The notes under the pieces are model-generated. The model saw nothing but the letters and a program-made list of their open reading frames with translations. It searched no databases and was not told where the DNA came from. A program made the position numbers and the translations under genes. A DNA stretch of 64,000 bases, taken from Polyangiaceae bacterium (GTDB lineage Bacteria > Myxococcota_A > Polyangia > Polyangiales > Polyangiaceae). Every line of letters begins with the position of its first letter. Position 1 is the stretch's first letter. Positions 1 to 64,000 of the stretch are shown here, one piece after another. The stretch is taken from positions 1-64,000 of the forward strand of contig JAHBVY010000014.1 of assembly GCA_019637265.1 (NCBI GenBank). Reading direction: 5' to 3'.

Positions 1-295
1 GTTTTTTGACGTCACCTCGACGGCTGTAGACGATGTCGCCGATCTGAACGCGATGTTGCGCGAGCCTGTCGGCGTCAGCCTCTGTGACGCGAACGATTCC
101 GTCCTCGATGATGCGGTTATCGCCGATGTTCGTCGGCATGATCGAGGGGACGCCGATCGGGACGTAGTCCGAAGCGTGGAGCTGACTCCCAAACGGTCCC
201 GTCTGGATGCTACCGCCTCCTCGACGGCAAACATCACCAAGCGTCGTGAGCTCCCAGTGTTCGGGAACCGCGCCAGCGAGAAGCTCACCCCCCAT
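1..295 (-). CDS. hsdS: Type I restriction enzyme specificity subunit HsdS, N-terminal part (cut by window edge)
   Basis: Only the first 98 codons lie in the window; the gene continues past base 1. The reading frame starts at an ATG overlapping the hsdM stop by 11 bases, the usual arrangement for translational coupling. The peptide shows the start of a target recognition domain: a Trp-Glu-Leu then Thr-Leu-Gly-Asp stretch, [11 protein letters not shown], a [13 protein letters not shown] segment and [15 protein letters not shown], which match the conserved opening of HsdS TRD1 proteins. HsdS chooses the DNA sequence recognised by the M2S methyltransferase and R2M2S nuclease. Identification is from motif recall, not from a search. 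Confidence 0.88.
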
Positions 296-1901
296 ACCCC
301 AACCCCCCCAAGTTCTTCCGGATCTCCTTCTCCAGCCGTGCGCCCTCTTTGAACTGCTCCTCGAGCGTCGCGACCAGGCGCTTCATCTTCTCGTCGAACG
401 GCTCGCCGTCATCCTCGACTTCTTCGGCGCCGACGTAGCGGCCCGGCGTGAGCACGAACTGGTGTGAGGCGATCTCCTCGGTCTTCGCGCTCTTGCAGAA
501 GCCCGCGACGTCCTCGTACGTGCCTTCGCCGTCACCGCGCCAGCGATGGTAGGTGCCGGCGATCTTCGCGATGTCCTCGTCGCTCAGCTCGCGGTGCACG
601 CGGTCGGCCATGGTGCCGAGCTTGCGGGCGTCGATGAAGAGCGTCTCCCGCTGACGGTTGCGCATCTTCTTGCCGCGCCCGCCGAGGCCGTTCTTCTTGT
701 CGCGCGCGAGGAACCACAGGCACACCGGGATCTGCGTCGAGTAGAAGAGCTGCCCGGGCAGGGCCACCATGCAGTCGACCAGGTCCGCCTCGACGATAGC
801 CTTGCGGATGTCGCCCTCGCCGGACTGCTGCGAACTCATGCTGCCGTTGGCGAGCACGAAGCCCGCGATGCCCGTGGGCGCGAGGTGGTGGAGGAAGTGC
901 TGCACCCAACCGAAGTTGGCGTTGCCGGCCGGCGGCAAGCCGTACTTCCAGCGCACGTCTTCCTTCAGCCGCGCCTGGCCCCAGTCGCTGTCATTGAACG
1001 GCGGGTTGGCGAGCACATAGTCAGCCTTCAGGTCTTTATGGCCGTCCGCGTGGAAGCTGTCGCCGTGGGCGATGTTGGCGTCGATGCCGCGGATGGCGAG
1101 GTTCAGCTTCGCGAGGCGCCAGGTTGTGTGGTTCGACTCCTGGCCGTAGATGCTGATGTCGCCGACGCGCCCGCCGTGCGCCTCGACGAACTTCTCGCTC
1201 GAAATGAACATGCCGCCCGAGCCACACGCCGGGTCGAACACGCGGCCCTTGTAGGGCGCGAGCATCTCCACCAGCACGCGCACCACGCCGCGCGGCGTGT
1301 AGAACTGGCCGCCGTTCTTCCCCTCGGCGGCGGCGAACTTGGTGAGGAAGTACTCGTAGACGCGGCCGAGCACGTCCCGCGAGCGGTTGTCCTTGTCGCC
1401 GAGGCCGATGGTGCCGACCAGATCGATCAGCTCACCGAGCCGCGTCTTGTCGAGCGCGGGGCGGCCGTAGTCCTTCGGCAAGACGCCCTTGAGCGTCGGG
1501 TTCTGCGCCTCGATGGCAACCATCGCATCATCGACGTGCTTGCCGACGCTGGGCTGCTTCGCGTGGCCTTGCAGGTGCGCCCAGCGCGCCTCCTTCGGCA
1601 CCCAGAAGATGTTGTCGGCGCGGTACTCGTCGGGATCTTCCGGGTTGGCGCCGGACTTCGCCTCGGCTTCGAGCGCGGTGCGCTTCTCCTCGAAGGCGTC
1701 GGAGATGTACTTGAGGAACACGAGGCCGAGGACGACGTGCTTGTACTCGGCCGCGTCCATGTTGTTGCGCAGCTTGTCGGCCATCTGCCACAGCTTCTCC
1801 TCGAAGCCGACGACGGCGTCGGACGCGCCGTTCTTGCCCGCCTTGGCGTTGGTCCCTGCGGCCTTCGGCGGTCGCCCGCGCTTCTTCTCACTGCTGGCCA
1901 T
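285..1901 (-). CDS. hsdM: Type I restriction-modification DNA methyltransferase subunit HsdM
   Basis: Adenine-N6 DNA methyltransferase of a type I restriction system, 538 residues from this start. It has the N-terminal HsdM helical domain ([23 protein letters not shown] region), then the N6_Mtase core with AdoMet motif [12 protein letters not shown] and the catalytic motif IV NPPF. The start at 1901 is preferred to the in-frame ATG at 1913 because GGAGG lies five bases before it and nothing lies before 1913. It overlaps the upstream HTH gene by 14 bases and hsdS by 11, so the three form one operon. The restriction subunit gene hsdR is not in the window. Confidence 0.95.
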
Positions 1902-2172
1902 CGTGACCTCCATCGGTGTTGCGGTTGGCGCGCGGCTGCGCGTGGAGCCACCGGGAAAGCTCGCCCCGTTCGATGCGCCACTGCCCAGGGATTTTGAAGG
2001 CAGGTAGCTTGCTGGCCTGCACCGTCGCGTCGACCGTCTCCTCCGCGAGCTCGAGCCTCGTGGCGACCTCCTTGATGGTCAAGACCTCGTCAGACGTCGG
2101 GGCTCCATGTTCGGCGCCGTCAGGCGACGAACCAGTAGTACAGTCGACGGCATGTACGGCTAGCAACGGCAT
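1888..2172 (-). CDS. Excisionase-like helix-turn-helix DNA-binding protein
   Basis: A 94-residue protein whose core, [17 protein letters not shown] followed by [17 protein letters not shown], is the MerR/excisionase-type winged HTH seen in HTH_17 proteins. Such small genes often precede hsdM. The first 30 residues are unlike the family, so translation may begin further in (a TTG at the LTIKEVA segment is possible). It ends 14 bases inside hsdM, pointing to co-transcription. Its role is unknown; control of the restriction operon is an inference from position only. Confidence 0.65.
1907..1911 (-). promoter_or_regulatory. Ribosome binding site that fixes the hsdM start
   Basis: GGAGG on the minus strand, five bases before the ATG at 1901. 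It sits inside the last codons of the upstream HTH gene and argues against the ATG at 1913 as the hsdM start. Confidence 0.7.
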
Positions 2173-2484
2173 CAGACTCCAAGCGCGCCATGATACGCCG
2201 TCGAGTTTCCGGGCTCAACGTGCTCTTGTCAGTCGAGCGTCCCGAGCAGCGTGACCTCCAAGGCGCCCACCCACCCACGCACGGGCCGGGTGCCCCTCAC
2301 ACTTCGCGCGCCACCACGCATCCCCGACGATGGTCATCACCAACCCCGCGTGACCGCCCATCAGTCACGTTGCTCGGCAACAGCGAGCGCCACCGCGCTC
2401 TCGATGCGGTCGAAAACGCCGGGTTTGCGCGGCTTCAGTCGTGGTGCGGAACGGGCGGAGGGTGCTGGAGTTTCGTCTCGTCGG
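2173..2484. other. Intergenic stretch without a recognised gene
   Basis: Between the HTH gene and the AlbA-like remnant. Open frames on the plus strand are low-complexity and resemble nothing I recognise. It probably holds further decayed sequence and the promoter of the restriction operon, but no convincing element could be assigned. Confidence 0.4.
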
Positions 2485-2735
2485 TCACTTCTTCCTGTTA
2501 GGCGTCTGCGAACGCAGCTTCCTCCCGTGGTCGTGGCTGTCGAGGCCCAGCGCGTCCCATAGCTCTTGGCGGGTCACCTCTCCGTCGAGCGCCTCGCTCT
2601 CAGCTTAGCCTTGGGGGGATGGGCAGGATGGTCGCGAAGAACGAGTGGTCGTCGGTCTTGAACTTCGGCTCCGTCGAGCCGTTCTTCTTCATCGCGCGGA
2701 GGATCTCCTTCTCCAGCCGCGCGCCGGTCAGCGTG
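2485..2735 (-). pseudogene. Remnant of an AlbA/RecG-like ATP-binding protein (C-terminal fragment)
   Basis: Two minus-strand frames read in series resemble the C-terminus of Schlafen/AlbA_2-type ATP-binding proteins that often accompany restriction genes. The first, from about 2735 to 2600, gives [38 protein letters not shown] and then a stop. The second frame, about 2606 to 2485, gives GEVTRQELWDALGLDSHDHGRKLR, resembling the winged-helix end of that family. No intact N-terminal part is visible upstream. The frame change and missing body make it a decayed relic. Family assignment is from recall of the motif pattern. Confidence 0.5.
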
Positions 2736-2756
2736 CGGCGTGCTACGCTTCGGGCC

Positions 2757-3000
2757 ATGGACGTCACCATCTCCATCCCTCCCGGGGTGCTGGCGCTGAC
2801 GGGCAGGAGCCGAGTTTGCCCAGGAAGCACGCTTCCTACTGGCCGCCAAGCTGTTCGAGTTGGGCTGCCTCTCCTCTGGTCAGGCAGCCGAGCTTTGCGA
2901 TATGCCCCGTGTCGATTTTTTGCGGTCGCTGGGCTCGATCGGGGTGTCCATGATTCAGACCGACATCGACGACCTCCGCGAAAAACTCTCGCGTGAGTGA
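2757..3000 (+). pseudogene. UPF0175 family antitoxin-like gene, frameshifted
   Basis: Two plus-strand frames join into a typical UPF0175 protein. Frame one begins at the ATG at 2757 with MDVTISIPPGVLALTG. After a +1 shift around 2801-2812 the second frame reads AEFAQEARFLLAAKLFELG, then CLSSGQAAELCDMPRVDFL and ends at the TGA at 2998. The conserved 'LSSGxAAEL' and 'RvdFL' segments are the family hallmark. UPF0175 proteins commonly sit upstream of PIN-domain (DUF3368-type) partners in toxin-antitoxin-like pairs, but no PIN frame is visible downstream. The gene is therefore probably inactive, unless the shift is a sequencing error. Confidence 0.65.
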
Positions 3001-3224
3001 AGGCGCGATCCGATCGGCCTCCTCCGGCGTGATGCCGACGGGCGGAAGCACCGGCAGCCGTTCTTCTCGAAGCAGCCCCAAGCAGAGGCCTGTTGGTGGC
3101 AACCGAATCAGCGCTCTGGGCCAGTAGGGTTGGGGGTTGGACGGGTAGTCGCGTCACGGTGTCGCTTGCAGCGGGCGCGCGCTTAGTGGACGCTGAAGGG
3201 AGGGTGTGAGCCCCACGGAGGCCC
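3001..3224. other. Intergenic region after the UPF0175 remnant
   Basis: No recognisable partner toxin is present. The segment near 3127-3148 carries a GGTTGGGGGTTGGACGGG string related to the dispersed GGTTGGACGGCACCGC repeat found elsewhere in the window. The region must also hold the promoter of the downstream DUF2236 gene, which I could not pinpoint. Confidence 0.4.
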
Positions 3225-4181
3225 ATGAGCGTCACCAAAGCAGATCTGGAGTCGAGCCTCGCTGAGCTGTCGCGCACGGTCGTCGACCCGAGGGTAGGTT
3301 TGTATGGTCCTGGGAGCGTGAATTGGAACATCGCGCGTGAGGCGATCCTGTTCGTCGGGGGCGGGCGCGCGGCGCTGCTCCAGACCGCGCACCCGTTCAT
3401 CGCTTACGGGGTGGACCAGTTCTCGGCCACCAAGACGGACCCGCTCGGGCGCTTTCGCCGCACCTTTGACAACGTCTTCGCGATGGTGTTCGGCGACCTG
3501 AATCACGCGCTGCGCTCGGCGCGGCGGGTGCACCTGGTGCACTCAAAAATCCATGGGGAAATACCTGAGGACGCCGGTCGCTTCCCCGCGGGGAGCCGCT
3601 TCGATGCGAATGACGAGGAGGCGCTGTTCTGGGTGCACGCCTCCTTGGTGGAGACGGCGCTCCAAGTCTATGACTTGCTCGTGCGCCCGCTCAGCTACGC
3701 GGAGAAGGACGCGTATTACCAAGAGTCGCGGCGCTTCGCGGCGCTGTTCGGGATCCCCGCGTCGGTTCAGCCACCTGACTTTCACGCGTTTCAGGCGTAC
3801 TGTGAGGCGATGTGGGATTCGGACACCCTGGTGGTGACGAAGCCTGCCCTCGACATGCGGCGCTTTTTGTTCTCGAGCCCCAAAGCGAGCTTCGTGCCAG
3901 CGTTCCGCTGGATCAAGACGATGACGGCCGGGTTGATGCCCGCGCGGCTGCGCGAGGCGTATCGGCTCCCCTGGTCCGCCGCGGATCGCGCGGCGTTCAA
4001 GGCCTCGGTGCTGGCGCTCCGCACCAGCTACCCGCGGCTCCCCGCGCGGCTTCGGTACCAACCGGCCTACGTGGAGGCGACCTACCGTTTGGCGGGCCGT
4101 GAGGAGCCTGATCGCTTCGGGCGCACCTTGGAGCGCTGGGTGCTGAGCGGTATCGATCGCCGCCCGCGTCGCGCGGCGTAG
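3225..4181 (+). CDS. DUF2236 / MpaB-type oxygenase family protein
   Basis: A 318-residue soluble protein. The opening segment with WNIAREAILFVGGGRAALLQ, then AHPFIAYGVDQFS, and the later RFRRTFDNVFAMVFGD and VHSKIHGEI segments are typical of the DUF2236 family, which includes MpaB and latex-clearing-protein-like haem oxygenases. The AHP histidine is a candidate haem ligand by analogy. The substrate is unknown. The ATG at 3225 has GGAGG just upstream. It stands alone, with low-complexity non-coding sequence after it. Confidence 0.85.
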   Translation: MSVTKADLESSLAELSRTVVDPRVGLYGPGSVNWNIAREAILFVGGGRAALLQTAHPFIAYGVDQFSATKTDPLGRFRRTFDNVFAMVFGDLNHALRSARRVHLVHSKIHGEIPEDAGRFPAGSRFDANDEEALFWVHASLVETALQVYDLLVRPLSYAEKDAYYQESRRFAALFGIPASVQPPDFHAFQAYCEAMWDSDTLVVTKPALDMRRFLFSSPKASFVPAFRWIKTMTAGLMPARLREAYRLPWSAADRAAFKASVLALRTSYPRLPARLRYQPAYVEATYRLAGREEPDRFGRTLERWVLSGIDRRPRRAA

Positions 4182-4590
4182 CCCAGTCGCAGCGCGTGGC
4201 TCGAGAGCTTCCCCCTCGAAGCGTGGCGAGCGCAGCTCGCAGCAGACCGAGCAAGGTCTTCTGATCGCCATGGGTTGTGGCGGGTTGGCTCGTAGGGTGG
4301 TCTATGACGGTGCGGCTCGTGAAGGGTTGGTTCGTGGGCGGTCATGACGGGTGCGGCTCGTGACGATGCGGTTCGCGACGAAGGTGGCTCAATGAAGGAC
4401 CACTGCTTTTCTGTTCACATGTCGCAGCGGGGGTGCTAGGGTCTGGCCATTGGGAGAGCGTGGGGTGGGTTGCCCGCGACTCTTCGGTAAACAAAGCCGG
4501 CCTCGAGCCAGGGGCCGTATTCGAGGCTCGCTGAATGAGCGGGCGTCGTTCGGCGAGGCGAGCCTCGTCAGCACCGCGGAGAGTTCAGGT
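4182..4590. other. Intergenic region upstream of the RecQ-like gene
   Basis: The first half is degenerate repeated text (GGTGCGGCTCGTGA and variants at about 4308-4375). The second half holds a candidate promoter at 4414-4442. The frame of the downstream gene is open back to a TTG at 4450, but that extension lacks family similarity and a good ribosome binding site. Confidence 0.45.
4414..4442 (+). promoter_or_regulatory. Candidate promoter for the RecQ-like gene
   Basis: TTCACA (4414-4419) and TAGGGT (4437-4442) are separated by 17 bases, a sigma70-like spacing with a GC-rich -10. The predicted transcript would begin about 140 bases before the ATG at 4591. This is pattern matching only. Confidence 0.3.
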
Positions 4591-7500
4591 ATGGCGCGAG
4601 CGATCGCAGCGCGAATATCCGTAAAGAAATCATCGGCGCGTGGAGCTTCCAACGCCAAGTCGCCGGCGCGCGCCGTCAGTCAGGAGGCGCCCGCTGGCGC
4701 GAAGCCTGCGAGCGGCGAGGCACCCGCGCGCGCCGTTCGCAGGAAGGCGCCGAGCGCCGGCAAGGCGCCTGCGCGCGCGGTCATCACGAAGGCGCCCAGC
4801 GCCAGCAAGGAGGCGCCCGCGCGCGCCGCCAGCAGGAAGGCGCCGAGTAGCAGCAAGGCGCCTGCGCGCGCCGCTGCGAAGCCTGCGAGCGCCACGCTCG
4901 CGGGCCGCAGCACGGCGGTGGCCAAGGCACCCGCGCGCGCCACCTCCAAGGCGCCGGCCTCCACCGCGCGCGGCAAGTCGACGCGCGCCGCCACCAAGCC
5001 GCGCGCGGCAGCCAAAGCCTCCAAGTCGCGCAGCTTTTTGGACGCGCTGGAGGCGTACCTGGCCGTCCCGGGTGCTGGTGTCGCTGCACCGGCGCGCCAA
5101 GCCACGGGCGCCGACCTCGCCGCGGATCGCGGCTCCCGCGGGGGCGCGTCTGGAGCGAAGGCCACTTCAGCGTCCGCGCGGCTCCCTGCACAATCTCCCT
5201 CCCGAGCCGCGCCCCCCCAGGCGCCCAGCCGTGCTTCGAAGTCATCTGAGCTGACTGACGACGCAAGAGTGGTCCGCCGCGCCCCCAAGTCACCAGAACT
5301 GACGATTGGAGCGCCCAGCCGTGCTTCGAATTCAGCAGAGCTGACTGACGACGCGAGGGTGATCCGCCGCATCCCCAAGTCCCCTGGGCTGACGACCGGT
5401 GCGGCCCCTCACGGCGACGTCCCCGAGACGGGGAGCTCCGCGTATGGTGGCTTCGGCTGGGCTCCGCCGGGTCGTCGGAGCGAGCGGCCCGGCGGAGCGT
5501 CCCTCGCGCGAGCGCGCGCTACCGCCGCTGAGGGCCGCGCTGGAGTCGGCAAGCGCCCAGTATCTGGCAAGCGCTCAGTGTCCGATGAACGCTCAGCTGC
5601 CGGGAGCCGCCCAGTTTCCAGGAAGCGCCTGGGCTCGGAGCACACGGAGCCTCGGCGCCTGGAGGCGTCCCGCGCCTCGTCCGACACGGGGTCTCCCCCG
5701 GCCCGCGGCGGCGCCCTGCGCGGTGAGGTAGCGACGGCTCCTGTCGTCACGCCACCAGCGACCGAGGCGCTTGGTGAGGCGGGCGCACCATCGAGCCCGA
5801 GGCCGCTTCCAATGGGCGTGAAGCGTCGGGGGGGGGACGCGGACGGCTCTCCGGGTCAAGGCGCCGCGCGCGCTCCAAGTCCTAGCGGCCCGCAGGTACC
5901 CTACGGGCGGCACGTGCCCAAGGGCTCGCGTCTGACCTATGAGGGCTCGCGCTCGGGGCCGCCCCCCGCCGGGATCACCGGCCGCATCGCGAGCAGCTTC
6001 GAGCTCAGCCCATTCCAGGCGGCTCCCATCGTCCCCGTGGCGTCCTCGGTGCGGGAGGCCGGCATCGAGCGCGCGGCGGAGCGGCTCGGGCGCCGGTTGA
6101 GCCAGGAGCAGCGGCGCCTCATCAGCATGGCCCTCACCGGCCGCGACACGCTGACGTTGCTCCCCTCCGGCTCACGTCAGGTGGGCACGGCGCTGGTCGC
6201 CGCGTCGATGATGGAGCACCCAGCGATCGTGGTGCACCCGGCGTCCACCTGGCTGAAGGTGCATCACGATCACCTGACGGCGCGCGGCGTTCCCTCGGTC
6301 TGCCTGGATGACACCCTCAGCACTCACGATCGGCGGACCCTCGTGGAGCGGGTGCGCTTCGCGCGGAGCCTCGTGGTGCTCGTCACGCCGCGCATGCTGC
6401 AGCGTGAGGCGGTGAGTCGCGCTCTGGGTCAAGCATCAGTGAGCCTGGCTGTCTTGATCGAGGCGCAGCTGTTCTCCGAGTTCTCTTCAGAGTTCGAGCC
6501 GAGCAGCGCCTGCTTGGATGACGTGCTCGAGGTCCTGGGGCGGCCGGTGGTGATGGCGTTCTCCTCGGTGGCCTCGGCGGCGGTGCGCTCGGATTTGATC
6601 GATGGGCTCAGGCTCCGTGACCCGGTGGTGTTCGACGCGCCGGTCGTGCGCACGAACATCCGGCTCCAAGTGCTGCGGTGTGAGCCCGAAGCGCGGCGCC
6701 GCATCCTGGTGAGCGAGCTCTCCGCGCTCGACCCGCCCGGCGTCGTGATCTGCAGCAACCCGCGCGAGGTGGAGGCGGTGCATCAGGCGCTCGGCGCCCT
6801 CAACATCAAGAGTTACCGCTACCACAGCGGCATGCCGCACCAGGCGCGCTTCGCGGAGCAGCACGCCTTCGCGCATCAGGGGCGCCGCGCGGTGATGGTC
6901 GCAGAGAGCGGCTTCGTGGGGCTCTCGGCGGTGGGTACGGACGATCGCGACGCCCCGAGCGGCTATGGGCTCGGGACTTGCCGTGGGGATTTGCGCTACC
7001 TGATCCACTTCCGCGCGCCCGCCTCGCTCGAGCAGTACGTGCGGGACCTCGGCTTGCTGGGGCGCGATGGGGTGCCGGCGCACGCGCTGATGCTCTACAG
7101 CCCGGAGGATCTCGAGTGCTACCCGGCGCGCCCCAGCCTGACGGCGCTCACCGCCCTGCTCGAGCTGCTCCAGCGCGGCGAGGACGTGCCCGTGACGGTG
7201 AGCGAGCTCGCTTCGCGCATGAGCGCGTCCGAGGCCGCCACCGCCGAGCTGGTCGAGGCCTTGGTCGACGCGGGTTTGGTCGTGCGCATGGGCGGTTGGG
7301 TGCGCCGGGCGCTCTCCCCCGCTCAGCTGATGAAGCGCGGCGAGTTCCTACTCGACCAACTGGAGACGCTGAGCGAGGGCGACGTGCAGCGGCGAGCGCA
7401 GGTGGGGGCGTTCGCCTCCGAGCAGCCGGAGGCGGGCTGCCGTTTCGTCTCGCTTCATCGATACTTGGGCCTGCCGGGGGGGGAGCCTTGCGGCGTCTGC

Positions 7501-7665
7501 GACCCGTGCGAGGCGAACGGCGCGAGCGCCAGCAGCGCCCGCGTCATCAGTCGGCCTGCTCAGCGGCGCTTCGAGGTGGAGGTCGAGCGCCACGGGACAC
7601 AGCTCACCACCTCGGGGGAGCCCCTCGGCTTCAAGCTGCGCGCCGCGGTCGATCGCGAGCGGTGA
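4591..7665 (+). CDS. RecQ-like protein with degenerate helicase motifs and long Ala/Pro/Lys-rich N-terminus
   Basis: A 1024-residue protein. Residues 1 to about 495 are low-complexity (KAPARA-type repeats, then Ser/Arg/Pro-rich text with a 90-base tandem duplication) and probably disordered and basic. From about residue 498 the order follows RecQ: SQEQ near motif 0, a Walker A position reading PSGSRQV (525-531) instead of PTGGGKS, an IEAQ (623-626) instead of DEAH, a helicase-C domain with SYRYHSGMPHQARF, and motif VI reading LGLLGRDG (820-827) instead of GRAGRDG. The RecQ zinc site is kept exactly: C950, C967, C970 and C973 with the canonical spacing, followed by a short tail. ATPase activity looks lost, so a structural DNA-binding role is likely. 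The ATG at 4591 is preferred over TTG 4450. Confidence 0.75.
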   Translation: MARAIAARISVKKSSARGASNAKSPARAVSQEAPAGAKPASGEAPARAVRRKAPSAGKAPARAVITKAPSASKEAPARAASRKAPSSSKAPARAAAKPASATLAGRSTAVAKAPARATSKAPASTARGKSTRAATKPRAAAKASKSRSFLDALEAYLAVPGAGVAAPARQATGADLAADRGSRGGASGAKATSASARLPAQSPSRAAPPQAPSRASKSSELTDDARVVRRAPKSPELTIGAPSRASNSAELTDDARVIRRIPKSPGLTTGAAPHGDVPETGSSAYGGFGWAPPGRRSERPGGASLARARATAAEGRAGVGKRPVSGKRSVSDERSAAGSRPVSRKRLGSEHTEPRRLEASRASSDTGSPPARGGALRGEVATAPVVTPPATEALGEAGAPSSPRPLPMGVKRRGGDADGSPGQGAARAPSPSGPQVPYGRHVPKGSRLTYEGSRSGPPPAGITGRIASSFELSPFQAAPIVPVASSVREAGIERAAERLGRRLSQEQRRLISMALTGRDTLTLLPSGSRQVGTALVAASMMEHPAIVVHPASTWLKVHHDHLTARGVPSVCLDDTLSTHDRRTLVERVRFARSLVVLVTPRMLQREAVSRALGQASVSLAVLIEAQLFSEFSSEFEPSSACLDDVLEVLGRPVVMAFSSVASAAVRSDLIDGLRLRDPVVFDAPVVRTNIRLQVLRCEPEARRRILVSELSALDPPGVVICSNPREVEAVHQALGALNIKSYRYHSGMPHQARFAEQHAFAHQGRRAVMVAESGFVGLSAVGTDDRDAPSGYGLGTCRGDLRYLIHFRAPASLEQYVRDLGLLGRDGVPAHALMLYSPEDLECYPARPSLTALTALLELLQRGEDVPVTVSELASRMSASEAATAELVEALVDAGLVVRMGGWVRRALSPAQLMKRGEFLLDQLETLSEGDVQRRAQVGAFASEQPEAGCRFVSLHRYLGLPGGEPCGVCDPCEANGASASSARVISRPAQRRFEVEVERHGTQLTTSGEPLGFKLRAAVDRER
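5221..5400 (+). repeat. 90-bp tandem duplication inside the RecQ-like gene
   Basis: Two 90-base units (5221-5310 and 5311-5400) are clearly related and encode similar 30-residue blocks that both contain SELTDDARV or AELTDDARV followed by an R-R-x-P-K-S-P motif. The duplication is in frame and lies in the disordered N-terminal part. Confidence 0.85.
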
Positions 7666-7671
7666 GCTCCA

Positions 7672-7761
7672 GCCGCGGTGCTGAGCCAAGCCGCGGTGCT
7701 GAGCCAAGTCGCGGTGCTGAGCCAAGTCGCAGTGCTGAGCTGCAGCGCGGTGCCGAGCCGT
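7672..7761 (+). repeat. Five tandem 18-bp units after the RecQ-like gene
   Basis: Units of the form GCCGCGGTGCTGAGCCAA begin at 7672, 7690, 7708, 7726 and 7744; the first two are identical and the last two diverge. The array begins seven bases after the stop codon and fills most of the gap to the convergent GMC oxidoreductase gene. Confidence 0.85.
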
Positions 7762-7815
7762 AGCGCCGATCGCGGTGTGCGGAGCGGCAGGGCTCGGGCT
7801 CGCGTGACCGACCCA

Positions 7816-7834
7816 GCGCGGTGCCGTCCAACCC
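7816..7834 (-). repeat. Dispersed GGTTGGACGGCACCGC repeat
   Basis: One copy, in minus orientation, of a short repeat that recurs at or near gene ends throughout the window (also 12589, 21631, 33601, 35000, 48991, 58551). It lies between two convergent genes. Confidence 0.6.
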
Positions 7835-7861
7835 ACTAGCCCCCTCCCTCAAACTAGTTCG

Positions 7862-9379
7862 TCAGGCTGCTTTGGCGTGCAGTTGGAGTCGCTCGGCGAC
7901 GCGGGTCGCCAGCGCCATGATGGTGACCTGGGGGTTCACCCCGATGGCGGTGGGGAACAGGCTGGCGTCGGCGACGTAGCAGCCAGGCAAGTCCCATAGC
8001 TCACCGTTCAGGTTGACGACGGAGCCCTCGCGGCGCGCCCCCATGCGGGCGGTGCCCATCAGGTGCACCGTGAACAGCTCGAGGGTGTTGACGTCCGTTT
8101 GCAGGGTGTCGATGCGCTCGAGATCGTCAGGGCCCAGCGCTTCGTGCTGGTTCGTGAAGGGGAGGATGACGCGCTCCGCGCCGAGCTCGAAGTGCATCTG
8201 CGCGAGCAGCTTCACGCCGCGCTTGAAGCGCTGATGATCGAGCGCCGTGAGCTCGTAGCGCACGAGCGGCATGCCGAGCAGGGTGCGGCTCACGCTGCCC
8301 GAGCTGGAGTCCTCCACCAGCACGCCGCTCAGCACCATGTTCTCGTAGCGACTCATCAGCTCCCAGGCGCGCTCGCCATGGAACGGGAGGTAAGCGGCGA
8401 GCACCCCCGGCGCGACGAAGTTCTCCGCCATCAGGATGCCGTCCTCGTGAAACTCTCGGATCTGCGTGTTCTGGCTGACGCCCTTCCAGCCGTCGACCTT
8501 CTGCGGGTACACGGCGAGCACCTTCGCGTTCGGGTGACACAGGAAGTTCTTGCCGAGCTGGCCGCTCGGCTTCCCGAGGCCGTGACGCGCCAAGAGGAGC
8601 GGCGTCTGCACCGCGCCGCAGGCGATGATCACCGCGCGGGCGCGCACGCGGACGGTGCGATCGGCGCGGCGCGTCCGTGGGTTGATGGCGCGCCCGACCA
8701 CGCCCACCGCGCGACCCCCTTCGATCAGGAGCTTCTCCACTCGCACTTCCGTCAGGCACACTGCCCCTCGCTCGAAGGCGCGCGGCAGGTAGGTGACGAG
8801 GGTGGACTGCTTGGCGCCGGTGGGGCACCCCAAGGAGCAGTTGTTCGCGCCGACGCAGGCGCTCTGGTTGCGGCGGTTGGTGGTGTAGTGCCAGCCCATC
8901 TTCTTGGCGCCGGCCTCCATGATGCGGCTGTCTTCGCCGATGGACAGCTCTGACTGGAAGTTCGCGCTGATGCGGCGCTCCACCTCGCTGAAGGCGGCGT
9001 CCAGGCCCTCCACGCCCAGCTCGGCGCTGCCGGTGATGCGCTCCCAGTCGGCGAGCACGCGCTCCGGTGGGCGATAGGCCATGCCGCCGTTGATCACCGT
9101 GCTGCCGCCGACGCAGCGCCCCTCCACGTAGGGGATGGGCGCGCGCCCGACGATCATGGTGGCGCTCGCGTCGCGATAGAGGCGCGGCACGCTCTCCGTG
9201 GTGTACGCGCTGAACGAGGAGGTGGGGTGGTAGCCGCCCTCTTCGATGAACATCACGCGGTAGCCCGCCTCGGCCAAGGTCGCGCCCGCCGCGCCGCCGC
9301 CCGCGCCGGTGCCGACGATCACCACGTCGGTCTCGAAGGTTTGGTCCGCCTCGTAGTCTTCGTGTGCCAGGATGGTCAT
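7862..9379 (-). CDS. GMC family FAD-dependent oxidoreductase
   Basis: A 505-residue flavoprotein. The FAD-binding Rossmann fold begins with VVIVGTGAGGGAAG (GTGAGG at residues 23-28), the GMC signature GRCVGGSTVINGG follows, a ferredoxin-like CVGANNCSLGCPTGAKQ segment is present, and the C-terminal GMC domain has HLMGTARMG and the final NPQVTIMALA. It oxidises an alcohol-type substrate not identifiable here; such cysteine-containing GMC enzymes resemble the cholesterol-oxidase/gluconate-dehydrogenase branch. It is the last gene of an operon behind the GntR regulator and a small protein, 60 bases after the latter. Confidence 0.9.
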   Translation of the reverse strand: MTILAHEDYEADQTFETDVVIVGTGAGGGAAGATLAEAGYRVMFIEEGGYHPTSSFSAYTTESVPRLYRDASATMIVGRAPIPYVEGRCVGGSTVINGGMAYRPPERVLADWERITGSAELGVEGLDAAFSEVERRISANFQSELSIGEDSRIMEAGAKKMGWHYTTNRRNQSACVGANNCSLGCPTGAKQSTLVTYLPRAFERGAVCLTEVRVEKLLIEGGRAVGVVGRAINPRTRRADRTVRVRARAVIIACGAVQTPLLLARHGLGKPSGQLGKNFLCHPNAKVLAVYPQKVDGWKGVSQNTQIREFHEDGILMAENFVAPGVLAAYLPFHGERAWELMSRYENMVLSGVLVEDSSSGSVSRTLLGMPLVRYELTALDHQRFKRGVKLLAQMHFELGAERVILPFTNQHEALGPDDLERIDTLQTDVNTLELFTVHLMGTARMGARREGSVVNLNGELWDLPGCYVADASLFPTAIGVNPQVTIMALATRVAERLQLHAKAA

Positions 9380-9439
9380 GTCGCGCCTCGGGGTCTCGGG
9401 ATCGCTCGAAAGCTCGTCAGATCAGCTGAGTGTATCCGA

Positions 9440-10039
9440 TCACTCGGCGGCCAGCGCTGTCGCGCCGAGCAGGGCGGGGCTCGCCACCAGCCGCTCGCGC
9501 AGCGCCACGCGCTCCTTCAGGAACGGCACTGGGCGGTAGTTCAGCCGCTCGTGCACCTCCGAGAGATCGAAGTAAGCGCTCAGCACCGAGCCGCGGATCC
9601 CCACCACCAGCAGGCGGAGCGGCATCCAGCGGGTGCTCGTGATGCGCGAGATGACCCGATCGGCAGCCTGACGATCCAGATCACCCAGGCGCCGCCAGCT
9701 CATGAACAGCAGGCGCGGCGCCCAGTCGAGCAAGATGAACGCGAGCCACAGGCCGCGGCCGGCGAGCGGGTGCATGTACATCATGAAGCCGCGCACGTGC
9801 AGCTCGATCTGGGTCAGCAGATCGCCGCTCATCGGCGCCGGGGGCGGCGGGCACAGCCGCTCGATGATGGCGTGGAGGCGCGCCCGGTAGCGATCGCTCA
9901 TCGGGTAAGGGTCCGCGTAGGTCCAGCCGTCCTTCGGGTGCCTCGCGAAGTCGTTCGTGCGCTGCATGGGGAGCTGCCGCTTGGGGGTGGGCAGGGCATC
10001 AGGCAGGGCTTCACGGCGCGGGCGGGGCGACTGGGACAT
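9440..10039 (-). CDS. Unknown protein encoded with the GMC oxidoreductase
   Basis: A 199-residue protein without a clear signal peptide. It has a Pro/Arg-rich first 30 residues, a hydrophobic central stretch (GRGLWLAFILLDWAPRLLFM) and a YFDLSEVHERLNYRP segment. It begins 10 bases after the GntR gene and ends 60 bases before the GMC oxidoreductase. That position suggests an accessory or small subunit of the enzyme, as gluconate-dehydrogenase-type GMC enzymes have one, but I see no diagnostic motif. The function is unknown. Confidence 0.75.
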   Translation of the reverse strand: MSQSPRPRREALPDALPTPKRQLPMQRTNDFARHPKDGWTYADPYPMSDRYRARLHAIIERLCPPPPAPMSGDLLTQIELHVRGFMMYMHPLAGRGLWLAFILLDWAPRLLFMSWRRLGDLDRQAADRVISRITSTRWMPLRLLVVGIRGSVLSAYFDLSEVHERLNYRPVPFLKERVALRERLVASPALLGATALAAE

Positions 10040-10049
10040 GGGGGCCTCG

Positions 10050-10799
10050 TTAGGGTTGGGGTTGGGCTTCTGGCTGGATCACGCTCTTGAGCAGCCCGAC
10101 GAACTCACGGTCGACGCGCTGGTAGTACTTGCGGCTGGCGAGGATCGCGCGCTCCTCGTCGCCGTCCGCGAGGGCGTTGATGGTCTCTCGCAGGTAGGTA
10201 GGGAAGCTGCCTTCGAGCACCCACAGCGCCGGGTACTTCTCCAGCAGGTCGCGGTAGGCGTCGAGGAAGGGGTTGGCGATCCAGCGGATGGCGGTGGAGT
10301 GCCCGGTGTCGATCAGCGCCTCCAGCCAGCGGTGGAAGCCCTTGCCGATCAGCGCGCCGTCCTTGGTCTCGAAGGCGGTGATGAGCAGATCCGTGATGCC
10401 GGTGAGGCGCTCGATGTCGCTGCGATCCGCCCGGCGCACCGCCATGCGGGTAGCGAACTCGAGCACCTGCTCGCGCGCCGGGAGAATATCCTCAAGGATA
10501 TGGATCACCTCGTGCAGCGATCCGCCCGCCTCGAGCAGCGGCGACAGCAGATCCATGGTGCCGGTCTTCTTGAAGTCGCTGACGGTGACGCCCTGGCCGT
10601 GGCGCACCGTGACCAACCGCGCCTGCTCCAGCTTGCGCACCGCCTCACGCAGGGTGTTGCGGTTCGTCTTGTAGGTGGAGGCGAGGTCGCGCTCGCCCGG
10701 CAGCCGCTGCCCTGCGGCCAGCTCACCCACCAAGATCTGGCGGCGGAGGTCGCGGAAGATGGTGTCGGCGATGTTCGAGCTGGGGGTCGGATCGTCCAT
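10050..10799 (-). CDS. FadR-subfamily GntR transcriptional regulator
   Basis: A 249-residue repressor-type protein. The N-terminal winged helix contains FRDLRRQILVGELAAGQRLP, the recognition helix region NRNTLREAVRKLEQARLV and the wing RHGQGVTV. A C-terminal all-helical FCD/FadR-like effector domain follows. The ATG at 10799 puts the HTH at the usual distance from the N-terminus; the frame is open to an ATG at 10937, which would add 46 residues unlike the family. It is the first gene of the operon with the unknown protein and GMC oxidoreductase, and two palindromic operators lie upstream, so it probably represses its own operon in response to a substrate-derived ligand. Confidence 0.9.
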   Translation of the reverse strand: MDDPTPSSNIADTIFRDLRRQILVGELAAGQRLPGERDLASTYKTNRNTLREAVRKLEQARLVTVRHGQGVTVSDFKKTGTMDLLSPLLEAGGSLHEVIHILEDILPAREQVLEFATRMAVRRADRSDIERLTGITDLLITAFETKDGALIGKGFHRWLEALIDTGHSTAIRWIANPFLDAYRDLLEKYPALWVLEGSFPTYLRETINALADGDEERAILASRKYYQRVDREFVGLLKSVIQPEAQPQP

Positions 10800-10944
10800 G
10801 CCGCTCACTTTAGAGCGCCCGCCTGGCGCGTGCGCCCACCCCGCGCCCGCGTCCCCAGCCAGCCGTGGGGCGAAGAGGGCGCGGAGCCCGACGTCGAGCG
10901 TCAGGAGCGGCGATGCGGCGGTGAGCGGGGCGTTCATGGCTGAG

Positions 10945-10975
10945 CTGGTTCAACCAGTATGGCTGGTTGAACCAG
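10945..10975. promoter_or_regulatory. Double palindromic operator upstream of the gntR operon
   Basis: Two 13-base palindromes, CTGGTTCAACCAG (10945-10957) and CTGGTTGAACCAG (10963-10975), are separated by five bases and are inverted copies of each other. Each contains TGGTnnnACCA, the recognised FadR-type GntR operator form. Their centres are 18 bases apart. Confidence 0.8.
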
Positions 10976-10983
10976 ATGATCAA
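10956..10983 (-). promoter_or_regulatory. Candidate promoter overlapped by the GntR operators
   Basis: On the minus strand TTGATC (10983-10978) and CATACT (10961-10956) are 16 bases apart. Both elements are touched or flanked by the two operators, which suits repression by occlusion. Transcription would start about 150 bases before the chosen gntR ATG. Confidence 0.4.
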
Positions 10984-11206
10984 GGGCCGTGAACAAAAAT
11001 ACGCACAAAAGTTGTAAACCATTGAAAAGATTGATGATTCAGACTTTACGCAGTCGTGAGACAGGTCGGGGTTCAGGTGTTTGGCAGGTCGCTGCCTGGC
11101 GCCGTATTCAGCCGACCCGGAGCGAGGCGCCGCGGTCCAGCCGCAAAGCCGCCGCCGCACGGCGCTCAATCCACCCCGGGAAATCTGGCGAGCGATCGGG
11201 TGGAGG
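10984..11206. other. Region upstream of the gntR promoter
   Basis: The segment at about 10985-11050 is notably AT-rich for this window and could be an upstream promoter element. The rest, to the end of the radical SAM gene, shows nothing recognisable. Confidence 0.4.
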
Positions 11207-12388
11207 TCAGCTGCCCTGAGCGTATCGCACGCCGGGCGGCAGCTCGCGCTCCCAGAGCTCGACGCCGAGCGCGGTCAGGCGCTCCGCCAGCTCAGCGGCG
11301 CGCGCCGCTTGCCAGGCGTCGCTGGCCGCCGCCTCGAAGCGCGGGTCGCTGAACTCCTGCGTCGCGCCCTCCACGCCGCGAAGCACGTCGATGCGCACCG
11401 AGCGGACGGCGCTGGCGAGCGCCTCCGCCAGGGCGTCGATGCTGCCCGGTAAGAGCGGCTGGACGATGGCGAAGGTGTCCACCCCGCGCTCGCGGAGCGC
11501 TCGGAGCGCGGACAGGCGCTCAGGGATGGATGCGCCGCGCGGCTCGAACGCGCGCCGCACGTCGTCATCCGCGGTGGGCAGGCTCATACCGGCGAACGCG
11601 CTCGGCAGCTCGGCGAGCAGCGCGGCGTCCTCCGCGATCATCGCCGAGCGCGTGAGCACGATGACGGAGCGCCCCGCGCCGTGATCGCGCAGCACCTCGA
11701 GGCAGCGCCGGGTGAGCCTCAGCTTGCGCTCGATGGCGTGGTAAGGATCACTCACGATAGGGCAGAACTTGACGGGCCAGTGTTTGGAGGCAGCTAGCTC
11801 GCGCTCCAGCACCTCGGGCGCGTTGACGCGCGCGTCCACCCAAGAGCCCCAAGGTGCCTCCGGGAGCCCCTGCAGCTCACGCAGCACCGAGAGCCGGCTC
11901 TGGGCGTAGCAGAAGCGGCAGCCGATCAGGCAGCCCACGTAGGGGCTCAGCGTGTAGTAGCGCTCGCCGAGCGAGCCCCAGCTCTGCAGCAGCTGCTCCA
12001 CCTCCACCTCGCGGATCCGCGCGCTGGGGTCCGCTGCTCGGGCGCGCGCCGCCGCTTCGGTGAGCTGCGCCTTCACGCGCACCTCGTTGGGGCGCGCCGC
12101 CTTCGCCACGGCGAGGCACAGCGCGCGGCCCAGCGCGGCGTCCAGCGGGCGGTCTTTGTCTCCGGTACGGTAAGCGAACTGAAAGTGCTCGCCGCGCGCG
12201 GCGGTGGGGCGCTCGGAGCGCGGCTCGATCTCCACGATGGCGCTCGCCGTGGGCAGCCGGAAGCGGAGCTGCAGCCCGAGCTCACTCGAGACCTCTTCGA
12301 GCTCCGCGCGGACGCCCGGCGCGACGGTCAGCGACTCGCCCAACGTGAGCGGCGCCACGAGCTTCAGCGGGAGATCAGCGGTGTCCAT
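11207..12388 (-). CDS. Radical SAM protein of the spore photoproduct lyase (SplB)-like family
   Basis: A 393-residue protein with the radical SAM iron-sulfur motif C153-x3-C157-x2-C160 in YVGCLIGCRFCYAQ. The segments PVKFCPIVSDPYHAIERKL, LTRR, VIVLTRSAMIAEDAALL and GMSLPT match the SPL/Rv2578c-like barrel proteins. SplB repairs a thymine lesion in spores, but many relatives have other unknown roles, so repair activity is not established. The N-terminal 150 residues are variable. It stands alone between long intergenic regions. Confidence 0.82.
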   Translation of the reverse strand: MDTADLPLKLVAPLTLGESLTVAPGVRAELEEVSSELGLQLRFRLPTASAIVEIEPRSERPTAARGEHFQFAYRTGDKDRPLDAALGRALCLAVAKAARPNEVRVKAQLTEAAARARAADPSARIREVEVEQLLQSWGSLGERYYTLSPYVGCLIGCRFCYAQSRLSVLRELQGLPEAPWGSWVDARVNAPEVLERELAASKHWPVKFCPIVSDPYHAIERKLRLTRRCLEVLRDHGAGRSVIVLTRSAMIAEDAALLAELPSAFAGMSLPTADDDVRRAFEPRGASIPERLSALRALRERGVDTFAIVQPLLPGSIDALAEALASAVRSVRIDVLRGVEGATQEFSDPRFEAAASDAWQAARAAELAERLTALGVELWERELPPGVRYAQGS

Positions 12389-12588
12389 CGTGCTGCCAGG
12401 GTGGCTCTTCGGTGCCCAACCTCCCGGACCCTGAGCCCCGATCCGTCAGGGCGCGCGGGCGTGCCGTCGAGGGGCCGCGCGCCGCTTCGACGGACCTCGC
12501 CCCGACAAGCCGTTTGCTCACAGGCACCCGTGAAGCGTTGCAGCGCCGCCTCCCCGCGACAAGCGGCGCTGCACTCGCAGCGCTCACG

Positions 12589-12611
12589 GCGCGGTGCCGT
12601 CTAACCCCCCC
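12589..12611 (-). repeat. Dispersed GGTTGGACGGCACCGC repeat, variant
   Basis: The plus strand reads GCGCGGTGCCGTCTAACCCC, a one-base variant of the dispersed family, lying 30 bases after the stop of the tryptophan dioxygenase gene. The remaining intergenic sequence (12389-12640) shows no gene. Confidence 0.55.
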
Positions 12612-12640
12612 ACCCTCGACCTGATGAACGCCATGAGCGC

Positions 12641-13735
12641 TCACCGAGCGAAGCCGTAGGCCTCTTGCCGGCGGAGCTGAGGCAGCTCGGCCTTGGGGAG
12701 CAAGATGGCGCGCACCGCCCAGAGGTCCTTGAACACGCGGTAGTGCACCGTGGAGTCGAGGTACTCCACGCCGGCTGAGCCCCCAGTCCCGATCCGTCGC
12801 CCGATGACGCGCTCCACCATGCGCGCGTGACGGGAGCGCCAGATCACGAACTCTTCTTCCGTGGCCACCACCGTGTCGAGCAAGAGCCGCGGCCAGGCGA
12901 GCAGCGGCAGCTCGCGGTAGGCCTCCACGAACAGCACCCCCGCGCGGATCCGCCGGGCGCGGGCGCGGCGCTCGGGCTCCACGTCCTCCGCGAACAAGAA
13001 GCGATGGGCGTAGGCCTCCGCGTCGGCGAAGCGCTGCTCGATGCTGCTCGTGATCTTGCCGAGCGCCTCGAGCATGTCGGCCTTCTTCTGGGCGTTCATG
13101 CCCACGAGCTTCTCATAGTATTCCGTGAGGAAACCCAGCACGACCTCCTCGTCGCCTGGGTCGTCCGGGCCCGACCCCTGCACCGGGGTGCGGTAGAGCC
13201 ACTCGTCCAGGGCCGACTTGAGCGTGGCCTCGCCGCGCGCTGCTTCGATGCGGCCCCAGGCGTGCTGACCGCCGGGCGAGCTCTGGGCCAGCGTGCGCAC
13301 GTGCTCCAGTGGATCCGTCCCGCCGTAGCGGAGGCGCACGTCGTCCTCCAAGCCGAGCACGATCTCGAGCTCGCGCATTTGGAATGATTGAAACCCGCTG
13401 GCGGGCATCAGCTTGTCGCGGAAGGCGAGGAAGTCCTGCGGCGTGAGCGTCTCCATCACCTTGAACTGGCTGACGCACAGCTCGAGGATGCTGGTGACGC
13501 GACGCAGGTGGTGCACCACGTAAGGGATCTGCTCCTCCGGCACCTTGGGCTCCGCCAGGTGATCGCGCGCGAGCCGCAGCTCCCTGAGGCAGAGCTTGAA
13601 CCACAGCTCGTAAGCCTGATGTACGATGATGAAGTGGAGCTCATCGGACATCAGGGCGGACTCGTCGCCCTCGATGCCGCCCTGGAGATCGAGCAGGCGA
13701 TCGAGGCGGAGGTAGTCCCAGTAGGTGGTGGCCAT
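12641..13735 (-). CDS. kynA: Tryptophan 2,3-dioxygenase
   Basis: Haem enzyme that opens the indole ring of tryptophan to give N-formylkynurenine, the first step of the kynurenine route. The 364-residue product begins with TYWDYLRLDRLLDLQ, has the active-site block DELHFIIVHQAYELWFK (H39 being the substrate-binding histidine by analogy) and the SGFQSFQMRELEIVLGL motif that identifies the family; the C-terminal half has the haem-binding GTGGSAGVEYL region. The ATG at 13735 is chosen because the frame upstream to 13903 is unlike the family. No kynureninase or formamidase gene is next to it. Confidence 0.96.
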   Translation of the reverse strand: MATTYWDYLRLDRLLDLQGGIEGDESALMSDELHFIIVHQAYELWFKLCLRELRLARDHLAEPKVPEEQIPYVVHHLRRVTSILELCVSQFKVMETLTPQDFLAFRDKLMPASGFQSFQMRELEIVLGLEDDVRLRYGGTDPLEHVRTLAQSSPGGQHAWGRIEAARGEATLKSALDEWLYRTPVQGSGPDDPGDEEVVLGFLTEYYEKLVGMNAQKKADMLEALGKITSSIEQRFADAEAYAHRFLFAEDVEPERRARARRIRAGVLFVEAYRELPLLAWPRLLLDTVVATEEEFVIWRSRHARMVERVIGRRIGTGGSAGVEYLDSTVHYRVFKDLWAVRAILLPKAELPQLRRQEAYGFAR

Positions 13736-13767
13736 CGGCCTACGGTAGCTCCCGTCAGCCGAGCGAC

Positions 13768-14460
13768 TCAAGGTGCCAGATCGTCGCTGCCCCGGTGGAC
13801 CGGAGCTGCGTAGCGCGGGTCGTGAGCGGCGAGGCCGCGCTCCACCTGGGCGAGCAGCGGCCCCGCTTCGCGACGCACCGCGGCACCCGTCCGCTCGACC
13901 CAAGCCGTCACCTGCCTGAGGTCGCCCGGTGGGATGCGGAGCCGTGGGCGGCTCGCCAGCGTGCGCTCGAGGCGCTGGGTGATGACCTCCGGATCTCGAC
14001 TCTCATGGCGGATGTCACGCGGCGCGAGCCAACCGCACAGCGCTTGGAGGCGCCCGGCGGGGGGCGAGGCGAGGGAGCGCCAGCTCAAGGCGGGCTCGAC
14101 GCGGGAGGCTTCGGCCAGCGCCGCGCGGTACGCCGACACCCGCTCATCGGTCTCCGCCAGCACACCATCGAGCACGATCTCCACGCCGATGTGGGCCACC
14201 GCGCGCGCCGCGCCGCGCGGGAGCCCAGCCTGGATCAGCTCGCGGCAGGCCTCGTGGCTCAGCGCGACGAAGCTCGGGGCGCCGTGGAAGGCGCGGTCCG
14301 TGTCGTGGTGCAGCGCGAGCCCGCGCGCGAGTGGCTCGCTCGTAGCGGTGGGGGCAGGCGCGCCGAGCAACGCCGCGAAGTCGGGCAGCATCGCGCCCAG
14401 CAGCAGCGCCGGCTCCCGCGAGTACCAGGTGGCGACCGTCAGGTGCCCGAAGAAGTTCAC
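13768..14460 (-). CDS. AcpH-like (ACP phosphodiesterase family) protein
   Basis: A 230-residue protein starting at GTG. The opening MNFFGHLTVA, the GAMLPDF segment, GLALHHDTDRAFHG and the later HIGVEIVLDGVLAE segment recall acyl-carrier-protein phosphodiesterase family proteins, where an early histidine and the HxxxD pair bind metal. Similarity is weak, so hydrolysis of the phosphopantetheine link is only a suggestion. It starts four bases after the preceding small gene and ends 32 bases before kynA's outer region on the same strand. Confidence 0.55.
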   Translation of the reverse strand: MNFFGHLTVATWYSREPALLLGAMLPDFAALLGAPAPTATSEPLARGLALHHDTDRAFHGAPSFVALSHEACRELIQAGLPRGAARAVAHIGVEIVLDGVLAETDERVSAYRAALAEASRVEPALSWRSLASPPAGRLQALCGWLAPRDIRHESRDPEVITQRLERTLASRPRLRIPPGDLRQVTAWVERTGAAVRREAGPLLAQVERGLAAHDPRYAAPVHRGSDDLAP

Positions 14461-14464
14461 GCGC

Positions 14465-14743
14465 TCAGTTCTTACGCTGAGGCTCGGGCGCGCGCATGGG
14501 GAAGGTGGGTGTGTCCATGTGGATACGCGGAGGCTTGGGCGCCTTCAGCGAGGTGGGCGCGCAGATCACCTCGGACGGTTGAGGCCAGGTGCGCGGCTCT
14601 TGTGAGGCGAGCTCCGCGGTCGGCGCGGGGATGGTGTCCACCGGCGAATCGAGCCAATCGCTGGCCTCCAGCCCGTCGGGGATGGTGTCTCGTGCGTTCT
14701 CCTCGCCGCCCTCGAGTGGCGCGCCCCCGCCTCCACGTGTCAT
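14465..14743 (-). CDS. Small hypothetical protein
   Basis: A 92-residue Pro/Glu-rich frame from the ATG at 14743; an earlier in-frame ATG at 14878 would give 137 residues. It has no recognised domain. It ends four bases before the GTG of the AcpH-like gene on the same strand, which supports a coupled pair. Coding status is uncertain because of its low-complexity composition. Confidence 0.4.
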   Translation of the reverse strand: MTRGGGGAPLEGGEENARDTIPDGLEASDWLDSPVDTIPAPTAELASQEPRTWPQPSEVICAPTSLKAPKPPRIHMDTPTFPMRAPEPQRKN

Positions 14744-14928
14744 GCGCAGGCTATCGCACCAATCTTGCGCGGCCGCAATACGGAAACTCGAGCCTGAAGC
14801 GGCAAGCAGGTCCACTGCCGAATCCGCCGTCGAGGCTCGGAGACACTCGAGGAACACCTTGTTTCCGTCGGGTTTCATGCCCCCATACGCCGCCGGGCTT
14901 CATGCCCCAATACGGGAGCCGCGGTGCG

Positions 14929-15744
14929 TCAACGCTCCGCGAGGCGCAGCAGCCCCTCGACCCGCGATGCGAGGAAGCGCTCGCTCGCGCTGAGCGCCTC
15001 GCGGCGGCCGTTGAGGCAGCGCACCAGATCACGTAGCGGCGCCAGCTCGGGGCGTTCGATCTTGACGATCAACTGGTAGAGCTGATCGACGATCTCCGCG
15101 GGCGGGGGCCGCTCCAGCGCGAGCTGGAGCTTGATGGGGTAGCTCAGCCACTCGGGGCGCCGCGTTGCGGCGGCCAGCTGACAAGCGAAGCTCAGGCTCT
15201 GTTGGTGCGTGGGCCCATCGAGGCGCCCCAGCCGCTCGGCCTCCGACAGCACCAGCTCCAGGGCGGGGGCGAGGACACGCTCGGCCTCCGTCAGGTTGCC
15301 GAGCTTCAGCGCTTTCTGCGCGACCCCGCCGAGCAGCGCGAACACGGTGCCATGCTCCGAGTCGGGCCCCAGCGTGTCCGCGGTGGTCGAGCTGAGCCGC
15401 GTGCTCGGCGCGGGTGTCTCGAGCTCCGAGAGCAAGCGCTCCTCCACGCGCAGCGTGACCGAGCCGAGCTGCACCTGCTCACCGGGCGAGAGCGCGCGCG
15501 CGCGCTCCACCCGCTGGCCTTCGACGAACACGCCGTTGCGGCTCATCAGATCTTCCACCCGCGGCTGCCCCTGGCTGATGAAGAAGCTGGCGTGGCGGCG
15601 TGACACGAGCGGGTCATCCACGATCACCAGATCACAGGTCTCCTCGCGCCCGACGACCGTGGGGTATGCTCCGAGACGGATGGCGCGGCCGAGGCCGAGC
15701 AGCCAGTGCGTGGGAGGATCCGTCACAGCGTCTTGGTCTAGCAC
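14929..15744 (-). CDS. FHA domain protein
   Basis: A 271-residue protein starting at GTG. Residues about 20-100 form a forkhead-associated domain, which binds phosphothreonine: the VGREETCDLVIVDDPLVSRRHA block carries the conserved G-R-x and S-R-x-H residues, followed by DLMSRNGVFVEGQRV. The remaining 160 residues are helical and contain no recognised domain. It begins 11 bases after a lipoprotein gene that itself follows a Ser/Thr kinase gene, so it is a plausible reader of that kinase's products. Confidence 0.9.
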   Translation of the reverse strand: MLDQDAVTDPPTHWLLGLGRAIRLGAYPTVVGREETCDLVIVDDPLVSRRHASFFISQGQPRVEDLMSRNGVFVEGQRVERARALSPGEQVQLGSVTLRVEERLLSELETPAPSTRLSSTTADTLGPDSEHGTVFALLGGVAQKALKLGNLTEAERVLAPALELVLSEAERLGRLDGPTHQQSLSFACQLAAATRRPEWLSYPIKLQLALERPPPAEIVDQLYQLIVKIERPELAPLRDLVRCLNGRREALSASERFLASRVEGLLRLAER

Positions 15745-15755
15745 CCCACGGTGCC

Positions 15756-16388
15756 TCAGCGGACGGTGAAGGTGAGGCGCTGCTCGGCCGTGCCCTCACA
15801 GGGACCGTCGAGCCAAGTGACGCGCGCGGTGAGCGTGACCTCGGTCCCTTGGGGAACCGAAGCATCGACTTGGACGGGGAGCTCGAGGTCGTTGCCGCTG
15901 CAGGGGAGGACCCCGAAGAATTGGATGCCGGTGCCCTGCACCCCAGGGTGGCTCGCCTCCACCTCGACCCCGGGGTACCACGTGAAGCCGCGCCCCGTGA
16001 CGTCGTTGAGCCGGGTAGTCAGCATCCCTTCCGCACCCGCCGAGACACCCCCCGAGGGCTTCAAGTGGAGCGCGTCCAAGGTCAGCTCCCCCAGGTCGAC
16101 GCAGGTGGGCTTGAAGCCCGGTGGGTCCGGTCGCTCGACGCAAGGGATCCCGGAGTCGACGCCTGCCCCGGAGGTGCCCCCGAAGCCCGCCGCGCCGCCC
16201 GCAGCGGACGCACCGCCCGCACCCGCTGTGCCGCCCGAACCACCTGAAGCCGCTGCGCCGCCCGAAGCTGCCGCGCCCGCCGTCCCGCCATGGCCCGAGC
16301 CCGCCGCGCCGCCCTCATTCGTGTCGCCCGTCGTGCTGCCGCCGCAGGCGATCGAGCAAAGTCCCAAGATCACCCACGCGCTGCGCAT
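15756..16388 (-). CDS. Lipoprotein with Gly/Ala/Ser-rich linker
   Basis: A 210-residue protein with a short signal sequence ending in CSIACGG, a probable lipobox, then a 60-residue Gly/Ala/Ser-rich linker and a beta-rich C-terminal domain with several cysteines (IPCVE, KPTCVDLG, LPCSGND, DGPCEG). The ATG at 16388 has AGGAGG eight bases before it. It lies between the kinase and FHA genes on the same strand. No family was recognised. Confidence 0.8.
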   Translation of the reverse strand: MRSAWVILGLCSIACGGSTTGDTNEGGAAGSGHGGTAGAAASGGAAASGGSGGTAGAGGASAAGGAAGFGGTSGAGVDSGIPCVERPDPPGFKPTCVDLGELTLDALHLKPSGGVSAGAEGMLTTRLNDVTGRGFTWYPGVEVEASHPGVQGTGIQFFGVLPCSGNDLELPVQVDASVPQGTEVTLTARVTWLDGPCEGTAEQRLTFTVR

Positions 16389-16486
16389 CCGCCCTGCCTC
16401 CTCGTCATGTTCCCTCCGGTGTTCCCCTACCTTGAGGGCACTCGCCTGCCGCGTCCACGGAAACGACAGGTAGTTATGGTCACTGT

Positions 16487-17359
16487 CTAAGAAGCGTGGG
16501 TGTAGCTCGTGAGGGCCAGGGCGTTGGCCATCTCGCGCGCCGTTTGCCAGCGCTCCGCGCGGTCGGGCTCCAGCGCGCGGTTCACGATGCGGATCAGATC
16601 GGGGTCCAGGCTGGGGCAGCGCGCTCCCAGGGAGACGGGGTGCTCGGTGGCGATGCGACTCAGCAGGCACGCGGTCTCGCGCGACTCGAAGGGGGGCTCA
16701 CCGCTCAAGGCGTGGAACAGGAGCGCGCCGACGGACCACAAGTCCGATCGATGGTCGACCAGCTCACCCCGCGCTTGCTCCGGGCTCATGTAGTGCGGGG
16801 TGCCGACGGTGGTGCCCGCCGCGGTGAGGGCGGTGCTGGAGTGCGCGAGCAGGCGCTTGGCGATCCCGAAGTCGAGCAGCTTGACCTGCACGGCCTCGCC
16901 GCGCGGCGTGAGGAACACGTTGTCCGGCTTGACGTCGCGATGAACGATGCCGCGCTCGTGGGCTGCCGCGAGCGCGTCGAGCAGCTGCACCCCGATGTCC
17001 AGCACTTGGCAGTGCTCGAGCGGGCCCTGCTCCATCGAGCTTGCCATGTCCGTCCCCTCGAGGAACTCCGTCACCAAGTAGGGCACGTCCTCTAGCGTGC
17101 GCCCCGCATCGAGGATCGCAGCGACGCCTGGGTGCGCCAGCGCGCTCATCGCGCGCACCTCGCGGAGGAACCGCCCCACGTGCTCGCGTGAGCTGTTGAG
17201 CTCGGGGTGCAGGAGCTTCAGCGCCACGCGGCGCTCCGTGTAGCGGTGCGTGGCGTCGTAGACGGAGCCCGACGCCCCCGCGCCGAGCAGCCGCGTCAGC
17301 TCATAGCGCCCGTCGAGGATGGTGCCCACCCGCTCCCGGGCCCGCGAAATAGGGTCCAC
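16487..17359 (-). CDS. Serine/threonine protein kinase, catalytic domain only
   Basis: A 290-residue Hanks-type kinase. It shows the Gly-rich loop GAGASGSVY, catalytic Lys (K48 in VALKLL), HRDVKPDN with D142, DFG at 163-165 and the GTPHYMSPEQ activation segment. It ends at the domain boundary, so it has no membrane segment or sensor region, unlike many myxobacterial kinases. The GTG at 17359 is preferred, since the frame remains open to 17629 but that part overlaps the 3' end of the next gene and looks non-coding. Downstream are a lipoprotein and an FHA protein. Confidence 0.93.
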   Translation of the reverse strand: MDPISRARERVGTILDGRYELTRLLGAGASGSVYDATHRYTERRVALKLLHPELNSSREHVGRFLREVRAMSALAHPGVAAILDAGRTLEDVPYLVTEFLEGTDMASSMEQGPLEHCQVLDIGVQLLDALAAAHERGIVHRDVKPDNVFLTPRGEAVQVKLLDFGIAKRLLAHSSTALTAAGTTVGTPHYMSPEQARGELVDHRSDLWSVGALLFHALSGEPPFESRETACLLSRIATEHPVSLGARCPSLDPDLIRIVNRALEPDRAERWQTAREMANALALTSYTHAS

Positions 17360-17414
17360 CGTGCCACTTTCTCTCGCCGCCGCCCTGACTGCAACGGCAA
17401 ACGCTCGCCGGGCG

Positions 17415-19490
17415 TCAGTCCTGGCAGAGGTTCTTGCCCTCGTCGGCCGCGGTGCAGCCCGACAGGTGGTGGAACTTGCACTCCCCGTTCGTGCAGAAGT
17501 TCCGCGTCTCCCCGGTGCGCAGGAATAGGTCGAGCTGCTGACGAGCCTCCTCCAGCGAGCGGAGCTTGCCGTGAGGATCTTCACACAGCGACATCGGGCG
17601 GTTACAGAGCGGGTCGCTGGGGAGACCAAAATCGTACTCGATGTAGCTCGAGCCGCTCGCGATGTTGGACGCCGCCGGCAGCCCCCACACGTCGCCGACG
17701 CCTGTCTCGAGGCGCTGCGCCCCCACCGCGCGCGCCATGATCGCGGCGCCCAGCGTCGTCACTTGGTGGTCGCCCAGCGCGGCGCGCATCAGCACCTGGT
17801 GGCTCGGCGTACCCGGCAAGGTGTTGCTTTGGATGTAGGGCGTGTAGCCGTTCGGCTCCACGCGATCCCACAGCATCTGCAAGAGTGACAGCACGCGCTG
17901 CTGATCGCGGCTGTCCGGATAGGTGACGCGCATGACCGCGTAGAAGGGGATGAAGTCGACGGAGCGGTTGAGGAGCAGGTTGTAAGACTGGCCCATCACG
18001 CCCAGCGCGCCGCGCTGAACGTCGGTGGTGAGCGCCATGTACACGCCGCCGGAGATGCCGCCCTGACTGATGCCGTAATAGTAGCGCTCAGTTGGGTCGA
18101 GGTACTGACCATAAGTGGCGTCCGCCGAGAAGGAGTCCTTCATCATGCGCATCGCCATCAGGTTGTTCAAAAAGCCTTGGTGGAGGCGATAGAACATGGT
18201 GTCGAGGCGGTGTATCTCCCCCGACCCCAAGATGGATTGGATGTAGTTCTCGTCGATCCGCTCCATCCCCGCCAGGTTCACCGAGAAGAAGGCGTAGCCA
18301 TACTGGTTCATGAAGGTGCGGAAGTGCCCCGCTTCGATTTGCGTGCGGGAACCGAGCAGCCCATGGCCGTACTGCACCAGCTTGGCAGGCGTGGTGCGCG
18401 CGCTCTCGGGGATCAAGAGCTGGAACTCCACGGAGTGCGTGGGGGTGGCGGCGTTGCGGATCGGCGCGCCGTCCTCATCGAAGATGAGCTTCGACCCGGG
18501 CGCTGGGTCATCCACGTAGAGCGGCACCTCGAAGGTGCCCTGGATGCGGTAGGCGATGTCCGGATCCCAGTTCTCGTCCACCTGGGTGATGGTGTAGCTG
18601 GGCGCCGCCTCCGCGAGCGACTCGTCGCGCAGCTTCAGCATCCACGCGGTGTTGTTCTCGCGGCTCGCGGTGGTGTAGTCCCAGGCAATGACCAAATCCT
18701 CCCGGGAGACGCCCGCCGACTCGAGGCGCTCGAAGATGTCGGCGTAGAGGCCGCGCCGCTCGGCTACGGAGGGCTCGTTCGAGGAGGTGCCGTCGCGCAG
18801 CGCCTGGAACGCGGGCGAGGGGGTGGCGGCGCCGCTCGTGGTCTGCACGTTGCGGAAGGCGGCGATGTAGCGGGCGTTGTCCTTCAGGCGCACCGCGGGG
18901 CGGATCATCAGGCTCTTGTGAGCGTCCGGCGGCGGGTTCGACTGATCGAGATCGACCCAGTGGGGGATCCGCTCGCCGGTCTCGGCGTCGATCAACACCG
19001 AGGGACAGCCCGGATCGAGCGACGCCGCGATGGTGGCCGAGGTAGGCAGGCCAGCTGTCGTAGCGTTCGGGATGTAGGTCATGGCGGCGACGCCGGTGGA
19101 GAAGCCGTCGCTCTTGTCCCAGGGCGCGCCGCTCAGCTGGGGACCCTGGAAGGAGGTGGGCAGCGCCCGCCCGCGGATCTGCACTTGGCGGCCCGTGGGG
19201 GTATCCCCGGCCACGGTGTAGACGTTGCTGGGGAACGGGTAGCCGCAGTAGTCGGGGACCAGCGGATCGCACTCGAGGTGAGGCCAGCTGACCTCTGGTG
19301 CCCAGCCGCCGGTGCCGCCAGTGCCCGCGGTGCCGGCCGTGCCCGCGGTGCCTCCGTTGCCGCCGGTTCCACCGCTGCCGGCGGTGCCGCCCGAGCCGCC
19401 GGGCTCGTCGTCCGAGCCGCAGGCGAGGGCAGCGAGGGGGAGGGTGAGGGCGAGGGAGGCGAGGCGCAGGCGGAGCTTGAAGGAGGCCAT
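17415..19490 (-). CDS. Large lipoprotein with an alpha/beta-hydrolase-like domain
   Basis: A 691-residue secreted protein: signal peptide with lipobox LAALAC, then a Gly/Thr-rich linker (about residues 30-65) and a long globular part. GHGLLGSRTQI is oxyanion-loop-like and GISQGG places a candidate nucleophile at S475, as in alpha/beta hydrolases. The C-terminus is Cys-rich (CTNGECKFHHLSGC). It resembles myxobacterial secreted lipase/esterase-like proteins, but the substrate is unknown. It is the gene immediately upstream of the kinase module, 55 bases away. Confidence 0.75.
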   Translation of the reverse strand: MASFKLRLRLASLALTLPLAALACGSDDEPGGSGGTAGSGGTGGNGGTAGTAGTAGTGGTGGWAPEVSWPHLECDPLVPDYCGYPFPSNVYTVAGDTPTGRQVQIRGRALPTSFQGPQLSGAPWDKSDGFSTGVAAMTYIPNATTAGLPTSATIAASLDPGCPSVLIDAETGERIPHWVDLDQSNPPPDAHKSLMIRPAVRLKDNARYIAAFRNVQTTSGAATPSPAFQALRDGTSSNEPSVAERRGLYADIFERLESAGVSREDLVIAWDYTTASRENNTAWMLKLRDESLAEAAPSYTITQVDENWDPDIAYRIQGTFEVPLYVDDPAPGSKLIFDEDGAPIRNAATPTHSVEFQLLIPESARTTPAKLVQYGHGLLGSRTQIEAGHFRTFMNQYGYAFFSVNLAGMERIDENYIQSILGSGEIHRLDTMFYRLHQGFLNNLMAMRMMKDSFSADATYGQYLDPTERYYYGISQGGISGGVYMALTTDVQRGALGVMGQSYNLLLNRSVDFIPFYAVMRVTYPDSRDQQRVLSLLQMLWDRVEPNGYTPYIQSNTLPGTPSHQVLMRAALGDHQVTTLGAAIMARAVGAQRLETGVGDVWGLPAASNIASGSSYIEYDFGLPSDPLCNRPMSLCEDPHGKLRSLEEARQQLDLFLRTGETRNFCTNGECKFHHLSGCTAADEGKNLCQD

Positions 19491-19740
19491 AGGCGCGCAT
19501 GCTATCCGAACGTCAGGGGCTCGCTAGCGGAAAGGCGAGACGTGAGTGGATGGTCCCCGCTCACGGATTTGGCGCGCTGCGTCGTGATGAGGGTGTGGGG
19601 CGTAGCTGGGCGCGTCGTGCGCCGATTTTTAGCTGAAGGGTGGGCTCGTTCGGGGATGACGAGCGATCGCGTCGCTCGCTTTGCGGGGCCGTCTCGTGCT
19701 GGATCGTGCACGCTCCGCGCGGCGCGGTAGAGTCGGCGCC

Positions 19741-20661
19741 GTGCGTCAGCGGGTGAGGAGGTGGTGGCTCGGCGTGGCCGTGGGGTGGGCCGCCGTGAGC
19801 TGCGTTCCCGCAGGGAAACAGAGGGCGCCGGCGGCGGAGCCAGCTCCGACGCGTTCGGGGGAGGGCGCGCCGCAGGTAAATGACTCGGAGACGGGCGCTA
19901 AATCGTCAGTCATTGAGGCTGATGCGCGCGGCGCCACTCAGGGCGGTGCCGACCAACCCCCAAAAAAATCGGAGGACTCGCGGCTCATCCCTGGCGCGGG
20001 CAGCTTCGTCACCCTGGCTGTCCCTGAGTTCCCCAGCGCCGTCTTGTGGGTGCCTCGCGCGGCGCCCCCGCGGCCGCTCTTGGTGGCGACGCACGGCGCC
20101 ACGGGGCGCCCCGAGCCTCACTGTGAGCGTTGGCAGCAGCTGGTCGGCGATCGCGCCTTCGTGCTGTGCGTGCGCGGCGCGCCGACGAATCGCCGCGATC
20201 CGCCTGATGTCAGTCAACATTACTATCCGGATCACCGCTGGCTGGGTCGCGCGGTGAAGGCCAACCTCCGCGCGCTCGAGGAGGCCTACGCCGAGCACGT
20301 CGACCTCGAACAGGCGGTGTACGCGGGGTACTCCCAAGGCGCGGTGATGGGCGCGTTGATGTTGATGGAGCACCAGGCGCCGTTCGCGCGCGCGCTGCTC
20401 ATCGAGGGGCAGCAAGACGACTGGAGCGTGAGCGCGGCTGAGCGCTTCGTCAGGAAGGGTGGCGACCGCGTGGCCTTGGTGTGCGGCTTCGGGCGCTGCG
20501 CGGAGGCCTACGCGCGGAGCGAGCGGACGCTCAGGAAGGGCGGCGTGAAGGCGCGCTTCGAGCACGCCGAGGGCGCGGGGCACACCTACGGCGGCGCCGT
20601 GGGGGAGCGGGTGGCGGAGAGCCTTGTGTGGCTGGTCGCGGAGGACCCGCGTTGGCGCTAG
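19741..20661 (+). CDS. Alpha/beta-hydrolase fold lipoprotein
   Basis: A 306-residue protein from GTG 19741. A short signal ends in AVSC (lipobox), an approximately 75-residue low-complexity linker follows, and then a hydrolase domain: LLVATHGATG (oxyanion region), AGYSQGAVMG with nucleophile S198, and GAGHTYGG with the catalytic histidine. The frame is open 60 bases further upstream, but the signal peptide fits best from 19741. The linker contains a piece of the dispersed GGTTGGACGGCACCGC-type sequence (19943-19962). It ends 15 bases before mutM. Confidence 0.8.
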   Translation: MRQRVRRWWLGVAVGWAAVSCVPAGKQRAPAAEPAPTRSGEGAPQVNDSETGAKSSVIEADARGATQGGADQPPKKSEDSRLIPGAGSFVTLAVPEFPSAVLWVPRAAPPRPLLVATHGATGRPEPHCERWQQLVGDRAFVLCVRGAPTNRRDPPDVSQHYYPDHRWLGRAVKANLRALEEAYAEHVDLEQAVYAGYSQGAVMGALMLMEHQAPFARALLIEGQQDDWSVSAAERFVRKGGDRVALVCGFGRCAEAYARSERTLRKGGVKARFEHAEGAGHTYGGAVGERVAESLVWLVAEDPRWR

Positions 20662-20676
20662 CGTGCCGTTCGAGTC

Positions 20677-21558
20677 ATGCCGGAGCTGCCTGAGGTCGAG
20701 GTCACGCGTCAGCGCATCGAGGGGCTCTTCGTGGGGCGCCAGGTGAAGCGGGTGCACACCACGGAGCCGAGCTACTTCTTCATCACGCCCCCCAAGGAGC
20801 TCGCGCGGCGCCTCACGGGGAGGACGCCCACGGCGCTCATTCGTCATGGAAAATACCTGCTGCTCGAGCTCGACGACGACAGCCGCTTGCTGCTCCACCT
20901 GGGGATGACAGGGCAGCTGTTCGGTGAAGGCGCCGAGAGCGTGCGCCTGCTCAGCAAGAGCGCGCGTGGTCAGTGGAACGACCCACTCACGGCGCGCTCG
21001 ATCCGCGCGGACAAGCACCTGCACCTGGTGCTCGAGTTCGAGGACGGCGGGCCCCAGGTGCTGTTCCGCGACACCCGGAAGTTCGGCAAGGTGCTGTGGC
21101 TCGCGGCGGGGGAGACGGACGCACGCTTGACGCGGCTCGGGGTGGACGCGCTGGAGGCGGAGCCGCGGTCGATTCAGGCCAAGGTTCGTCAGCGTAGGGC
21201 GCCCATCAAGGCGACGCTGCTCGATCAGGGCGTGCTCGCGGGGGTCGGCAACATCTACGCGGACGAGGCGCTGTTCCTCGCGCGCATTCGCCCGACGCGT
21301 GACACCTCGCGCCTGACGGCGAGCGACTGGGAGCGGCTGATCCAAGCGGTGAAGTGGGTGCTCCGGCGCTCGATCGAGACCGGCGGCTCGAGCATCAGTG
21401 ACTACGTGCTGCCGGATGGCAGCGACGGCGCTTATCAAGACGAGCGTCGCGTGTACGCGCGCACCGGGCTGCCGTGCCTCGAGTGCGGCGCGCTGATTCA
21501 GCGCATCCAAGTGGGGCAGCGGAGCACTCACTTCTGCGCGGTGTGTCAGCGGCGCTGA
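20677..21558 (+). CDS. mutM: Formamidopyrimidine-DNA glycosylase (Fpg/MutM)
   Basis: Base-excision repair enzyme that removes 8-oxoguanine and opened purines and nicks the abasic site. The 293-residue product starts PELPEVE with the catalytic Pro after Met removal and Glu; IRHGKYLLLEL contains the conserved Lys; GVLAGVGNIYADEALF is the H2TH signature; the C-terminal zinc finger has C-x2-C twice (LPCLECGA and HFCAVCQ). Length is typical. The start lies 15 bases after the hydrolase stop, so the two may be co-transcribed. Confidence 0.97.
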   Translation: MPELPEVEVTRQRIEGLFVGRQVKRVHTTEPSYFFITPPKELARRLTGRTPTALIRHGKYLLLELDDDSRLLLHLGMTGQLFGEGAESVRLLSKSARGQWNDPLTARSIRADKHLHLVLEFEDGGPQVLFRDTRKFGKVLWLAAGETDARLTRLGVDALEAEPRSIQAKVRQRRAPIKATLLDQGVLAGVGNIYADEALFLARIRPTRDTSRLTASDWERLIQAVKWVLRRSIETGGSSISDYVLPDGSDGAYQDERRVYARTGLPCLECGALIQRIQVGQRSTHFCAVCQRR

Positions 21559-21630
21559 CTGTCTATACCCCACGAGGACGCCTGGGCGACGTCACGCGAT
21601 TCGTCATGATAACTGGCGTATCGTGTAGCT

Positions 21631-21655
21631 GGTTTTGGGGGTTGGACGGCACCGC
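21631..21655 (+). repeat. Dispersed GGTTGGACGGCACCGC repeat
   Basis: Full copy reading GGTTTTGGGGGTTGGACGGC followed by ACCGC, located between the convergent mutM and DsbA-like genes. It is nearly the same as the copy at 58551. Confidence 0.75.
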
Positions 21656-21701
21656 ATCATGAGGCGCTGCCCGCATCAGTCGCCCTGGCTGACGATAAGG
21701 C

Positions 21702-22316
21702 TCAGCTCAGGTGCGGCTGGATCAGGTCGCGGAAGGTGGCGAAGGGGTGCGCTCCGAACAGCACGTCCTCGCCGATGAAGAAGCCGGGCGTGCCCACGCG
21801 GTCGATGCCCAGGCTGTCCACCTCCGCCATCTCGCGTAGGATGGCGGGGCGGTGCGCCTCCTGCTTCATTGCTGTGCGGAAACGGTCGAGGTCGACGCCG
21901 CCCAGGCCCTCGGCGTAGGTCTCGAGCTGCGGCCTGGCGAGGGCGCCCTGGCGCGCGAACAGCACGCGGTGGAAGCGCCAGAACCCCGCTTCGCCGAGCT
22001 GCGCGCGCACCTCGCGCGCCGCCTCCGCCGCGCCCATGGCGTGGGGGTGGATGCGCGTCAGCGGGTAGTCGCGCCAAACTAGCTTCACCTGCTCCCCGTA
22101 GTGGTGCAGCACCTCCTCCAGCACCGGCTGCACCTCGGCGCAGAAGGGGCACTCGAAGTCGCCGAGCTCTTGAATGACGAGCTTCGGGCGCTTGGCGCCT
22201 TTACCGGGCGCGCCTGGGGGGACGCTGAGCTCGCGCGGGGTGCAGCCCAGCGCGCCCAGGGAGGCGCCGAGCGGGGTGACCAGGGCGAGCTTCAGTAGGG
22301 TGCGGCGCGCGAGCAT
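21702..22316 (-). CDS. DsbA-like thiol-disulfide oxidoreductase lipoprotein
   Basis: A 204-residue protein with a twin-Arg-like start (MLARRTLLKLALVTPLG), a lipobox LGALGC and a DsbA/thioredoxin_4 domain. The active site is CPFC in ELGDFECPFCAEV, and the cis-Pro loop is VGTPGFFIGE. It probably forms disulfides in secreted proteins at the membrane. No dedicated DsbB partner is seen nearby. Confidence 0.9.
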   Translation of the reverse strand: MLARRTLLKLALVTPLGASLGALGCTPRELSVPPGAPGKGAKRPKLVIQELGDFECPFCAEVQPVLEEVLHHYGEQVKLVWRDYPLTRIHPHAMGAAEAAREVRAQLGEAGFWRFHRVLFARQGALARPQLETYAEGLGGVDLDRFRTAMKQEAHRPAILREMAEVDSLGIDRVGTPGFFIGEDVLFGAHPFATFRDLIQPHLS

Positions 22317-22390
22317 CGCGCCTCGCTAGCATGGGGGCGGCGGGGCCTGCACCCTCTACCGAGAACCTGGGTTACCGAGCACCAGGGCGC

Positions 22391-23362
22391 TCAGCGCAGG
22401 CCGTCGAGGTGCACGATGTACCACTCGCCGCGCCACGAGATCAGCGCGGAGAGGTTCAGGTGGCGGAGGGTGCCCTTGGCGTCGCGGTACTCGAGCCGTG
22501 AGCCGAACAGGCGATAGTAAGGGAGCTTGTTGTATTCGCGGCCCGGCTCGAGCCACACGGCGTCCGCGGGTTTGAGCTCGAGCCCCTCGTAGCTCGCGCG
22601 CTTGCGGTCGCGGCCCAGGCGCCGGTGGTAGCGCTCGATGTCGCGCTTCAGCTGCGCGTGGAGCCGATAACGCCAGTCGCGCGGCGGGTTCTTGCTGTCC
22701 TTCAGCTGTTTGTAGACCTCGACCGGCATGAAGTAGGGCAGCACGCGGCTCGGGTCGTTCTCGATGATGGCGCTGAAGAGGGCGGGACCGAGCTGGCGGA
22801 AGAACTCCGATTGACCCGTGGGCAGCTCGCGCGTCTGGGGGAGCAGGGCGCCGTCGTCGTCGAGCAGGACAGGTGCCTGACCAGGTGCGTAGCTGGCGAG
22901 GAGCAGCGGGGAGCGCTCCTTGGGGTCTTCGGGGACGCCGAGCTGGGGGACGCGCTGCTTGGGCGCCTGCGCGAGGGTGCTGGGCGCGGCGCCGGGTGCT
23001 GGAGCGTCACGGGTCGTGGGATCTTCAGGGTCGCGCGGTTGCGAGGGAGACTTGGCGTGAGCAGCCGACGTGGGTACATCCAGGGCCGCGTGGGGTCCGT
23101 CCTGCTTGGTGGCGCCGGGAGCGCTCGCGCGCCTCTGGCCCTTGGCTCGAGCTTGGCGCCCCGGGGCGCGCTCTTGAGGCGCGGCGCCAGGCACCGCGAC
23201 CACGATCTCGATGGGGCCTTGGGCCCTGGTGTCTCCCGGCGGCGGCGCTGCCTGACAGGCGACGAGGCCTAGCGCCGTGAGCGGCAGCGGTAGCAGGCCA
23301 CCTGACCAGGTGCGGAGGCGGAGCCGGCTGCCAGCGCGGGAGGGCGGCTTTCCAGAGCGCAT
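22391..23362 (-). CDS. Hypothetical lipoprotein
   Basis: A 323-residue protein with a signal sequence ending in GLVACQ (lipobox), a Pro/Ala/Gln-rich linker of about 110 residues and a C-terminal globular domain of about 150 residues containing QLGPALFSAIIENDPSRVLP and a final beta-rich ALISWRGEWYIVHLDGLR. The latter resembles conserved myxobacterial proteins of unknown function. It stands between the DsbA-like gene and the biotin carboxylase gene, all on the minus strand. Confidence 0.75.
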   Translation of the reverse strand: MRSGKPPSRAGSRLRLRTWSGGLLPLPLTALGLVACQAAPPPGDTRAQGPIEIVVAVPGAAPQERAPGRQARAKGQRRASAPGATKQDGPHAALDVPTSAAHAKSPSQPRDPEDPTTRDAPAPGAAPSTLAQAPKQRVPQLGVPEDPKERSPLLLASYAPGQAPVLLDDDGALLPQTRELPTGQSEFFRQLGPALFSAIIENDPSRVLPYFMPVEVYKQLKDSKNPPRDWRYRLHAQLKRDIERYHRRLGRDRKRASYEGLELKPADAVWLEPGREYNKLPYYRLFGSRLEYRDAKGTLRHLNLSALISWRGEWYIVHLDGLR

Positions 23363-23420
23363 CCCGGAGCGGCTAACACCGGGCCCCCGACCCGGGCGAG
23401 TTTTTGGCGGCTTTCGGTGG

Positions 23421-25463
23421 TCACTCGCTGGGACGAACCACCACCAGCACGTCGCCGCCCTCCACTTGATCGCCCACGGCGACCCGCACCTCCGTGAGCT
23501 CCCCCGACGACGAGGCGCGCACCGTGTGCTCCATCTTCATGGCCTCCAAGACCACCAGCGGCGCGCCCACCTCCACCGAGCTCCCCACCTGGGCCAAGAG
23601 CTGCACCACGCGCCCAGGCATCGGCGCGCTCTCGGCGCCGGGCTCCACTTGCGCCTGTTGCTCCGGGAAGCGCGGCAGCTCCGTCAGGGTGACGCCGCCG
23701 AGCGGCGAGCTGACGAACCAGCGCTCGCCATCACGAACCACGCGGGCACTGCGGCGAATGGGGGCACTGCGGCGAACGGGTGCACTGCCGCCAGTCTGTG
23801 CACCGCCGCCAGTTGGGGCGCCCTCGGTGGTGACCTCGTAGCTCAGCTCGGGCGGGCGCCAGCTCAGCACCTCGAAGCCGAACGTGCGCTCGCCCACCGT
23901 GATGGTGAGGCGCCGCGCGCTCTCGGCACGATAACTGACCATCAGGGTGGCGCCCTGATGCTGGTACGAGGTGCGCTGGGGCGCGCTCGGGTTGTTGCGG
24001 AAGCCCGGGGTGAGGCCCGGGAGCAGCGCGCGCTCCGCGCGGCGAGCCTCGAAGTCACACGCGAGGGCGGCACAGGCGAGCTCCTCGAGGCCTCCTTCGG
24101 GGAGCGCGCTCGGCGCGGGCGCGGGGAAGTGCTCGGCGATGAAGCCGGTGCTGAGCCGCCCGGCGATGAAGGCCTCGTGCTCCAGCACCTGGCGGAGGAA
24201 GTCGAGGTTCGTCACGACCCCGTGCACGCTGGCCGCGGAGAGGACGCGCACCAGGCGCCGCCGCGCCTCCTCCCGATCAGCGCCCCAGGTGATGATCTTG
24301 GCGAGCATCGGGTCGTAATGGATGCTGACTTCTGTGCCCGCCTCCACCCCACTGTCGACCCGCAGGCCCGGTTGCTCGGGGAGCCAGAAATCGCACAGCC
24401 GCCCGGTGGTGGGGAGGAAGCCCTGGCCCGGGTCCTCGGCGTAGAGGCGGCACTCGATGGCGGCGCCGCGGGGCACGAGCTCTCCTTGAGTGAGCTCGAG
24501 GCGCTCGCCCAGGGCGATGCGGATCTGCTCGCGCACGATGTCGACCCCGGTGATCGCCTCGGTGACGGGGTGCTCCACTTGGAGCCGGGTGTTCACCTCG
24601 AGGAAGTAGAAGTTCTTCTGCTCGTCCAAGATGAACTCGACGGTGCCGGCGCTCGTGTACGAAACGCTCTTCGCCACCGCGAGCGCCGCCTCGCCCATGC
24701 GCGCCCTGAGCGCGGCGTCCAAGGCCACGGACGGCGCCTCTTCGATCACCTTCTGGTGGCGCCGCTGGATCGAGCACTCGCGCTCGAGCAGGTGCACCAG
24801 GTTGCCGTGCGTATCCGCGAGGATCTGGATCTCCACGTGGCGCGGCGCGCTGATGTAGCGCTCGATCAAGAGGCTGTCGTCGCCGAAGGCGCTGGCCGCC
24901 TCGCGCTTCGCGCCCTCGATCGCGTGGCTGAGCTCCGCCTCCGCCAGAGCCACGCGCATCCCCTTGCCGCCGCCGCCCGCGCTGGCCTTGATCAGCACCG
25001 GGAAGCCGATCGTAAGCGCCGCGCGGCTCAGCGCCTCGGTGCTCTGGTCGTCGCCCGCGTAGCCCGGGATGACCGGCACCCCGGCCGCCTCCGCCAGGCG
25101 CTTGGCCTCGCGCTTCGAGCCCATTCGAGCGATGGCGTCGGCGCTGGGCCCAATGAACGTGAGGCCGGCGGCCTCACAGGCGCGCGCGAAGTCGGCATTT
25201 TCCGCCAGGAAACCGAAGCCGGGGTGCACCGCGTCGGCCCCCGTCGCCCGCGCCGCCGCGAGGATCGCCTCGACGCGGAGGTAGCTCTCGCTGGCGGGCG
25301 CGGGCCCGATGCACACGGCTTGCTCCGCCTCGCGTACGAAGGGCAGCCCGCGATCGGCCTCGCTGTAGACCGCGACGGTCCCCATCCCCATCTCGTGCGC
25401 GGTCCTGAAGATGCGCTGCGCGATTTCGCCCCGATTGGCGACCAGGATACGACTGACACCCAT
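23421..25463 (-). CDS. Acyl-CoA carboxylase biotin carboxylase/BCCP subunit (methylcrotonyl-CoA type)
   Basis: A 680-residue alpha subunit. The biotin carboxylase part starts RILVANRGEIAQRIFRT, has the ATP-grasp loop KASAGGGGKGM and the EVNTRLQVEHPVTE signature. The BCCP domain at the end carries the biotinylated lysine in VLEAMKMEHTV. With the beta subunit at 26581 it would carboxylate 3-methylcrotonyl-CoA (leucine breakdown) or a related acyl-CoA. The linker before the BCCP contains an in-frame 18-base repeat array. The phosphodiesterase gene lies 192 bases upstream. Confidence 0.93.
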   Translation of the reverse strand: MGVSRILVANRGEIAQRIFRTAHEMGMGTVAVYSEADRGLPFVREAEQAVCIGPAPASESYLRVEAILAAARATGADAVHPGFGFLAENADFARACEAAGLTFIGPSADAIARMGSKREAKRLAEAAGVPVIPGYAGDDQSTEALSRAALTIGFPVLIKASAGGGGKGMRVALAEAELSHAIEGAKREAASAFGDDSLLIERYISAPRHVEIQILADTHGNLVHLLERECSIQRRHQKVIEEAPSVALDAALRARMGEAALAVAKSVSYTSAGTVEFILDEQKNFYFLEVNTRLQVEHPVTEAITGVDIVREQIRIALGERLELTQGELVPRGAAIECRLYAEDPGQGFLPTTGRLCDFWLPEQPGLRVDSGVEAGTEVSIHYDPMLAKIITWGADREEARRRLVRVLSAASVHGVVTNLDFLRQVLEHEAFIAGRLSTGFIAEHFPAPAPSALPEGGLEELACAALACDFEARRAERALLPGLTPGFRNNPSAPQRTSYQHQGATLMVSYRAESARRLTITVGERTFGFEVLSWRPPELSYEVTTEGAPTGGGAQTGGSAPVRRSAPIRRSARVVRDGERWFVSSPLGGVTLTELPRFPEQQAQVEPGAESAPMPGRVVQLLAQVGSSVEVGAPLVVLEAMKMEHTVRASSSGELTEVRVAVGDQVEGGDVLVVVRPSE
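23745..23816 (-). repeat. Four tandem 18-bp units inside the carboxylase linker
   Basis: Units begin at 23745, 23763, 23781 and 23799, the first two being GGCACTGCGGCGAATGGG-like and the last two diverging. They add a six-residue-periodic Gly/Ser/Arg/Pro segment between the carboxylase and biotin domains without breaking the frame. Confidence 0.8.
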
Positions 25464-25530
25464 GGGGCGAGACGGTAGCTCAAAGCCGCGCTCAGGTGGG
25501 GCGAGAGTCTCTACGGCTCATGGCGCGGCT

Positions 25531-25599
25531 CCCCTTCGCGCCGCTCTCGCTGTCGGATTCGAGGACGACCAACGATGAACCGTTCGTCGTCTCAGCGAG
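25531..25599 (+). repeat. Dispersed palindromic element, copy 1
   Basis: CCCCTTCGCGCCG, TGTCGGATTCGAGGACGA and a core CGATGAACCGTTCGTCGTC lie between the carboxylase and phosphodiesterase genes. The same layout recurs at 31004, 31962 and 42885, so this is one copy of a roughly 65-base family. Confidence 0.75.
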
Positions 25600-25655
25600 G
25601 ATCCGCGTCATGGGCGCCGCGTCACGATGCGACCGACTCATGAGGGGCGGACGAG

Positions 25656-26471
25656 CTACAGCGAGCTCATGAGCAGGTCGGGGCGGTCGGTCATGATGCC
25701 GTCCACTTCACGTCGCCACAGCGCCCGCATGGTCTCGGGGTCGTCCACCGTCCAGGCGTGGACCTGCACGCCGAGCTCATGAGCGATTTGGATCGAGCGA
25801 CGAGTGACCACCGGGAGCCGCCCGAGCGCGAGCGGCAGCTGCAAGGCGTCGTACTCCGGGGTGATGAAGCGCCAGGTGCCGGTGTACACCGAGACGACGA
25901 AGCGCAGGCACTCACGGCTGCCGGCGCTGGTGGCCACCTGACCGCGTGACAGCTCACGGAAGCGCTGGACGCTGAGGTCGTTCGCCGCGGCCACCAGCAG
26001 CCGTTCGTGGATCTGACGGTGTTCGATGAGCTGCCACAGCCGCGCGCCAACCGCGAGGCTGCGCCCCTTCAGCTCCAGGTTCAGGCGCGCCTCGGGCAGC
26101 GCGTCGAGCACCTCCTCCAGGGTGGGGATGCGCACGCCGCGCCCGCGGTAGGGGTAGCCGCCGTCTTGGTAGAAGCGGTAGCCCGCGTCGAGCGCCTGGA
26201 GCTCGGCCAAGGTGTGCTCATGCACGTAGCCGCGGCCGTTCGTTACGCGCTCCACGCGCGCGTCGTGAAACAGCACCAAGTGACCGTCGCGGGTCTGCCG
26301 TAGGTCGCTCTCCAGGTGGGTCACGCCGAGCGCGAGCGCGCCGCGGAACGCCTCCAAGGTGTTCTCGGGCCACAGGCTCGCGCCGCCGCGGTGCGCGAAG
26401 CACAGGCGCTTGTGGTTGTCAGTGAGACTGCCGATGGCGCCGTACGACTGAAGGAAGGGCCGCTTCATCAT
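25656..26471 (-). CDS. Glycerophosphodiester phosphodiesterase
   Basis: A 271-residue TIM-barrel enzyme that hydrolyses glycerophosphodiesters to glycerol 3-phosphate and an alcohol. The catalytic block AHRGGASLWPENT, the metal-binding HLESDLRQTRDGHLVLFHD, NLELKG, VHAWTVDD and DGIMTDRPD match GDPD/UgpQ proteins. No signal peptide, so it is probably cytoplasmic. It sits between the two acyl-CoA carboxylase subunit genes on the same strand. Confidence 0.95.
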   Translation of the reverse strand: MMKRPFLQSYGAIGSLTDNHKRLCFAHRGGASLWPENTLEAFRGALALGVTHLESDLRQTRDGHLVLFHDARVERVTNGRGYVHEHTLAELQALDAGYRFYQDGGYPYRGRGVRIPTLEEVLDALPEARLNLELKGRSLAVGARLWQLIEHRQIHERLLVAAANDLSVQRFRELSRGQVATSAGSRECLRFVVSVYTGTWRFITPEYDALQLPLALGRLPVVTRRSIQIAHELGVQVHAWTVDDPETMRALWRREVDGIMTDRPDLLMSSL

Positions 26472-26580
26472 GGGCTCAGGGTGCTCGGCGGTGGTCCGGG
26501 TTATCCGCGCTTCTTCGCGGTGAAGAGCGGTCGCTCGCGCCTCGGGCCGTGCTCTGCAGGTGTGAGTCGGTCATTCAGTT

Positions 26581-28248
26581 TCAATGGCGGAACACGCCCC
26601 AGCTGGTGGTGCCCTCGACGCGCGCGCTGTGCGCCGCGGACAGGCTGATGGCGACCACCTCGCGGGTGTGCCGTGGATCGATCACGCCGTCGTCCCACAG
26701 GTGCGCGCTCGCGAACAGCGGGCTCGACTCGCTCTCGATCTGCAGCTCGAGCATCTTCTTCATCATCTCGAGGTGCTGCTCGTCCACCTCGGTGCCCCGC
26801 TTCGCGGCCGCGCCGCGCTGGATGATGTCGAGCACCCCCGCCAGCTGCTTGCCGCCCATCACGGCGATGCGATGGTTCGGCCAGCTGAACAAAAAGCGCG
26901 GCTCGTAGGCGCGGCCGCACATCGCGTAGTTACCCGCGCCGTAGCTCATGCCGGTCATGATGGTGACGGCGGGCACCGTGCTGTTGCTCACGGCGTTGAT
27001 CAGCTTCGCGCCGTTCTTGATGATGCCCTCCTGCTCGTAGCGCTTGCCCACCATGAAGCCGCTGATGTTCTGCAAGAAGAGCAGCGGCGTGTCGGTCTGG
27101 TTGCACAGCTGGATGAACTGCGCGCCCTTGTTCGCGCTGTCGCTGAACAGCACGCCGTGATTGGCGAGGATGCCCACGGGGTAGCCATGCACGCTGGCCC
27201 AGCCCGTCACCAGGGTGGAGCCGTAGCTCGGCTTGAACTCGCTGAAGCGTGAGCCATCCACGACGCGCGCGATCACCTCGCGCGGGTCGAACGGCACCCG
27301 CAGGTCCGCCGACGCGATGCCGAGCAGCTCCTCCGCGTCGTAGCGCGGCGCCTCGAAGCTCGAAGCCGGCGCTGGCCCGAGCTTCTTCCACCCCAAGTGC
27401 GCGATGATCTCGCGCCCGATGCGCAGCGCGTCGCGCTCGTCCTCCGCGAGGTAGTCGCTCACGCCGGACACCTTCGAGTGCATCTCGGCGCCGCCGAGCT
27501 CCTCGTGATCGGCGTCTTCACCCGTGGCCATCTTCACGAGCGGCGGGCCCGCCAAGTACACCTGCGCCTGACGCTTCACCATCACCGTGTAGTCGCTCAT
27601 CCCCGGGATGTAGGCGCCGCCCGCGGTGGAGCTGCCGAACACGAGGCACACCGTGGGCACCCGCTCCTTCGAGCGCCGCGTGAGCTCGCGGAAGCCGCGC
27701 CCACCGGGCACGAAGATCTTGTGTTGGTTGGGCAGGTCCGCGCCGGCGCTCTCCACCAAGTTGATGGCGGGCAGCCGGTTCTGCGCGGCGATCTCCCCCA
27801 GGCGCTGGCTCTTCAGCACGCCGTACTCATTCACGGCGCCGCCCTTCACCGTCGCGTCGCTGGCGCTCACCAAGCACTCCACGCCGGACACCACCCCCAC
27901 CCCGCTGATGCTGCTGGCGCCCGTCGTGTGCCCTGAGATGTCATGCCCCGCGAGCGCACACAGTTCGAGGAAATGACTGTCGCGATCGAGCAGCAGCTCG
28001 ACGCGCTCCCGCGGGAGCAGCTTGCCCGCGGCCACGTGACGCTCGGTGTACTTCGGCCCGCCCCCCGCGCGCGCCTTGGCGAGCGCCACCTCCACCTGGG
28101 CGAGCGACTCCAGGTTCGCCTCACGGTTCTTCTGGTGCTCTTCGTCACGCGACGAGACGCGGCTCGGGAGCACGGGATAGCCCTGCGCGCTTTGCATGGG
28201 GGGATGGGGGTTTGGCAGGTCGCTGGGGGCCGGCTGTGAAGACGCCAT
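26581..28248 (-). CDS. Acyl-CoA carboxylase carboxyltransferase subunit (methylcrotonyl-CoA type)
   Basis: A 555-residue beta subunit with both crotonase-like halves of a carboxyltransferase. The [19 protein letters not shown] region, the [16 protein letters not shown] block and the [20 protein letters not shown] and [18 protein letters not shown] segments are characteristic of methylcrotonoyl-CoA carboxylase beta rather than propionyl-CoA carboxylase. It is the first gene of the minus-strand cluster with the phosphodiesterase and the biotin carboxylase. A second start 17 residues in is possible. The divergent S4 gene begins 82 bases away. Confidence 0.93.
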
Positions 28249-28330
28249 CGCTCCCGAGGCTACACGCCTCGGCGCCCCGTTGGCGACCCGAACCGTGTCG
28301 ATCGACGCGCGTTCGATCTACGATGCGAGC

Positions 28331-28702
28331 ATGTCGAGCGTGCGCATCGATCGCTGGCTGTGGGCGGCGCGGATCTACAAGACGCGCACCGACGCGCAGG
28401 CCGCCTGCGCCGGCGGCCGCGTGAAGCTGAACGACGGCGACGTGAAGCCGGCCACGCAGGTGAAGCCCGGCGACCGCATCCGCGCGCAGGCGCCGCGCGG
28501 CCTCACGATCCTCGAGGTGGTGGCGCTGGCGGAAAAGCGCCTCGGCCCAGCGCCCGCGCGCGAGCTCTACGTCGATCACTCACCGCCGCCTCCGCCTCGC
28601 GATCCGCTGGACATCCCTGTGCGCGACCGCGGCACCGGGCGGCCCACCAAGGCGGACCGGCGCGCCCTCGAGCGCCTGCGCGCCTCGCGCGACGCGGACT
28701 GA
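28331..28702 (+). CDS. hslR: S4-domain RNA-binding protein, Hsp15 (HslR)-like
   Basis: A 123-residue protein with an S4 RNA-binding fold at the start (VRIDRWLWAARIYKTRTDAQ, GGRVKLNDGDVKP) and a Pro-rich middle and basic tail. E. coli Hsp15 binds free 50S subunits carrying nascent chains. The ATG at 28331 is chosen because the S4 domain starts right after it and the open frame back to 28196 lies over the divergent gene's 5' end. Confidence 0.85.
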   Translation: MSSVRIDRWLWAARIYKTRTDAQAACAGGRVKLNDGDVKPATQVKPGDRIRAQAPRGLTILEVVALAEKRLGPAPARELYVDHSPPPPPRDPLDIPVRDRGTGRPTKADRRALERLRASRDAD

Positions 28703-28731
28703 GCCGCCTATTCCGTACGGCAATCACGTGA

Positions 28732-28756
28732 GGGCGGGTTTGAAACCCGCCCCTAC
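28732..28756. repeat. Palindromic GGGCGGGTTTGAAACCCGCCC element, copy 1
   Basis: A near-perfect inverted repeat (GGGCGGGTTT-GAAACCCGCCC) followed by CTAC, 30 bases after the hslR stop. Five copies of this intergenic family occur in the window. Confidence 0.85.
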
Positions 28757-28773
28757 GAGGGCGGACTATCGCG

Positions 28774-29394
28774 TCAGCGCTGCGGGGTTTGGATGCGCGG
28801 GATGGCGCGCAGGGCGCCGGGGCTCAGGAGCTGGGGGCGATCGATCCCCACGTCGTTCACGGACTCGCCGTCCCCATCGCCTTCGGCGCCGCCCGCACCT
28901 TCAGCGGCCTCCTCCGCCTCTTCCTCCACCACCTCTTCTTCGACTTCTTCTTCGACCTCCTCTTCCTCCTCCTGCATGTCGCCTTGCGGTGGCGGGAGGG
29001 GAGGGGCGGCGAGCTCCGGATCGGCTCGTGAGAAGCGCCGCGCGGCGTGCTCCGGGCGGCTCGGGGGCTGCTGAGCGTTCTCCTGGTTGGCGTCGATCAT
29101 CCGTTGGAGGCTGCCGCGCCGGCCGGGGCTGCTCGCGATGCCGCTCGCGCCGCCGCTGACGCCCGCCTTGCTGTTGATGGCGCTGCCGCGCGTGGCGCCC
29201 AGGCCGCTCTTCGTCAGCGTTGTGCTGGGCGCGCGCTCCGTCAGGGCGGCTGCCTTGACCGGCTCGGGCTCGAACAGGACGAGCGGCGTGGAGGGCACCA
29301 CCAGGATCGTCACCAGGCTGACCACCAAGGCGACGGTGAGCAGCGCGAAGAACGGTGTCCAGCGCCAGGCCAGAAAACCCTTGAGTGCTTCCAT
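28774..29394 (-). CDS. Membrane-anchored acidic hypothetical protein
   Basis: A 206-residue protein with one N-terminal membrane segment (about residues 12-37), a Ser/Gly/Ala-rich middle, a Pro-rich stretch and a strongly acidic Glu-rich run (about residues 140-165). No family was recognised. The acidic region could fold as a helix or be disordered. Confidence 0.65.
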   Translation of the reverse strand: MEALKGFLAWRWTPFFALLTVALVVSLVTILVVPSTPLVLFEPEPVKAAALTERAPSTTLTKSGLGATRGSAINSKAGVSGGASGIASSPGRRGSLQRMIDANQENAQQPPSRPEHAARRFSRADPELAAPPLPPPQGDMQEEEEEVEEEVEEEVVEEEAEEAAEGAGGAEGDGDGESVNDVGIDRPQLLSPGALRAIPRIQTPQR

Positions 29395-29768
29395 AACGAC
29401 TTCGGGGTGCAGTCTAGAGCACCGACTTGCTCGTCGCCAGCAGAGCTAGCCGCGTCGAGGGGGCGCGGCGCGTCCCGGAGGAAATCACGCAAGGTGCCGA
29501 AATGACAGCCTTTTTACGAAATGGCCTGGCGGCGCGAGCCAACCCCCAAACCCGGAAACCACCGCAAGACGAGCCCTGGCCATCCATCCTCGGACGGACG
29601 CCGCGGCCCGCCTGCGCGCGCGTCATTCATGGATGAGGCGGAAGCTGCTCGATCGCGGCATGGGGTCGCAGCGCTCGAGCGGGACTGACGCCGCCCGCCA
29701 CTCTTCAGCCCCCGCCGTCGGCTGACTCCCGCGTTGCGCCGTCTCGAGGGGTGACGACGGTGCAAGCC
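29395..29768. other. Intergenic region with a partial duplication of the dus 3' end
   Basis: A 24-base segment at 29705-29728 (TCAGCCCCCGCCGTCGGCTG and four more bases) is nearly identical to the last codons of the dus gene at 29769-29792, 64 bases apart. A string GCCAACCCCCAAACCC near 29540 resembles the dispersed GGTTGG family. No gene was seen. Confidence 0.6.
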
Positions 29769-30947
29769 TCAGCCCCCGCTGTCGGCCGACTCGGCCTCGG
29801 CGCTGGGCGGGGTGTCGTCGTCGAGCTGATCGAGGTAACCGTCAGGTAACGCGACTTGTTGCGTGCCCGAGCTCTTGCCGCGCGGAACCCGCATCGCGGC
29901 CACGGGGAACGGAGCCTCCGGATCGACTTGGGCGGCTAGCTGAGCGAGCTCAGCCAGGCTCGTGATCTGCATGAAGGCATGGCGGAGCTTGGCGCTGCCG
30001 CGCATGCCCTTGGTGTACCAAGTGGCGTGCTTGCGGAACGCGCGCATGGCCGGGGCCTCACCCCACCAGCCGCTGAGCAGCTCCGCGTGGCGCAGCATGA
30101 TGCGCATCACCTCGCCGAGCTTGGGTGGGTTGGGCGGCGCCTCGCCCGCGAACACCGCGGCGAGATCACGGAACAGCCAAGGGCGCCCGAGGCAGCCGCG
30201 CCCGACGATGACGCCGTCACAGCCCGTCTGCCGCATCATGCGCAGCGCGTCCTCCGCCTCCCAGATGTCGCCGTTGCCCAGCACCGGGATGCGGAGCGCC
30301 TGCTTCAGCTCGGCGATGCGCTCCCAGCGCGCCTCACCGTCGTAGAGCTGAGCGGCGGTGCGCGCGTGGAGCCCGACGGCGGCGCAGCCCTCTCCTTCGG
30401 CGATACGCCCGGTTTCCATGAAGGTGATCAGCGCCTCATTGATTCCCACACGGAATTTAATGGTCACCGGCACCTGACCGGCGCGGCTCACGGCGGCGGC
30501 GACGATGCGGCGGAGGAGCCGTGGCTTCAGCGGGATGGCGGCGCCCCCGCCCTTGCGCGTGACCTTGCGCACCGGGCAGCCGAAGTTCATGTCGAGGTGG
30601 TCGACCTTGCCTTCGCCCACGAGGCGCGCCACCGCCTCGCCCACGTAGTACGGATCCACCCCGTAGAGTTGCAGGCTGCGCGGCGATTCATCGGGGCCGA
30701 AGTCAGCCAACCTGAGCGTTCGGTCGCGGCCCTCCACCAGCGGGCGCGCGGTGATCATCTCGCTCACGTACAGGCCGGCGCCGAACTCGCGACACAGCGC
30801 GCGGAACGGGTAGTTGGTGACGCCCGCCATCGGGGCGAGCACCACGGGGGGAGATACCGTGAGCGGCCCCAGCGTGAGCGGCGCGAACTCACCGGGCTGA
30901 GCCGGAGCGACGTCGCGGTTCAGCTCGCTCTGGTATTGAGCGTCCAT
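29769..30947 (-). CDS. dus: tRNA-dihydrouridine synthase (DusB-like)
   Basis: A 392-residue FMN enzyme that reduces uridine to dihydrouridine in the tRNA D loop. It has VLAPMAGVTNYPFRALCREFGA at the start of the TIM barrel, LYVSEMITARPL, DLDHLDMNFGCPVRKVTRKGGGAA with the catalytic Cys in NFGCP, IKFRVG, GLHARTAAQLYDG, VLGNGDIW and VGRGCLGRPWLF, all Dus hallmarks. The start at 30947 is preferred since sequence further upstream to 31022 overlaps a dispersed repeat. Confidence 0.95.
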   Translation of the reverse strand: MDAQYQSELNRDVAPAQPGEFAPLTLGPLTVSPPVVLAPMAGVTNYPFRALCREFGAGLYVSEMITARPLVEGRDRTLRLADFGPDESPRSLQLYGVDPYYVGEAVARLVGEGKVDHLDMNFGCPVRKVTRKGGGAAIPLKPRLLRRIVAAAVSRAGQVPVTIKFRVGINEALITFMETGRIAEGEGCAAVGLHARTAAQLYDGEARWERIAELKQALRIPVLGNGDIWEAEDALRMMRQTGCDGVIVGRGCLGRPWLFRDLAAVFAGEAPPNPPKLGEVMRIMLRHAELLSGWWGEAPAMRAFRKHATWYTKGMRGSAKLRHAFMQITSLAELAQLAAQVDPEAPFPVAAMRVPRGKSSGTQQVALPDGYLDQLDDDTPPSAEAESADSGG

Positions 30948-31003
30948 CGGAGGGCGGGAGCATGCGCTGAGTCGCTGGGCCGTGCCAGGCGCGACGCCGC
31001 GTT

Positions 31004-31069
31004 CCCCTTCGCGCCGCGCCAACTGTCGGATTGGAGGGCGATGAGCGGTAGACCGTGGGTCGTCCTAGG
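31004..31069 (+). repeat. Dispersed palindromic element, copy 2
   Basis: CCCCTTCGCGCCGC, CTGTCGGATTGGAGGGCGAT and a core GAGCGGTAGACCGTGGGTCG-TCCTAGG lie between the TlpA-like gene and dus. It is the best-matching partner of copy 1 outside the palindrome. Confidence 0.75.
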
Positions 31070-31131
31070 TGATGCGGTGCCCTGCCGAGGTGACCCGCCG
31101 AGGTGCCCTGCCGAGGTGCTGGGCGCGAAGG

Positions 31132-31815
31132 CTACTTGGCGCCGGCGATGCGCCACTGCATCCCGATGCGGGTGCTCATGCCCACGTCCGTGCCGCGGAT
31201 GCGACCCTCGGCGTCGAGGTAGTAGTTGGTGGGGAACGCCTGCACGCGGTAGGCGGCGATGGCCGCCGCGTCGCCGAGCAGCACCGGGTAGCGGATTTGA
31301 TGCTCCTTCACGAAGCGCCGGATCGCCTCCGGATCGTCGCCGTCGGCCACCACGGTGATCAGCGCCTCGTCCGGCTCGAGCGCGTCGTGCAGCCGATTCA
31401 AGGTGCCGAGCTCTTGGAGACACACGCCGCACCAGGTCGCCCAGAAGTGCACCAGCACCCGCTTGCCGCGCAGCGCCTCCAGATCGAAGCGCGAGCCGTC
31501 GAGCATGGCGAGTTGGAGTTGCGGGGCTTGCTGTGAGCCGTCGCTCGGCAGCAGGGTGCGCGTGCGGTAGTGGCTCGCGCCGAGGAAAATCAGCACCACG
31601 ACGACGCCCTGCAGCGCCCAGCCGAGCGCGCGTCGGGCGAAGCTCTTCCGAGCCTGCGGGGCGCCTGTGTCAGCTGGGCTGACGGCTGCGTCGCTGCGCT
31701 GGGTGTCAGCTGGGCTGACGGCTGCGTCGCTGCGCTGGATGTCAGCTGCGTCGCCGCGCTCGCTGCCTGGCTCTTCGGGGGGCGCGCTGGTGCGCGCTTC
31801 ACGCGGGGTCGTCAT
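31132..31815 (-). CDS. TlpA-like membrane-anchored thioredoxin-fold protein
   Basis: A 227-residue protein with an N-terminal cytoplasmic low-complexity part, one membrane segment (about residues 58-80) and a periplasmic TlpA/AhpC-TSA thioredoxin domain with the redox motif WCGVC in LVHFWATWCGVCLQELGTLN and the cis-Pro segment AFPTNYYLD. It probably reduces periplasmic disulfides. The start ATG at 31815 overlaps the upstream gene by 17 bases. The N-terminal region contains two copies of a 36-base repeat encoding QRSDAAVSPADT. Confidence 0.88.
   Translation of the reverse strand: MTTPREARTSAPPEEPGSERGDAADIQRSDAAVSPADTQRSDAAVSPADTGAPQARKSFARRALGWALQGVVVVLIFLGASHYRTRTLLPSDGSQQAPQLQLAMLDGSRFDLEALRGKRVLVHFWATWCGVCLQELGTLNRLHDALEPDEALITVVADGDDPEAIRRFVKEHQIRYPVLLGDAAAIAAYRVQAFPTNYYLDAEGRIRGTDVGMSTRIGMQWRIAGAK
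31668..31739 (-). repeat. 36-bp tandem duplication in the TlpA-like gene
   Basis: Two near-identical 36-base units (31668-31703 and 31704-31739), with a shortened third piece after them, encode the repeated QRSDAAVSPADT segment before the membrane anchor. The duplication is in frame. Confidence 0.85.
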
Positions 31816-32386
31816 CCTTCGAGCGACCCAATAGGGCCATGAGGGCGCGAGCGGCAGCCCCCCTAGAGCGGCGATCAGTTTGCCACCCCGCGAGCCCGAG
31901 AAAACGCCCCCATGCAGGGCGAGGGCGCGTTTTCTCGGGCTCTTCGCCGCTTGCTGCTTCTCTTCTCGGCGCTCCAGTTGCTGATTTGAGGACGACAAAC
32001 GGTAAACCGTTTGTCGTCCTAGGCCCCCGATCCGTTGGCTTCTCCCCGCCGTGCGCCTCCTCCGCGCTCGCTCGCTGCTCGAGCACCCTCCTCGGCAGCC
32101 CGCCCGCCGCCTTGGACAGCTGCCGCGCGAGGAGCGGGGTGGTGAGCAGGCTGCGGCTGAGCTTGGCTGCCAGCGCGAGCGGGGTGGTGCCGTGCGCCTC
32201 GACGGTGACGCGCTCCCCGAGCGTGGTGTCTTCGAGCGCGCCGCGCGCGACGGTGCGCGTGCCGTCCGAGCGGATCTCGATCACCAAGCGCGCCACGACG
32301 GGTGGCTCGGGCGCGGCCTCACGGAGCGCGCTCGAGCTCGCCGAATCGGGCGCGGTTAGCTCGGAGGTCGAGTCGTCGTCAGCCAT
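31799..32386 (-). CDS. Hypothetical protein carrying a dispersed palindromic element
   Basis: A 195-residue protein starting MADDDSTSEL with a conserved-looking domain around residues 30-110 (VVARLVIEIRSDGTRTVARG, DTTLGERVTVEAHGTTPLAL and LSRSLLTTPLLARQLSKAA). From about residue 120 the peptide is written by repeat sequence: the palindromic core at 31989-32020 gives RTTNGLPFVVL, then a second hairpin at 31892-31942. The gene overlaps the TlpA-like start by 17 bases, so it is probably translated. No function was recognised. Confidence 0.7.
   Translation of the reverse strand: MADDDSTSELTAPDSASSSALREAAPEPPVVARLVIEIRSDGTRTVARGALEDTTLGERVTVEAHGTTPLALAAKLSRSLLTTPLLARQLSKAAGGLPRRVLEQRASAEEAHGGEKPTDRGPRTTNGLPFVVLKSATGAPRREAASGEEPEKTRPRPAWGRFLGLAGWQTDRRSRGAAARALMALLGRSKDDDPA
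31892..31942. repeat. Inverted repeat, 16-bp arms, inside the hypothetical gene
   Basis: GAGCCCGAGAAAACGC (31892-31907) and its exact reverse complement GCGTTTTCTCGGGCTC (31927-31942) enclose a 19-base loop. It lies in the coding sequence of the minus-strand hypothetical gene, near its 3' end, and could form a strong hairpin in the transcript. Confidence 0.9.
31962..32022 (+). repeat. Dispersed palindromic element, copy 3, in coding sequence
   Basis: The core is a perfect 15-base inverted repeat (AGGACGACAAACGGT and ACCGTTTGTCGTCCT, 31989-32020) around AA, preceded by TCTCGGCGCTCCAG and GCTGATTTG as in the other copies. Unlike them, it sits inside an open reading frame. Confidence 0.85.
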
Positions 32387-32467
32387 GGCGCGCGTCCATC
32401 GTCAGGTAGCCGTCTCGACGTCTCCGATCCATTCCATCCGCACAGCGCTCCGAATGTTTAGCACGGC

Positions 32468-33283
32468 TCACGGCGCGGCGGTGTCGCCGGGCAGGCGCTG
32501 GCGCGGCTTCTTGCCTTGCCAGGGGACCCAACGCGCGTCGTCTCGGAGCGCGGCGTCGCACGCCGGAGGCCGTGTTTCCCCGCTGTAAATGGGCTGCCCG
32601 CCGTCGTCGTTGTCGAAGGCCAGGATCGTCTCGTGCTCATCGATGAAGTAGGCCTCCTGCACGCCGTGCACTTCGGCGGCGGGCCAGGCGTAGCCAACCC
32701 AGCGCCGCTCGGCGAGCTCTTCGTCCACGGGCGTTCCGGGCTGCGCGGTGAAGCCGCCGCCGAGCTTCGGCAGGCAGACGATGTAGAGGTAAGCGCCGCC
32801 CACCGCGGCGGGCCCGAGCGGCGTGTCGATGCGCCCCGAGAGCTCGCGGTTGAGCAGCGCCGCGGTGAGCGGCCTGCCGGTGCGCAGCGGGATATCGCCG
32901 CCGAGCTCCGGGATCCACACGGCGGAGCCGATGCCGTCACCGTCGGGATCCACGTAGGCGAAGCGGCGCATGGTGTCTTGCGCGACCACCAATCCGCGCA
33001 GCTTGGAGACCGCGAGCTTGCTGGCCGCGCGCTCCCCTCCCGCCACCACCCCGGGCACCGCCTCGGTGACGACGAAGCGCAGCAGCCCGATCAGGGTGAG
33101 CACCCCCGCCAGCACGTGGAGCCCCACGAGCAAGCGCCCACCACCGCCGCGAGAGAGCGTCGCGGCGGCGCTGATCAGCACCAGCACGCCGACGAACAAA
33201 GACAGCTTACTGAACCAGATGCAGGCGAGCCCGAGCGCGACCACCGCGAGGGTGCGCGCGAGCGTGTGGCGGGGAGAGCTCAC
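32468..33283 (-). CDS. Membrane protein of unknown function
   Basis: A 271-residue protein with two or three N-terminal hydrophobic segments (about residues 8-40 and 52-75), then a soluble part with a calcium-loop-like YVDPDGDGIGSAVWIPELGG segment and an ending with YFIDEHETILAFDNDDGGQP-IYSG. The layout recalls DUF2950-type or pseudopilin-like proteins with repeated Asp loops, but no family was fixed. It lies 81 bases upstream of the hypothetical/TlpA pair on the same strand. Confidence 0.7.
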   Translation of the reverse strand: MSSPRHTLARTLAVVALGLACIWFSKLSLFVGVLVLISAAATLSRGGGGRLLVGLHVLAGVLTLIGLLRFVVTEAVPGVVAGGERAASKLAVSKLRGLVVAQDTMRRFAYVDPDGDGIGSAVWIPELGGDIPLRTGRPLTAALLNRELSGRIDTPLGPAAVGGAYLYIVCLPKLGGGFTAQPGTPVDEELAERRWVGYAWPAAEVHGVQEAYFIDEHETILAFDNDDGGQPIYSGETRPPACDAALRDDARWVPWQGKKPRQRLPGDTAAP

Positions 33284-33347
33284 GTGGCTGCTCTACCAAG
33301 GGCACCCGGATGAGAGAACCCGCACCGACGTGTGGCGGCTGGTCGCA

Positions 33348-33458
33348 GCCTCACAGCGCCTGGTTCGGATCGCGGGTTGGGGGCAACGAATGCCGTCGCA
33401 ACAGTGACGGTCAACCCGCGCCTCACAGTGCCTGGTTTGGATCGCAGGTTGGGGGTGC
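33348..33458 (+). repeat. Pair of 39-bp direct repeats
   Basis: Copies at 33348-33386 and 33420-33458 are about 90 percent alike and contain GGATCGCGGGTTGGGGG or its variant. They lie downstream of the coiled-coil gene and upstream of the membrane protein gene. Confidence 0.7.
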
Positions 33459-33600
33459 ACTCCCTCTTGGTGCACGACGAGGAGTCATCGAGAGACGTGT
33501 TCATGCGCTAGGTGTCGCTCTTGTCACGGTCGTCGACCTCATAGGCGGCTCCGCGCGGACCTGAAGAACACCGAGTAGAGCTTTGAGGCGTTGAAGAGCC

Positions 33601-33622
33601 GGTTGGACGGCACCGCACCGCG
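33601..33622 (+). repeat. Dispersed GGTTGGACGGCACCGC repeat
   Basis: The plus strand reads GGTTGGACGGCACCGCACCG near the 3' end of the coiled-coil gene. Confidence 0.65.
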
Positions 33623-33673
33623 AAACGCTGCGAGCCGCGCGCCGTCGACGCTTCGTGAAGGTTCATGGCGCGC

Positions 33674-34957
33674 TCAAGGCTTGTTGCGCCTGACGGGCAC
33701 CACCTCCACGCGGGCGGCGGCGTCCTCCGGCATCGAGTAGCTGCCGGGGGAGCCGGGCTTGCTCGCGTCTTGCACCTCGACGCGTGGCTCTGGGCGCGGC
33801 GGCTTCGCAGCCACGTGCTGGATGGGCAGCGAGGGTTGCGTCGGGGTCGTCGAGGGTGAGTTCGCGGTTGGGCTCGTGGCGGTTGGGCTCGCGGCTGCGC
33901 CTTCGCTCGTCGCGGGCGTGGGGCTCGCCTCGGCGGTGGGCTCGTCGTCTTCGACGGGGACCAGGCGCGCGCCGTCGGGGCCGCACAGGTGGAGATCTTC
34001 TTCGGCGGGCTGCAGCGCCTGGGTGCCGAGTGGGCGCGCCGGCTGCGTGCGTCGATTGTCCTCGCGCTGAGCCGCCGGGCGTCCTTGGGGCGCGGTGCGG
34101 AGATCGGCTGGCTTCGGCGCGCTCGTCGCGGAGCGTGGGCGCGCGGCGGGGAGCCCTTCACGCGCCGTGGGCGCGGCTTCGCGCGCGGGCTTGAGCGGGG
34201 CGCGGGCGCTGAGCCGCGGGACTCGTGGATCGGGCTGGGTCTTGCGCGGATCGAGCTGCACTTGGGTCAGGGCACCTGCCAGCTCGGGGGGTGGCGAGGG
34301 GCGCGCTGTTGGCGCTGATACGTGGGGTGCTGCGTCCCCGCTCGGTGAAGGGCGCCGCGTGAGCTCGCCCTGCAGGCGCGCGAGCTCTTCGCTCATGCGC
34401 GTGGCGGCGCGCAGCGCCACGTCGCGCGCTTGCTCGGCCTCCTGCGCTCGCGTGCTCGCGGACGTCAGCTCGCGCCGGAGCCGCTCGAGCTCAGCGCTCG
34501 CGGCGGCTCCCCGTTGGGCTCGGTGGTCGCGCAGCGCGAGCTCGGCCAGCGCGTCATCACGCTCCCGGCGCAGCGCCGTGAGCTCCTGCTCATGATCGTC
34601 GAGGAGCAGCGCCAAGAACGCGTCTTGCTCCTCTTGCAGCGCCACCTGATCGGGGCCCGCCGCGGGGGCGCGCCTCAAGGTTTGGAGCTCGACCTCCAGC
34701 GCGGCGAGGCGCTCGAGGTGACGTCGACCCGAGGCCTCCGCCCGCGCCAGCTCTTGGCGTAGCGTTTCCAGCTCGGAGGTTTGGCTCGAGAGCTCTTGCT
34801 CGAGGTCGTGCGCCGCGGAGCGCAGGCGCGCCAACAAGGCCTGCGCCGCCCGGCTCGACTCGGGGGGAAGCTCGCTCTGCGCTGCGCGCGGCTTCAGCCC
34901 GCTCGTGGGATGCACGGAGGGAGCGTCGGTGGGCTTCGCTTGGGACACGAACCACAC
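33674..34957 (-). CDS. Coiled-coil protein with long Pro/Ala-rich tail
   Basis: A 427-residue protein. Residues about 35-195 are a Glu/Arg/Leu-rich heptad region typical of a long coiled coil; the rest is Pro/Ala/Thr/Ser-rich and probably disordered, with a short PAEEDLHLCGPDGARLVPVE segment holding the only cysteine. No signal peptide. Function unknown. It could be a scaffold; no neighbour suggests which process. Confidence 0.75.
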   Translation of the reverse strand: MWFVSQAKPTDAPSVHPTSGLKPRAAQSELPPESSRAAQALLARLRSAAHDLEQELSSQTSELETLRQELARAEASGRRHLERLAALEVELQTLRRAPAAGPDQVALQEEQDAFLALLLDDHEQELTALRRERDDALAELALRDHRAQRGAAASAELERLRRELTSASTRAQEAEQARDVALRAATRMSEELARLQGELTRRPSPSGDAAPHVSAPTARPSPPPELAGALTQVQLDPRKTQPDPRVPRLSARAPLKPAREAAPTAREGLPAARPRSATSAPKPADLRTAPQGRPAAQREDNRRTQPARPLGTQALQPAEEDLHLCGPDGARLVPVEDDEPTAEASPTPATSEGAAASPTATSPTANSPSTTPTQPSLPIQHVAAKPPRPEPRVEVQDASKPGSPGSYSMPEDAAARVEVVPVRRNKP

Positions 34958-34999
34958 ACACTAGAGCATCCGTGGCCGGACACAAGAGCCTCCCGTGGA

Positions 35000-35017
35000 G
35001 GTGGTTAGACGGTGCCC
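35000..35017 (+). repeat. Dispersed GGTTGGACGGCACCGC repeat, diverged copy
   Basis: GGTGGTTAGACGGTGCCC at this place is a degraded member of the family. The stretch 35040-35165 that follows has four loose repeats of a GCTCGGTCATTGAGCTCACC-like unit reaching the 3' end of the esterase gene. Confidence 0.4.
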
Positions 35018-35139
35018 AAGCGGGTTGGTGCGCTGGCAGACGGCTCCAGTCACTCAGCAGCTCGGCCGCGGGCGGCTTGGTCGTCGAGTGGCTCGGTCAT
35101 TGAGCTCACCTCATTGAGCTTGGCCATTGGGCGGCTCAC

Positions 35140-36231
35140 TCATTGCGCTGCCCGGTCATTCAGCGCTTCGCCGAGCCCTCGACTGATCTGGTGCAGCGCT
35201 TCGTCAGCGTCCGGGACCACTCCCGTCAGGTTGGCGAAGCCGTGCACCAGGGAGTCGAAGCACACGTCCACCGTGGGGACGCCGGCTCCGCCGAGGCGCT
35301 TCGCGTAGGCGCGCCCCTCGTCACGCAGCACGTCGAAGCCCGCCGTGTAGATGTGAGCTGGGGCGAGCCCGGTGAGATCTTCGGTGAGCCCAGGGGAGGC
35401 GAGCGGGTCCAGCGTGAAGTCCCCCGCGCCGAAGTAGAGGTCACGGAACCAGACGAGATCGGGACCCTCCAGCAGGTAGCCCCGGCTGAAGGTGGTCACG
35501 CTCGCTGTCTGGAGTCGGAAGTCGAGCCCGGGGTAGAGCAGGAGCTGGAGCGCGGGGGCGATGGGCTCGTGGCGCAGCGCCTGGCACACCACCGCCGAGA
35601 GGTTCCCGCCGGCGCTGTCACCACCCACCGCGAGGCGCGCTGGGTCCAGGCCGAGGGCGCCCGCGTGCTCGCCCAGCCAGCGGAAGGCGGCGATGGCGTC
35701 GAGCGGCGCCGTGGGGAAATGATGCTCGGGGGCGAGGCGGTACTCGACGGAGCACACCGTGACCCCGGAGTCGTCAGCCAAGCGCCGCGCCACCTTGTCG
35801 TGGGTGTCGATGTCGCCGAGCACCCAGCCGCCGCCGTGGAGCCACAGCAAGGCAGGGCCGCCGGGCTTCGCGCCGTGGGGGGTGTAGAGGCGCGCCCTGA
35901 GCTTCGTCTGGGTGATGTTCGGCGCCGAGCCGCTGGGGATCCAGGTGTCGTGCACGCGGCGCATGGGGCGCGCCTCCCCGCCGAGCGCCTTCCAGGTGAT
36001 CTTCGAGAGCGCCCGCGCGCTCTCGGGGGTTTGGCCATGGGCGAGCGAGGGCCCCAGCGCGCGCGTGAGGCGGGTGAGCAGCGCGAGCTGAGGCGCCAGG
36101 GTGAGGCCCTCCACCACGTGAGGCCCCCCGGCGAGGCGCCGCAGTGTGCGCGGAGGCAACGCCAGCACGCGGCGCAGCGCCGGGAGCTGGAGTGGGAGGG
36201 TGGCGCTGACGAGGCGCGCGGCCAAGGCCAT
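35140..36231 (-). CDS. Alpha/beta hydrolase, hormone-sensitive-lipase family
   Basis: A 363-residue esterase/lipase-like enzyme. It has the oxyanion motif HGGGWVLGD, the EYRLAPEHHFPTAPLD block and the nucleophile motif GGDSAGGN, all typical of the HSL (lipase family IV) group; the C-terminal HGFANLTG contains the catalytic histidine. The ATG at 36231 begins two bases after the protease stop, so translation is probably coupled to that gene. The substrate is not evident. Confidence 0.92.
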   Translation of the reverse strand: MALAARLVSATLPLQLPALRRVLALPPRTLRRLAGGPHVVEGLTLAPQLALLTRLTRALGPSLAHGQTPESARALSKITWKALGGEARPMRRVHDTWIPSGSAPNITQTKLRARLYTPHGAKPGGPALLWLHGGGWVLGDIDTHDKVARRLADDSGVTVCSVEYRLAPEHHFPTAPLDAIAAFRWLGEHAGALGLDPARLAVGGDSAGGNLSAVVCQALRHEPIAPALQLLLYPGLDFRLQTASVTTFSRGYLLEGPDLVWFRDLYFGAGDFTLDPLASPGLTEDLTGLAPAHIYTAGFDVLRDEGRAYAKRLGGAGVPTVDVCFDSLVHGFANLTGVVPDADEALHQISRGLGEALNDRAAQ

Positions 36232-36233
36232 CG

Positions 36234-38537
36234 TCAGCGCCTCCGCCGCACCCAGAGGCCGAGGCCAAGCAGTAAGCCGAGCAGACCACCCAGGTGCGGC
36301 GCCGACGACCGACCTTGAGTCTTCGAGTCGGCGACGCGGCAGCCGCAACCACCGCCGGAGACGTCGCCCTCATCCGTCAGCTGGCTCGAGCCCGCGCTGC
36401 CAGCGACCCCCGCCGTGCCCTCGAGCCCCGCGCTGCCGCCCGCGCCGGTGCCCGCCGTACCGGCGCTGCCGCCCGCGCCGCCGGCGCCACCCGCGCCGCC
36501 CGTGCTCGGCTCGCCCAGGTGCGTGACGCTGATCTCCGGCGAGCTGAAGGGGCAGTTCTGGTGCGACAGGACCACGTAATACTCCGCGGTCGGGTCGAAG
36601 GGCGGATTGCTGTCGGCGTCGATCACGATCTCGCCCGCCCTGCCGGTGAGGCCCGCCACCGAGTAGTCATAGTCCCGTACCTCGGGGATGAAGCCTTGGC
36701 GGCTCATGCCCACGTGCTGCCCTTTGCGCACGTAGATCCCCCAGTCGAGGTCCCCGCTGCCTTGCGGCAACAGGTTCACGTCGAAGCGGATGCCGTGAGC
36801 GCCAGTGTCTGCCTGGGAGACGAAGTGAAACAGGCTCGTTAGGGTCACGAACTGCTTGGCCGATTGGCAGCCACCGCCCAGCAGCTGGGCGACCATGTCG
36901 AGGCCCAGCATGTTGGTGGCGACGGGGCTGCCCGCCTCGAGGGGCAGCACGTTGTCGCACTGATCCAACCCGCGCGCCGTGACGGCGGCCTCCACCGTCG
37001 TGAGATCGGCGGCCGTCAGTGTGCCCGCCTGTTCCATGGCCGCGGCCGTTTGCTTGAGCCCGCGCCCGAAGTCCCCGAAGGTGCTGGTGGTGGTGAGCAG
37101 GCTCGCGGCCCCCCACACCAGCTGATCGGCCACCTCTTTCCCGAGCTCCTCGCGGAGGTGCCAGCCCAGGTTCCCGATCAGCTCGCCGTCGGCGTGCACC
37201 TCACCGACCATGTCGCTGGGGCAGGTCTTGGTGGGCGCCGCGAGGTTGCGCTGCGCCCCGAGGGCGCCGAGCGAGGTCTCCCCGAGCAGCGGGTCGCCGT
37301 TCTCGGAGCAGGCGAAGTAGTCGCTGATCCCCTCGTCGATGGAGCCACCCCAGGGGGACAGCCCGTAGGCGCTCGTCGCGACCTGACCGCCGTTGTACCC
37401 GATGGCGTTGTGGCTCACGTAGTGCGTGAACTCGTGGAGGAAGACGTCGCTGTCGAGGGCGAAGTCCACGACGCTGCCCTGCCCGATGCCGATCAAGTTC
37501 GGCGCGCGGAAGTCGCCGGTGATGCCCTGGGGCGAGAAGAAGGCGTTGTCCATCAGCGAGCCGTTGTCCTGCACGTTGGCGACGGCGGTCAGCTTCCAGC
37601 TCGCGGCGCTCATGTCCACCGCGAGGTTCGCCTCGTAGAACTCCTTCATCCGCGTCAGGTGGTAATAGAGGTTGACCTGGGCGAAGGCGTCCTCGGTGTC
37701 GCGCGGGTTGGTCGGCGGGTCGTAGAGGAAATCCTCTCCCGAGTTGGGCCCCACCTCCTGCACCACCGTGATCGACCCGCGGTTGATGTCGCCGCCGCTG
37801 TAGTTGGTGACCGTCAGGTGACCGTTCCAACCGGTCAGGCGCTGGGGATCGCTCGCGACGAGCTCCAGGAGCTCGACGTCCTCCAGGTTCGGGGTGGTGA
37901 CGGGATCACGCGGGTAGACGCGGCCATGGGCGTGCACCGCGCGCGGCGCCTGCCCGTGGATGACGCCGCTCTTCGCGTTCACGTAGGTGCGCCAGCCACC
38001 ATCGACCGTGGGGATGTCGACTCGCCAAACCAGGATGCCCCCCACGCTGTCGTCGCGGAGCACCCCCAGCTCGGTCTCCGCGGGCGCGATGTTCATGCTG
38101 AGCCTCGGGTTGTGGCGGGCGAACTCGACAGCATGCCTGAGCGCCTCTGCGGGAGAGAGGGCAGGGTTCGGAGCGACGTGGAGTGACCTCGCGACGTCGA
38201 CCACCACGCTGTCCACCCGGCCGCCCGCCGTGCGCACCACCACGTGGCTATCGAACACCGGGAGCCCCTGGTGGCGCTGGCTGAAGCGCACCGTGCGGAT
38301 CCCGCCGAGGGCGAGCTCACGCTGGAGGCTCAGCTCCGCGCGCTCGAGCCCGAAGGCGCGCCGCTCGGTTTGGAGCAGGCGCTCCGCCAGCTTGGCGGCG
38401 GGCGCCGAGCTCGCGATGGGCGTCAGCGCGCGCGCCGACGCGGGCAGATCGTTCGGGCCGTACCAGGTGGCGGCGGCGGCGCTCCCCGCTTGGAGCAGGC
38501 AGGCGGTGACGGCGAAGAGGGCGATGGGACGGCGCAT
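36234..38537 (-). CDS. Secreted M36/thermolysin-type metalloprotease with MYXO-CTERM-like tail
   Basis: A 767-residue secreted protein. After the signal peptide (LLQAGSAAAA) comes a fungalysin/thermolysin propeptide-like region, then a metalloprotease core with zinc motif H368-E-F-T-H372 and the third ligand region with E402 in GGSIDEGISDYFA. A Gly/Ala-rich linker leads to a GGGCGC cysteine motif, a hydrophobic segment and a terminal RRRR, as in MYXO-CTERM sorting signals. The ATG at 38537 gives the signal peptide. Confidence 0.92.
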   Translation of the reverse strand: MRRPIALFAVTACLLQAGSAAAATWYGPNDLPASARALTPIASSAPAAKLAERLLQTERRAFGLERAELSLQRELALGGIRTVRFSQRHQGLPVFDSHVVVRTAGGRVDSVVVDVARSLHVAPNPALSPAEALRHAVEFARHNPRLSMNIAPAETELGVLRDDSVGGILVWRVDIPTVDGGWRTYVNAKSGVIHGQAPRAVHAHGRVYPRDPVTTPNLEDVELLELVASDPQRLTGWNGHLTVTNYSGGDINRGSITVVQEVGPNSGEDFLYDPPTNPRDTEDAFAQVNLYYHLTRMKEFYEANLAVDMSAASWKLTAVANVQDNGSLMDNAFFSPQGITGDFRAPNLIGIGQGSVVDFALDSDVFLHEFTHYVSHNAIGYNGGQVATSAYGLSPWGGSIDEGISDYFACSENGDPLLGETSLGALGAQRNLAAPTKTCPSDMVGEVHADGELIGNLGWHLREELGKEVADQLVWGAASLLTTTSTFGDFGRGLKQTAAAMEQAGTLTAADLTTVEAAVTARGLDQCDNVLPLEAGSPVATNMLGLDMVAQLLGGGCQSAKQFVTLTSLFHFVSQADTGAHGIRFDVNLLPQGSGDLDWGIYVRKGQHVGMSRQGFIPEVRDYDYSVAGLTGRAGEIVIDADSNPPFDPTAEYYVVLSHQNCPFSSPEISVTHLGEPSTGGAGGAGGAGGSAGTAGTGAGGSAGLEGTAGVAGSAGSSQLTDEGDVSGGGCGCRVADSKTQGRSSAPHLGGLLGLLLGLGLWVRRRR

Positions 38538-38790
38538 GGCGGAGCCTTTGGTGAGGAGGAGGCGAGCGCTCGGCGCGGCGATCGCGCGGGCGCCCCGACT
38601 GCCTATCACGGATCGGCCGCAGCCCCCCCGCGTCTGGAGGCTCTGGTTCCCCCGCGGGGGATCGGCGGACTTCAGTGCTGCGCGTCGCGGGGAGTTGTCT
38701 CAACCTGCCTCGCCTCATCGCTGCCCTCGGGCGCTCGCGACCGATTAGGGGCCCATGCCGCCGCGCGGCTCGGGCTATGATGCCCCCCCG

Positions 38791-39789
38791 ATGCGGTCCC
38801 CCGGCTCCTCCCGCTTGGCTCGCTCACGTTCGCTGCTGGCCTGGAGCCGCGCGGCGCGCGCTGCCCTGCTCGGTTTCGTCGCGGCGCCCGGCCTGGCGCT
38901 CAGCCTCTCGGGGTGCAGCTGCGATGAAGAGCGCGCGCCGGCGCCCACGCCCTCGGCGCAAGAGGCGGAGCCCGCCATGCCGCCGGCGCGGCCGATCCAG
39001 GAGGTGAGCTTCTCGGCGGAAGACGGGGTGCCGCTCTCGGCGGAGCTGTTGCCAGGCATCCAACCGGACGACCCGCTCGTGGTGGTGGTGCATCGCTTCC
39101 ATGGCGATCGCGCGGAGTGGAAGGACTTGCTTCAGCGGCTCTCGCAGCAAACGGTGGGGCTCAGGGTGGTGAGCCTGGATTTGCGTGGGCACGGGGCGAG
39201 CCATCGCGACGCGGAGGGGGGTGTGCTGAGCTCGGGCGCGCTGTCACGCGAGCAGATCCCCAAGCTGCAGCGCGACGTGGAGGCCGCGATTCAGTTCGGC
39301 AAGCGAGACGTCAGCCCGGCTTTCGTGGTGCTGATCGGCAGCTCGCTCGGCGCGACCTTGGTGGCGCAGGTGGCCGCGAAGAGGCCTGACGTGAAGGCGT
39401 TGGTGCTGATTTCTCCGGGCGCGCTGCTCGAGGGACAAGACGTGTACTCCGCTTACGCCGAGGTCAGGCACCTCCCCACGCTGTTCGCGGTGGGGCGCGG
39501 TGACAACGTCTCCAGCGCGCCGATCGGCTCCTTGAAGCAGATGGCCAAGCGCGGTGAGCTGAAGGAGTACGACAGCCCGCATCACGGCGGGCTGCAGCTC
39601 GGCAACAGCGTGCCGCAGCTGTGGCACGACGTGGAGGGTTGGTTGCTCACGGTGCGGCGCACGGTAGACAGCGCCGCTGCCGATGCGGCGGACGCCGGGG
39701 CGGGGGACCCGGTGGACGATCAAGCTGACGGAATGAGCCGTGCACCTGACGCGCCGAACGACGCGGCAGCGCAGGCGGAGGGGGAGTGA
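38791..39789 (+). CDS. Lipoprotein with alpha/beta-hydrolase domain, first gene of the chemosensory operon
   Basis: A 332-residue protein with a signal sequence and lipobox LSLSGCSC, then an alpha/beta-hydrolase core: VVVVHRFHGDRAEW oxyanion region, LDLRGHGAS, IGSSLGATL with nucleophile S185 and a terminal SPHHGG histidine. It has an acidic Asp/Ala-rich tail. The stop codon overlaps the cheY start (GTGATG), so it is the first cistron of the operon. The ATG at 38791 is chosen from the signal peptide. Confidence 0.8.
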   Translation: MRSPGSSRLARSRSLLAWSRAARAALLGFVAAPGLALSLSGCSCDEERAPAPTPSAQEAEPAMPPARPIQEVSFSAEDGVPLSAELLPGIQPDDPLVVVVHRFHGDRAEWKDLLQRLSQQTVGLRVVSLDLRGHGASHRDAEGGVLSSGALSREQIPKLQRDVEAAIQFGKRDVSPAFVVLIGSSLGATLVAQVAAKRPDVKALVLISPGALLEGQDVYSAYAEVRHLPTLFAVGRGDNVSSAPIGSLKQMAKRGELKEYDSPHHGGLQLGNSVPQLWHDVEGWLLTVRRTVDSAAADAADAGAGDPVDDQADGMSRAPDAPNDAAAQAEGE

Positions 39790-40286
39790 TGCGGGTCCTG
39801 GTGGTCGAGGATTCAGCCAGCATGCGCTCCTTCGTGCGGAGCGCGCTCGAGTCCGAGCCGAGCTTCGACGAGGTGGAGGTGGTGGAGGCCGCCAGCGGCT
39901 TCGACGCGCTGCGGCTGCTGCCGAGGGGGCCGTACCAGCTGGTGATCACCGACATCAACATGCCGGACATCAACGGGCTCGAGCTGCTGCGCTTCATCCG
40001 CACCAGCGCGCGGCACCCAGACGTGCCGGTGCTCATCATCTCCACCCAGCGCTCCGAACGCGATCGGGAGCGCGGCCTGGCGCTCGGCGCGACGGGCTAC
40101 CTGGTGAAGCCGTTCAGCGCGGAGGCGCTGTGCGAGGAGGTCGCGCGGCAGATCAGAGCAGCTGACGACGCGGCGCAGGGCTCGAATGCGCCGCAGGGCT
40201 CGAATGCGCCGCCTGATGGTGCGCTCGCCGAGCCCAAGCCTGGCGCTGCGGGGCGGGCGGGTGATGAGGGGGAGCCCGATGGTTGA
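39789..40286 (+). CDS. cheY: CheY-like response regulator
   Basis: A single receiver domain: acidic pair VVEDSASMRS, phosphoacceptor D55 in LVITDINMPDING, conserved Thr/Ser in IISTQRSE and Lys in LVKPFS. After residue 125 a low-complexity tail follows containing two copies of an 18-base unit. It probably takes phosphate from the adjacent CheA. The stop overlaps the cheA start by eight bases. A GTG at 39786 would add one residue. Confidence 0.92.
   Translation: MRVLVVEDSASMRSFVRSALESEPSFDEVEVVEAASGFDALRLLPRGPYQLVITDINMPDINGLELLRFIRTSARHPDVPVLIISTQRSERDRERGLALGATGYLVKPFSAEALCEEVARQIRAADDAAQGSNAPQGSNAPPDGALAEPKPGAAGRAGDEGEPDG
40175..40210 (+). repeat. 18-bp tandem duplication in the CheY tail
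   Basis: GCAGGGCTCGAATGCGCC occurs twice back to back (40175-40192 and 40193-40210), adding QGSNAP twice to the receiver's C-terminal tail. Confidence 0.9.
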
Positions 40287-42399
40287 GCTCGGTGACAAAG
40301 CGCGCGAGGAGTTCTTCAGTGAGGCTCAGGAGATCATCGAGCAGCTGAGCCGGAGCCTGCTCAGCTTGGACGCCGCCGAGCGGGGCGGGAAGAGCGACCC
40401 GTCGCTCATCAACGAGGCGTTCCGCGCGGTGCACACGCTGAAGGGCCTGGCGGGGCTGTTCGGCGCCAGCCGGATGGGGCAGCTCAGCCACGAGCTGGAG
40501 GACATCTTGGATGACCTTCGCCTCGGGCGGCTCGCCCTCAGCGCGCGCGTGCTCGATCTGCTGTTCGCCGCCGTGGAGACCTATGGGCAGGTGCTGAGCG
40601 CGGAGCGCGAGCAGAGCTTGGAGTCGCTGCCCGGGCTCGATGAGTTGCTCGAGCGCGTCCGCGGCGTGCGTCAGGCGCCGGCGGCCACCAGCCACCCGAT
40701 CGCCGAGTATGAGCTCGATCCAGGGGTGCTCGCGGTGCTCACGGAGTACGAGGAGCATCGCCTGCGCTCGAGCGTGGAGCATGGCCTCGGGCTGTTCCGG
40801 CTGCGGGTGGAGTTCGACCTCGCGACCATCGATAAGGCGCTGGAGGACATCAAGCAGCGCGGTAAGGCGCACGGGGAGATCATCACCTACCTGCCCACGG
40901 GGGAGGCGAGTCGGCCTGACACCATCGAGCTCGATCTGCTGATGGCATCGACCGACACCCTGACCACGCTGCGCGCGTCGCTGGCCGATGATCACGTGAC
41001 GATCGACGAGGTGCCGCGCCGCCGCATCGCGACCAGCGTCACCATCCCCCCCGAAGAAGCTCGCTCCGAGGAGGGCCTCGCGCGGGCGCGCTCCGAAGCG
41101 GTGCGCTCCGAGATCAGCCAGGAGCCCGTGGAGCCTGGCGGGGGCGCGCTGGACGCCAGCCTTCGCAGCGTGACCCAGACGGTGCGGGTGGACATCCGCA
41201 AGCTCGACCACCTGATGAACATCGTGGGTGAGCTCGCCATCGTGCGCGGCGCGGTGGCGCGCACCGCCGAGCGCCTGCGCGCCGAGGGTCAGCGCCAACT
41301 GGCCTCCGAGCTGGCCCGCCTGCATCGCACCTTCGATCGGCGCCTGAGCGAGATGCAGGAGGGGATCTTGGAGGTGCGGATGGTGCCGCTCGGGCAGGTG
41401 TTCGATCGCCTGGCTCGGGTGGTGCGCCAGATCAGCCGCGAGGTGGGCAAGGAGATCCGCCTGGTGATCACCGGCGCGGAGACGGAGATAGACAAGCTCA
41501 TCGTGGAGGAGCTCAGCGACCCGCTGATGCACATGATCCGGAACGCCATCGATCACGGCATCGAGGGGACACTGCAGCGTGAATCCGTGGGGAAACCGGC
41601 CGCCGGCACCATCGCCCTGAACGCGTACCAGAAGGGCAACCACGTCATGATCGAGATCGAGGATGACGGGGCGGGGGTGGACGACGTGGCGCTGGTGCGC
41701 CGCGCGGTGGAGGGCGGCAAGCTGGACCCGGCGGAGGTGGGCGACCTGAGCCGCGACGAGATCTTGGGGCTCATGTTCTTGCCCGGGGTGAGCACCCGAG
41801 AGGAGGCGGGGGACCTCAGCGGGCGCGGTGTGGGGATGGACGTCGTGAAGACGAACATCAGCAAGCTCGGTGGGGTCATCGACGTGCAGTCGGAGATGGG
41901 CATCGGCACCAAGATGACCATCACCTTGCCGATCACGCTGGCCATCGTGAGCGCCCTGGTGATCCGGGTGGGGGTGCAGGTGTTCGCGATCCCGCTCAGC
42001 AGCGTGAGCGAGGCGATCGCCTTCGAGGAGGCGCACGTCCGCGTGGTGGACACGCGCGAGGTGATGACGCTGCGCGGGCGGACGTTGCCGCTCTGTCGCC
42101 TGCGTCAGTTGTTCCAGTTGCCTGACGAGCGCCAAGGGCGCGGCTTCGTGGTGGTGACGGAGGTGGGCAGCCGGCGCCTGGGGCTGGTGGTGGATCACCT
42201 GGTGGGGCAGCAGGACATCGTCATCAAGGCGCTCGGGGAGTCGCTCGCCAGGGTGCGAGGGATCGCTGGAGCGACGGAGATGGAAGATCAGAAGGTGGCG
42301 CTAGTGCTCGACACCGCGGCGCTGATGGAAGAGGTGCTGGTGGGGCTCGAGGCGCGGGAGCTGAGCGAGCGCCGGGAGGACAGGCGATGGGCCAGATGA
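40279..42399 (+). CDS. cheA: Chemotaxis histidine kinase CheA
   Basis: A 706-residue hybrid-free CheA. The HPt domain has the phosphorylated histidine H52 in FRAVHTLKGLAGLFG. A dimerisation domain, the HATPase (NAIDHGIEG N-box, GRGVGMDVVK G-box) and a C-terminal CheW-like domain follow. The region between HPt and dimer domain (about residues 130-290) does not match the usual P2. The start is taken at 40279 because it overlaps the cheY stop and gives a normal HPt N-terminus. Confidence 0.97.
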   Translation: MVELGDKAREEFFSEAQEIIEQLSRSLLSLDAAERGGKSDPSLINEAFRAVHTLKGLAGLFGASRMGQLSHELEDILDDLRLGRLALSARVLDLLFAAVETYGQVLSAEREQSLESLPGLDELLERVRGVRQAPAATSHPIAEYELDPGVLAVLTEYEEHRLRSSVEHGLGLFRLRVEFDLATIDKALEDIKQRGKAHGEIITYLPTGEASRPDTIELDLLMASTDTLTTLRASLADDHVTIDEVPRRRIATSVTIPPEEARSEEGLARARSEAVRSEISQEPVEPGGGALDASLRSVTQTVRVDIRKLDHLMNIVGELAIVRGAVARTAERLRAEGQRQLASELARLHRTFDRRLSEMQEGILEVRMVPLGQVFDRLARVVRQISREVGKEIRLVITGAETEIDKLIVEELSDPLMHMIRNAIDHGIEGTLQRESVGKPAAGTIALNAYQKGNHVMIEIEDDGAGVDDVALVRRAVEGGKLDPAEVGDLSRDEILGLMFLPGVSTREEAGDLSGRGVGMDVVKTNISKLGGVIDVQSEMGIGTKMTITLPITLAIVSALVIRVGVQVFAIPLSSVSEAIAFEEAHVRVVDTREVMTLRGRTLPLCRLRQLFQLPDERQGRGFVVVTEVGSRRLGLVVDHLVGQQDIVIKALGESLARVRGIAGATEMEDQKVALVLDTAALMEEVLVGLEARELSERREDRRWAR

Positions 42400-42878
42400 C
42401 GGCGCGGCGCTCCGCGCAGCTCGCGGAGGCGGCGGAGCGCGGGCTGGTGCACGAGTACCTGGCCTTCGTGCTCGCGGGTGAGCTCTACGCGGTCGATCTG
42501 GCGCGCGTCCGCGAGATCTTGAGCCCACCGCCGATCACCTTGGTGCCACGCGCGGGGCGCGAGGTGCTCGGCGTGTGCAGCGTGCGCGGGCTCCTGGTCA
42601 CGGTGGTGGACTTGCGGCTTCGGCTCCGGTTGCCGGCCGCGCCGGTGACGCGCCGGAGCCGCATCTTGCTCGCGCTGGCCAACTCGGGGGAGGTGGTGGG
42701 CTTGATGGTCGATGAGGTGAAGCAGGTGGTCAGGTTGGCTGAGTCGGAGCTGGAGCTCGCGCAAGGGGTGCTCGGCGGGGACGTCGCGGAGCACGTGATG
42801 GGGATCGCGCGGCCCGCGGGCGCGGTGCTGGTGCTGCTCGATCTCGGGGCGATCGTGTCGGGAGCGGCCCGTGGCTAG
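42387..42878 (+). CDS. cheW: CheW-type coupling protein, first copy
   Basis: A 163-residue CheW. The EYLAFVLAGELYAVDLARVREIL opening, PRAGREVLGVCSVRGLLVTVVDLRLRLR core and LMVDEVKQVVRL segment are typical. It connects CheA to a receptor. The start overlaps the cheA stop by 13 bases. The downstream gap of 75 bases contains a dispersed palindromic element. Confidence 0.95.
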   Translation: MGQMTARRSAQLAEAAERGLVHEYLAFVLAGELYAVDLARVREILSPPPITLVPRAGREVLGVCSVRGLLVTVVDLRLRLRLPAAPVTRRSRILLALANSGEVVGLMVDEVKQVVRLAESELELAQGVLGGDVAEHVMGIARPAGAVLVLLDLGAIVSGAARG

Positions 42879-42884
42879 CGCGCC

Positions 42885-42935
42885 TCGTCGTCCACTGGAG
42901 CGCGATGAGCGGCGAACCGTTCGTCACACTGACGT
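42885..42935 (+). repeat. Dispersed palindromic element, copy 4, inside the che operon
   Basis: CGTCGTCCACTGGAGCGCGA and the core GAGCGGCGAACCGTTCGTCA match the other copies of the family. It fills the only real gap in an otherwise overlapping operon, between the two cheW genes. Confidence 0.65.
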
Positions 42936-42953
42936 CCGCTGCGGAGGCGACGC

Positions 42954-43448
42954 GTGACGCACAAGTTCCGCCCTGTGTCCGCCAAGAGCCTGGTCGGCTT
43001 CGTGGTGGGCGACGTCGGCTACGCGGTGCCGATCAGCGCGGTGCGGGAGATCGTGAACCCGCTGCCGCTCACCGCGCTGCCTCACGCGCCCCCCGCGGTG
43101 GCGGGCGTCGCCGATCACCGCGGTGAGGTGCTCTCCGTGGTGGACCTGCGGGTGCGCTTCGGCGTCGCCCCGCGCGGCGATCGCTCGCGTGACAAGTGGA
43201 TCTTGGTGGAGTCCGGGGGGCGCACCGTGGGCCTCATCGTCGACCGGGTGACGGAGGTGTTCGGTACCGCAGGCGAGGCGCTGCGCCCGGCGCCCGAGCT
43301 GGGGGTTGGGGACGACGTGCGCGGCATCGTCGGGGTCACCACCCACGACGGCACGCTCACCTTCGTGCTCGACGTGAGTCGGTTCGATGAGCTGACGCAA
43401 GGTGTGGGCGCGCCGGCGCTCTCCGCGCCGAAGGAGGGCATGAAGTGA
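42954..43448 (+). CDS. cheW: CheW-type coupling protein, second copy
   Basis: A 164-residue CheW from a GTG start. The LVGFVVGDVGYAVPISAVREIV opening, AVAGVADHRGEVLSVVDLRVRF core and VGLIVDRVTEVF segment identify it. It is only distantly similar to the first copy, so it may couple CheA to a different receptor or to another partner. Its stop codon overlaps the next gene's GTG. Confidence 0.95.
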   Translation: MTHKFRPVSAKSLVGFVVGDVGYAVPISAVREIVNPLPLTALPHAPPAVAGVADHRGEVLSVVDLRVRFGVAPRGDRSRDKWILVESGGRTVGLIVDRVTEVFGTAGEALRPAPELGVGDDVRGIVGVTTHDGTLTFVLDVSRFDELTQGVGAPALSAPKEGMK

Positions 43449-45586
43449 GCGTCGAGCGTCCTCGGGATCAGGCGTCGGCGGTGGTGGAGGCGCGGCGTCA
43501 GGCGATCGCGGCGCTGGCGGAGGAGCCGAGCGCCGATCGCGTGGAGCGCCTGATGGAGGCGCTCGGGGACGAGGAGTGGCGCATCCGCAAGGAGGCGGTG
43601 AGCGTCATCAAGCAGCTCTCGCCTTCATCCGTTTTACTGACGGCGTTGCTCGACGCGCTGGCGCCGGGCGAGAACGTGGGGCTCCGCAACGCGGCGGTGG
43701 AGGCGATCGGTCACTTCGGTGAGGTCGCCGCGGCGGGCTTGGTGGAGCGGCTCCCGTCGCTCGACGCCGACGGTCGGAAGCTGGCGGCCGAGGCGCTCGC
43801 GGCGGCGGGCGGCGCGCGGGCGCTCGATGGGCTCGCGGCGCTGCTGGAGGACGCCGACCCCAACGTGCGCGCGGCGGCGGTGGAGGCCGTCGGCAGCGCG
43901 GCGATCGGCAGCTACCCGCGCGCGGTGGCGCTGCTCGAGGGTTGCCTCGACGACGCCGAGCCCTTCGTTCGCTTCGCTGCTTTGGATGGCTTGAATCGAT
44001 TGGAGGTGGTGCTGCCGCTGTCGGTGCTCACGCCGCTGCTCACTGCGCGCGCGCTGCTACCCGCCGCGCTGCTCGCGGCGGGGCGCACCGGCGAGCCCCA
44101 GGCCGCGGCGCCGCTCGTCGGCGCGCTCTCTCGCGCGCGTGGGAGCGGCTGGGTGACGGCGGCCATCGCGCTGAGTCAGCTCGCCGCGTCAGGGGAGCGC
44201 GCGCGGACGGCGGTGCGGCGCGCGCTCGAGGGGCTCGCCGCGGCGGATCGCAAGAAGCTGCTGCACCTCGCGACGGAGGCGCCGCCGCCCGGTGGCGGTG
44301 GTGAGGAGGCCGATCCTGGGCGCCGGGCGGCGCTGCTGCTCGCCGGGGTGCTCGGCGGTCGCGAGGCGGCGCGGGCGGCGCTCTCGGGGCTCGAGCACGA
44401 CACCCTGGCGGGTGAGGCGGAGGCTGCCCTGCTCTGGATCGGCGTCGACGCCATCGAGCCTCTGGTCGAGCAGCTCACGGTGGGCTCCTCGGCGCGGCCT
44501 GCCGTGCTCGGGGTGCTCGGGCGGCTCCTGCGCGGCTCACCCGCGCACCCCGCCGCGGAGCACCTCGTCTCGGCGCTGTCCGCCAGCGAGCCGCAAGTTG
44601 CCCGCGCGGCGCTGCTCGCGCTCTCGGAGGTGCGGGACGTGCGCTGCCTCGGCGCCTGCGAGCGCTGGCTCACCCTGAGCGCGCCCCCAGGGCTCCGCAA
44701 GGCGGCGGAGCAGGCGCTGTCGCTGGTCGCCGATAATTTCCGTGAGGAAACTTTGACGCTGGCGCGCGCCGCCGCCCAGCGCGAGACGGGGGCGCTGCTC
44801 GTCGCCTGCGTGATCACCCTGCTGGGTGGCCCCGTGCTCGGCGACTTGGATCAAGATCTCGAGTACCTGGCGCGCGAGCTGAACAGCGAGAGCGCCGTGG
44901 TGCGCCGCGCGGTGGCGGAGGCGCTGGGGAGCGTGCGGAGCGCGCGCAGCGTGGACATCGTGGTGTTCGCGCTGACCGACGAGGAGCCGGAGGTGCAGCT
45001 CGCCGCGGTGCGCGCGCTGGGCCGCGCGCGTTCCCCTGAAGGTCAGCCGCTCGGCGTGGAGCGGCTGCTCGAGCTGATCGAACGTTCTCCTGACGAAATC
45101 GTGGTGGCGGCGGCGCTGCCCGCGCTGGGCGAGACTCAGGACCCACGCGCCGCGGCGGCGCTGCGGCCCCTCGCGCGCAGCGCCTCGGCCCTGGTCGCCG
45201 TCTCCGCGGTGGAGGCGCTCGGCGGCCTCGCGCGTGAGCTCGGCCCGCGCGCGGGCCAGGCGCTGAGCGGGCTGATCGAGGCGCTCTCCCACCCCGAGCC
45301 CGAGGTGGTCAAGGCCGCCGCGAGCGCGCTCTCGGAGCACCCCGATCCACGCGTGGTGACCCACCTCGGCGCTTGCTTGGATCACGAAGCCTGGGACGTG
45401 CGGCGCCTCGCGGCCGACCTGATCGGGCGCCGCGGCGGCCCTGGCACCATCGAGCTGCTCACGGCGCGCCACGCGCTCGAGACGGATCGCTCGGTGCGTG
45501 AGGCGGTGGCGCGCGCCTTGACGCGGCTCGCCTCGGCCTCGGGTCGCTTCACCACCTCACCCCCGCCGCGCTCAGAGCACGCGTGA
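43445..45586 (+). CDS. HEAT-repeat protein of the chemosensory operon
   Basis: A 713-residue protein made of alpha-helical HEAT/PBS-lyase-like repeats from end to end, seen as recurrent blocks of VRxAAVEALGxxG-type sequence. The GTG start overlaps the second cheW stop and its own stop overlaps cheR, so it is part of the operon. HEAT repeats bind other proteins. In Myxococcus xanthus the Che7 chemosensory system acts on the HEAT-repeat protein Cpc7; a comparable output role here is an inference from gene order. Confidence 0.9.
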   Translation: MSVERPRDQASAVVEARRQAIAALAEEPSADRVERLMEALGDEEWRIRKEAVSVIKQLSPSSVLLTALLDALAPGENVGLRNAAVEAIGHFGEVAAAGLVERLPSLDADGRKLAAEALAAAGGARALDGLAALLEDADPNVRAAAVEAVGSAAIGSYPRAVALLEGCLDDAEPFVRFAALDGLNRLEVVLPLSVLTPLLTARALLPAALLAAGRTGEPQAAAPLVGALSRARGSGWVTAAIALSQLAASGERARTAVRRALEGLAAADRKKLLHLATEAPPPGGGGEEADPGRRAALLLAGVLGGREAARAALSGLEHDTLAGEAEAALLWIGVDAIEPLVEQLTVGSSARPAVLGVLGRLLRGSPAHPAAEHLVSALSASEPQVARAALLALSEVRDVRCLGACERWLTLSAPPGLRKAAEQALSLVADNFREETLTLARAAAQRETGALLVACVITLLGGPVLGDLDQDLEYLARELNSESAVVRRAVAEALGSVRSARSVDIVVFALTDEEPEVQLAAVRALGRARSPEGQPLGVERLLELIERSPDEIVVAAALPALGETQDPRAAAALRPLARSASALVAVSAVEALGGLARELGPRAGQALSGLIEALSHPEPEVVKAAASALSEHPDPRVVTHLGACLDHEAWDVRRLAADLIGRRGGPGTIELLTARHALETDRSVREAVARALTRLASASGRFTTSPPPRSEHA

Positions 45587-46497
45587 CCCGCGCCGCCTCG
45601 TCCAGCCCCTGGCGCCTCGCTTCGGATGATTTCCGGCTGCTGCGGGACGCCATCAAGGAGCGCGCGGGGCTCCACTTCGATGATGAGGCCGCCTACCTGT
45701 TCGAGCGCCGGCTCAGCGAGCGCGTGGAGGCGCTCGGCCTCTCGGGCTTCTCCGAATACTACAAGTACCTCCGCTTCCACCTGCGCGGCCGCGCGGAGAT
45801 GGAAGAGGCGATCGAGCTGCTCACCACCAAGGAGACTTACTTCTTTCGCCAAGAGTATCAGCTGCACGGCTTCCGCGATGAGCTCTTGCCGCGTCTCTAC
45901 GAGGCGAACCGCGCCCGTCGCCGGCTCACGGTGTGGAGCGCGGGCTGCTCCACGGGGGAGGAGGTCTACACGCTGGCGATCTTGATCCACCAGACGCGGC
46001 TGTTCGATGGCTGGGACGTCCGGGTCATCGGCAGCGATCTGTCGCGCGCCAGCGTGGCGCGAGCGCGGAGCGGCATCTATCGTGGCTCGGCGTTCCGCGT
46101 GACCTCCAAGTCGCTGCTCGACACCTACTTCACGGAGGTGCCGGGCGACGTGCGCGGCGGGCAAGCTTACCAGGTGGTGGACACCATCCGGCGCCGCTGT
46201 CAGTTCGGTCAGCTGAACTTATTGGACCCGAGCGCGGCGCCGCTGGTGGGCCGGGTGGACGCGGTGTTCTGTCGTAACGTGCTCATCTACTTCGACGTGG
46301 AGGCGCGGCGGCGCGTGATCGACATGCTTTATGATAGGTTGCTCCCGGGCGGCTACTTGATGCTGGGGCACTCCGAGTCACTCATCCACGTCTCGACGGC
46401 GTTCGAGCTGGTCCACCTCACTGAAGACTTGGTGTATCGCCGTCCACTGGCGGGCGCTCCCCTGTCCTCGACCACGTCGATCGCGGGGCTCAAATGA
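45583..46497 (+). CDS. cheR: Chemotaxis protein methyltransferase CheR
   Basis: A 304-residue AdoMet-dependent methyltransferase that methylates receptor glutamates. The N-terminal helical domain has LLTTKETYFFRQEYQLHGF; the AdoMet site is LTVWSAGCSTGEEVYTLAI; the FCRNVLIYFD signature and the LGHSESL segment follow. It starts with a GTGA overlapping the HEAT gene and ends with an ATGA overlapping cheB. No methyl-accepting receptor gene lies in the window. Confidence 0.97.
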   Translation: MTRAASSSPWRLASDDFRLLRDAIKERAGLHFDDEAAYLFERRLSERVEALGLSGFSEYYKYLRFHLRGRAEMEEAIELLTTKETYFFRQEYQLHGFRDELLPRLYEANRARRRLTVWSAGCSTGEEVYTLAILIHQTRLFDGWDVRVIGSDLSRASVARARSGIYRGSAFRVTSKSLLDTYFTEVPGDVRGGQAYQVVDTIRRRCQFGQLNLLDPSAAPLVGRVDAVFCRNVLIYFDVEARRRVIDMLYDRLLPGGYLMLGHSESLIHVSTAFELVHLTEDLVYRRPLAGAPLSSTTSIAGLK

Positions 46498-47555
46498 GCG
46501 AGCCCATCAAGGTGCTCATCGTGGATGACTCCGCCTTCAATCGGCGGAGCGTGGCGCAGGCGCTCGGCGCGAGCCCAGAGGTGCGCGTGGTGGGCACCGC
46601 GGCTGACGGTGAGGAGGCGCTCCGGCTGGTGTCCGCGCTGCGCCCGGACGTCATCACGCTGGACCTCGAGATGCCGAAGATGGATGGCTTCACCTTCCTC
46701 CGCATCTTGATGAGCAAGATGCCGACGCCCGTCATCGTGGTGTCGAGCTACGCGCAGAAGGAGAACGTGTTCCGGGCGCTCGAGCTGGGCGCGCTCGACT
46801 TCATCGCCAAGCCTGACCGTCATTTAGACATGGAAATGGTCGGCGTGCGCGGCGCGCTGCTGCAGAAGGTGCTGCTCGTGCGCTCGCTCCGGCCGGATTC
46901 GCTCTCGCGTGCGCGGAGCTCCGAGCCGCTCTCCGCCGGCCTCCTGTCGGCCCAGCGCCCGCGCGCGCCTCGGGTCGCCCCGCGTCACCTGGTGGCCATC
47001 GCGTCGTCTACGGGTGGGCCCACGGCGCTGATGGAGATCTTCGCCAAGCTGCCTGAGCGTCGCAGCGTGGCGGCGGTGGTCGCGCAGCACATGCCCGAGA
47101 AGTTCACGCGCACCTTCGCGGAGCGTTTGGATCGGCGCTCGCACCTCAGCGTGAGTGAGGCGCAAGACGGCGACGAGGTCACCGAGCAGACGGCCTTCGT
47201 GTGCCCCGGGCGCAAATGCATGGAGCTCGAGGGCGAGGGTGGCTCGAGCATCGCGCGGCTCCGCATCCGCTTCCCCGACCCGAGCGATCGCTACGTGCCG
47301 AGCGCGGATCGGCTGCTCACCTCCGCCGCCCAGGTCGCAGGGCCACGCACCATCGGCGTCATTCTCACCGGCATGGGGGACGACGGCCTGCAAGGCGCTC
47401 GCGCCATCCGCGAGGCGGGTGGGCGCGTGATCGCCGAGAGCGAGGAGACCGCGGTCGTGTATGGCATGCCGGGGGCCGTGGTTCGGGGGGGGTTGGCTAA
47501 CGACGTGTTGCCCTTACCGGCGATCGCGGCCTGGCTCGCGGCGCTGGGCGGCTGA
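46494..47555 (+). CDS. cheB: Chemotaxis response regulator protein-glutamate methylesterase CheB
   Basis: A 353-residue two-domain protein. The receiver has VLIVDDSAFNRRS and phosphoacceptor D57 in ITLDLEMPKMDG. The methylesterase domain has the catalytic Ser in VAIASSTGGPTALMEIF, His in VVAQHMPEKFTRTFAERLD and Asp in ILTGMGDDGLQGARAIREAG. It removes the methyl groups that CheR adds. It is the last gene of the operon. Confidence 0.97.
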   Translation: MSEPIKVLIVDDSAFNRRSVAQALGASPEVRVVGTAADGEEALRLVSALRPDVITLDLEMPKMDGFTFLRILMSKMPTPVIVVSSYAQKENVFRALELGALDFIAKPDRHLDMEMVGVRGALLQKVLLVRSLRPDSLSRARSSEPLSAGLLSAQRPRAPRVAPRHLVAIASSTGGPTALMEIFAKLPERRSVAAVVAQHMPEKFTRTFAERLDRRSHLSVSEAQDGDEVTEQTAFVCPGRKCMELEGEGGSSIARLRIRFPDPSDRYVPSADRLLTSAAQVAGPRTIGVILTGMGDDGLQGARAIREAGGRVIAESEETAVVYGMPGAVVRGGLANDVLPLPAIAAWLAALGG

Positions 47556-47694
47556 CGGCGCGCGTCGGCGCATCGCAGTCATCCGCGATCTAGTCAGCTG
47601 AATGGCCGAGTGCGGCCCGCGGGCCGTCCGACGCGCGTCGAGTCGCGTGCGCTTCGTGCCATCTGGTGTCGCGATCCACGGGCGCGCGACGCGC

Positions 47695-47712
47695 GTGTCA
47701 CAAATGTGACAC
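47695..47712. promoter_or_regulatory. Perfect inverted repeat just before the membrane transporter gene
   Basis: GTGTCACA and TGTGACAC are exact reverse complements separated by AA. The site ends 10 bases before the GTG start at 47723, where a regulator could block or activate transcription or translation. The form recalls operators of small dimeric regulators, but no cognate regulator is identified. Confidence 0.6.
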
Positions 47713-47722
47713 AGTCGAAGCC

Positions 47723-48739
47723 GTGAGCAGCACAGCCAACAGCGCGGAGCCGAAGGCGGTCAGCATCTGGTGGTGGGCGTTCGGCTACTTCATGGCCTAC
47801 GTCCCCTACTCGGCGCTGACCAAGGCGCTCTCCGATGGGCACCTGGGGGAGGCGATTTCAGGGCAGGCTATCTTACCTTTGTCGACCTTCGCGTCGATGC
47901 TCGCGATGGTCGCGTTCCTGCTGGGCACCGGCTGGTGGCGGAGCGCCACCAAGCGGCAGCTGGGGCGCTACCGCGTGCCGGTGCCCACGCGTTGGACGGC
48001 GCTCTCGGGGCTGTGCGGCGCCACCGTCCTCACCACCACCACGCTGGCCTACACCATCGATGGCACCTCGATCGTGTTCATGATGCTGCTCTTGCGCGGC
48101 GGCATGCTGGCGATGGCGCCGCTGGTGGACGCGCTGTCGCGTCGCAAGGTGCAGCTCATCTCCTGGGTAGCGACCGGCCTGACGCTGTGCTCGCTCTTGG
48201 TGACGCTGGTGGGCCGCGATGAGAGCTTCGCGCTGCCGCTGGTGGCCATCATCGACGTCACGGCTTACCTCATCGCTTACTTCGTGCGCCTGCGCTTCAT
48301 GTCGAAGCTCGCCAAGAGCGACGACGTGGAGGTGACGCGGCGCTACTTCGTGGAGGAGCAGCTGGTGTCGACGCCCGCGGCCTTCTTGGCGCTCGGGCTC
48401 TTGGCGCTGATCGGCGGGCCCTTCGCGGACATCCGCGCGGGCTTCACGGAGGTGCCCTTCAGCGCGCAGGCGCTGTGGCCGCCGCTCATCGGGGTGCTGA
48501 GCCAGGGCACCGGGATTTTTGGCGCGCTGGTGCTCTTGGACAAGAGCGAGAACACCTTCTCGGTGCCGGTCAACCGCGCGTCCTCGCTGCTCGCCGGCGT
48601 GGTGGCCACCCTGACGCTCTACGCCTTGGGCGTCAGCCGGCCGCTGGATTGGCGCGAAGGCGTGGGCGCGGCGCTGGTCATCAGCGCCATCGTGGTGCTG
48701 TCGGTGCCCGGCATGCTGAAGGCGCGCAAGGCGAGCTGA
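47723..48739 (+). CDS. DMT/EamA-like multi-pass membrane transporter
   Basis: A 338-residue protein with about ten hydrophobic segments; the two-fold layout, the FMMLLLRGGMLAMAPLVDA block and the GALVLLDKSENTFSVPVNRASSLLAGV block resemble drug/metabolite transporter superfamily proteins. The GTG at 47723 is chosen because of the palindrome and because the preceding open frame is basic and non-conserved. The substrate is unknown. It stands after cheB with a 167-base gap. Confidence 0.7.
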   Translation: MSSTANSAEPKAVSIWWWAFGYFMAYVPYSALTKALSDGHLGEAISGQAILPLSTFASMLAMVAFLLGTGWWRSATKRQLGRYRVPVPTRWTALSGLCGATVLTTTTLAYTIDGTSIVFMMLLLRGGMLAMAPLVDALSRRKVQLISWVATGLTLCSLLVTLVGRDESFALPLVAIIDVTAYLIAYFVRLRFMSKLAKSDDVEVTRRYFVEEQLVSTPAAFLALGLLALIGGPFADIRAGFTEVPFSAQALWPPLIGVLSQGTGIFGALVLLDKSENTFSVPVNRASSLLAGVVATLTLYALGVSRPLDWREGVGAALVISAIVVLSVPGMLKARKAS

Positions 48740-48746
48740 CTGGCGG

Positions 48747-48772
48747 GGGGCGGGTTTGAAACCCGCCCCTAC
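48747..48772. repeat. Palindromic GGGCGGGTTTGAAACCCGCCC element, copy 2
   Basis: Inside the first unit of the 70-base duplication, following the transporter gene. Confidence 0.85.
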
Positions 48773-48816
48773 GGTACGATGGGCTGATGATGATCGTGCC
48801 CCCGTCGATCTAGCGG

Positions 48817-48842
48817 GGGGCGGGTTTGAAACCCGCCCCTAC
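48817..48842. repeat. Palindromic GGGCGGGTTTGAAACCCGCCC element, copy 3
   Basis: Inside the second unit of the 70-base duplication. It is identical to copy 2. Confidence 0.85.
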
Positions 48843-48879
48843 GGTACGATGGGCTGATGATGATCGTGCCCCCGTCGAT

Positions 48880-49121
48880 GGGTTGATGGGCTGACGAGCC
48901 TTGGAGCAGCCACGAGGGTTCGGCACGGTGGGGCAGCGGCGGGGATTGGGGCGGCCGGGGGCACCTGGGGGAGGCGGCCTGGGGCGCTGCGCGCGGCGCG
49001 GTGCCAAACCCCCAAGCCCTGATCTCGAGGAAGGTGCGGATGACTGACGAAATGCCACGGAGCTGAGGGTCAGCGTTGATGACCATGCTCCGGCTGGGCC
49101 AGGCGTCACGACGGCGATGAG
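48880..49121. other. Intergenic region before fumC's 3' end
   Basis: It contains a GCGCGGTGCCAAACCCCC string (about 48991-49014) related to the dispersed GGTTGG family and otherwise nothing recognisable. It separates the convergent transporter and fumC genes. Confidence 0.5.
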
Positions 49122-50513
49122 CTAGCGCTTGGGGCCGGTCATGTCCTCCGGCTTCACCCAGGCGTCGAACTCTTCGCTGGTGACGAAGCCGAGGGCTAGC
49201 GCGGCCTCCTTCAGGGTGGTGCCCTCGGCGTGCGCCTTCTTCGCTATCTTCGCGGCGCGGTCGTAGCCGATGTGTGGGTTCAGGGCGGTGACCAGCATCA
49301 GCGAGTTCTTCACGTGCTCGGCGATGCGCGCGCGGTTCGGCTCGAGGCCCACGGCGCAGTTGGTGCGGAAGCTGTCACAGCCGTCGGCCAGGAGCCGGCA
49401 GCTCATCAGGAAGTTGTGCGCGATGAGCGGCTTGAACACGTTGAGCTCGAAGTTGCCGCTCATGCCACCGATGTTGATCGCCACGTCGTTGCCCATCACC
49501 TGGGCGCACAGCATGGTCAGGGCCTCGCACTGAGTGGGGTTCACCTTGCCGGGCATGATGGAGCTGCCGGGCTCGTTCTCCGGGATCGAGAGCTCGCCGA
49601 TGCCCGAGCGCGGCCCGGAGGCGAGCCAGCGCACGTCGTTCGCGATTTTGGTCAGGCTAGCCGCTAATGTCTTGAGCGCGCCGCTGGCGAACACCAGGGC
49701 GTCGTTGGCGGCCAGCGCCTCGAACTTGTTCGGGGCCGTGACGATGGGGTGACCGGTCAGCTCGGCGAGCTTCTGCGCGACGCGGGTCGCGTACTCCGGG
49801 TGGGCGTTGAGCCCGGTGCCCACCGCGGTGCCGCCCAGGGCGAGCTCACCCAGGTGAGGCACCGCCTGCTCCAGGTGAGCCAGGCCATGACGCAGCTGCG
49901 CCGCCCAGCCGCTGATCTCCTGGCCCAGGGTGAGCGGGGTGGCGTCCTGGAGGTGGGTGCGCCCGATCTTCACCACGTCGTCGAAGGCCGCCGCCTTCTC
50001 GGCGAGGAGGTCAGCCAGCCGAGTCACCGAGGGGATCACGCGCTCACGCACGGCGGTCACCGCCGCCACCGCCATCGCCGAGGGGAACACGTCGTTCGAG
50101 GACTGCCCGCGGTTCACGTGATCGTTCGGGTGGATGAGGCGCGCCTCGCCGCGCTCGCCGCCGAGCAGCTCGCTGCCGCGGTTCGCGAGCACCTCGTTCA
50201 TGTTCATGTTGGACTGCGTGCCGCTGCCCGTCTGCCACACCGAGAGCGGGAACTCGTCGTCGTGCTGACCCGCGATGACTTCATCAGCTGCCTTGACGAT
50301 AGCGCCGGCCAGCTTCGCGTCCACGGCGCCGAGGTCTTGGTTGACGAGGGCCGCCGCCTTCTTGACGAGGGCGAGGGCGCGGAGCAGCTCCAGCGGCATG
50401 CGCTCGCTGGAGATCTTGAAGTTCTCGAGGCTGCGCCCCGTCTGCGCTCCCCAGAGCTTGTCGCTGGGGACCTGAACCTCACCCATGGTGTCTTTCTCGA
50501 TGCGTACCGTCAT
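49122..50513 (-). CDS. fumC: Fumarate hydratase, class II
   Basis: TCA-cycle enzyme interconverting fumarate and malate. The 463-residue product has [67 protein letters not shown] and the superfamily signature [13 protein letters not shown]. Class II is indicated by the iron-free fold and length. The ATG at 50513 fits the family start ([18 protein letters not shown]). Confidence 0.97.
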
Positions 50514-50569
50514 GGCGGCGGAGCATGCCCAAGGCACCGAGCGCGCTCAAGCCGCGCCCCGACCCCTGT

Positions 50570-50594
50570 GTAGGGGCGGGTTTCAAACCCGCCC
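50570..50594. repeat. Palindromic GGGCGGGTTTGAAACCCGCCC element, copy 4
   Basis: GTAGGGGCGGGTTTCAAACC followed by CGCCC, in the opposite orientation to copies 1 to 3, lies between the divergent fumC and lytic transglycosylase genes. Confidence 0.85.
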
Positions 50595-50725
50595 GCGCTC
50601 GAAGCCAAGACACCGCATACGCTCGAGCGGCGCCCCTGCCAGGAGCTGTGCGTTTGGATCAACATCCTTGCGAACGGCGGCAGAGGTTTGACCGGCTTGG
50701 GCCAGACCGGTACCACTCGGGAGCC

Positions 50726-52954
50726 ATGATCTCGCTCCCATCGCAAGGCGTTCAGCGACGATCCCGGATCCGCCATCTGGGTCTGGGGTTGGGGGTTTGG
50801 CTGTGCACTGTCCTCCTGCCAGGCGCCGTGCTGGCGCAGGAGAAGGAGCCGCCGCGCACCGGGCCGGGTGCCGGCGCGGGGCAGCGTAAGGTGGAAGAGG
50901 GCGCCGACGCGAAGCCGGATGACAAGGACGCCGGCGCGAAGGACGCGGACGCCAAAGACGCCGACACCCAAGACGCTGGCGCGAAGGACGAGCCGAAGCC
51001 CGACGCCAAGCCGGACGCCAAGCCCGAGCCCAGCAAGCCGCCGCCCGTCGATCACAAGCAGGGTCCGGCGCCGCGGCGTCCGAGCCCCACGCTGCCGAAG
51101 GGTGCCAAGGGCAGCGCCGCGGACCCCGCGACGCGGCGCGCGCTGGCGGAGGGCCCCGTGCGCGGCCAGCCCGATCTGGATGACGAGGAGATCCAGGCGC
51201 TGGTGGCGGCCGATCAGGTGCTGTTCAAGCGGCCGCTCGCCGGCGCCACCCCGGGCTGGTCCTGGGGCCTGCCGCAGAAGTCAGGGCCACGAGCTGCTGG
51301 CGCGGGGGTGCCGCCGCAGGGCGCGCTCACGCCAGGGCAGGCGCCGGAGGCGGCGCGCGCCGGGTGGCTCGCTCAGCTGACGATGCCCAACTTCGAGGTG
51401 CGGCTCGATCCACGGGTGGTCACCTACCTGGAGTTCTACAAGAGCAACCCGCGGGGCCAGGCGATCGCCAAGGTGTGGGCGAAGAAGTCGGGGCGCTACG
51501 CGCCAGCGCTGATGGCGGAGCTGGCCAAGTCAGGGCTCCCGACGGATCTCGTGTGGCTCTCGCTGATCGAGAGCGGCCACAACCCGACCATCTACTCGAG
51601 CGCCGGGGCCGCGGGGCTGTGGCAGTTCATCCCTGACTCGGGCCGCATGTACGGCCTCACCGTGGACCGCTGGGTGGACGAGCGGCTGGACCCAGAGCGC
51701 AGCACGCAGGCGGCGATCCGTTACCTGTCCGATTTGCACACGCGCTTCGGCAACTGGGAGCTCGCGATGGCCGCCTACAACATGGGCCACGGCGGGCTGT
51801 CGCGCGCGATCCGCAAGTACAACACCAACGACTTCTGGGAGCTCTCCCGCTACGAAGCGGGCATCCCTTGGGAGACCGCGCTCTACGTCCCCAAGATCGC
51901 CGCCATCGCGATCGTGATGAACAACAAGCGGGTGTTCGGGCTGGACCACATCGAGCCCGATCCGCGTGAGAAGTTCGACGTGGTGGAGGTGCCCCAGGGC
52001 GTGACCCTGACCGACGTGGCCGCCGCGGCGAAGCGCCCCAAGGCGGAGGTGGAGGCGCTGAACCCGCACTACCTCGCGAGCCGCGTGCCGCCGGCCGCGG
52101 CGGCCGGTGAGAAGGCGAAGCCCGCCACCTGGCGCGTGAAGTTGCCGCGCGGCAGCGGCAAGCAGGCGCGCGCCGGGCTCGCCCACGTGGCGCGCATCGA
52201 CGCGAAATATGAGCCCTACGCGGTGCGCTTCGGTGACACCCTGGAGCAAATCGCCGCTGACGTGGGGCTCACGGAGCAGGCCTTGCGGGCGCTGAACGGC
52301 GCGAAGAAGGGGGAGCGGCTCCAGGCGGGTGAGGTGCTGCTCGTCCCCAAGGCGAAGCCGGCGAAGCGCACGGTGACCGAGCAGCTGGTGGCGGTGGTGC
52401 CACCTCGTCAGTTCAGCTACCCAGGGCGGCGGCGCGTGTTCTACACCGCGCTCACGGGGGACAGCCTGGAGGCGGTGGCCGCGGCCTTCGAGGTGTCGCG
52501 CGCAGAGCTCATCACCTGGAACGGGCTGGACACCAGCGCGCGGCTGCTCCCGGGGATGGTGCTCCAGCTGTTCGTGAAGCCGAGCTTCGACCTGGGTCAG
52601 GTGCGGGTCGCGGAGCAGCCGCTGGTGCTGACCGCCGGCAGCGAGGAGTTCTTCGCGCACTTCGAGGGCAAGGAGGGGCGCCAGCGGCTGCGGGTGACGG
52701 TGCAGCCGGGTGACACCCTCACCAAGATCGGCCAGCGCTACGGGATGAGCGTGGGGATGATGGAGCGCATCAACCGCATCGCGCGCACCAAGGTGCTGAA
52801 GCCGGGGGAGACCCTGATCGTGTACGCCAAGGCAGGCGCCGGCGCGAAGAGCGCGGAGGACAGCCAGGTGAAGCGCGAGGAGCTGCCCCCGGTGGACGAG
52901 GCCGCGGCGCCCGATCGCAGCGAGCCGCCGCCGCTCCGCGCCGGCACGCCGTGA
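50726..52954 (+). CDS. MltD-like membrane-bound lytic transglycosylase with LysM repeats
   Basis: A 742-residue secreted peptidoglycan-cleaving protein. A signal peptide ending in LLPGAVLAQ is followed by a highly acidic Asp/Lys/Pro-rich linker (about residues 40-125). The goose-type SLT domain (about 255-375) has the catalytic E282 in LSLIESGHNP, then AAGLWQFIP and AAYNMGHGG. Three LysM peptidoglycan-binding motifs lie at about 497-540, 570-612 and 655-700 (YAVRFGDTL, YTALTGDSL, VTVQPGDTL). The ATG at 50726 gives the signal peptide and has GGGAG upstream. Confidence 0.95.
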   Translation: MISLPSQGVQRRSRIRHLGLGLGVWLCTVLLPGAVLAQEKEPPRTGPGAGAGQRKVEEGADAKPDDKDAGAKDADAKDADTQDAGAKDEPKPDAKPDAKPEPSKPPPVDHKQGPAPRRPSPTLPKGAKGSAADPATRRALAEGPVRGQPDLDDEEIQALVAADQVLFKRPLAGATPGWSWGLPQKSGPRAAGAGVPPQGALTPGQAPEAARAGWLAQLTMPNFEVRLDPRVVTYLEFYKSNPRGQAIAKVWAKKSGRYAPALMAELAKSGLPTDLVWLSLIESGHNPTIYSSAGAAGLWQFIPDSGRMYGLTVDRWVDERLDPERSTQAAIRYLSDLHTRFGNWELAMAAYNMGHGGLSRAIRKYNTNDFWELSRYEAGIPWETALYVPKIAAIAIVMNNKRVFGLDHIEPDPREKFDVVEVPQGVTLTDVAAAAKRPKAEVEALNPHYLASRVPPAAAAGEKAKPATWRVKLPRGSGKQARAGLAHVARIDAKYEPYAVRFGDTLEQIAADVGLTEQALRALNGAKKGERLQAGEVLLVPKAKPAKRTVTEQLVAVVPPRQFSYPGRRRVFYTALTGDSLEAVAAAFEVSRAELITWNGLDTSARLLPGMVLQLFVKPSFDLGQVRVAEQPLVLTAGSEEFFAHFEGKEGRQRLRVTVQPGDTLTKIGQRYGMSVGMMERINRIARTKVLKPGETLIVYAKAGAGAKSAEDSQVKREELPPVDEAAAPDRSEPPPLRAGTP

Positions 52955-53054
52955 GCCGCTGAGCCCCGAGTGGTGAGTGAGGCTGACTTCGCGGCTCCTC
53001 GCTCTTCGATGTCAGCTCTACTGACGAGCCTTGAGGAGGGCGCGCCGCGCCCAC

Positions 53055-53191
53055 CCGTAGGGGCAGCCCCCCGTGGCTGCCCTCGCCCATCGTCATTCAC
53101 CCGTAGGGGCAGCCCCCCGTGGCTGCCCTCACCCCCCGTCATTCACCCGTAGGGGCAGCCCCCGTGGCTGCCCTCGCCCATCGTCATTCAG
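53055..53191. repeat. Three tandem copies of a 46-bp unit
   Basis: Units at 53055-53100, 53101-53146 and 53147-53191 each start CCGTAGGGGCAGCCCC(C)CG and end GTCATTCA(C). They are near identical, lie between two convergent genes and each contains an inverted-repeat-rich GGGCAGCC...GGCTGCCC core that could form a hairpin. Confidence 0.9.
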
Positions 53192-53202
53192 CCGTACGAG
53201 TG

Positions 53203-54459
53203 TCAGTCGCAGATGAACTGGGTCGTCTGGCTCGCCATGTCGAACCACGCGGCGACGCAGGTGTTCGCGTCAGGGGCGCCAGGCGCGGCGAAGTAGGGGT
53301 GCGAGCGGGGGTTGGGCCAGTTGTGCCACTCGAGATCGATGCCCATCTGGTAGAGCTTGCCGTCCTCCGAGCTCGTCATCAGCCCCAGCGTCTCCTCGGG
53401 GCCGTCCGGGCTCATGCGTTCGAACGACCACCGATCGCGGACGTCGGGTCGCGGTGGGCCGTTCACCTTGAAGGTCAGCGGCCCGGTGTAGGGACCCTCC
53501 GGGCTGGTGTTTCCGAAGTAGATGTAGCGGGCGTAGTTCGGAGCTGCCCCGAAGGTGACGTCCGTCCGCATCGGTCCGCCGCCTGCGCTGTGCCAAACCC
53601 AGGGCAGCTGCCACACGGCGTCGAGCGGCGCGGGCAGGCCAGGGAAGCGTGAGGTGGCGGGCACCGGCGGCTGCCAGCTGCCGTGCTCGCGCAGGTGGAG
53701 CTGACCCGAGGTGGTGAACACCATCAGCTGATTGAAGTCGTAAGCGTGAAAGACCGTCGCGATGGGGGTGCAAGGAGATGGCGCGTTGGGGCCCGTCCAG
53801 GCGTGGCTGAGCGCTTGGGAGGTCCACAGCACGGAGATGGTGTCGAGCCGGTAGAGCCGGACGCTCGTGACGTCATCGATCACGCCGTTGCAGTCGTCGT
53901 CCACCCCGTTGCAGGTCTCGAGCTGCGGAGCCTGCTCGCCGATGCAGGCGGACCAGTCGCCGGTCGCTTGGCACTCCTGGATCCCCGCCTTGCAGGGGCC
54001 GACGCCCTGCGTCCCCGAGGAGCCGGAGTAGCAAGGCTGGGTGTTGCCCTCGGTGCAGCTGCAGCCCTCATCCACCTCGCCGTCGCAGTCGTCATCCAGC
54101 CCGTTGCAGATTTCTTCCGCCGGGTGCACCTCGCCTTCGCAGGCGCCGAACACACCGGCTCGACAGGTGGCCGTCCCTTGGCGACAGGAGCCATGGTCCG
54201 CCGTCCCGGCGGGGCCGGAGTAGCACTCCATCACCTCGCCAGTGGTGCAGGCGGGCGCCCAGCCGCCCGAGCCGCCGCCCGCCGTACCGCCGCTGCCCGC
54301 AGCGCCACCGGAGCCCGCGGTCCCGCCCGCGCCGCCCGACAAGCCCGGCTTGTTACCCGACTCCGTCTCGCCGCCGCCACACGCCGGGATGACGCCGAGG
54401 GTGAGCGCCACCGTGCTCGCTGCTAGCCACCAGGACCGCCTCGATTGAAGGTGCATCAC
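53203..54459 (-). CDS. MopE-like metal-binding-motif lipoprotein, paralogue 1
   Basis: A 418-residue secreted lipoprotein: signal and lipobox (VIPACGGG), Gly/Ala/Thr-rich linker, then two Cys-rich repeats with CNGLDDDCDGEVDEGC and CNGVDDDCNGVIDD, the MopE-type motif tied to metal or copper binding. The C-terminal 220 residues form an uncharacterised domain with NQLMVFTTSGQLHLRE and a terminal QFICD. It is the last of three tandem copies; a 3' stump of a fourth lies immediately upstream. Confidence 0.88.
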   Translation of the reverse strand: MMHLQSRRSWWLAASTVALTLGVIPACGGGETESGNKPGLSGGAGGTAGSGGAAGSGGTAGGGSGGWAPACTTGEVMECYSGPAGTADHGSCRQGTATCRAGVFGACEGEVHPAEEICNGLDDDCDGEVDEGCSCTEGNTQPCYSGSSGTQGVGPCKAGIQECQATGDWSACIGEQAPQLETCNGVDDDCNGVIDDVTSVRLYRLDTISVLWTSQALSHAWTGPNAPSPCTPIATVFHAYDFNQLMVFTTSGQLHLREHGSWQPPVPATSRFPGLPAPLDAVWQLPWVWHSAGGGPMRTDVTFGAAPNYARYIYFGNTSPEGPYTGPLTFKVNGPPRPDVRDRWSFERMSPDGPEETLGLMTSSEDGKLYQMGIDLEWHNWPNPRSHPYFAAPGAPDANTCVAAWFDMASQTTQFICD

Positions 54460-54512
54460 CCCTCATCTTGAGGAGCCTGCCCCCGCGAGTCAAACCGAAC
54501 GGCGCCTCGACC

Positions 54513-54587
54513 ACAGATGAAGTAGGCGGCTTGCACCGGCATGTCGAGCCACGCCGCGACGCAGCTGTTCGGGTCAGGGGCGCCTCG
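54513..54587 (-). pseudogene. 3' stump of a fourth MopE-like paralogue
   Basis: The minus strand reads GAPDPNSCVAAWLDMPVQA and AYFICG, matching the last 25 residues of the three neighbouring genes. No upstream part of such a gene is present and the frame runs on past the usual end, so it is a truncated relic. It lies between paralogues 1 and 2. Confidence 0.8.
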
Positions 54588-54811
54588 ATGACTCGCGACC
54601 TGGATGGCTCGCGGCTCGATGGCGCTGCGTCATACACAGCACCGCAGGGTCATGGTGCTGCAGGGTCATGACGGTGGGCGCGTGGCGATCGCGGGGTATG
54701 ACGGGGCGCAGCCCTGACTTGGCCGCGCGGCGTGCGACAGGCAAACCCCCTGACCCAACCAAGTCATCGCCCGCAGCGGCGGACCGGAGGGCTGCTCGAT
54801 CTCGACGTGCG
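54588..54811. other. Intergenic region between the paralogue stump and paralogue 2
   Basis: No gene was recognised. Minor repetition such as GATGGCTCGCGGCTCGATGG occurs at about 54603-54622. The stretch separates copies and probably holds recombination debris. Confidence 0.4.
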
Positions 54812-56095
54812 TCAGCGGCAGATGAAGTACGCCACTTGGGCTGGCATGTCGAACCAGGCGTCGCTGCAGCGGTTCGCGTCGGGGGCGCCGGGCGCGGCGA
54901 AGTAGGGGTGAGTGGCGGGGTTGTCCCACTTGGTCCACTGGGTAGACTTGTTCATGTGGTAGAGCTTACCGTCAAGGGAGCTGACGAGTATGCCGAAGGT
55001 CGTGTCGTTCAGATCCGGGTCGAGGCGCTCGAAGGACCAGTTGTCGCGGATGTTGGGGCGCGGGGGGCCGTTGGCGGAGGGGTTCAGCGACAGTAGGAGC
55101 GTCTGCGCCATGGGCTGACCTCGATACTCGTAGTAGGGCGCGTGCGGCGACGAGGAGAAGGTGATGTGTGTTTCCACGTGGGGAGTCCCCGTCCACGCCC
55201 AGGGCAGCTGGAACACCGTGTCCAAGACCACGGGCAGGCCCTGGAACCGTGAGCTGGCCGGCACCGGCGCCTGCCAGGTGCTGCCCACCCGCATGTGCAG
55301 CTGACCTGACGAGGTGAACACCATCAGCTGGTTGAAGTCGTGGGCGAAGAGCACCGCGGAGATCTCGGTGCACGGCGTTGGCGCGTTGGGCCCGGTCCAC
55401 GCCTCACGCAGGGGCTGCGAGCTCCAGGTGTTCGCTGGGAAGGCGAGGCGGTAGAGGCGGACGCTGGTGACGTCGTCGATGACGCCGTTGCAGTCGTCGT
55501 CGACGCCGTTGCAGGTCTCGACGCTCGGCGCCACCTCGCCATCGCAGATCGGCGACCAGATCCCCGCGGCTTCGCAGGTCTGCATGCCGCTCCTGCACGC
55601 CGCGACGCCCTGCGTCCCCGGAGGACCCGAGTAGCACTCCTGGGTGTTGCCCTCGGTGCAGCTACAGCCCTCATCCACCTCCCCATCGCAGTCGTCGTCG
55701 AGGCCATTGCAGATCTCGGTGGCCGGGAGCACCTCCCCGTCGCAGGTTTCGCTGTACTTGCCGGCCACACACTGCTGGAGCCCTGACCGGCAGGAGCCGA
55801 TGTGCTGCGTCCCGTCCAGGCCCGTGTAGCAGTCAGTCACGTCGCCCGAGTTGCACTCGGTGGGCGCCCAGCCGCCGCTGCCCCCGGCGCCGCTGCCTCC
55901 CGCGCCGGTCCCCGCGGTGCCCCCACTCCCGGCGACCCCACCGCTGCCCGCGGTGCCGCCGTTGCCCGCCGCGCTACTCCCGCCGCTCCCGCCGTTGCCC
56001 GACGCGGCGCCGCCGTCCCCGCCGCACCCAGCGAACGCGCCGAGCGAGAGCCCCGCCACGCACAGACCAACCCACCACCGCGCCGTCCCAAGCAT
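54812..56095 (-). CDS. MopE-like metal-binding-motif lipoprotein, paralogue 2
   Basis: A 427-residue lipoprotein with lipobox FAGCGG, a long Gly/Ser/Ala-rich linker and the same two repeats (CNGLDDDCDGEVDEGC, CNGVDDDCNGVIDD). The C-terminal domain aligns with paralogue 1 along its length: NQLMVFTSSGQLHMR, PVPASSRFQGLP, FAAPGAPDANRCSDAWFDMP and a terminal YFICR. The ATG at 56095 is chosen from the signal peptide, though the frame is open to 56152. Confidence 0.88.
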   Translation of the reverse strand: MLGTARWWVGLCVAGLSLGAFAGCGGDGGAASGNGGSGGSSAAGNGGTAGSGGVAGSGGTAGTGAGGSGAGGSGGWAPTECNSGDVTDCYTGLDGTQHIGSCRSGLQQCVAGKYSETCDGEVLPATEICNGLDDDCDGEVDEGCSCTEGNTQECYSGPPGTQGVAACRSGMQTCEAAGIWSPICDGEVAPSVETCNGVDDDCNGVIDDVTSVRLYRLAFPANTWSSQPLREAWTGPNAPTPCTEISAVLFAHDFNQLMVFTSSGQLHMRVGSTWQAPVPASSRFQGLPVVLDTVFQLPWAWTGTPHVETHITFSSSPHAPYYEYRGQPMAQTLLLSLNPSANGPPRPNIRDNWSFERLDPDLNDTTFGILVSSLDGKLYHMNKSTQWTKWDNPATHPYFAAPGAPDANRCSDAWFDMPAQVAYFICR

Positions 56096-56200
56096 GCTGT
56101 GATCTTGAGGGAGCCTCTGGGATGAGTCAATCGGCGCGCGCCGCTGTCTCACTCGAGAGCAGGTGCGCCGGCTCGTCGCGTGGGATCACGCATCGCTCAG

Positions 56201-57433
56201 CTACGGGCAGATGAAGTACGCGCGCTGAGTTGGCATGTCGAACCACGCGGCGGTGCAGCGGGTGGCGTCGGGCGCGCCGCGTTGGCTGAAGTAAGGGTGA
56301 CTGCTTGGATGAGGCCAGCTCGTCACCTGGACTGACATATCCATGTGATGGAGCTCGTCGTTCACGAAGTGCACCAGGACCCCCGTGGTGCTGGGCGTGA
56401 TGGGTGGATCGATGCGCTCGAACGCCCAGCGGTTACGGACGTGCGCCGGGCCCTGGTTGATCAGCTCGGCGAGCGGCGTGTTGCCGTTGCCGTGATACGT
56501 GTAGCGGTACGCGATGGGCGAAGATGAGAAGGTGACCTGTGTTTCCGGGGTGGGCGTGCCCAGCCAGGTCCAAGGCAGCTGGTACACGGCGTCGAGCGTC
56601 GCTGGCAGCTCTTGGAAGCGCGAGGTGGCGGGCACGGGCGCTCGCCACACGCTGTCCTCACGTAAGTAGAGCTGACCGGTGGTGGTGAACACCATCAGCT
56701 GATTGAAGTCGTAGGCGTTGAACACCGTGGCGATCTCGGCGCACGGCGGCGGCGCGTTGGGGCCCGTCCACGCGTTGCTCAGGAGCTGTGAGTCCCAAGT
56801 GAGGCCGGGGAACTGGAGGCGATAGAGGTGCACGCTGCTGACGTCGTCGATGACGCCGTTGCAGTCGTCGTCGATGCCGTTGCACACCTCGACGCTCGGC
56901 GTCACCTCGCCGGCGCAGGAGGGCGACCACGTGCCGCTCGCTTGGCAAGTCTGGATGCCGCTCTTGCACGCCGCGACGCCCTGGGTGCCCGCGGGGCCGG
57001 AGTAGCAAGCCTGGGTGTTGCCCTCGGTGCAGCTGCAGCCTTCATCCACCTCGCCGTCACAGTCGTCGTCGAGGCCATTGCAGATCTCCTCGACTGGCAG
57101 CACCTCACCCTCGCAGGTGTCGCTGTACTTGCCGAGCTGGCAGGTGCGCACCCCGGGGCGACACGAGCCGACGATGTCCGTCCCCGGCGGGCCGCTGTAG
57201 CAGTCCGTCACGTCCCCCGCGCTGCACTCGGTGGGCGCCCAACCGCCGGTACCACCACCGCTGGTGCCGCTGGTGCCGCTCGTGCCACCGCTACCGCTGG
57301 TGCCGCCGTTGCCGCTGGTGCCGCCGCTCTGCCCTGACTGGGTGGCTCCGTCGTCCCCACCGCAGGCGGGGATCAGGCCCAAGCCGATCGCTGCCACACA
57401 CACACCGACCCACCGGCGCCGTACCCAAAGCAT
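56201..57433 (-). CDS. MopE-like metal-binding-motif lipoprotein, paralogue 3
   Basis: A 410-residue lipoprotein with lipobox LIPACGG, a Gly/Ser/Thr-rich linker, the CNGLDDDCDGEVDEGC and CNGIDDDCNGVIDD repeats, and the shared C-terminal domain (NQLMVFTTTGQLYLR, PVPATSRFQELP, terminal YFICP). It is the first of the tandem set. The ATG at 57433 suits the signal peptide, while the frame is open to 57478. Confidence 0.88.
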   Translation of the reverse strand: MLWVRRRWVGVCVAAIGLGLIPACGGDDGATQSGQSGGTSGNGGTSGSGGTSGTSGTSGGGTGGWAPTECSAGDVTDCYSGPPGTDIVGSCRPGVRTCQLGKYSDTCEGEVLPVEEICNGLDDDCDGEVDEGCSCTEGNTQACYSGPAGTQGVAACKSGIQTCQASGTWSPSCAGEVTPSVEVCNGIDDDCNGVIDDVSSVHLYRLQFPGLTWDSQLLSNAWTGPNAPPPCAEIATVFNAYDFNQLMVFTTTGQLYLREDSVWRAPVPATSRFQELPATLDAVYQLPWTWLGTPTPETQVTFSSSPIAYRYTYHGNGNTPLAELINQGPAHVRNRWAFERIDPPITPSTTGVLVHFVNDELHHMDMSVQVTSWPHPSSHPYFSQRGAPDATRCTAAWFDMPTQRAYFICP

Positions 57434-57669
57434 CCCCCGATTTTGAGCGCAGCCTCGAGGCACGTCAATCGCGGTCAAGCTCGCGTCGGTCAGCGGGCCC
57501 GTGTTAGGGTGCGGGCCCTTTTGCGGTCATCGCGGGCCCTGTTCTCCTTAGTGAGCCTCCCTGGCGAGCCAATCTGGTGAGCCTCCCTGGCGAGCCCCCC
57601 GCGTCGACCGTTGCCCTGAAAACCGTGCAGTGAATGAGGGCCCCTCAGTGCGGGGCGAGGTGGAGATCC
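57434..57669. other. Divergent intergenic region between paralogue 3 and the symporter
   Basis: It contains two copies of GTGAGCCTCCCTGGCGAGCC (57551-57600 region) and a GGGCCCGTGTTAGGGT-GCGGGCCC inverted repeat near 57498-57520 with a TTAGGGT box that could be a GC-rich -10. A regulator is not identified. Confidence 0.4.
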
Positions 57670-58548
57670 ATGGAGTCGAGCATCGTCACGAGTGTGTTCC
57701 TTCCGTTGGCCCTGGGCATCATCATGCTCGGGCTCGGGCTCAGCCTCACGCTGGCGGACTTCAAGCGGGTGGTGGTGATGCCCAAGGCCATCATCGTGGG
57801 CTTGGTGTGTCAGATGCTGATCTTGCCCTTCGTGTGTTACGGCATCGCGAAGGCCGTGGGGCTGCCCCCGGTGCTCGCCGTGGGCCTGATGCTGCTCGCC
57901 GCTTCACCCGGCGGCGCCACCGCCAACCTCTTCAGTCACCTCGCCAAGGGCGACGTGGCGCTCAACATCACGCTCACCGCGGTGAACAGCGTGCTGTCGG
58001 TGATCAGCCTACCGATCATCGTGAACCTCTCGATGAAGCTCTTCATGCAAGAGAGCGCCACCATCCCCTTGCAGGTGAAGGAGGTGCTGCAGGTGTTCGC
58101 GGTGGTGCTGGTGCCCACGGGCATCGGCATGCTGGTGCGCGCGAAGAAGCTGAACCTGGCGCTCCGCATGGAGAAGCCGGTGCGCATCGCCTCCGCGGTG
58201 TTCTTGGTGCTGATCATCGCGGCGGCGGTGGCGGGGCAGCGCCAGAACCTGGTGGACTTCTTCAAGCAGGTGGGCATCGCCGCGCTGCTCTTCAACCTCG
58301 CGAGCATGGGCCTCGGTTACCTCATCCCGCGGCTCGTGCGGCTGTCCAAGCGGCAGTCGGTGGCGATTGGGATGGAGGTGGGGATCCACAACGGCACCCT
58401 CGCGATCGTGATCGCCACGACCTTGCTGAACAACGCCGCGATGTCGATCCCAGCGGCCATCTACAGCCTGATCATGTTCTTCACGGCCGCGGGCTTCGCC
58501 TTCATCGTGAACCGCAGCAAGATCGACGAGGAGCCCGCCGCAGGCTAG
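57670..58548 (+). CDS. Bile acid:sodium symporter (BASS) family transporter
   Basis: A 292-residue membrane protein with nine to ten hydrophobic segments. The LMLLAASPGGATANLFSHLAKGD block and the IGMEVGIHNGTLAIVIATTLL block are the two core substrate- and sodium-binding regions of the family. It likely moves an organic anion with sodium. The ATG at 57670 is chosen because the family N-terminus starts right after it; a longer frame begins at 57634. Confidence 0.95.
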   Translation: MESSIVTSVFLPLALGIIMLGLGLSLTLADFKRVVVMPKAIIVGLVCQMLILPFVCYGIAKAVGLPPVLAVGLMLLAASPGGATANLFSHLAKGDVALNITLTAVNSVLSVISLPIIVNLSMKLFMQESATIPLQVKEVLQVFAVVLVPTGIGMLVRAKKLNLALRMEKPVRIASAVFLVLIIAAAVAGQRQNLVDFFKQVGIAALLFNLASMGLGYLIPRLVRLSKRQSVAIGMEVGIHNGTLAIVIATTLLNNAAMSIPAAIYSLIMFFTAAGFAFIVNRSKIDEEPAAG

Positions 58549-58550
58549 GG

Positions 58551-58580
58551 ATTTTGGGGGTTGGACGGCACCGCGCCGCG
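58551..58580 (+). repeat. Dispersed GGTTGGACGGCACCGC repeat
   Basis: GATTTTGGGGGTTGGACGGC followed by ACCGCGCCGC, starting two bases after the symporter stop codon; nearly the same as the copy at 21631. Confidence 0.75.
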
Positions 58581-58627
58581 TGCGCCTTCGAGGTCGCCCG
58601 ACCTTGGGTGACCGCGGCACTGGGTGA

Positions 58628-58652
58628 GGGCGGGTTTGAAACCCGCCCCTAC
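58628..58652. repeat. Palindromic GGGCGGGTTTGAAACCCGCCC element, copy 5
   Basis: Matches copies 1 to 3 with CTAC after it. It lies between the convergent symporter and porin genes. Confidence 0.85.
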
Positions 58653-58674
58653 AAAAGACAGTCGTTTTGACGGT

Positions 58675-58766
58675 GTAAGAGGCTGCCTGACGTTTCAATC
58701 GAGATCTTCCACTTCGCCTCGTAAGAGGCTGCCTGACGTTTCAATCGAGATCTTCCACTTCGCCTT
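58675..58766. repeat. 46-bp tandem duplication of the porin gene's 3' end
   Basis: Two units (58675-58720, 58721-58766) are identical except for the last base. The second contains the final codons of the FadL-like gene, so the first is a duplicated gene end lying outside the reading frame. Confidence 0.95.
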
Positions 58767-60375
58767 CAGCGCTCGGCGGCGCGGGTGGCTCAGGCGGCTC
58801 GGGCGCTGGGGGGGCGGTGGGCTCTTCTGGCGCCGTGTTGGCGGGCGGCTCGGCGGCCCTCGCCAGGGCGGGCTCGGCCTGGTCGAACTGGTAGGCGAGG
58901 CCGACGCCGAGCACGAGGGCGCTGGCCTCGTAGCGGCCGGCGTTGATGGTGTGGGTGCGGTCCGGCGGGTTGGCGCGGAGCGGTGAGATGGGCGTGATCT
59001 GCGCCTCGTCCACGCCCACGTCCACGGACTGACCGAACACGCGCGCGACCATGGCGTCGAAGCGCCACTTGCCGATGTGCAGGCCGCCGCCGAGCCCCAC
59101 GGTGATTTTGTCCACGTCCACCGTGGTCACGCTGAGGTACGGCGCGGGGACCGCCGACTTCTCGTACATGATGCCGGCGCGCAGATCGAGCGCGTAGTCA
59201 GCGAAGCTGAGCTGATGCTCACCGCCCAGGCGCAGGCTGTACGCGTCCTCGAAGCCGCGCGGCAGCTCGATGTCGCCGATGCGGTACTCCTCCGGGAAGG
59301 CCTCCACCCCCACCAGGCGGATGTCCTCCGGCTTCAGCGAGATGGTGTCGTGCGCGCTCCAGTTCTCCCACACGAAGGCGAGCTCGATGCGCGTGTCGGG
59401 GAGGCCGCGGTACTCCACGCCGGTGCGGAGGTACCCGGGCAGGTCGAAGGCGACGCGGGCGCTCTGACCTTCCTGGCGCGCGTCGTCGAACAGCGGTGAG
59501 CTAGGGAGCCTGACCTTCACGTCAGCTGACGAACGGATCCAAAACGGCAAGTGGTAGGAGGCGCCGAAGCGGAGGTCCTCACTGGGGACGAAGGTGAGGC
59601 CCAGCACGCCGCTCGGCGCGATGATGGGGCCGACGGCGAGCTTGGTGATGGCGTCGAAGTCGGGCTGCTCGGGCGCGCAGATGAAGCGATCCGGGACGCA
59701 GCTCGAGAACGCGACGCTGGTCTCGAAGGAGCCGCCCAGCACCTCCACGCCGACACCGAGCGCCAGCTCGTCGATGGGGCGATACGAGGCGTAGGCGCCG
59801 ACGATGGCGAGCGCGGAGCCATCCAGCGAGATGAGGGAGTAGCGCTGGGGCGCGGGGCGCCCGCCGCCCACCGTCTCCGGGTAGCTCGTGATCGCGGCGT
59901 AGGGCGCCCAGGCGCCGAGCGCGAAGTTGAAGCGCTCGGTGCCGAGCGGATCGGCGTAGACCACGGTGGGGATGGGGACGAGGGGGCTCGTGCCCTCCAC
60001 CGGCTCGAAGGTGCGAACGAAGCGTTGCCCGGTGGGCTCGCCGGTGTTGGGGTCGGTCTGCTCGAGCCGGGCCTTGCGTTGGTAAGTGCCGCTGTAGTTC
60101 AGCCAGGCGGCGTCGAGCAGCAGCTGGTTGCCGGTGAAGGCGAGGCCGGCCGGGTTGTAGTAGACGGAGGCGGCATCGTCAGCCCCCGCGACCATCGCGC
60201 CGCCGCGCGCGAGCCCACGCACCCCGCGGTCGGAGAAGTAGAGCCCCGCGGCCCCTGCCTGGCTGCTCGCGAGGAGCCCCGCGGCGATCAGGGCGCCGGC
60301 GAGCGCCGTTCGGCGGCGCCGATGGGGATGACTGTGCGCTGGAGCGCTGCTACCTAGGGGCACGGCTTCAGCCAC
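58741..60375 (-). CDS. OmpP1/FadL/TodX family outer membrane protein
   Basis: A 544-residue beta-barrel porin for hydrophobic compounds. After the signal peptide (ALIAAGLLASSQAGA) come the family marks GLYFSDRGVRGLARGGAMVAGADDAASVYYNPAGLAFTGNQL, and strands typical of a FadL barrel ending with ALVLGVGLAYQFDQ. A Pro/Glu-rich tail of about 40 residues is unusual. The start codon overlaps the upstream gene's stop by eight bases, so translation is coupled. Confidence 0.9.
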   Translation of the reverse strand: MAEAVPLGSSAPAHSHPHRRRRTALAGALIAAGLLASSQAGAAGLYFSDRGVRGLARGGAMVAGADDAASVYYNPAGLAFTGNQLLLDAAWLNYSGTYQRKARLEQTDPNTGEPTGQRFVRTFEPVEGTSPLVPIPTVVYADPLGTERFNFALGAWAPYAAITSYPETVGGGRPAPQRYSLISLDGSALAIVGAYASYRPIDELALGVGVEVLGGSFETSVAFSSCVPDRFICAPEQPDFDAITKLAVGPIIAPSGVLGLTFVPSEDLRFGASYHLPFWIRSSADVKVRLPSSPLFDDARQEGQSARVAFDLPGYLRTGVEYRGLPDTRIELAFVWENWSAHDTISLKPEDIRLVGVEAFPEEYRIGDIELPRGFEDAYSLRLGGEHQLSFADYALDLRAGIMYEKSAVPAPYLSVTTVDVDKITVGLGGGLHIGKWRFDAMVARVFGQSVDVGVDEAQITPISPLRANPPDRTHTINAGRYEASALVLGVGLAYQFDQAEPALARAAEPPANTAPEEPTAPPAPEPPEPPAPPSAEGEVEDLD

Positions 60376-63300
60376 CGTTCCTGCCGCGCACGATCTCGAA
60401 GAACTGCTCCATGCCGCGCTGCTCGCTCAGCATGAAATCCCTGAGCACCCCGAACACCGCGGCGAAGTCCTGGGGGTCGAGCGGCGCGTCACCCTCCGCG
60501 GCGTCGATGCGGTTCACCTCGGCCAGGGTGTCCATGAACACGTCGATGGGCGTCAGGCTGTCCTCCGAGCCGGGGTCGAGCGGCGTCACCAGGTTCCGCA
60601 GGATGCGATCGAGCATGCGGTAACGGTCGTAGGGGTTGGGGGTGGCCTCACCGTTCACCACGGGCTCTTCGGTCAAGGCGCGGGCGAAGGCCAGCGCGCG
60701 ATCCACCGCGCCAGGGCGCGGGCCGCCGCTGTCGCTCGTGAGCTGTGGGGAGGCTGCCCAGGAGATGGCGTTGTAGATGGGCGGCATCCGCTCGTCGTCA
60801 CCCAGGAGTTGCAGCAGATCGCTCAGCGAGGTGCGGGTGGAGGTGAGCGCGTCGTTGCCGCTCTCCGAGCGCAGCAGGTAGTGAAGCAAGCTGACGAGCG
60901 CGGTGCGCGTCTCCTCCTCCTCGCTCAGCTGGTCGATGAGGTGCATCACGGTGCCGAAGGTGGGCCCGCTGAAGGTCTCCCCGGCGCGCTCCGCCATCTC
61001 GCGTGTGCCCCAGGCGCAGGGGGAGCCGCCGGCCTCCCGCGTGGGGCACTGGGCGTTGGTCTGCTGCCTCAGCACCTGGATCAAGGTGGGCGCGGCCTTG
61101 GGCGTGGCGGTGTTCCTGAAGCGCGAGTTGGCGCCGGTGCCCTCGATGGTGAGGAAGGTGTCCACCAAAGTGGAGCGGGCGCGGCGCCAGGGCTCGCGCC
61201 GGACGCTGTTCGCCATCTCGTCGTCGAAGCGCCGCATGGTGCTCGCGAACAGCTCGAACGGCGTGAGCGGCGTATTGGGGCGTGAGCCATCGCTGAAGCT
61301 CGTGGTGCGGCGGCCCTGACGGTCGCGCAGCTGCACGGAGTTTGCGTACTCGGTGTCGAGCAGCGCCAGCCCCAGCTCACGCAGCAGCGTGACGCCATCC
61401 ACCCGGCGGCCGCTGCGGGTGTCGTCCACCTCCAGGCTCTCGAGCACCTCCGAGAGGCGCGCCAGCGCCGGCAGCAAATCCGAGCGGAAAATCTCGGCGA
61501 GGATCGGCTCGTAGGCGTTGAGCCCGCTCTCGGCGCAATACTTGGGGTTGTAGTTCGGCGCGTCGCGCTCCCAAGTGCCCGTCTTCGAGCACTCCGGGCC
61601 GTGACGCGGGCTCGGCCAGTGCCGATACAAGACGCCGATCAGCTCCAGGAACAGCTCGCCGTTCTCCTCCGGGTCGTCGAAGGCTTGGAGCACCGGCGCG
61701 ATGCCGGTGTAGAACTGGTGCTTTTCCCACGTGAAAATGGCGCCGCGGCCGCGCAGCCGCAGCAGATCGTTCGCGTTGCTCAGGCTACAGTCGGCGAGGT
61801 CCAGGTTGTGCGCGGCGTTGCGCCGCGTGGGGCACACCCGGGTGCTGATCGGGTCGATGAGGCTGCTGATGAAGCGGTTGGTGTCCGCCGCGCTGCTGCT
61901 CGTGCCAATGAACGGATCTTCGTCAGGCAAGCGACCCCCGAAGGCGGGGCCGAACTTGTCGCTGGTGGTGCCGAAGAACACCAGGCGATTGAAGGCTTGC
62001 GGTGTGGGGTTGAGGCTCATCCCCTGGATGCGGCTCGACTGCTCGAACACCTGATCCACGCTGACGATGCCGCTGGCGAGGTTCATGATGCCGCTCAGCA
62101 GGCGATCTTCGATCTCCATCAGGCCCTCGGGCGGCCGCGGGTCGCCGTAGTGGTCGATCAAGGAGTCGAGGTACACGAGGCCAATGTCGCGGATCCTGAG
62201 CAGCTCGCACTCCTGGTAACCCGAGCCGATCAGCGGCCACGCCACGTCGATGCCGAGCAGCTTCACCCGCACCTTCGCCCCCGGGCGATTACAGGCGTTC
62301 ACGCCGCTCATGTCGTGGATGATTTGCAGCGCCTGGTACCACTGGCTCTGGTTGCCGACGGTGTCCGGCTGACTGCGATCGACAGGCACCTGGATCGGCT
62401 CGTGGGTGTCGCCGGTGCTGAGGTTCTGCAGCGTGCTGCTGTTCAGGTCGCGCGGGTCGTAGGTGGTGCGGTCCGCGTAGGTGTTGAAGTTCGCCAGCGC
62501 GGTGGTGAGGTGGTTCAGTACGTTCGGATGACGGAGTGAGGTGAGCACGCGGCGGAGCAGCCCCTCGTTCCGGAGCACCTTCACCACCACCGGGATCAGC
62601 TCGTCCCAGAAGGTGCTCTCCCGCGCGAGCTGCACCTCCGGGTGGCGGTTGCTCACCTCACGCGCGTGCAGCGCGGCGCCGATCATCCGCGCGAGGTCCG
62701 CCTCGTGCTCCGCGAACAGCTGCTCCGCGAGCTTCAACCAGCCGTCGCTCCGGGGGTGCGCGAGCACCTGGCCCACGGCGTGGATCAAGTCGAGCAGCGG
62801 GGAATTCGTCGTGTCGAAGCCCAGGTGCTCACCGCCTTCGGCCCACGGGGCAGGCACCCTGACGGGCTCGCCGTACAAGAGGTGCGCGCCGCGCAGCAGG
62901 TCGATGATGGTGCTGCCGCGGGTGGAGGTGGGGTCCGGATCGATCAGCGGCTCCAGATCGCGCGTGAGGGCGGCGGTGAGGGTGCGGCTGGTGTCCACGT
63001 ATTGGTAAACGGGCTGACCATTTGCGGTGAGCGCGCGGCCGAAGCCGTCCGGCGCGGTGAAGCGCTCGGCGCCGGGCACCACGAACGGCGGATCCACCGC
63101 CGCGGGGCCGCTCGGGCCGAGCAGTCGCCCCAGGGCGTCCACGTCCGGGCTGCCGTCGCCGTCTTGATCGATGAACACCGAGCCCAAGAGGCTTGGGTTG
63201 GGCAGGGCCATGCCGCGGGAGTCGCGCTGCACCAGGTAGCTCGGCGTCGCCGCGGCGCGACCGAAGCTCGGGTCCTCACTGAGGAGCGCGGCGCGCGCGA

Positions 63301-64000
63301 CCTCCAGCTTGGTGCGCGGGCGGTTCAGCGCCTGGCGCGAGGCGTCGAGCTGGAGCGGCGCGGGCAGCGGCTCGGCCACCGACGTCGCGAGCTCGTGCTC
63401 CGTCATGCCGAGCACGTCTTGCATGGGATCGTAGAGGCGCCCGCCGGGCTCGAGGTGGGGCAGCGTGGCCTGCGCCAGCTGGCGCAGCTCAGGGTAGGCG
63501 AGGGTGGGGCGCAGCGCGCCGAGCGCGACGCGGGCGGGGCGGTAGCCCTGGCGCCCGGAGATGCTGGCCAGGGCGGTCTGCGCGGCGGTGGCGCGCGCGT
63601 CGAGCGCGGGGTCCGTCGGGAGGTGGTCAGTGTCCCGACCCGATCCAGCGAGCCCCGCGAACAGCCGGCCGGCGGCGCGCGTCACGCTGGGGAGCGCGTC
63701 CTCCTGCGCGGGCTCTTCGATGGGGTTCGCGTCGTAGAGCGGGGCGATGCCCTTCAAGAACCGGCTCAGCGCCACGTGGCCCGCCACCTGCTCGCCGGTC
63801 CACGGATCTTGGATGGTTTCCGCAGGGAAAGTCGCGTTGATGGATCGGATCAGCTGCGGCCGCCGCTGGGCCAGCGCCTCGAGCTTGCTGATGGCGAGCG
63901 CGCGCGTCAGCGCGGCGCTGCCTTGCACCACCCCCAGGTAGCGCTCGTCGACGGTGTCCCCGTATTGCCCTGCGGAATTGATGTTGCAGATCGAGCGGTA
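60368..64000 (-). CDS. Very large secreted hypothetical protein (5' end beyond window)
   Basis: The frame is open to the right edge without a start, giving 1210 residues and more to come. The part seen has no recognised domain; it is rich in short helical segments and has a calcium-loop-like DQDGDGSPDVDALGRLLG near residue 270 of the visible part and many Cys, which suggests export. Its stop overlaps the start of the FadL-like porin by eight bases, so both are made together. Confidence 0.85.
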   Translation of the reverse strand, partial: YRSICNINSAGQYGDTVDERYLGVVQGSAALTRALAISKLEALAQRRPQLIRSINATFPAETIQDPWTGEQVAGHVALSRFLKGIAPLYDANPIEEPAQEDALPSVTRAAGRLFAGLAGSGRDTDHLPTDPALDARATAAQTALASISGRQGYRPARVALGALRPTLAYPELRQLAQATLPHLEPGGRLYDPMQDVLGMTEHELATSVAEPLPAPLQLDASRQALNRPRTKLEVARAALLSEDPSFGRAAATPSYLVQRDSRGMALPNPSLLGSVFIDQDGDGSPDVDALGRLLGPSGPAAVDPPFVVPGAERFTAPDGFGRALTANGQPVYQYVDTSRTLTAALTRDLEPLIDPDPTSTRGSTIIDLLRGAHLLYGEPVRVPAPWAEGGEHLGFDTTNSPLLDLIHAVGQVLAHPRSDGWLKLAEQLFAEHEADLARMIGAALHAREVSNRHPEVQLARESTFWDELIPVVVKVLRNEGLLRRVLTSLRHPNVLNHLTTALANFNTYADRTTYDPRDLNSSTLQNLSTGDTHEPIQVPVDRSQPDTVGNQSQWYQALQIIHDMSGVNACNRPGAKVRVKLLGIDVAWPLIGSGYQECELLRIRDIGLVYLDSLIDHYGDPRPPEGLMEIEDRLLSGIMNLASGIVSVDQVFEQSSRIQGMSLNPTPQAFNRLVFFGTTSDKFGPAFGGRLPDEDPFIGTSSSAADTNRFISSLIDPISTRVCPTRRNAAHNLDLADCSLSNANDLLRLRGRGAIFTWEKHQFYTGIAPVLQAFDDPEENGELFLELIGVLYRHWPSPRHGPECSKTGTWERDAPNYNPKYCAESGLNAYEPILAEIFRSDLLPALARLSEVLESLEVDDTRSGRRVDGVTLLRELGLALLDTEYANSVQLRDRQGRRTTSFSDGSRPNTPLTPFELFASTMRRFDDEMANSVRREPWRRARSTLVDTFLTIEGTGANSRFRNTATPKAAPTLIQVLRQQTNAQCPTREAGGSPCAWGTREMAERAGETFSGPTFGTVMHLIDQLSEEEETRTALVSLLHYLLRSESGNDALTSTRTSLSDLLQLLGDDERMPPIYNAISWAASPQLTSDSGGPRPGAVDRALAFARALTEEPVVNGEATPNPYDRYRMLDRILRNLVTPLDPGSEDSLTPIDVFMDTLAEVNRIDAAEGDAPLDPQDFAAVFGVLRDFMLSEQRGMEQFFEIVRGRNGG

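Follow-up and report, generated by a model that had tools for sequence, protein, structure and literature searches.

A putative RecQ-derived pseudohelicase family in the Polyangiaceae, with degraded catalytic motifs on a retained RecQ fold

The window analyzed in this study is a stretch of 64,000 nucleotides from a Polyangiaceae bacterium (assembly GCA_019637265.1, contig JAHBVY010000014.1, positions 1 to 64,000). The gene of interest lies at 4591–7665 on the forward strand and is recognized by its open frame and its matches to the RecQ family as a RecQ-derived pseudohelicase gene. The frame encodes 1024 amino acids from an ATG and contains no internal stop. The ATG at 4591 is favored over an in-frame TTG at 4450 because a similar start, a methionine followed by basic residues, is found in two relatives, L013 and L018. 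The gene is flanked by an MPAB_Lcp_cat protein gene (3225–4181, forward strand; PF09995, E = 2.8e-57) and a GMC oxidoreductase gene (7862–9379, reverse strand; PF00732, E = 7e-44), both of which are syntenic in relatives. MPAB, GMC oxidoreductase or GntR/FCD genes resembling those of the window lie near the homologous gene in genomes G030, G052, G021, G022, G028, G015 and G014. In G077 and G024, it is accompanied by other genes that are found at these loci. The neighbors examined at the window (MPAB, GMC oxidoreductase, GntR/FCD, radical SAM and HsdM) are metabolic and provide no hint of function. The HsdM-type N6 DNA methylase is encoded at 285–1913 on the reverse strand (PF02384, E = 1.6e-108) and presumably belongs to a type I restriction-modification system that extends past the start of the window. 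In addition, a 41-bp repeat is located upstream of the pseudohelicase gene (4282–4375), and an 18-bp tandem repeat of about 4.8 copies, CGCGGTGCTGAGCCAAGT, directly follows its stop codon (7674–7759).

The protein is beyond doubt a RecQ homologue, with a similarity far above chance. The homology occupies the last ~535 residues and extends across both RecA lobes, which was our evolutionary test of RecQ family membership. TIGR01389 matches with E = 4.1e-45 and 154 bits, below its equivalog cut-off of 640 bits, and TIGR00614 matches with E = 1.2e-33; the RecQ chains 4tmu and 1oyw of the PDB match with E-values of 1.8e-33 and 1.9e-32. No match to the Pfam DEAD model is reported for the protein, which is expected because the motifs are missing.

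Relatives were collected from 108 genomes of the same family, and the searches were then widened to the order (184 genomes) and the class (318 genomes). Proteins with collapsed catalytic motifs, termed degenerate members below, are present in 12 of the 108 family genomes, the window's own included, and represent eight genera (G000, G030, G052, G021, G022, G077, G028, G015, G014, G024, G072 and G008). The member of G030 is 52% identical to the window protein, identity between most genera is 30–37%, and L034 is very divergent. Degenerate members score 538–771 bits in the profile search, the intact family member L013 scores 487, and the best proteins from outside the family, whose motifs are intact where read, reach ~440; no further member was found at comparable scores outside the family in the order and class genomes. 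Plasmid records yielded ordinary RecQ only, at low identity. No intact short RecQ from the order-wide list falls in the 12 genomes with a degenerate member, but genomes with such a RecQ number just 11 in the family, too few for this absence to be informative. A canonical HRDC-type RecQ is encoded elsewhere in the window's genome (G000:C18), and a canonical-length RecQ-like match occurs in 11 of the 12 genomes. The patchy presence indicates that the pseudohelicase is dispensable. Two further observations concern RecQ diversity in the family: G044 contains three short-RecQ matches (C145, C561 and C125), and many genomes carry a second RecQ-like group with open frames of 1300–1600 codons (e.g., G053:C1 and G011:C123).

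None of motifs I–III, V and VI is intact in the window protein. According to the sequence and its alignment with relatives, the former Walker A motif (motif I) reads PSGSRQV (residues 525–531; 6163–6183, forward strand), and the former DEAH motif (motif II) reads IEAQ (residues 623–626; 6457–6468, forward strand). Motif III is SSV instead of TAT, and motif V is interrupted by an insertion (6913–6963, forward strand) that is shared by 11 of the 12 degenerate members and missing in the intact relatives. The former motif VI, RDLGLLGRDG (7042–7071, forward strand), contains LGLLGRDG at residues 820–827 and begins with Arg818, a position at which all 12 degenerate members have Arg and all 14 intact relatives have Gln. 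The window protein thus has none of the features used here to identify an active RecQ, namely the Walker A Lys, the DE of motif II, the TAT of motif III and the QxxGRAGR of motif VI. An earlier reading of this DNA from its sequence alone had named the losses PSGSRQV, IEAQ and LGLLGRDG together with the cysteine spacing C-x16-C-x2-C-x2-C, all of which are confirmed. The loss in motif VI is, however, partial. The Gln and the first Arg (the position of BLM R979) are gone, but the second Arg, equivalent to the proposed arginine finger R982 of BLM (PMC4446433), is kept in nine of the 12 degenerate members, the window protein among them.

The suspicion that a sequencing or assembly error, or a frameshift, conceals a normal RecQ found no support and is refuted. 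An intact relative aligns over the whole core in one frame, no second frame restores the motifs, and the nearest homologues, which come from independently assembled genomes, share the losses. The loss of catalysis in the window protein is well supported by its sequence.

Across the degenerate members, the Thr of motif I, the second Thr of motif III, the Gln of motif VI and the Asp of motif Ia are each kept in none of the 12. The Walker Lys survives in two, L017 and L018, in which the GKS of motif I and an EEA(Q/H) sequence are still present. Nucleotide binding may therefore be retained in some members. A nucleotide-dependent switch or weak helicase, in which ATP bound by some members moves the lobes without the canonical residues, would draw on these remnants and on the Arg equivalent to BLM R982. 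We consider this improbable, however, because the window protein lacks the Walker Lys, the motif II Asp and the TAT of motif III, and because the Gln of motif VI is replaced in every degenerate member.

The fold appears to have outlasted the motifs. An AlphaFold2 model of the window protein (m53baf80f3b10), built on a 26-sequence alignment, has a mean pLDDT of 85.4 and a pTM of 0.83, and in this model the RecQ fold of the helicase core is kept. The model superimposes on D. radiodurans RecQ (4q48) with a Z-score of 36.1 and 2.7 Å over 391 aligned residues, and on BLM, RECQL5, WRN and E. coli RecQ with Z-scores of 31–36; the span over RecQ helicase structures as a whole is 27–36. The modeled order is lobe 1, lobe 2, a winged helix, a 34-residue helix, the zinc site and a disordered tail. 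RecA-like lobe 1 (6058–6594, forward strand) is the most degraded part, with a mean similarity of 0.23 among degenerate members vs. 0.55 among intact relatives, although its fold is kept in the model; RecA-like lobe 2 (6595–7116, forward strand) is better conserved (0.38 vs. 0.49) and is likewise modeled. The winged helix, a MarR-like HTH that separates lobe 2 from the zinc site (7138–7308, forward strand), is predicted from weak MarR/Rrf2 profile matches at residues 852–900 and from the model, in which residues ~850–906 form an H-H-H-E-E arrangement with a pLDDT around 90. The zinc site, C950-x16-C967-x2-C970-x2-C973 (7438–7509, forward strand), is invariant in all 26 intact and degenerate sequences, including the 12 degenerate ones. 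Pfam RecQ_Zn_bind is reported for L012 and L013 and not for the window protein.

The earlier reading also stated that the domain order of RecQ is preserved, which holds for the two lobes and the zinc site but not for the remainder: the winged helix lies ahead of the zinc site, after which neither the sequence profiles nor the model place an RQC winged helix or HRDC domain. Only 51 residues, modeled as disordered, remain past the last Cys. The distance from motif VI to CxxCxxC is 139 residues in the window protein vs. 67 in the canonical RecQ L036, and it is 139–143 in L013, L020, L021, L022 and L023. The window protein therefore has the layout by which we recognize a short HRDC-less RecQ, a winged helix placed ahead of the zinc site, with ~140 residues from motif VI to CxxCxxC. 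Because the intact relatives have it too, this layout is older than the loss of catalysis.

The degenerate proteins and the intact L013 form one clade with 100% support. A clade of degenerate members only has 98% support in the helicase-core tree vs. 17% in the full-length tree, the best tree of which nevertheless still contains it. Two placements of L013 within the degenerate group, which would imply that catalysis was lost several times independently, were rejected by the AU test (p = 5e-8 and 0.006), and a branching of L034 outside L013 was marginally rejected (p = 0.038). A single origin of the degenerate group is likely but not certain on these sequence data, and it is also favored by the fixed residues and the motif V insertion. 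In addition to Arg818, these residues include Arg702, which is Arg in all 12 degenerate members vs. Lys in 13 of 14 intact relatives. Together with the insertion, they indicate new constraint rather than simple decay. Pairwise dN/dS (NG86) of the core is 0.41 for the window protein and L010, 0.23 for L012 and L014 and 0.44 for L017 and L018; these are rough values, as synonymous divergence is high, and they fall inside the range of neighboring genes (0.08–0.55). Values of 0.23–0.44 indicate that the gene is constrained. The window protein thus combines the three properties by which we define a pseudohelicase: a helicase-derived fold, degraded motifs and retention under constraint.

It might be argued that the gene is a functionless former helicase in slow decay, a pseudogene in the making. 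The patchy distribution and the fast divergence noted above are consistent with this explanation, as is genome G038 (L114 5839–8875, G038:C288). There, the MPAB and GMC genes are adjacent in the same order, ~80 bp apart, with no RecQ-like sequence detected between them; the intact relative of G038 lies elsewhere in the genome. However, open frames of ~500–1000 codons have persisted in eight genera, and the dN/dS values, the invariant zinc cysteines, the two fixed clade-specific residues and the common new motif V insertion all speak against decay. We therefore regard a decaying gene as a poor explanation, at a level only slightly above that of the nucleotide switch.

The first ~490 residues (4591–6060, forward strand) form a basic, low-complexity head that is rich in Ala, Pro and Ser and resembles histone H1 in composition (K+R 16%, D+E 7%); where the ends of heads were modeled, their pLDDT is mostly <50. 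The heads of other members are likewise basic and Ala/Pro-rich, with K+R of 16–28% and D+E of 2–8% in members with at least 130 readable head residues (contig ends truncate L015 and L024). The head of the window protein is encoded with two in-gene repeats, one of 45 bp (4718–4873) and one of 90 bp (5221–5395); the latter is an in-frame duplication that is consistent with growth through internal repeat expansion. The head repeats differ between relatives, e.g., KKKAPA in L011 and PPVKRVAKAK in L012. The intact short RecQ L013 (G038:C299) also has a basic head, with 39% K+R, so the head is probably older than the loss of catalysis. Short motifs recur outside the folded core. VRVGRLPPR is present in five members from three genera (L011, L012, L014, L017 and L018), and the related VRRGRLGPR is present in L034. 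The C-terminal motifs are (R)RPA...F(S/T)V and LTAKL-DF-R, and the disordered tail of the window protein (7516–7662, forward strand; pLDDT about 40) carries the short motif RPA..RF-V that is common to the clade. In the L012 model, no docking of the short motifs onto the core is seen (motif pLDDT 41–53). The core has a mean net charge of +2.1 in degenerate members vs. +10.2 in intact relatives, a high value that is mostly due to L013, L067, L069, L070 and L074. To judge from this charge, the core itself may bind DNA less strongly. Because the core is less basic, the head probably carries much of any DNA binding.

We believe that the window protein is a pseudohelicase derived from a short HRDC-less RecQ of the Myxococcota and acts as a non-catalytic static scaffold, a reading to which we assign a probability slightly above one half (about 0.55). 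In at least eight genera, the core has lost its motor and retained its fold and metal site, a pattern suggestive of a structural or docking role rather than an enzymatic one. The RecQ fold, the winged helix and the zinc module are retained, although an ATP-driven unwinding cycle would not be possible. The long basic head would hold DNA or the nucleoid non-specifically, the core of two lobes, winged helix and zinc site would offer a surface for docking or for recognizing DNA structures, and the conserved short motifs of the disordered head and C-terminal tail would recruit a partner. Unwinding would be left to the separate canonical RecQ of the genome. We infer that the pseudohelicase has no ATPase activity, binds DNA and recruits partners. 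The non-catalytic nature proposed by the sequence-only reading is upheld by the twelve related proteins with their shared class of losses and their constraint. Its suggestion of a DNA-binding scaffold is still conjectural; the basic head favors it, but the core carries less positive charge than its counterpart in the nearest intact relatives. A more specific version, which we advance only tentatively, is a lineage-specific architectural protein derived from RecQ, in which an H1-like head and a frozen core would bridge or mark DNA junctions and the tail motifs would recruit partners.

Somewhat less probable than this version is a regulatory role, in which the protein would be an antagonist or adaptor, either of the canonical RecQ or of another repair complex, and would act mainly through protein contacts rather than DNA binding. 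It would occupy the DNA structures or the partners that these proteins use and thereby modulate them, much like AddB and RecC within their nuclease complexes. The core has lost net positive charge and kept its fold and zinc site, the short tail motifs are conserved, a canonical RecQ is present in the same genome, and the inactivated helicase-like domains of AddB and RecC do operate within complexes. However, none of the conserved neighbors examined resembles a repair partner.

RecQ proteins have been studied as motors, and a retained RecQ without a motor is a natural separation-of-function experiment, in which whatever stays conserved must serve a job other than that of a motor. The graded loss of motifs, with GKS kept in L018 and not in the window protein, allows the order of loss to be reconstructed. 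If the architectural version is true, RecQ changed here from a motor to a scaffold for chromosome structure or recombination.

The window protein shares two RecA-like lobes and a RecQ-type zinc site with the RecQ helicases of E. coli and D. radiodurans and with BLM, WRN and RECQL5. Unlike these proteins, it lacks catalytic motifs I–III, V and VI, has its winged helix before the zinc site with no RQC or HRDC after it, and carries a long basic head. The intact short HRDC-less RecQ proteins of the Myxococcota (L013, L066, L067, L070 and others) are closest in the tree and have the same order of lobe 1, lobe 2, winged helix and zinc site, and in L013 a short basic head is present as well; however, they keep PTGxGKS, DEAH and GRAGRDG. 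The core also matches the PADLOC models of the defense proteins DpdF and PsyrT, but these models give far better matches to the intact L013 (PDLC02864, PDLC02870, PDLC02861 and PDLC03928, with E-values down to 2e-121). A defense role was rejected, as the matches are due to RecQ ancestry and no partner gene lies among the neighbors examined. Defense calls from such models alone would therefore be misleading in this family.

RecC and AddB contain inactivated helicase-like domains of the SF1 type within a nuclease complex. The window protein would resemble them in the reuse of a helicase fold without ATPase activity and differs from them in its family and in the nuclease complex to which they belong. 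The PriA pseudohelicase of D. radiodurans, in which motifs I and II are degraded, does not hydrolyze ATP and still binds DNA and DnaB (PMC4504706). It is, like the window protein, a bacterial homologue of a DNA helicase with degraded motifs I and II that has been retained in its lineage; unlike the window protein, it is not a RecQ, its loss of activity is experimentally established, and the loss is described for motifs I and II. Utp25/Def, a pseudohelicase with a DEAD-box fold and dispensable motifs, is a structural factor (PMC9539457) and thus offers another case of a helicase fold in such a role, although in eukaryotic ribosome assembly. The earlier reading knew of no described family of this kind. 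For RecQ, we likewise found no described pseudohelicase in the literature covered, which mostly excluded subscription papers and so gives no proof, but pseudohelicases as a kind have been described. We therefore file the proteins reported here under this established kind, to the short list of which they would add a RecQ-derived family as the new element.

Follow-up and report, generated by a model that had tools for sequence, protein, structure and literature searches.

Which known pathway does a chemosensory operon belong to when it carries no receptor gene of its own but holds a HEAT-repeat protein, what does it listen to, and through which protein does its signal leave? We examined such an operon in a window of 64,000 nucleotides of Polyangiaceae DNA (the whole stretch analysed) and compared it with relatives. 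The list of open reading frames and the Pfam matches give eight genes in the order hydrolase-CheY-CheA-CheW-CheW-HEAT-CheR-CheB, as an earlier sequence-only reading had described.

38610..38754, no strand: intergenic stretch between the operon and a divergent FTP-propeptide gene (gene coordinates)
38755..39789, + strand: HYD, lipoprotein alpha/beta-hydrolase, first gene (Pfam Hydrolase_4, E 1.9e-13; lipobox and GSSLG elbow by reading)
39786..40286, + strand: CheY, stand-alone receiver (Pfam Response_reg, 6.3e-27)
40264..42399, + strand: CheA histidine kinase, Che8 type (Pfam domains Hpt, H-kinase_dim, HATPase_c, CheW)
42387..42878, + strand: CheW 1 (Pfam CheW, 1.7e-29)
42954..43448, + strand: CheW 2 (Pfam CheW, 1.6e-32)
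43445..45586, + strand: HEAT-repeat solenoid protein, about 20 repeats (HEAT_2, 2.4e-56)
45583..46497, + strand: CheR receptor methyltransferase (Pfam CheR, 6.8e-53)
46494..47555, + strand: CheB receptor methylesterase with receiver (Pfam CheB_methylest, 5.1e-58)

Neighboring genes overlap at six of the seven junctions (in order −4, −23, −13, +75, −4, −4, and −4 nt, the second computed with the ATG at 40264, probably the CheA start codon), and the sole gap, of 75 nt, precedes the second CheW; the overlaps at all junctions but one noted before are thus borne out. The start previously given for this run, 38791, falls on an ATG inside the hydrolase frame, which opens at 38755. Judging from the gene coordinates, 38610..38754 is likely the operon's promoter region. 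A chance grouping of the eight genes is excluded because relatives, whose genomes had been proposed as the place to seek this order, keep it. Flanking genes encode an FTP-propeptide protein, a LysM/SLT transglycosylase, and, by reading alone, esterase-like, EamA-like, and fumarase-like proteins; no flagellar or pilus gene occurs among the flanking genes read or scanned.

By published gene order, which is how M. xanthus Che8 was compared, the operon belongs, as a representative from Polyangia, to the cluster named Che8 in Myxococcus and beta-group or Esn in Geobacter, the beta group and che8 being linked only through PMC2577667 and PMC2330069. The window carries Y-A-W-W-(x)-R-B as a single run of genes, as set against the published locus-tag order and the relatives' loci. 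M. xanthus Che8 spans MXAN_4759 to MXAN_4751 in the order Y8b-A8-W8b-W8a-4755-4754-R8-B8-Y8a, with no MCP in the cluster as given in excerpts of PMC3945109 and PMC6194562; the Y-A-W-W-(x)-R-B order and the absence of an MCP are common to both. The two differ in that M. xanthus has two unnamed genes (4755 and 4754) between CheW and CheR where a single HEAT gene stands here, a second CheY after CheB that is missing here, and a CheA8 of 862 amino acids compared with about 711. By analogy with locus L231, the 4755/4754 pair may encode a Zn-ribbon/receiver protein and a HEAT protein. A search for Myxococcia in the class of genome G045 returned a best CheA match of 305 bits and none at the Che8 level. 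Geobacter sp. AOG1 (L330) has a CheY-CheA-CheW-CheW-HEAT-CheR-CheB cluster like the one described here, with the HEAT gene between CheW and CheR as also in Geomobilimonas luticola (L336), and its CheA-ATPase-CheW run matches GSU2222-2221-2220, which includes EsnC and EsnB. Unlike the Polyangia operon, the Geobacter cluster also includes an AAA ATPase, additional receivers, and proteins with DUF4388 and GAF domains.

The system had been described as having no receptor. The operon indeed lacks an MCP, and Pfam found no MCPsignal match on its own contig (C6), but three such matches lie elsewhere in the same genome, and an MCP on contig C9 is the candidate receptor. This protein has a hydrophobic membrane hairpin near residues 5–50 and no periplasmic domain; Pfam found no sensor domain in it, nor was a GAF domain found. 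Two other proteins of the genome were rejected, the HAMP-containing MCP on contig C1 for its usual tip, NAAIEAAHAG, and an MCP-like coil on contig C16 for a weak, short match next to its own Hpt-HATPase gene. A C9-type receptor match of at least 449 bits occurs in 32 of the 39 genomes, the next MCP scoring no more than 192 bits, and this receptor is the only MCP in four genomes that have one CheA. The CheA orthologue occurs in 34 of the 39 relatives, comprising all 32 with the receptor plus G012 and G023, and both proteins are missing in five (Fisher p 3.6e-5 for co-occurrence, a value confounded by kinship and assembly completeness). Two genomes without either, G018 and G029, show 7 and 10 matches, respectively, to other MCPs; G023 has operon parts and no MCP match, and G012 has a CheA and only a 167-bit MCP. 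Of 52 distinct receptor copies retrieved, 38 have the tip NAAIIAAQAGE and 14 gave no match to the pattern used, and NAAI(I/L)AA(Q/A)(A/S)G, once NASIIAAQAG, recurs in MCPs encoded within the same operon in distant lineages. From these sequence comparisons, we predict that the C9 MCP is the operon's dedicated, unlinked receptor. The Esn network likewise has an unlinked receptor without a periplasmic domain, EsnA, which associated with EsnB and EsnC in two-hybrid assays (PMC5585712, in part); EsnA carries a GAF domain, whereas none was found in the C9 MCP. In 10 other genomes, a sensor kinase adjoins the receptor gene.

The HEAT protein is an integral, old, and conserved component of this chemosensory system. 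It is present in 27 of the 39 relatives, and among the best 80 of 251 confirmed relatives, retained as named loci from Myxococcota, Desulfuromonadales, and Nitrospirae, its gene lies inside a che cluster in all 80, with cheR directly 3′ of it in 78 and contig ends accounting for the remaining two. These loci show, for the HEAT gene, the conserved association with the operon that the earlier reading asked for. The AlphaFold2 model has a mean pLDDT of 94.3 across 713 residues; a fold search with it returned only generic long solenoids (SF3b, CAND1, karyopherins), and designed alphaRep and adaptin proteins predominated among the PDB sequence matches, neither search offering a functional hint. Two loci carry a HEAT-CheR fusion, L057 and, by reading, L236, and these fusions speak for CheR over CheY as the partner of HEAT. 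No description of a HEAT protein belonging to a Che8, beta-group, or Esn cluster appeared in the portions of the literature searched, which did not extend to Darnell 2014 or the 2007 review on M. xanthus pathways.

HEAT disappears together with its CheY. We compared 154 loci, 129 of them scorable for the leading CheY and HEAT: 116 have both, 12 have neither, and none has HEAT without CheY, the single exception being a CheY without a separate HEAT in L057, which is the HEAT-CheR fusion. Mapped onto a tree of the CheA proteins from 64 loci, the leading CheY and HEAT need seven changes each, and the supported contrasts all run in the same direction (5/5, p 0.0625), on a "quick" tree with 20 open forks and only these five supported contrasts. 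Searching 13 HEAT-less genomes in full at E≤1e-30 gave no HEAT in 12, and G009, the remaining one, has only a weaker HEAT that adjoins another CheA and MCP; the same search detected the gene in G023 and G136, which carry it. From this joint presence and absence, CheY may act through HEAT.

The same pattern could arise if HEAT were an adaptation scaffold placing CheR, perhaps also CheB, at the receptor array, with the joint loss a by-product of the pathway's shift to another response regulator. The 4 nt overlap of HEAT and cheR in the window, their adjacency in 78 of the 80 retained loci, and the two fusions all favor such a role, as does its resemblance to the CheR-TPR proteins of ACF pathways, in which a solenoid repeat is also coupled to CheR and whose fusions occur mainly in non-motility pathways according to the accessible text of PMC3447774; there the TPR is part of the CheR protein, whereas HEAT here usually stands alone as a protein of about 700 amino acids. 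However, CheR is kept in 8 of the 12 HEAT-less loci while the leading CheY is gone from all 12, and both fusion loci retain CheY, which leaves the scaffold explanation rather unlikely. HEAT loss can also be part of a wider decay because CheR is gone from beside the cluster in the other four HEAT-less loci, one of which (L252) also lacks CheB. Those losses would suit a HEAT protein that has a passive, structural role in the array, is unconnected with CheY, and is missing from degenerating systems that shed several genes. Yet the kinase and both CheWs are retained in all 12 of these loci and the receptor in five of six genomes tested, and apart from the fusion none of the 129 loci has lost CheY or HEAT alone, so we regard a passive HEAT as improbable.

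The hydrolase bears LSGC at Cys54, which we take to be a lipobox, and had been suggested to act as a periplasmic input. It is a lineage-limited, patchy first gene: 9 of 68 comparable loci have it upstream of cheY/cheA, and it is kept in three loci that lost CheY and HEAT. A periplasmic product of the hydrolase would be unreadable by the predicted receptor because the latter has no periplasmic domain. The distribution of the gene and this receptor architecture both argue against an input role. They also weigh on the Che7 parallel drawn before, in which the operon would be homologous to Che7 and the lipoprotein hydrolase would supply its periplasmic input. M. xanthus Che7 is associated with a HEAT protein and has a role in development (PMC9040617, in part), but a HEAT protein tied to the che system is a trait also common to the Che8 type. 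Che7 has a single CheW and Mcp7 in its operon (PMC3945109 and PMC6194562, as excerpted), whereas here there are two CheWs, no MCP between CheW and CheR, and none on the contig, which fits the Che8/beta group. Kinship with Che7 was rejected on these grounds, and the Che7 version is very improbable.

We return to CheY acting through HEAT. Starting from what is observed, namely gene content and order, conservation, the receptor family, and the joint loss of CheY and HEAT, we infer the phosphotransfer steps, the binding steps, and the cellular output of the whole pathway, a model to which we assign a probability of roughly 0.6. The C9 MCP, with its hairpin and large cytoplasmic part, would assemble with CheA and both CheWs into an array; CheA would phosphorylate the stand-alone CheY and CheB; and the receptor would be methylated by CheR and demethylated by CheB. 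The HEAT solenoid would read phosphorylated CheY and, as the pathway's scaffold or as the adaptor for its output, would serve a process other than motility (control of surface, matrix, or development), with the hydrolase a lineage-specific passenger or effector rather than a general input. A non-motility output through HEAT, proposed from the outset, gains from the conservation of HEAT and from a Geobacter relative of the system that affects surface colonization (PMC5585712) and whose Esn mutants fail on electrodes, while the CheY-to-HEAT step in it is presumptive.

Che8 has been described as without identified function (PMC9040617, in excerpt), and beta-group functions were termed unknown in 2008 (PMC2577667, in part). 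The present comparison supplies a predicted receptor, a receptor tip signature, and a candidate CheY-HEAT pair with natural absences in 12 loci, and in genomes limited to a single CheA and a single MCP, the entire pathway is open to study free of cross-talk. More tentatively, HEAT solenoids might be a dedicated phospho-CheY effector across a chemosensory class of Myxococcota, Desulfuromonadales, and Nitrospirota, which would make them a further CheY target beside the flagellar motor and the pilus; they would be kept close to the array together with CheR, and the receptors addressing them would use a distinct tip code, in which I/L and Q/A replace the usual E and R.

The sequence-only reading had described eight genes in the order hydrolase, CheY, CheA, CheW1, CheW2, HEAT-repeat protein (HEAT), CheR and CheB, and this order was confirmed by ORFs, Pfam and reading. 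As described, all junctions but one overlap (6 of 7; −4, −23, −13, −4, −4 and −4 nt), the exception being a 75-nt gap between CheW1 and CheW2. The operon indeed lacks an MCP: the window's contig has no MCPsignal match, and the three in the genome (5.7 Mb, 21 contigs) all lie on other contigs. A divergent neighbour gene encodes a MYXO-CTERM-like tail.

A search of relatives for the same gene order found Y-A-W-W-HEAT-R-B repeated among the fetched loci. Scanning one genome per species with a HEAT alignment gave 289 pattern matches, of which 251 were confirmed and the best 80 kept. A che cluster surrounds HEAT in all 80 of these best loci, with CheR next after it in 78 (the other two are contig ends) and a CheW or MCP at most 1.7 kb before it in 79 (the last one being cut by the start of its contig). 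Geobacter sp. AOG1, Geomobilimonas luticola and Nitrospirae MAGs are among the 80, and the closest named loci are Polyangia and Polyangiaceae MAGs, which together with the MYXO-CTERM-like tail assign the window's genome to Polyangia. Among 39 relatives, HEAT matched in 27 (E≤1e-20) and the CheA orthologue in 34, each at 409 bits or more (next-best CheA, 296 bits). The fullest operons (L228, L229, L231 and L233) also encode an MCP, a Zn-ribbon/weak-receiver protein, a GAF protein and a second CheY. Two loci carry an HtrA-like trypsin/PDZ gene after CheB (L035:13642-15306 and L039:10532-12112), and then a homologue of the transglycosylase gene at 50525-52954 in the window.

A conserved tie to the operon holds for HEAT; the hydrolase is patchy, lying upstream in 9 of 68 loci (window and relatives' genomes outside the named set) and 7/65 named loci, including weak matches L313 and L329 at a laxer cut-off. 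The hydrolase changes four times on the CheA tree and is kept in L152, L154 and L155, which have lost CheY and HEAT, and so has no fixed link to HEAT. In these three it reads GxDxG instead of GxSxG (third residue Asp).

From 154 loci we excluded 25 (13 without readable CheA, 12 end-truncated). Leading CheY and HEAT were both present in 116 of the 129 scorable loci and both absent in 12; HEAT never occurred alone, and the single locus with CheY and no separate HEAT, L057, encodes a HEAT-CheR fusion. Some named loci duplicate genomes of the other set, and the proportions are biased because many loci were found via HEAT or chosen as HEAT-missed; it is the lack of discordant loci that carries weight for the pairing. 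On a CheA tree of 64 scorable loci (window and relatives' genomes outside the named set; L057 scored as HEAT-bearing), each gene changes seven times, and independent contrasts agree in 5/5 cases on supported branches (p = 0.0625), with seven contrasts over all branches. A HEAT profile search of 13 HEAT-less genomes (counting G034, where the che contig stops early) gave no hit at E≤1e-30 in 12; the thirteenth, G009, has a weaker match adjoining a different CheA and MCP. There, CheA, an MCP and a distantly related HEAT protein stand in a row in Che7-like order (G009:C527:23159-29691). All 12 loci without CheY and HEAT keep CheA and both CheWs, and CheR is absent beside four. A receiver-like protein follows CheW2 and precedes CheR or HEAT in L243 (G262) and L236 (G077); in L243 it stays though CheY and HEAT are lost.

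We partly infer a path in which a receptor MCP would act on the CheA kinase, CheA on CheY, and CheY on HEAT. The main rival makes HEAT a scaffold for CheR, and the two proteins are fused at two loci:

L057 (G027), flipped, 9622-11640: HEAT-CheR fusion, with only a short N-terminal part of HEAT ahead of CheR
L236 (G077), 5988-7814: HEAT-CheR fusion

The two fusions belong to distant lineages. An AlphaFold2 model of the window's HEAT, with 69 named homologues as further input (mean pLDDT 94.3, pTM 0.86), has 41 helices of at least 4 residues, about 20 repeats. The first 240 residues are the best conserved (2.16 bits per column; middle 1.54, last third 1.89), and L40, D42, W45, R46, R48, R81, N82, K112 and D138 are invariant across the 70 rows.

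The candidate receptor for the CheA-CheY-HEAT path and its neighbour lie on contig C9 of the window's genome:

C9:12548-14347, minus strand: candidate receptor MCP (MCPsignal match)
L058:11657-13336, minus strand: sensor histidine kinase, encoded immediately upstream of the MCP

Homologues of this kinase adjoin the receptor gene in 10 other genomes. The MCP has two hydrophobic stretches close together and no sensor domain by Pfam. Counterparts occur in 32 of the 39 relatives, each at least 449 bits (next MCPs at most 192 bits). Thirty-two relatives have both the CheA orthologue and the C9-type MCP, G012 and G023 have CheA only, and 5 have neither (Fisher p = 3.6e-5, uncorrected for kinship); in G005, G027, G028 and G037 this is the sole MCP, with one CheA each (PF02895). 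The signalling tip NAAIIAAQAGE occurs in 38/52 distinct fetched copies, the other 14 falling outside the search pattern; five of these (L221-L225, a long distant type) read NAAIIAAQAG. In-operon MCPs have a like tip, NAAI(I/L)AA(Q/A)(A/S)G, once NASIIAAQAG, in f33, f37, f39, f45 and f48 genomes and in records titled Deltaproteobacteria, Myxococcales or Nitrospirae. Ten other MCPs read NAA(V/I)EAA(R/H)AG; the distinguishing residues presumably lie at the CheA/CheW contact. Contig C16 of the same genome holds a compact che-like cluster (L060:7821-12763) of a DUF4388-receiver, a 129-aa protein, a 257-aa truncated MCP-like coil and an Hpt-HATPase protein in which no CheW domain was detected. Many relatives likewise have short, weak MCP matches.

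Gene order and homology to the Geobacter member give good support for filing the operon under the Che8/beta/Esn type, with M. xanthus compared by its published gene order. Locus L330 (Geobacter sp. AOG1) has a CheA-ATPase-CheW run as in GSU2222-2220, which includes EsnC and EsnB. Published accounts give M. xanthus Che8 as Y-A-W-W-x-x-R-B-Y with no MCP (PMC3945109, PMC6194562) and report its conservation in Anaeromyxobacter and G. sulfurreducens (PMC2330069). For the Geobacter beta group, conserved counterparts are described in M. xanthus and others, and unpublished mutants of this group are affected in matrix (PMC2577667). EsnA is unlinked, lacks a periplasmic domain and associates with EsnC and EsnB in two-hybrid assays, and esn mutants grow poorly on electrodes (PMC5585712). 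From these sources we infer that beta group, che8 and esn name a single cluster (PMC3945109, PMC6194562, PMC2330069, PMC2577667, PMC5585712). The orphan regulator MXAN_4468 is reported as a target of CheA8 and CheA7 (PMC9040617). This points to a Che8 kinase being able to act on a regulator encoded away from its own operon, as CheY-less lineages would need.
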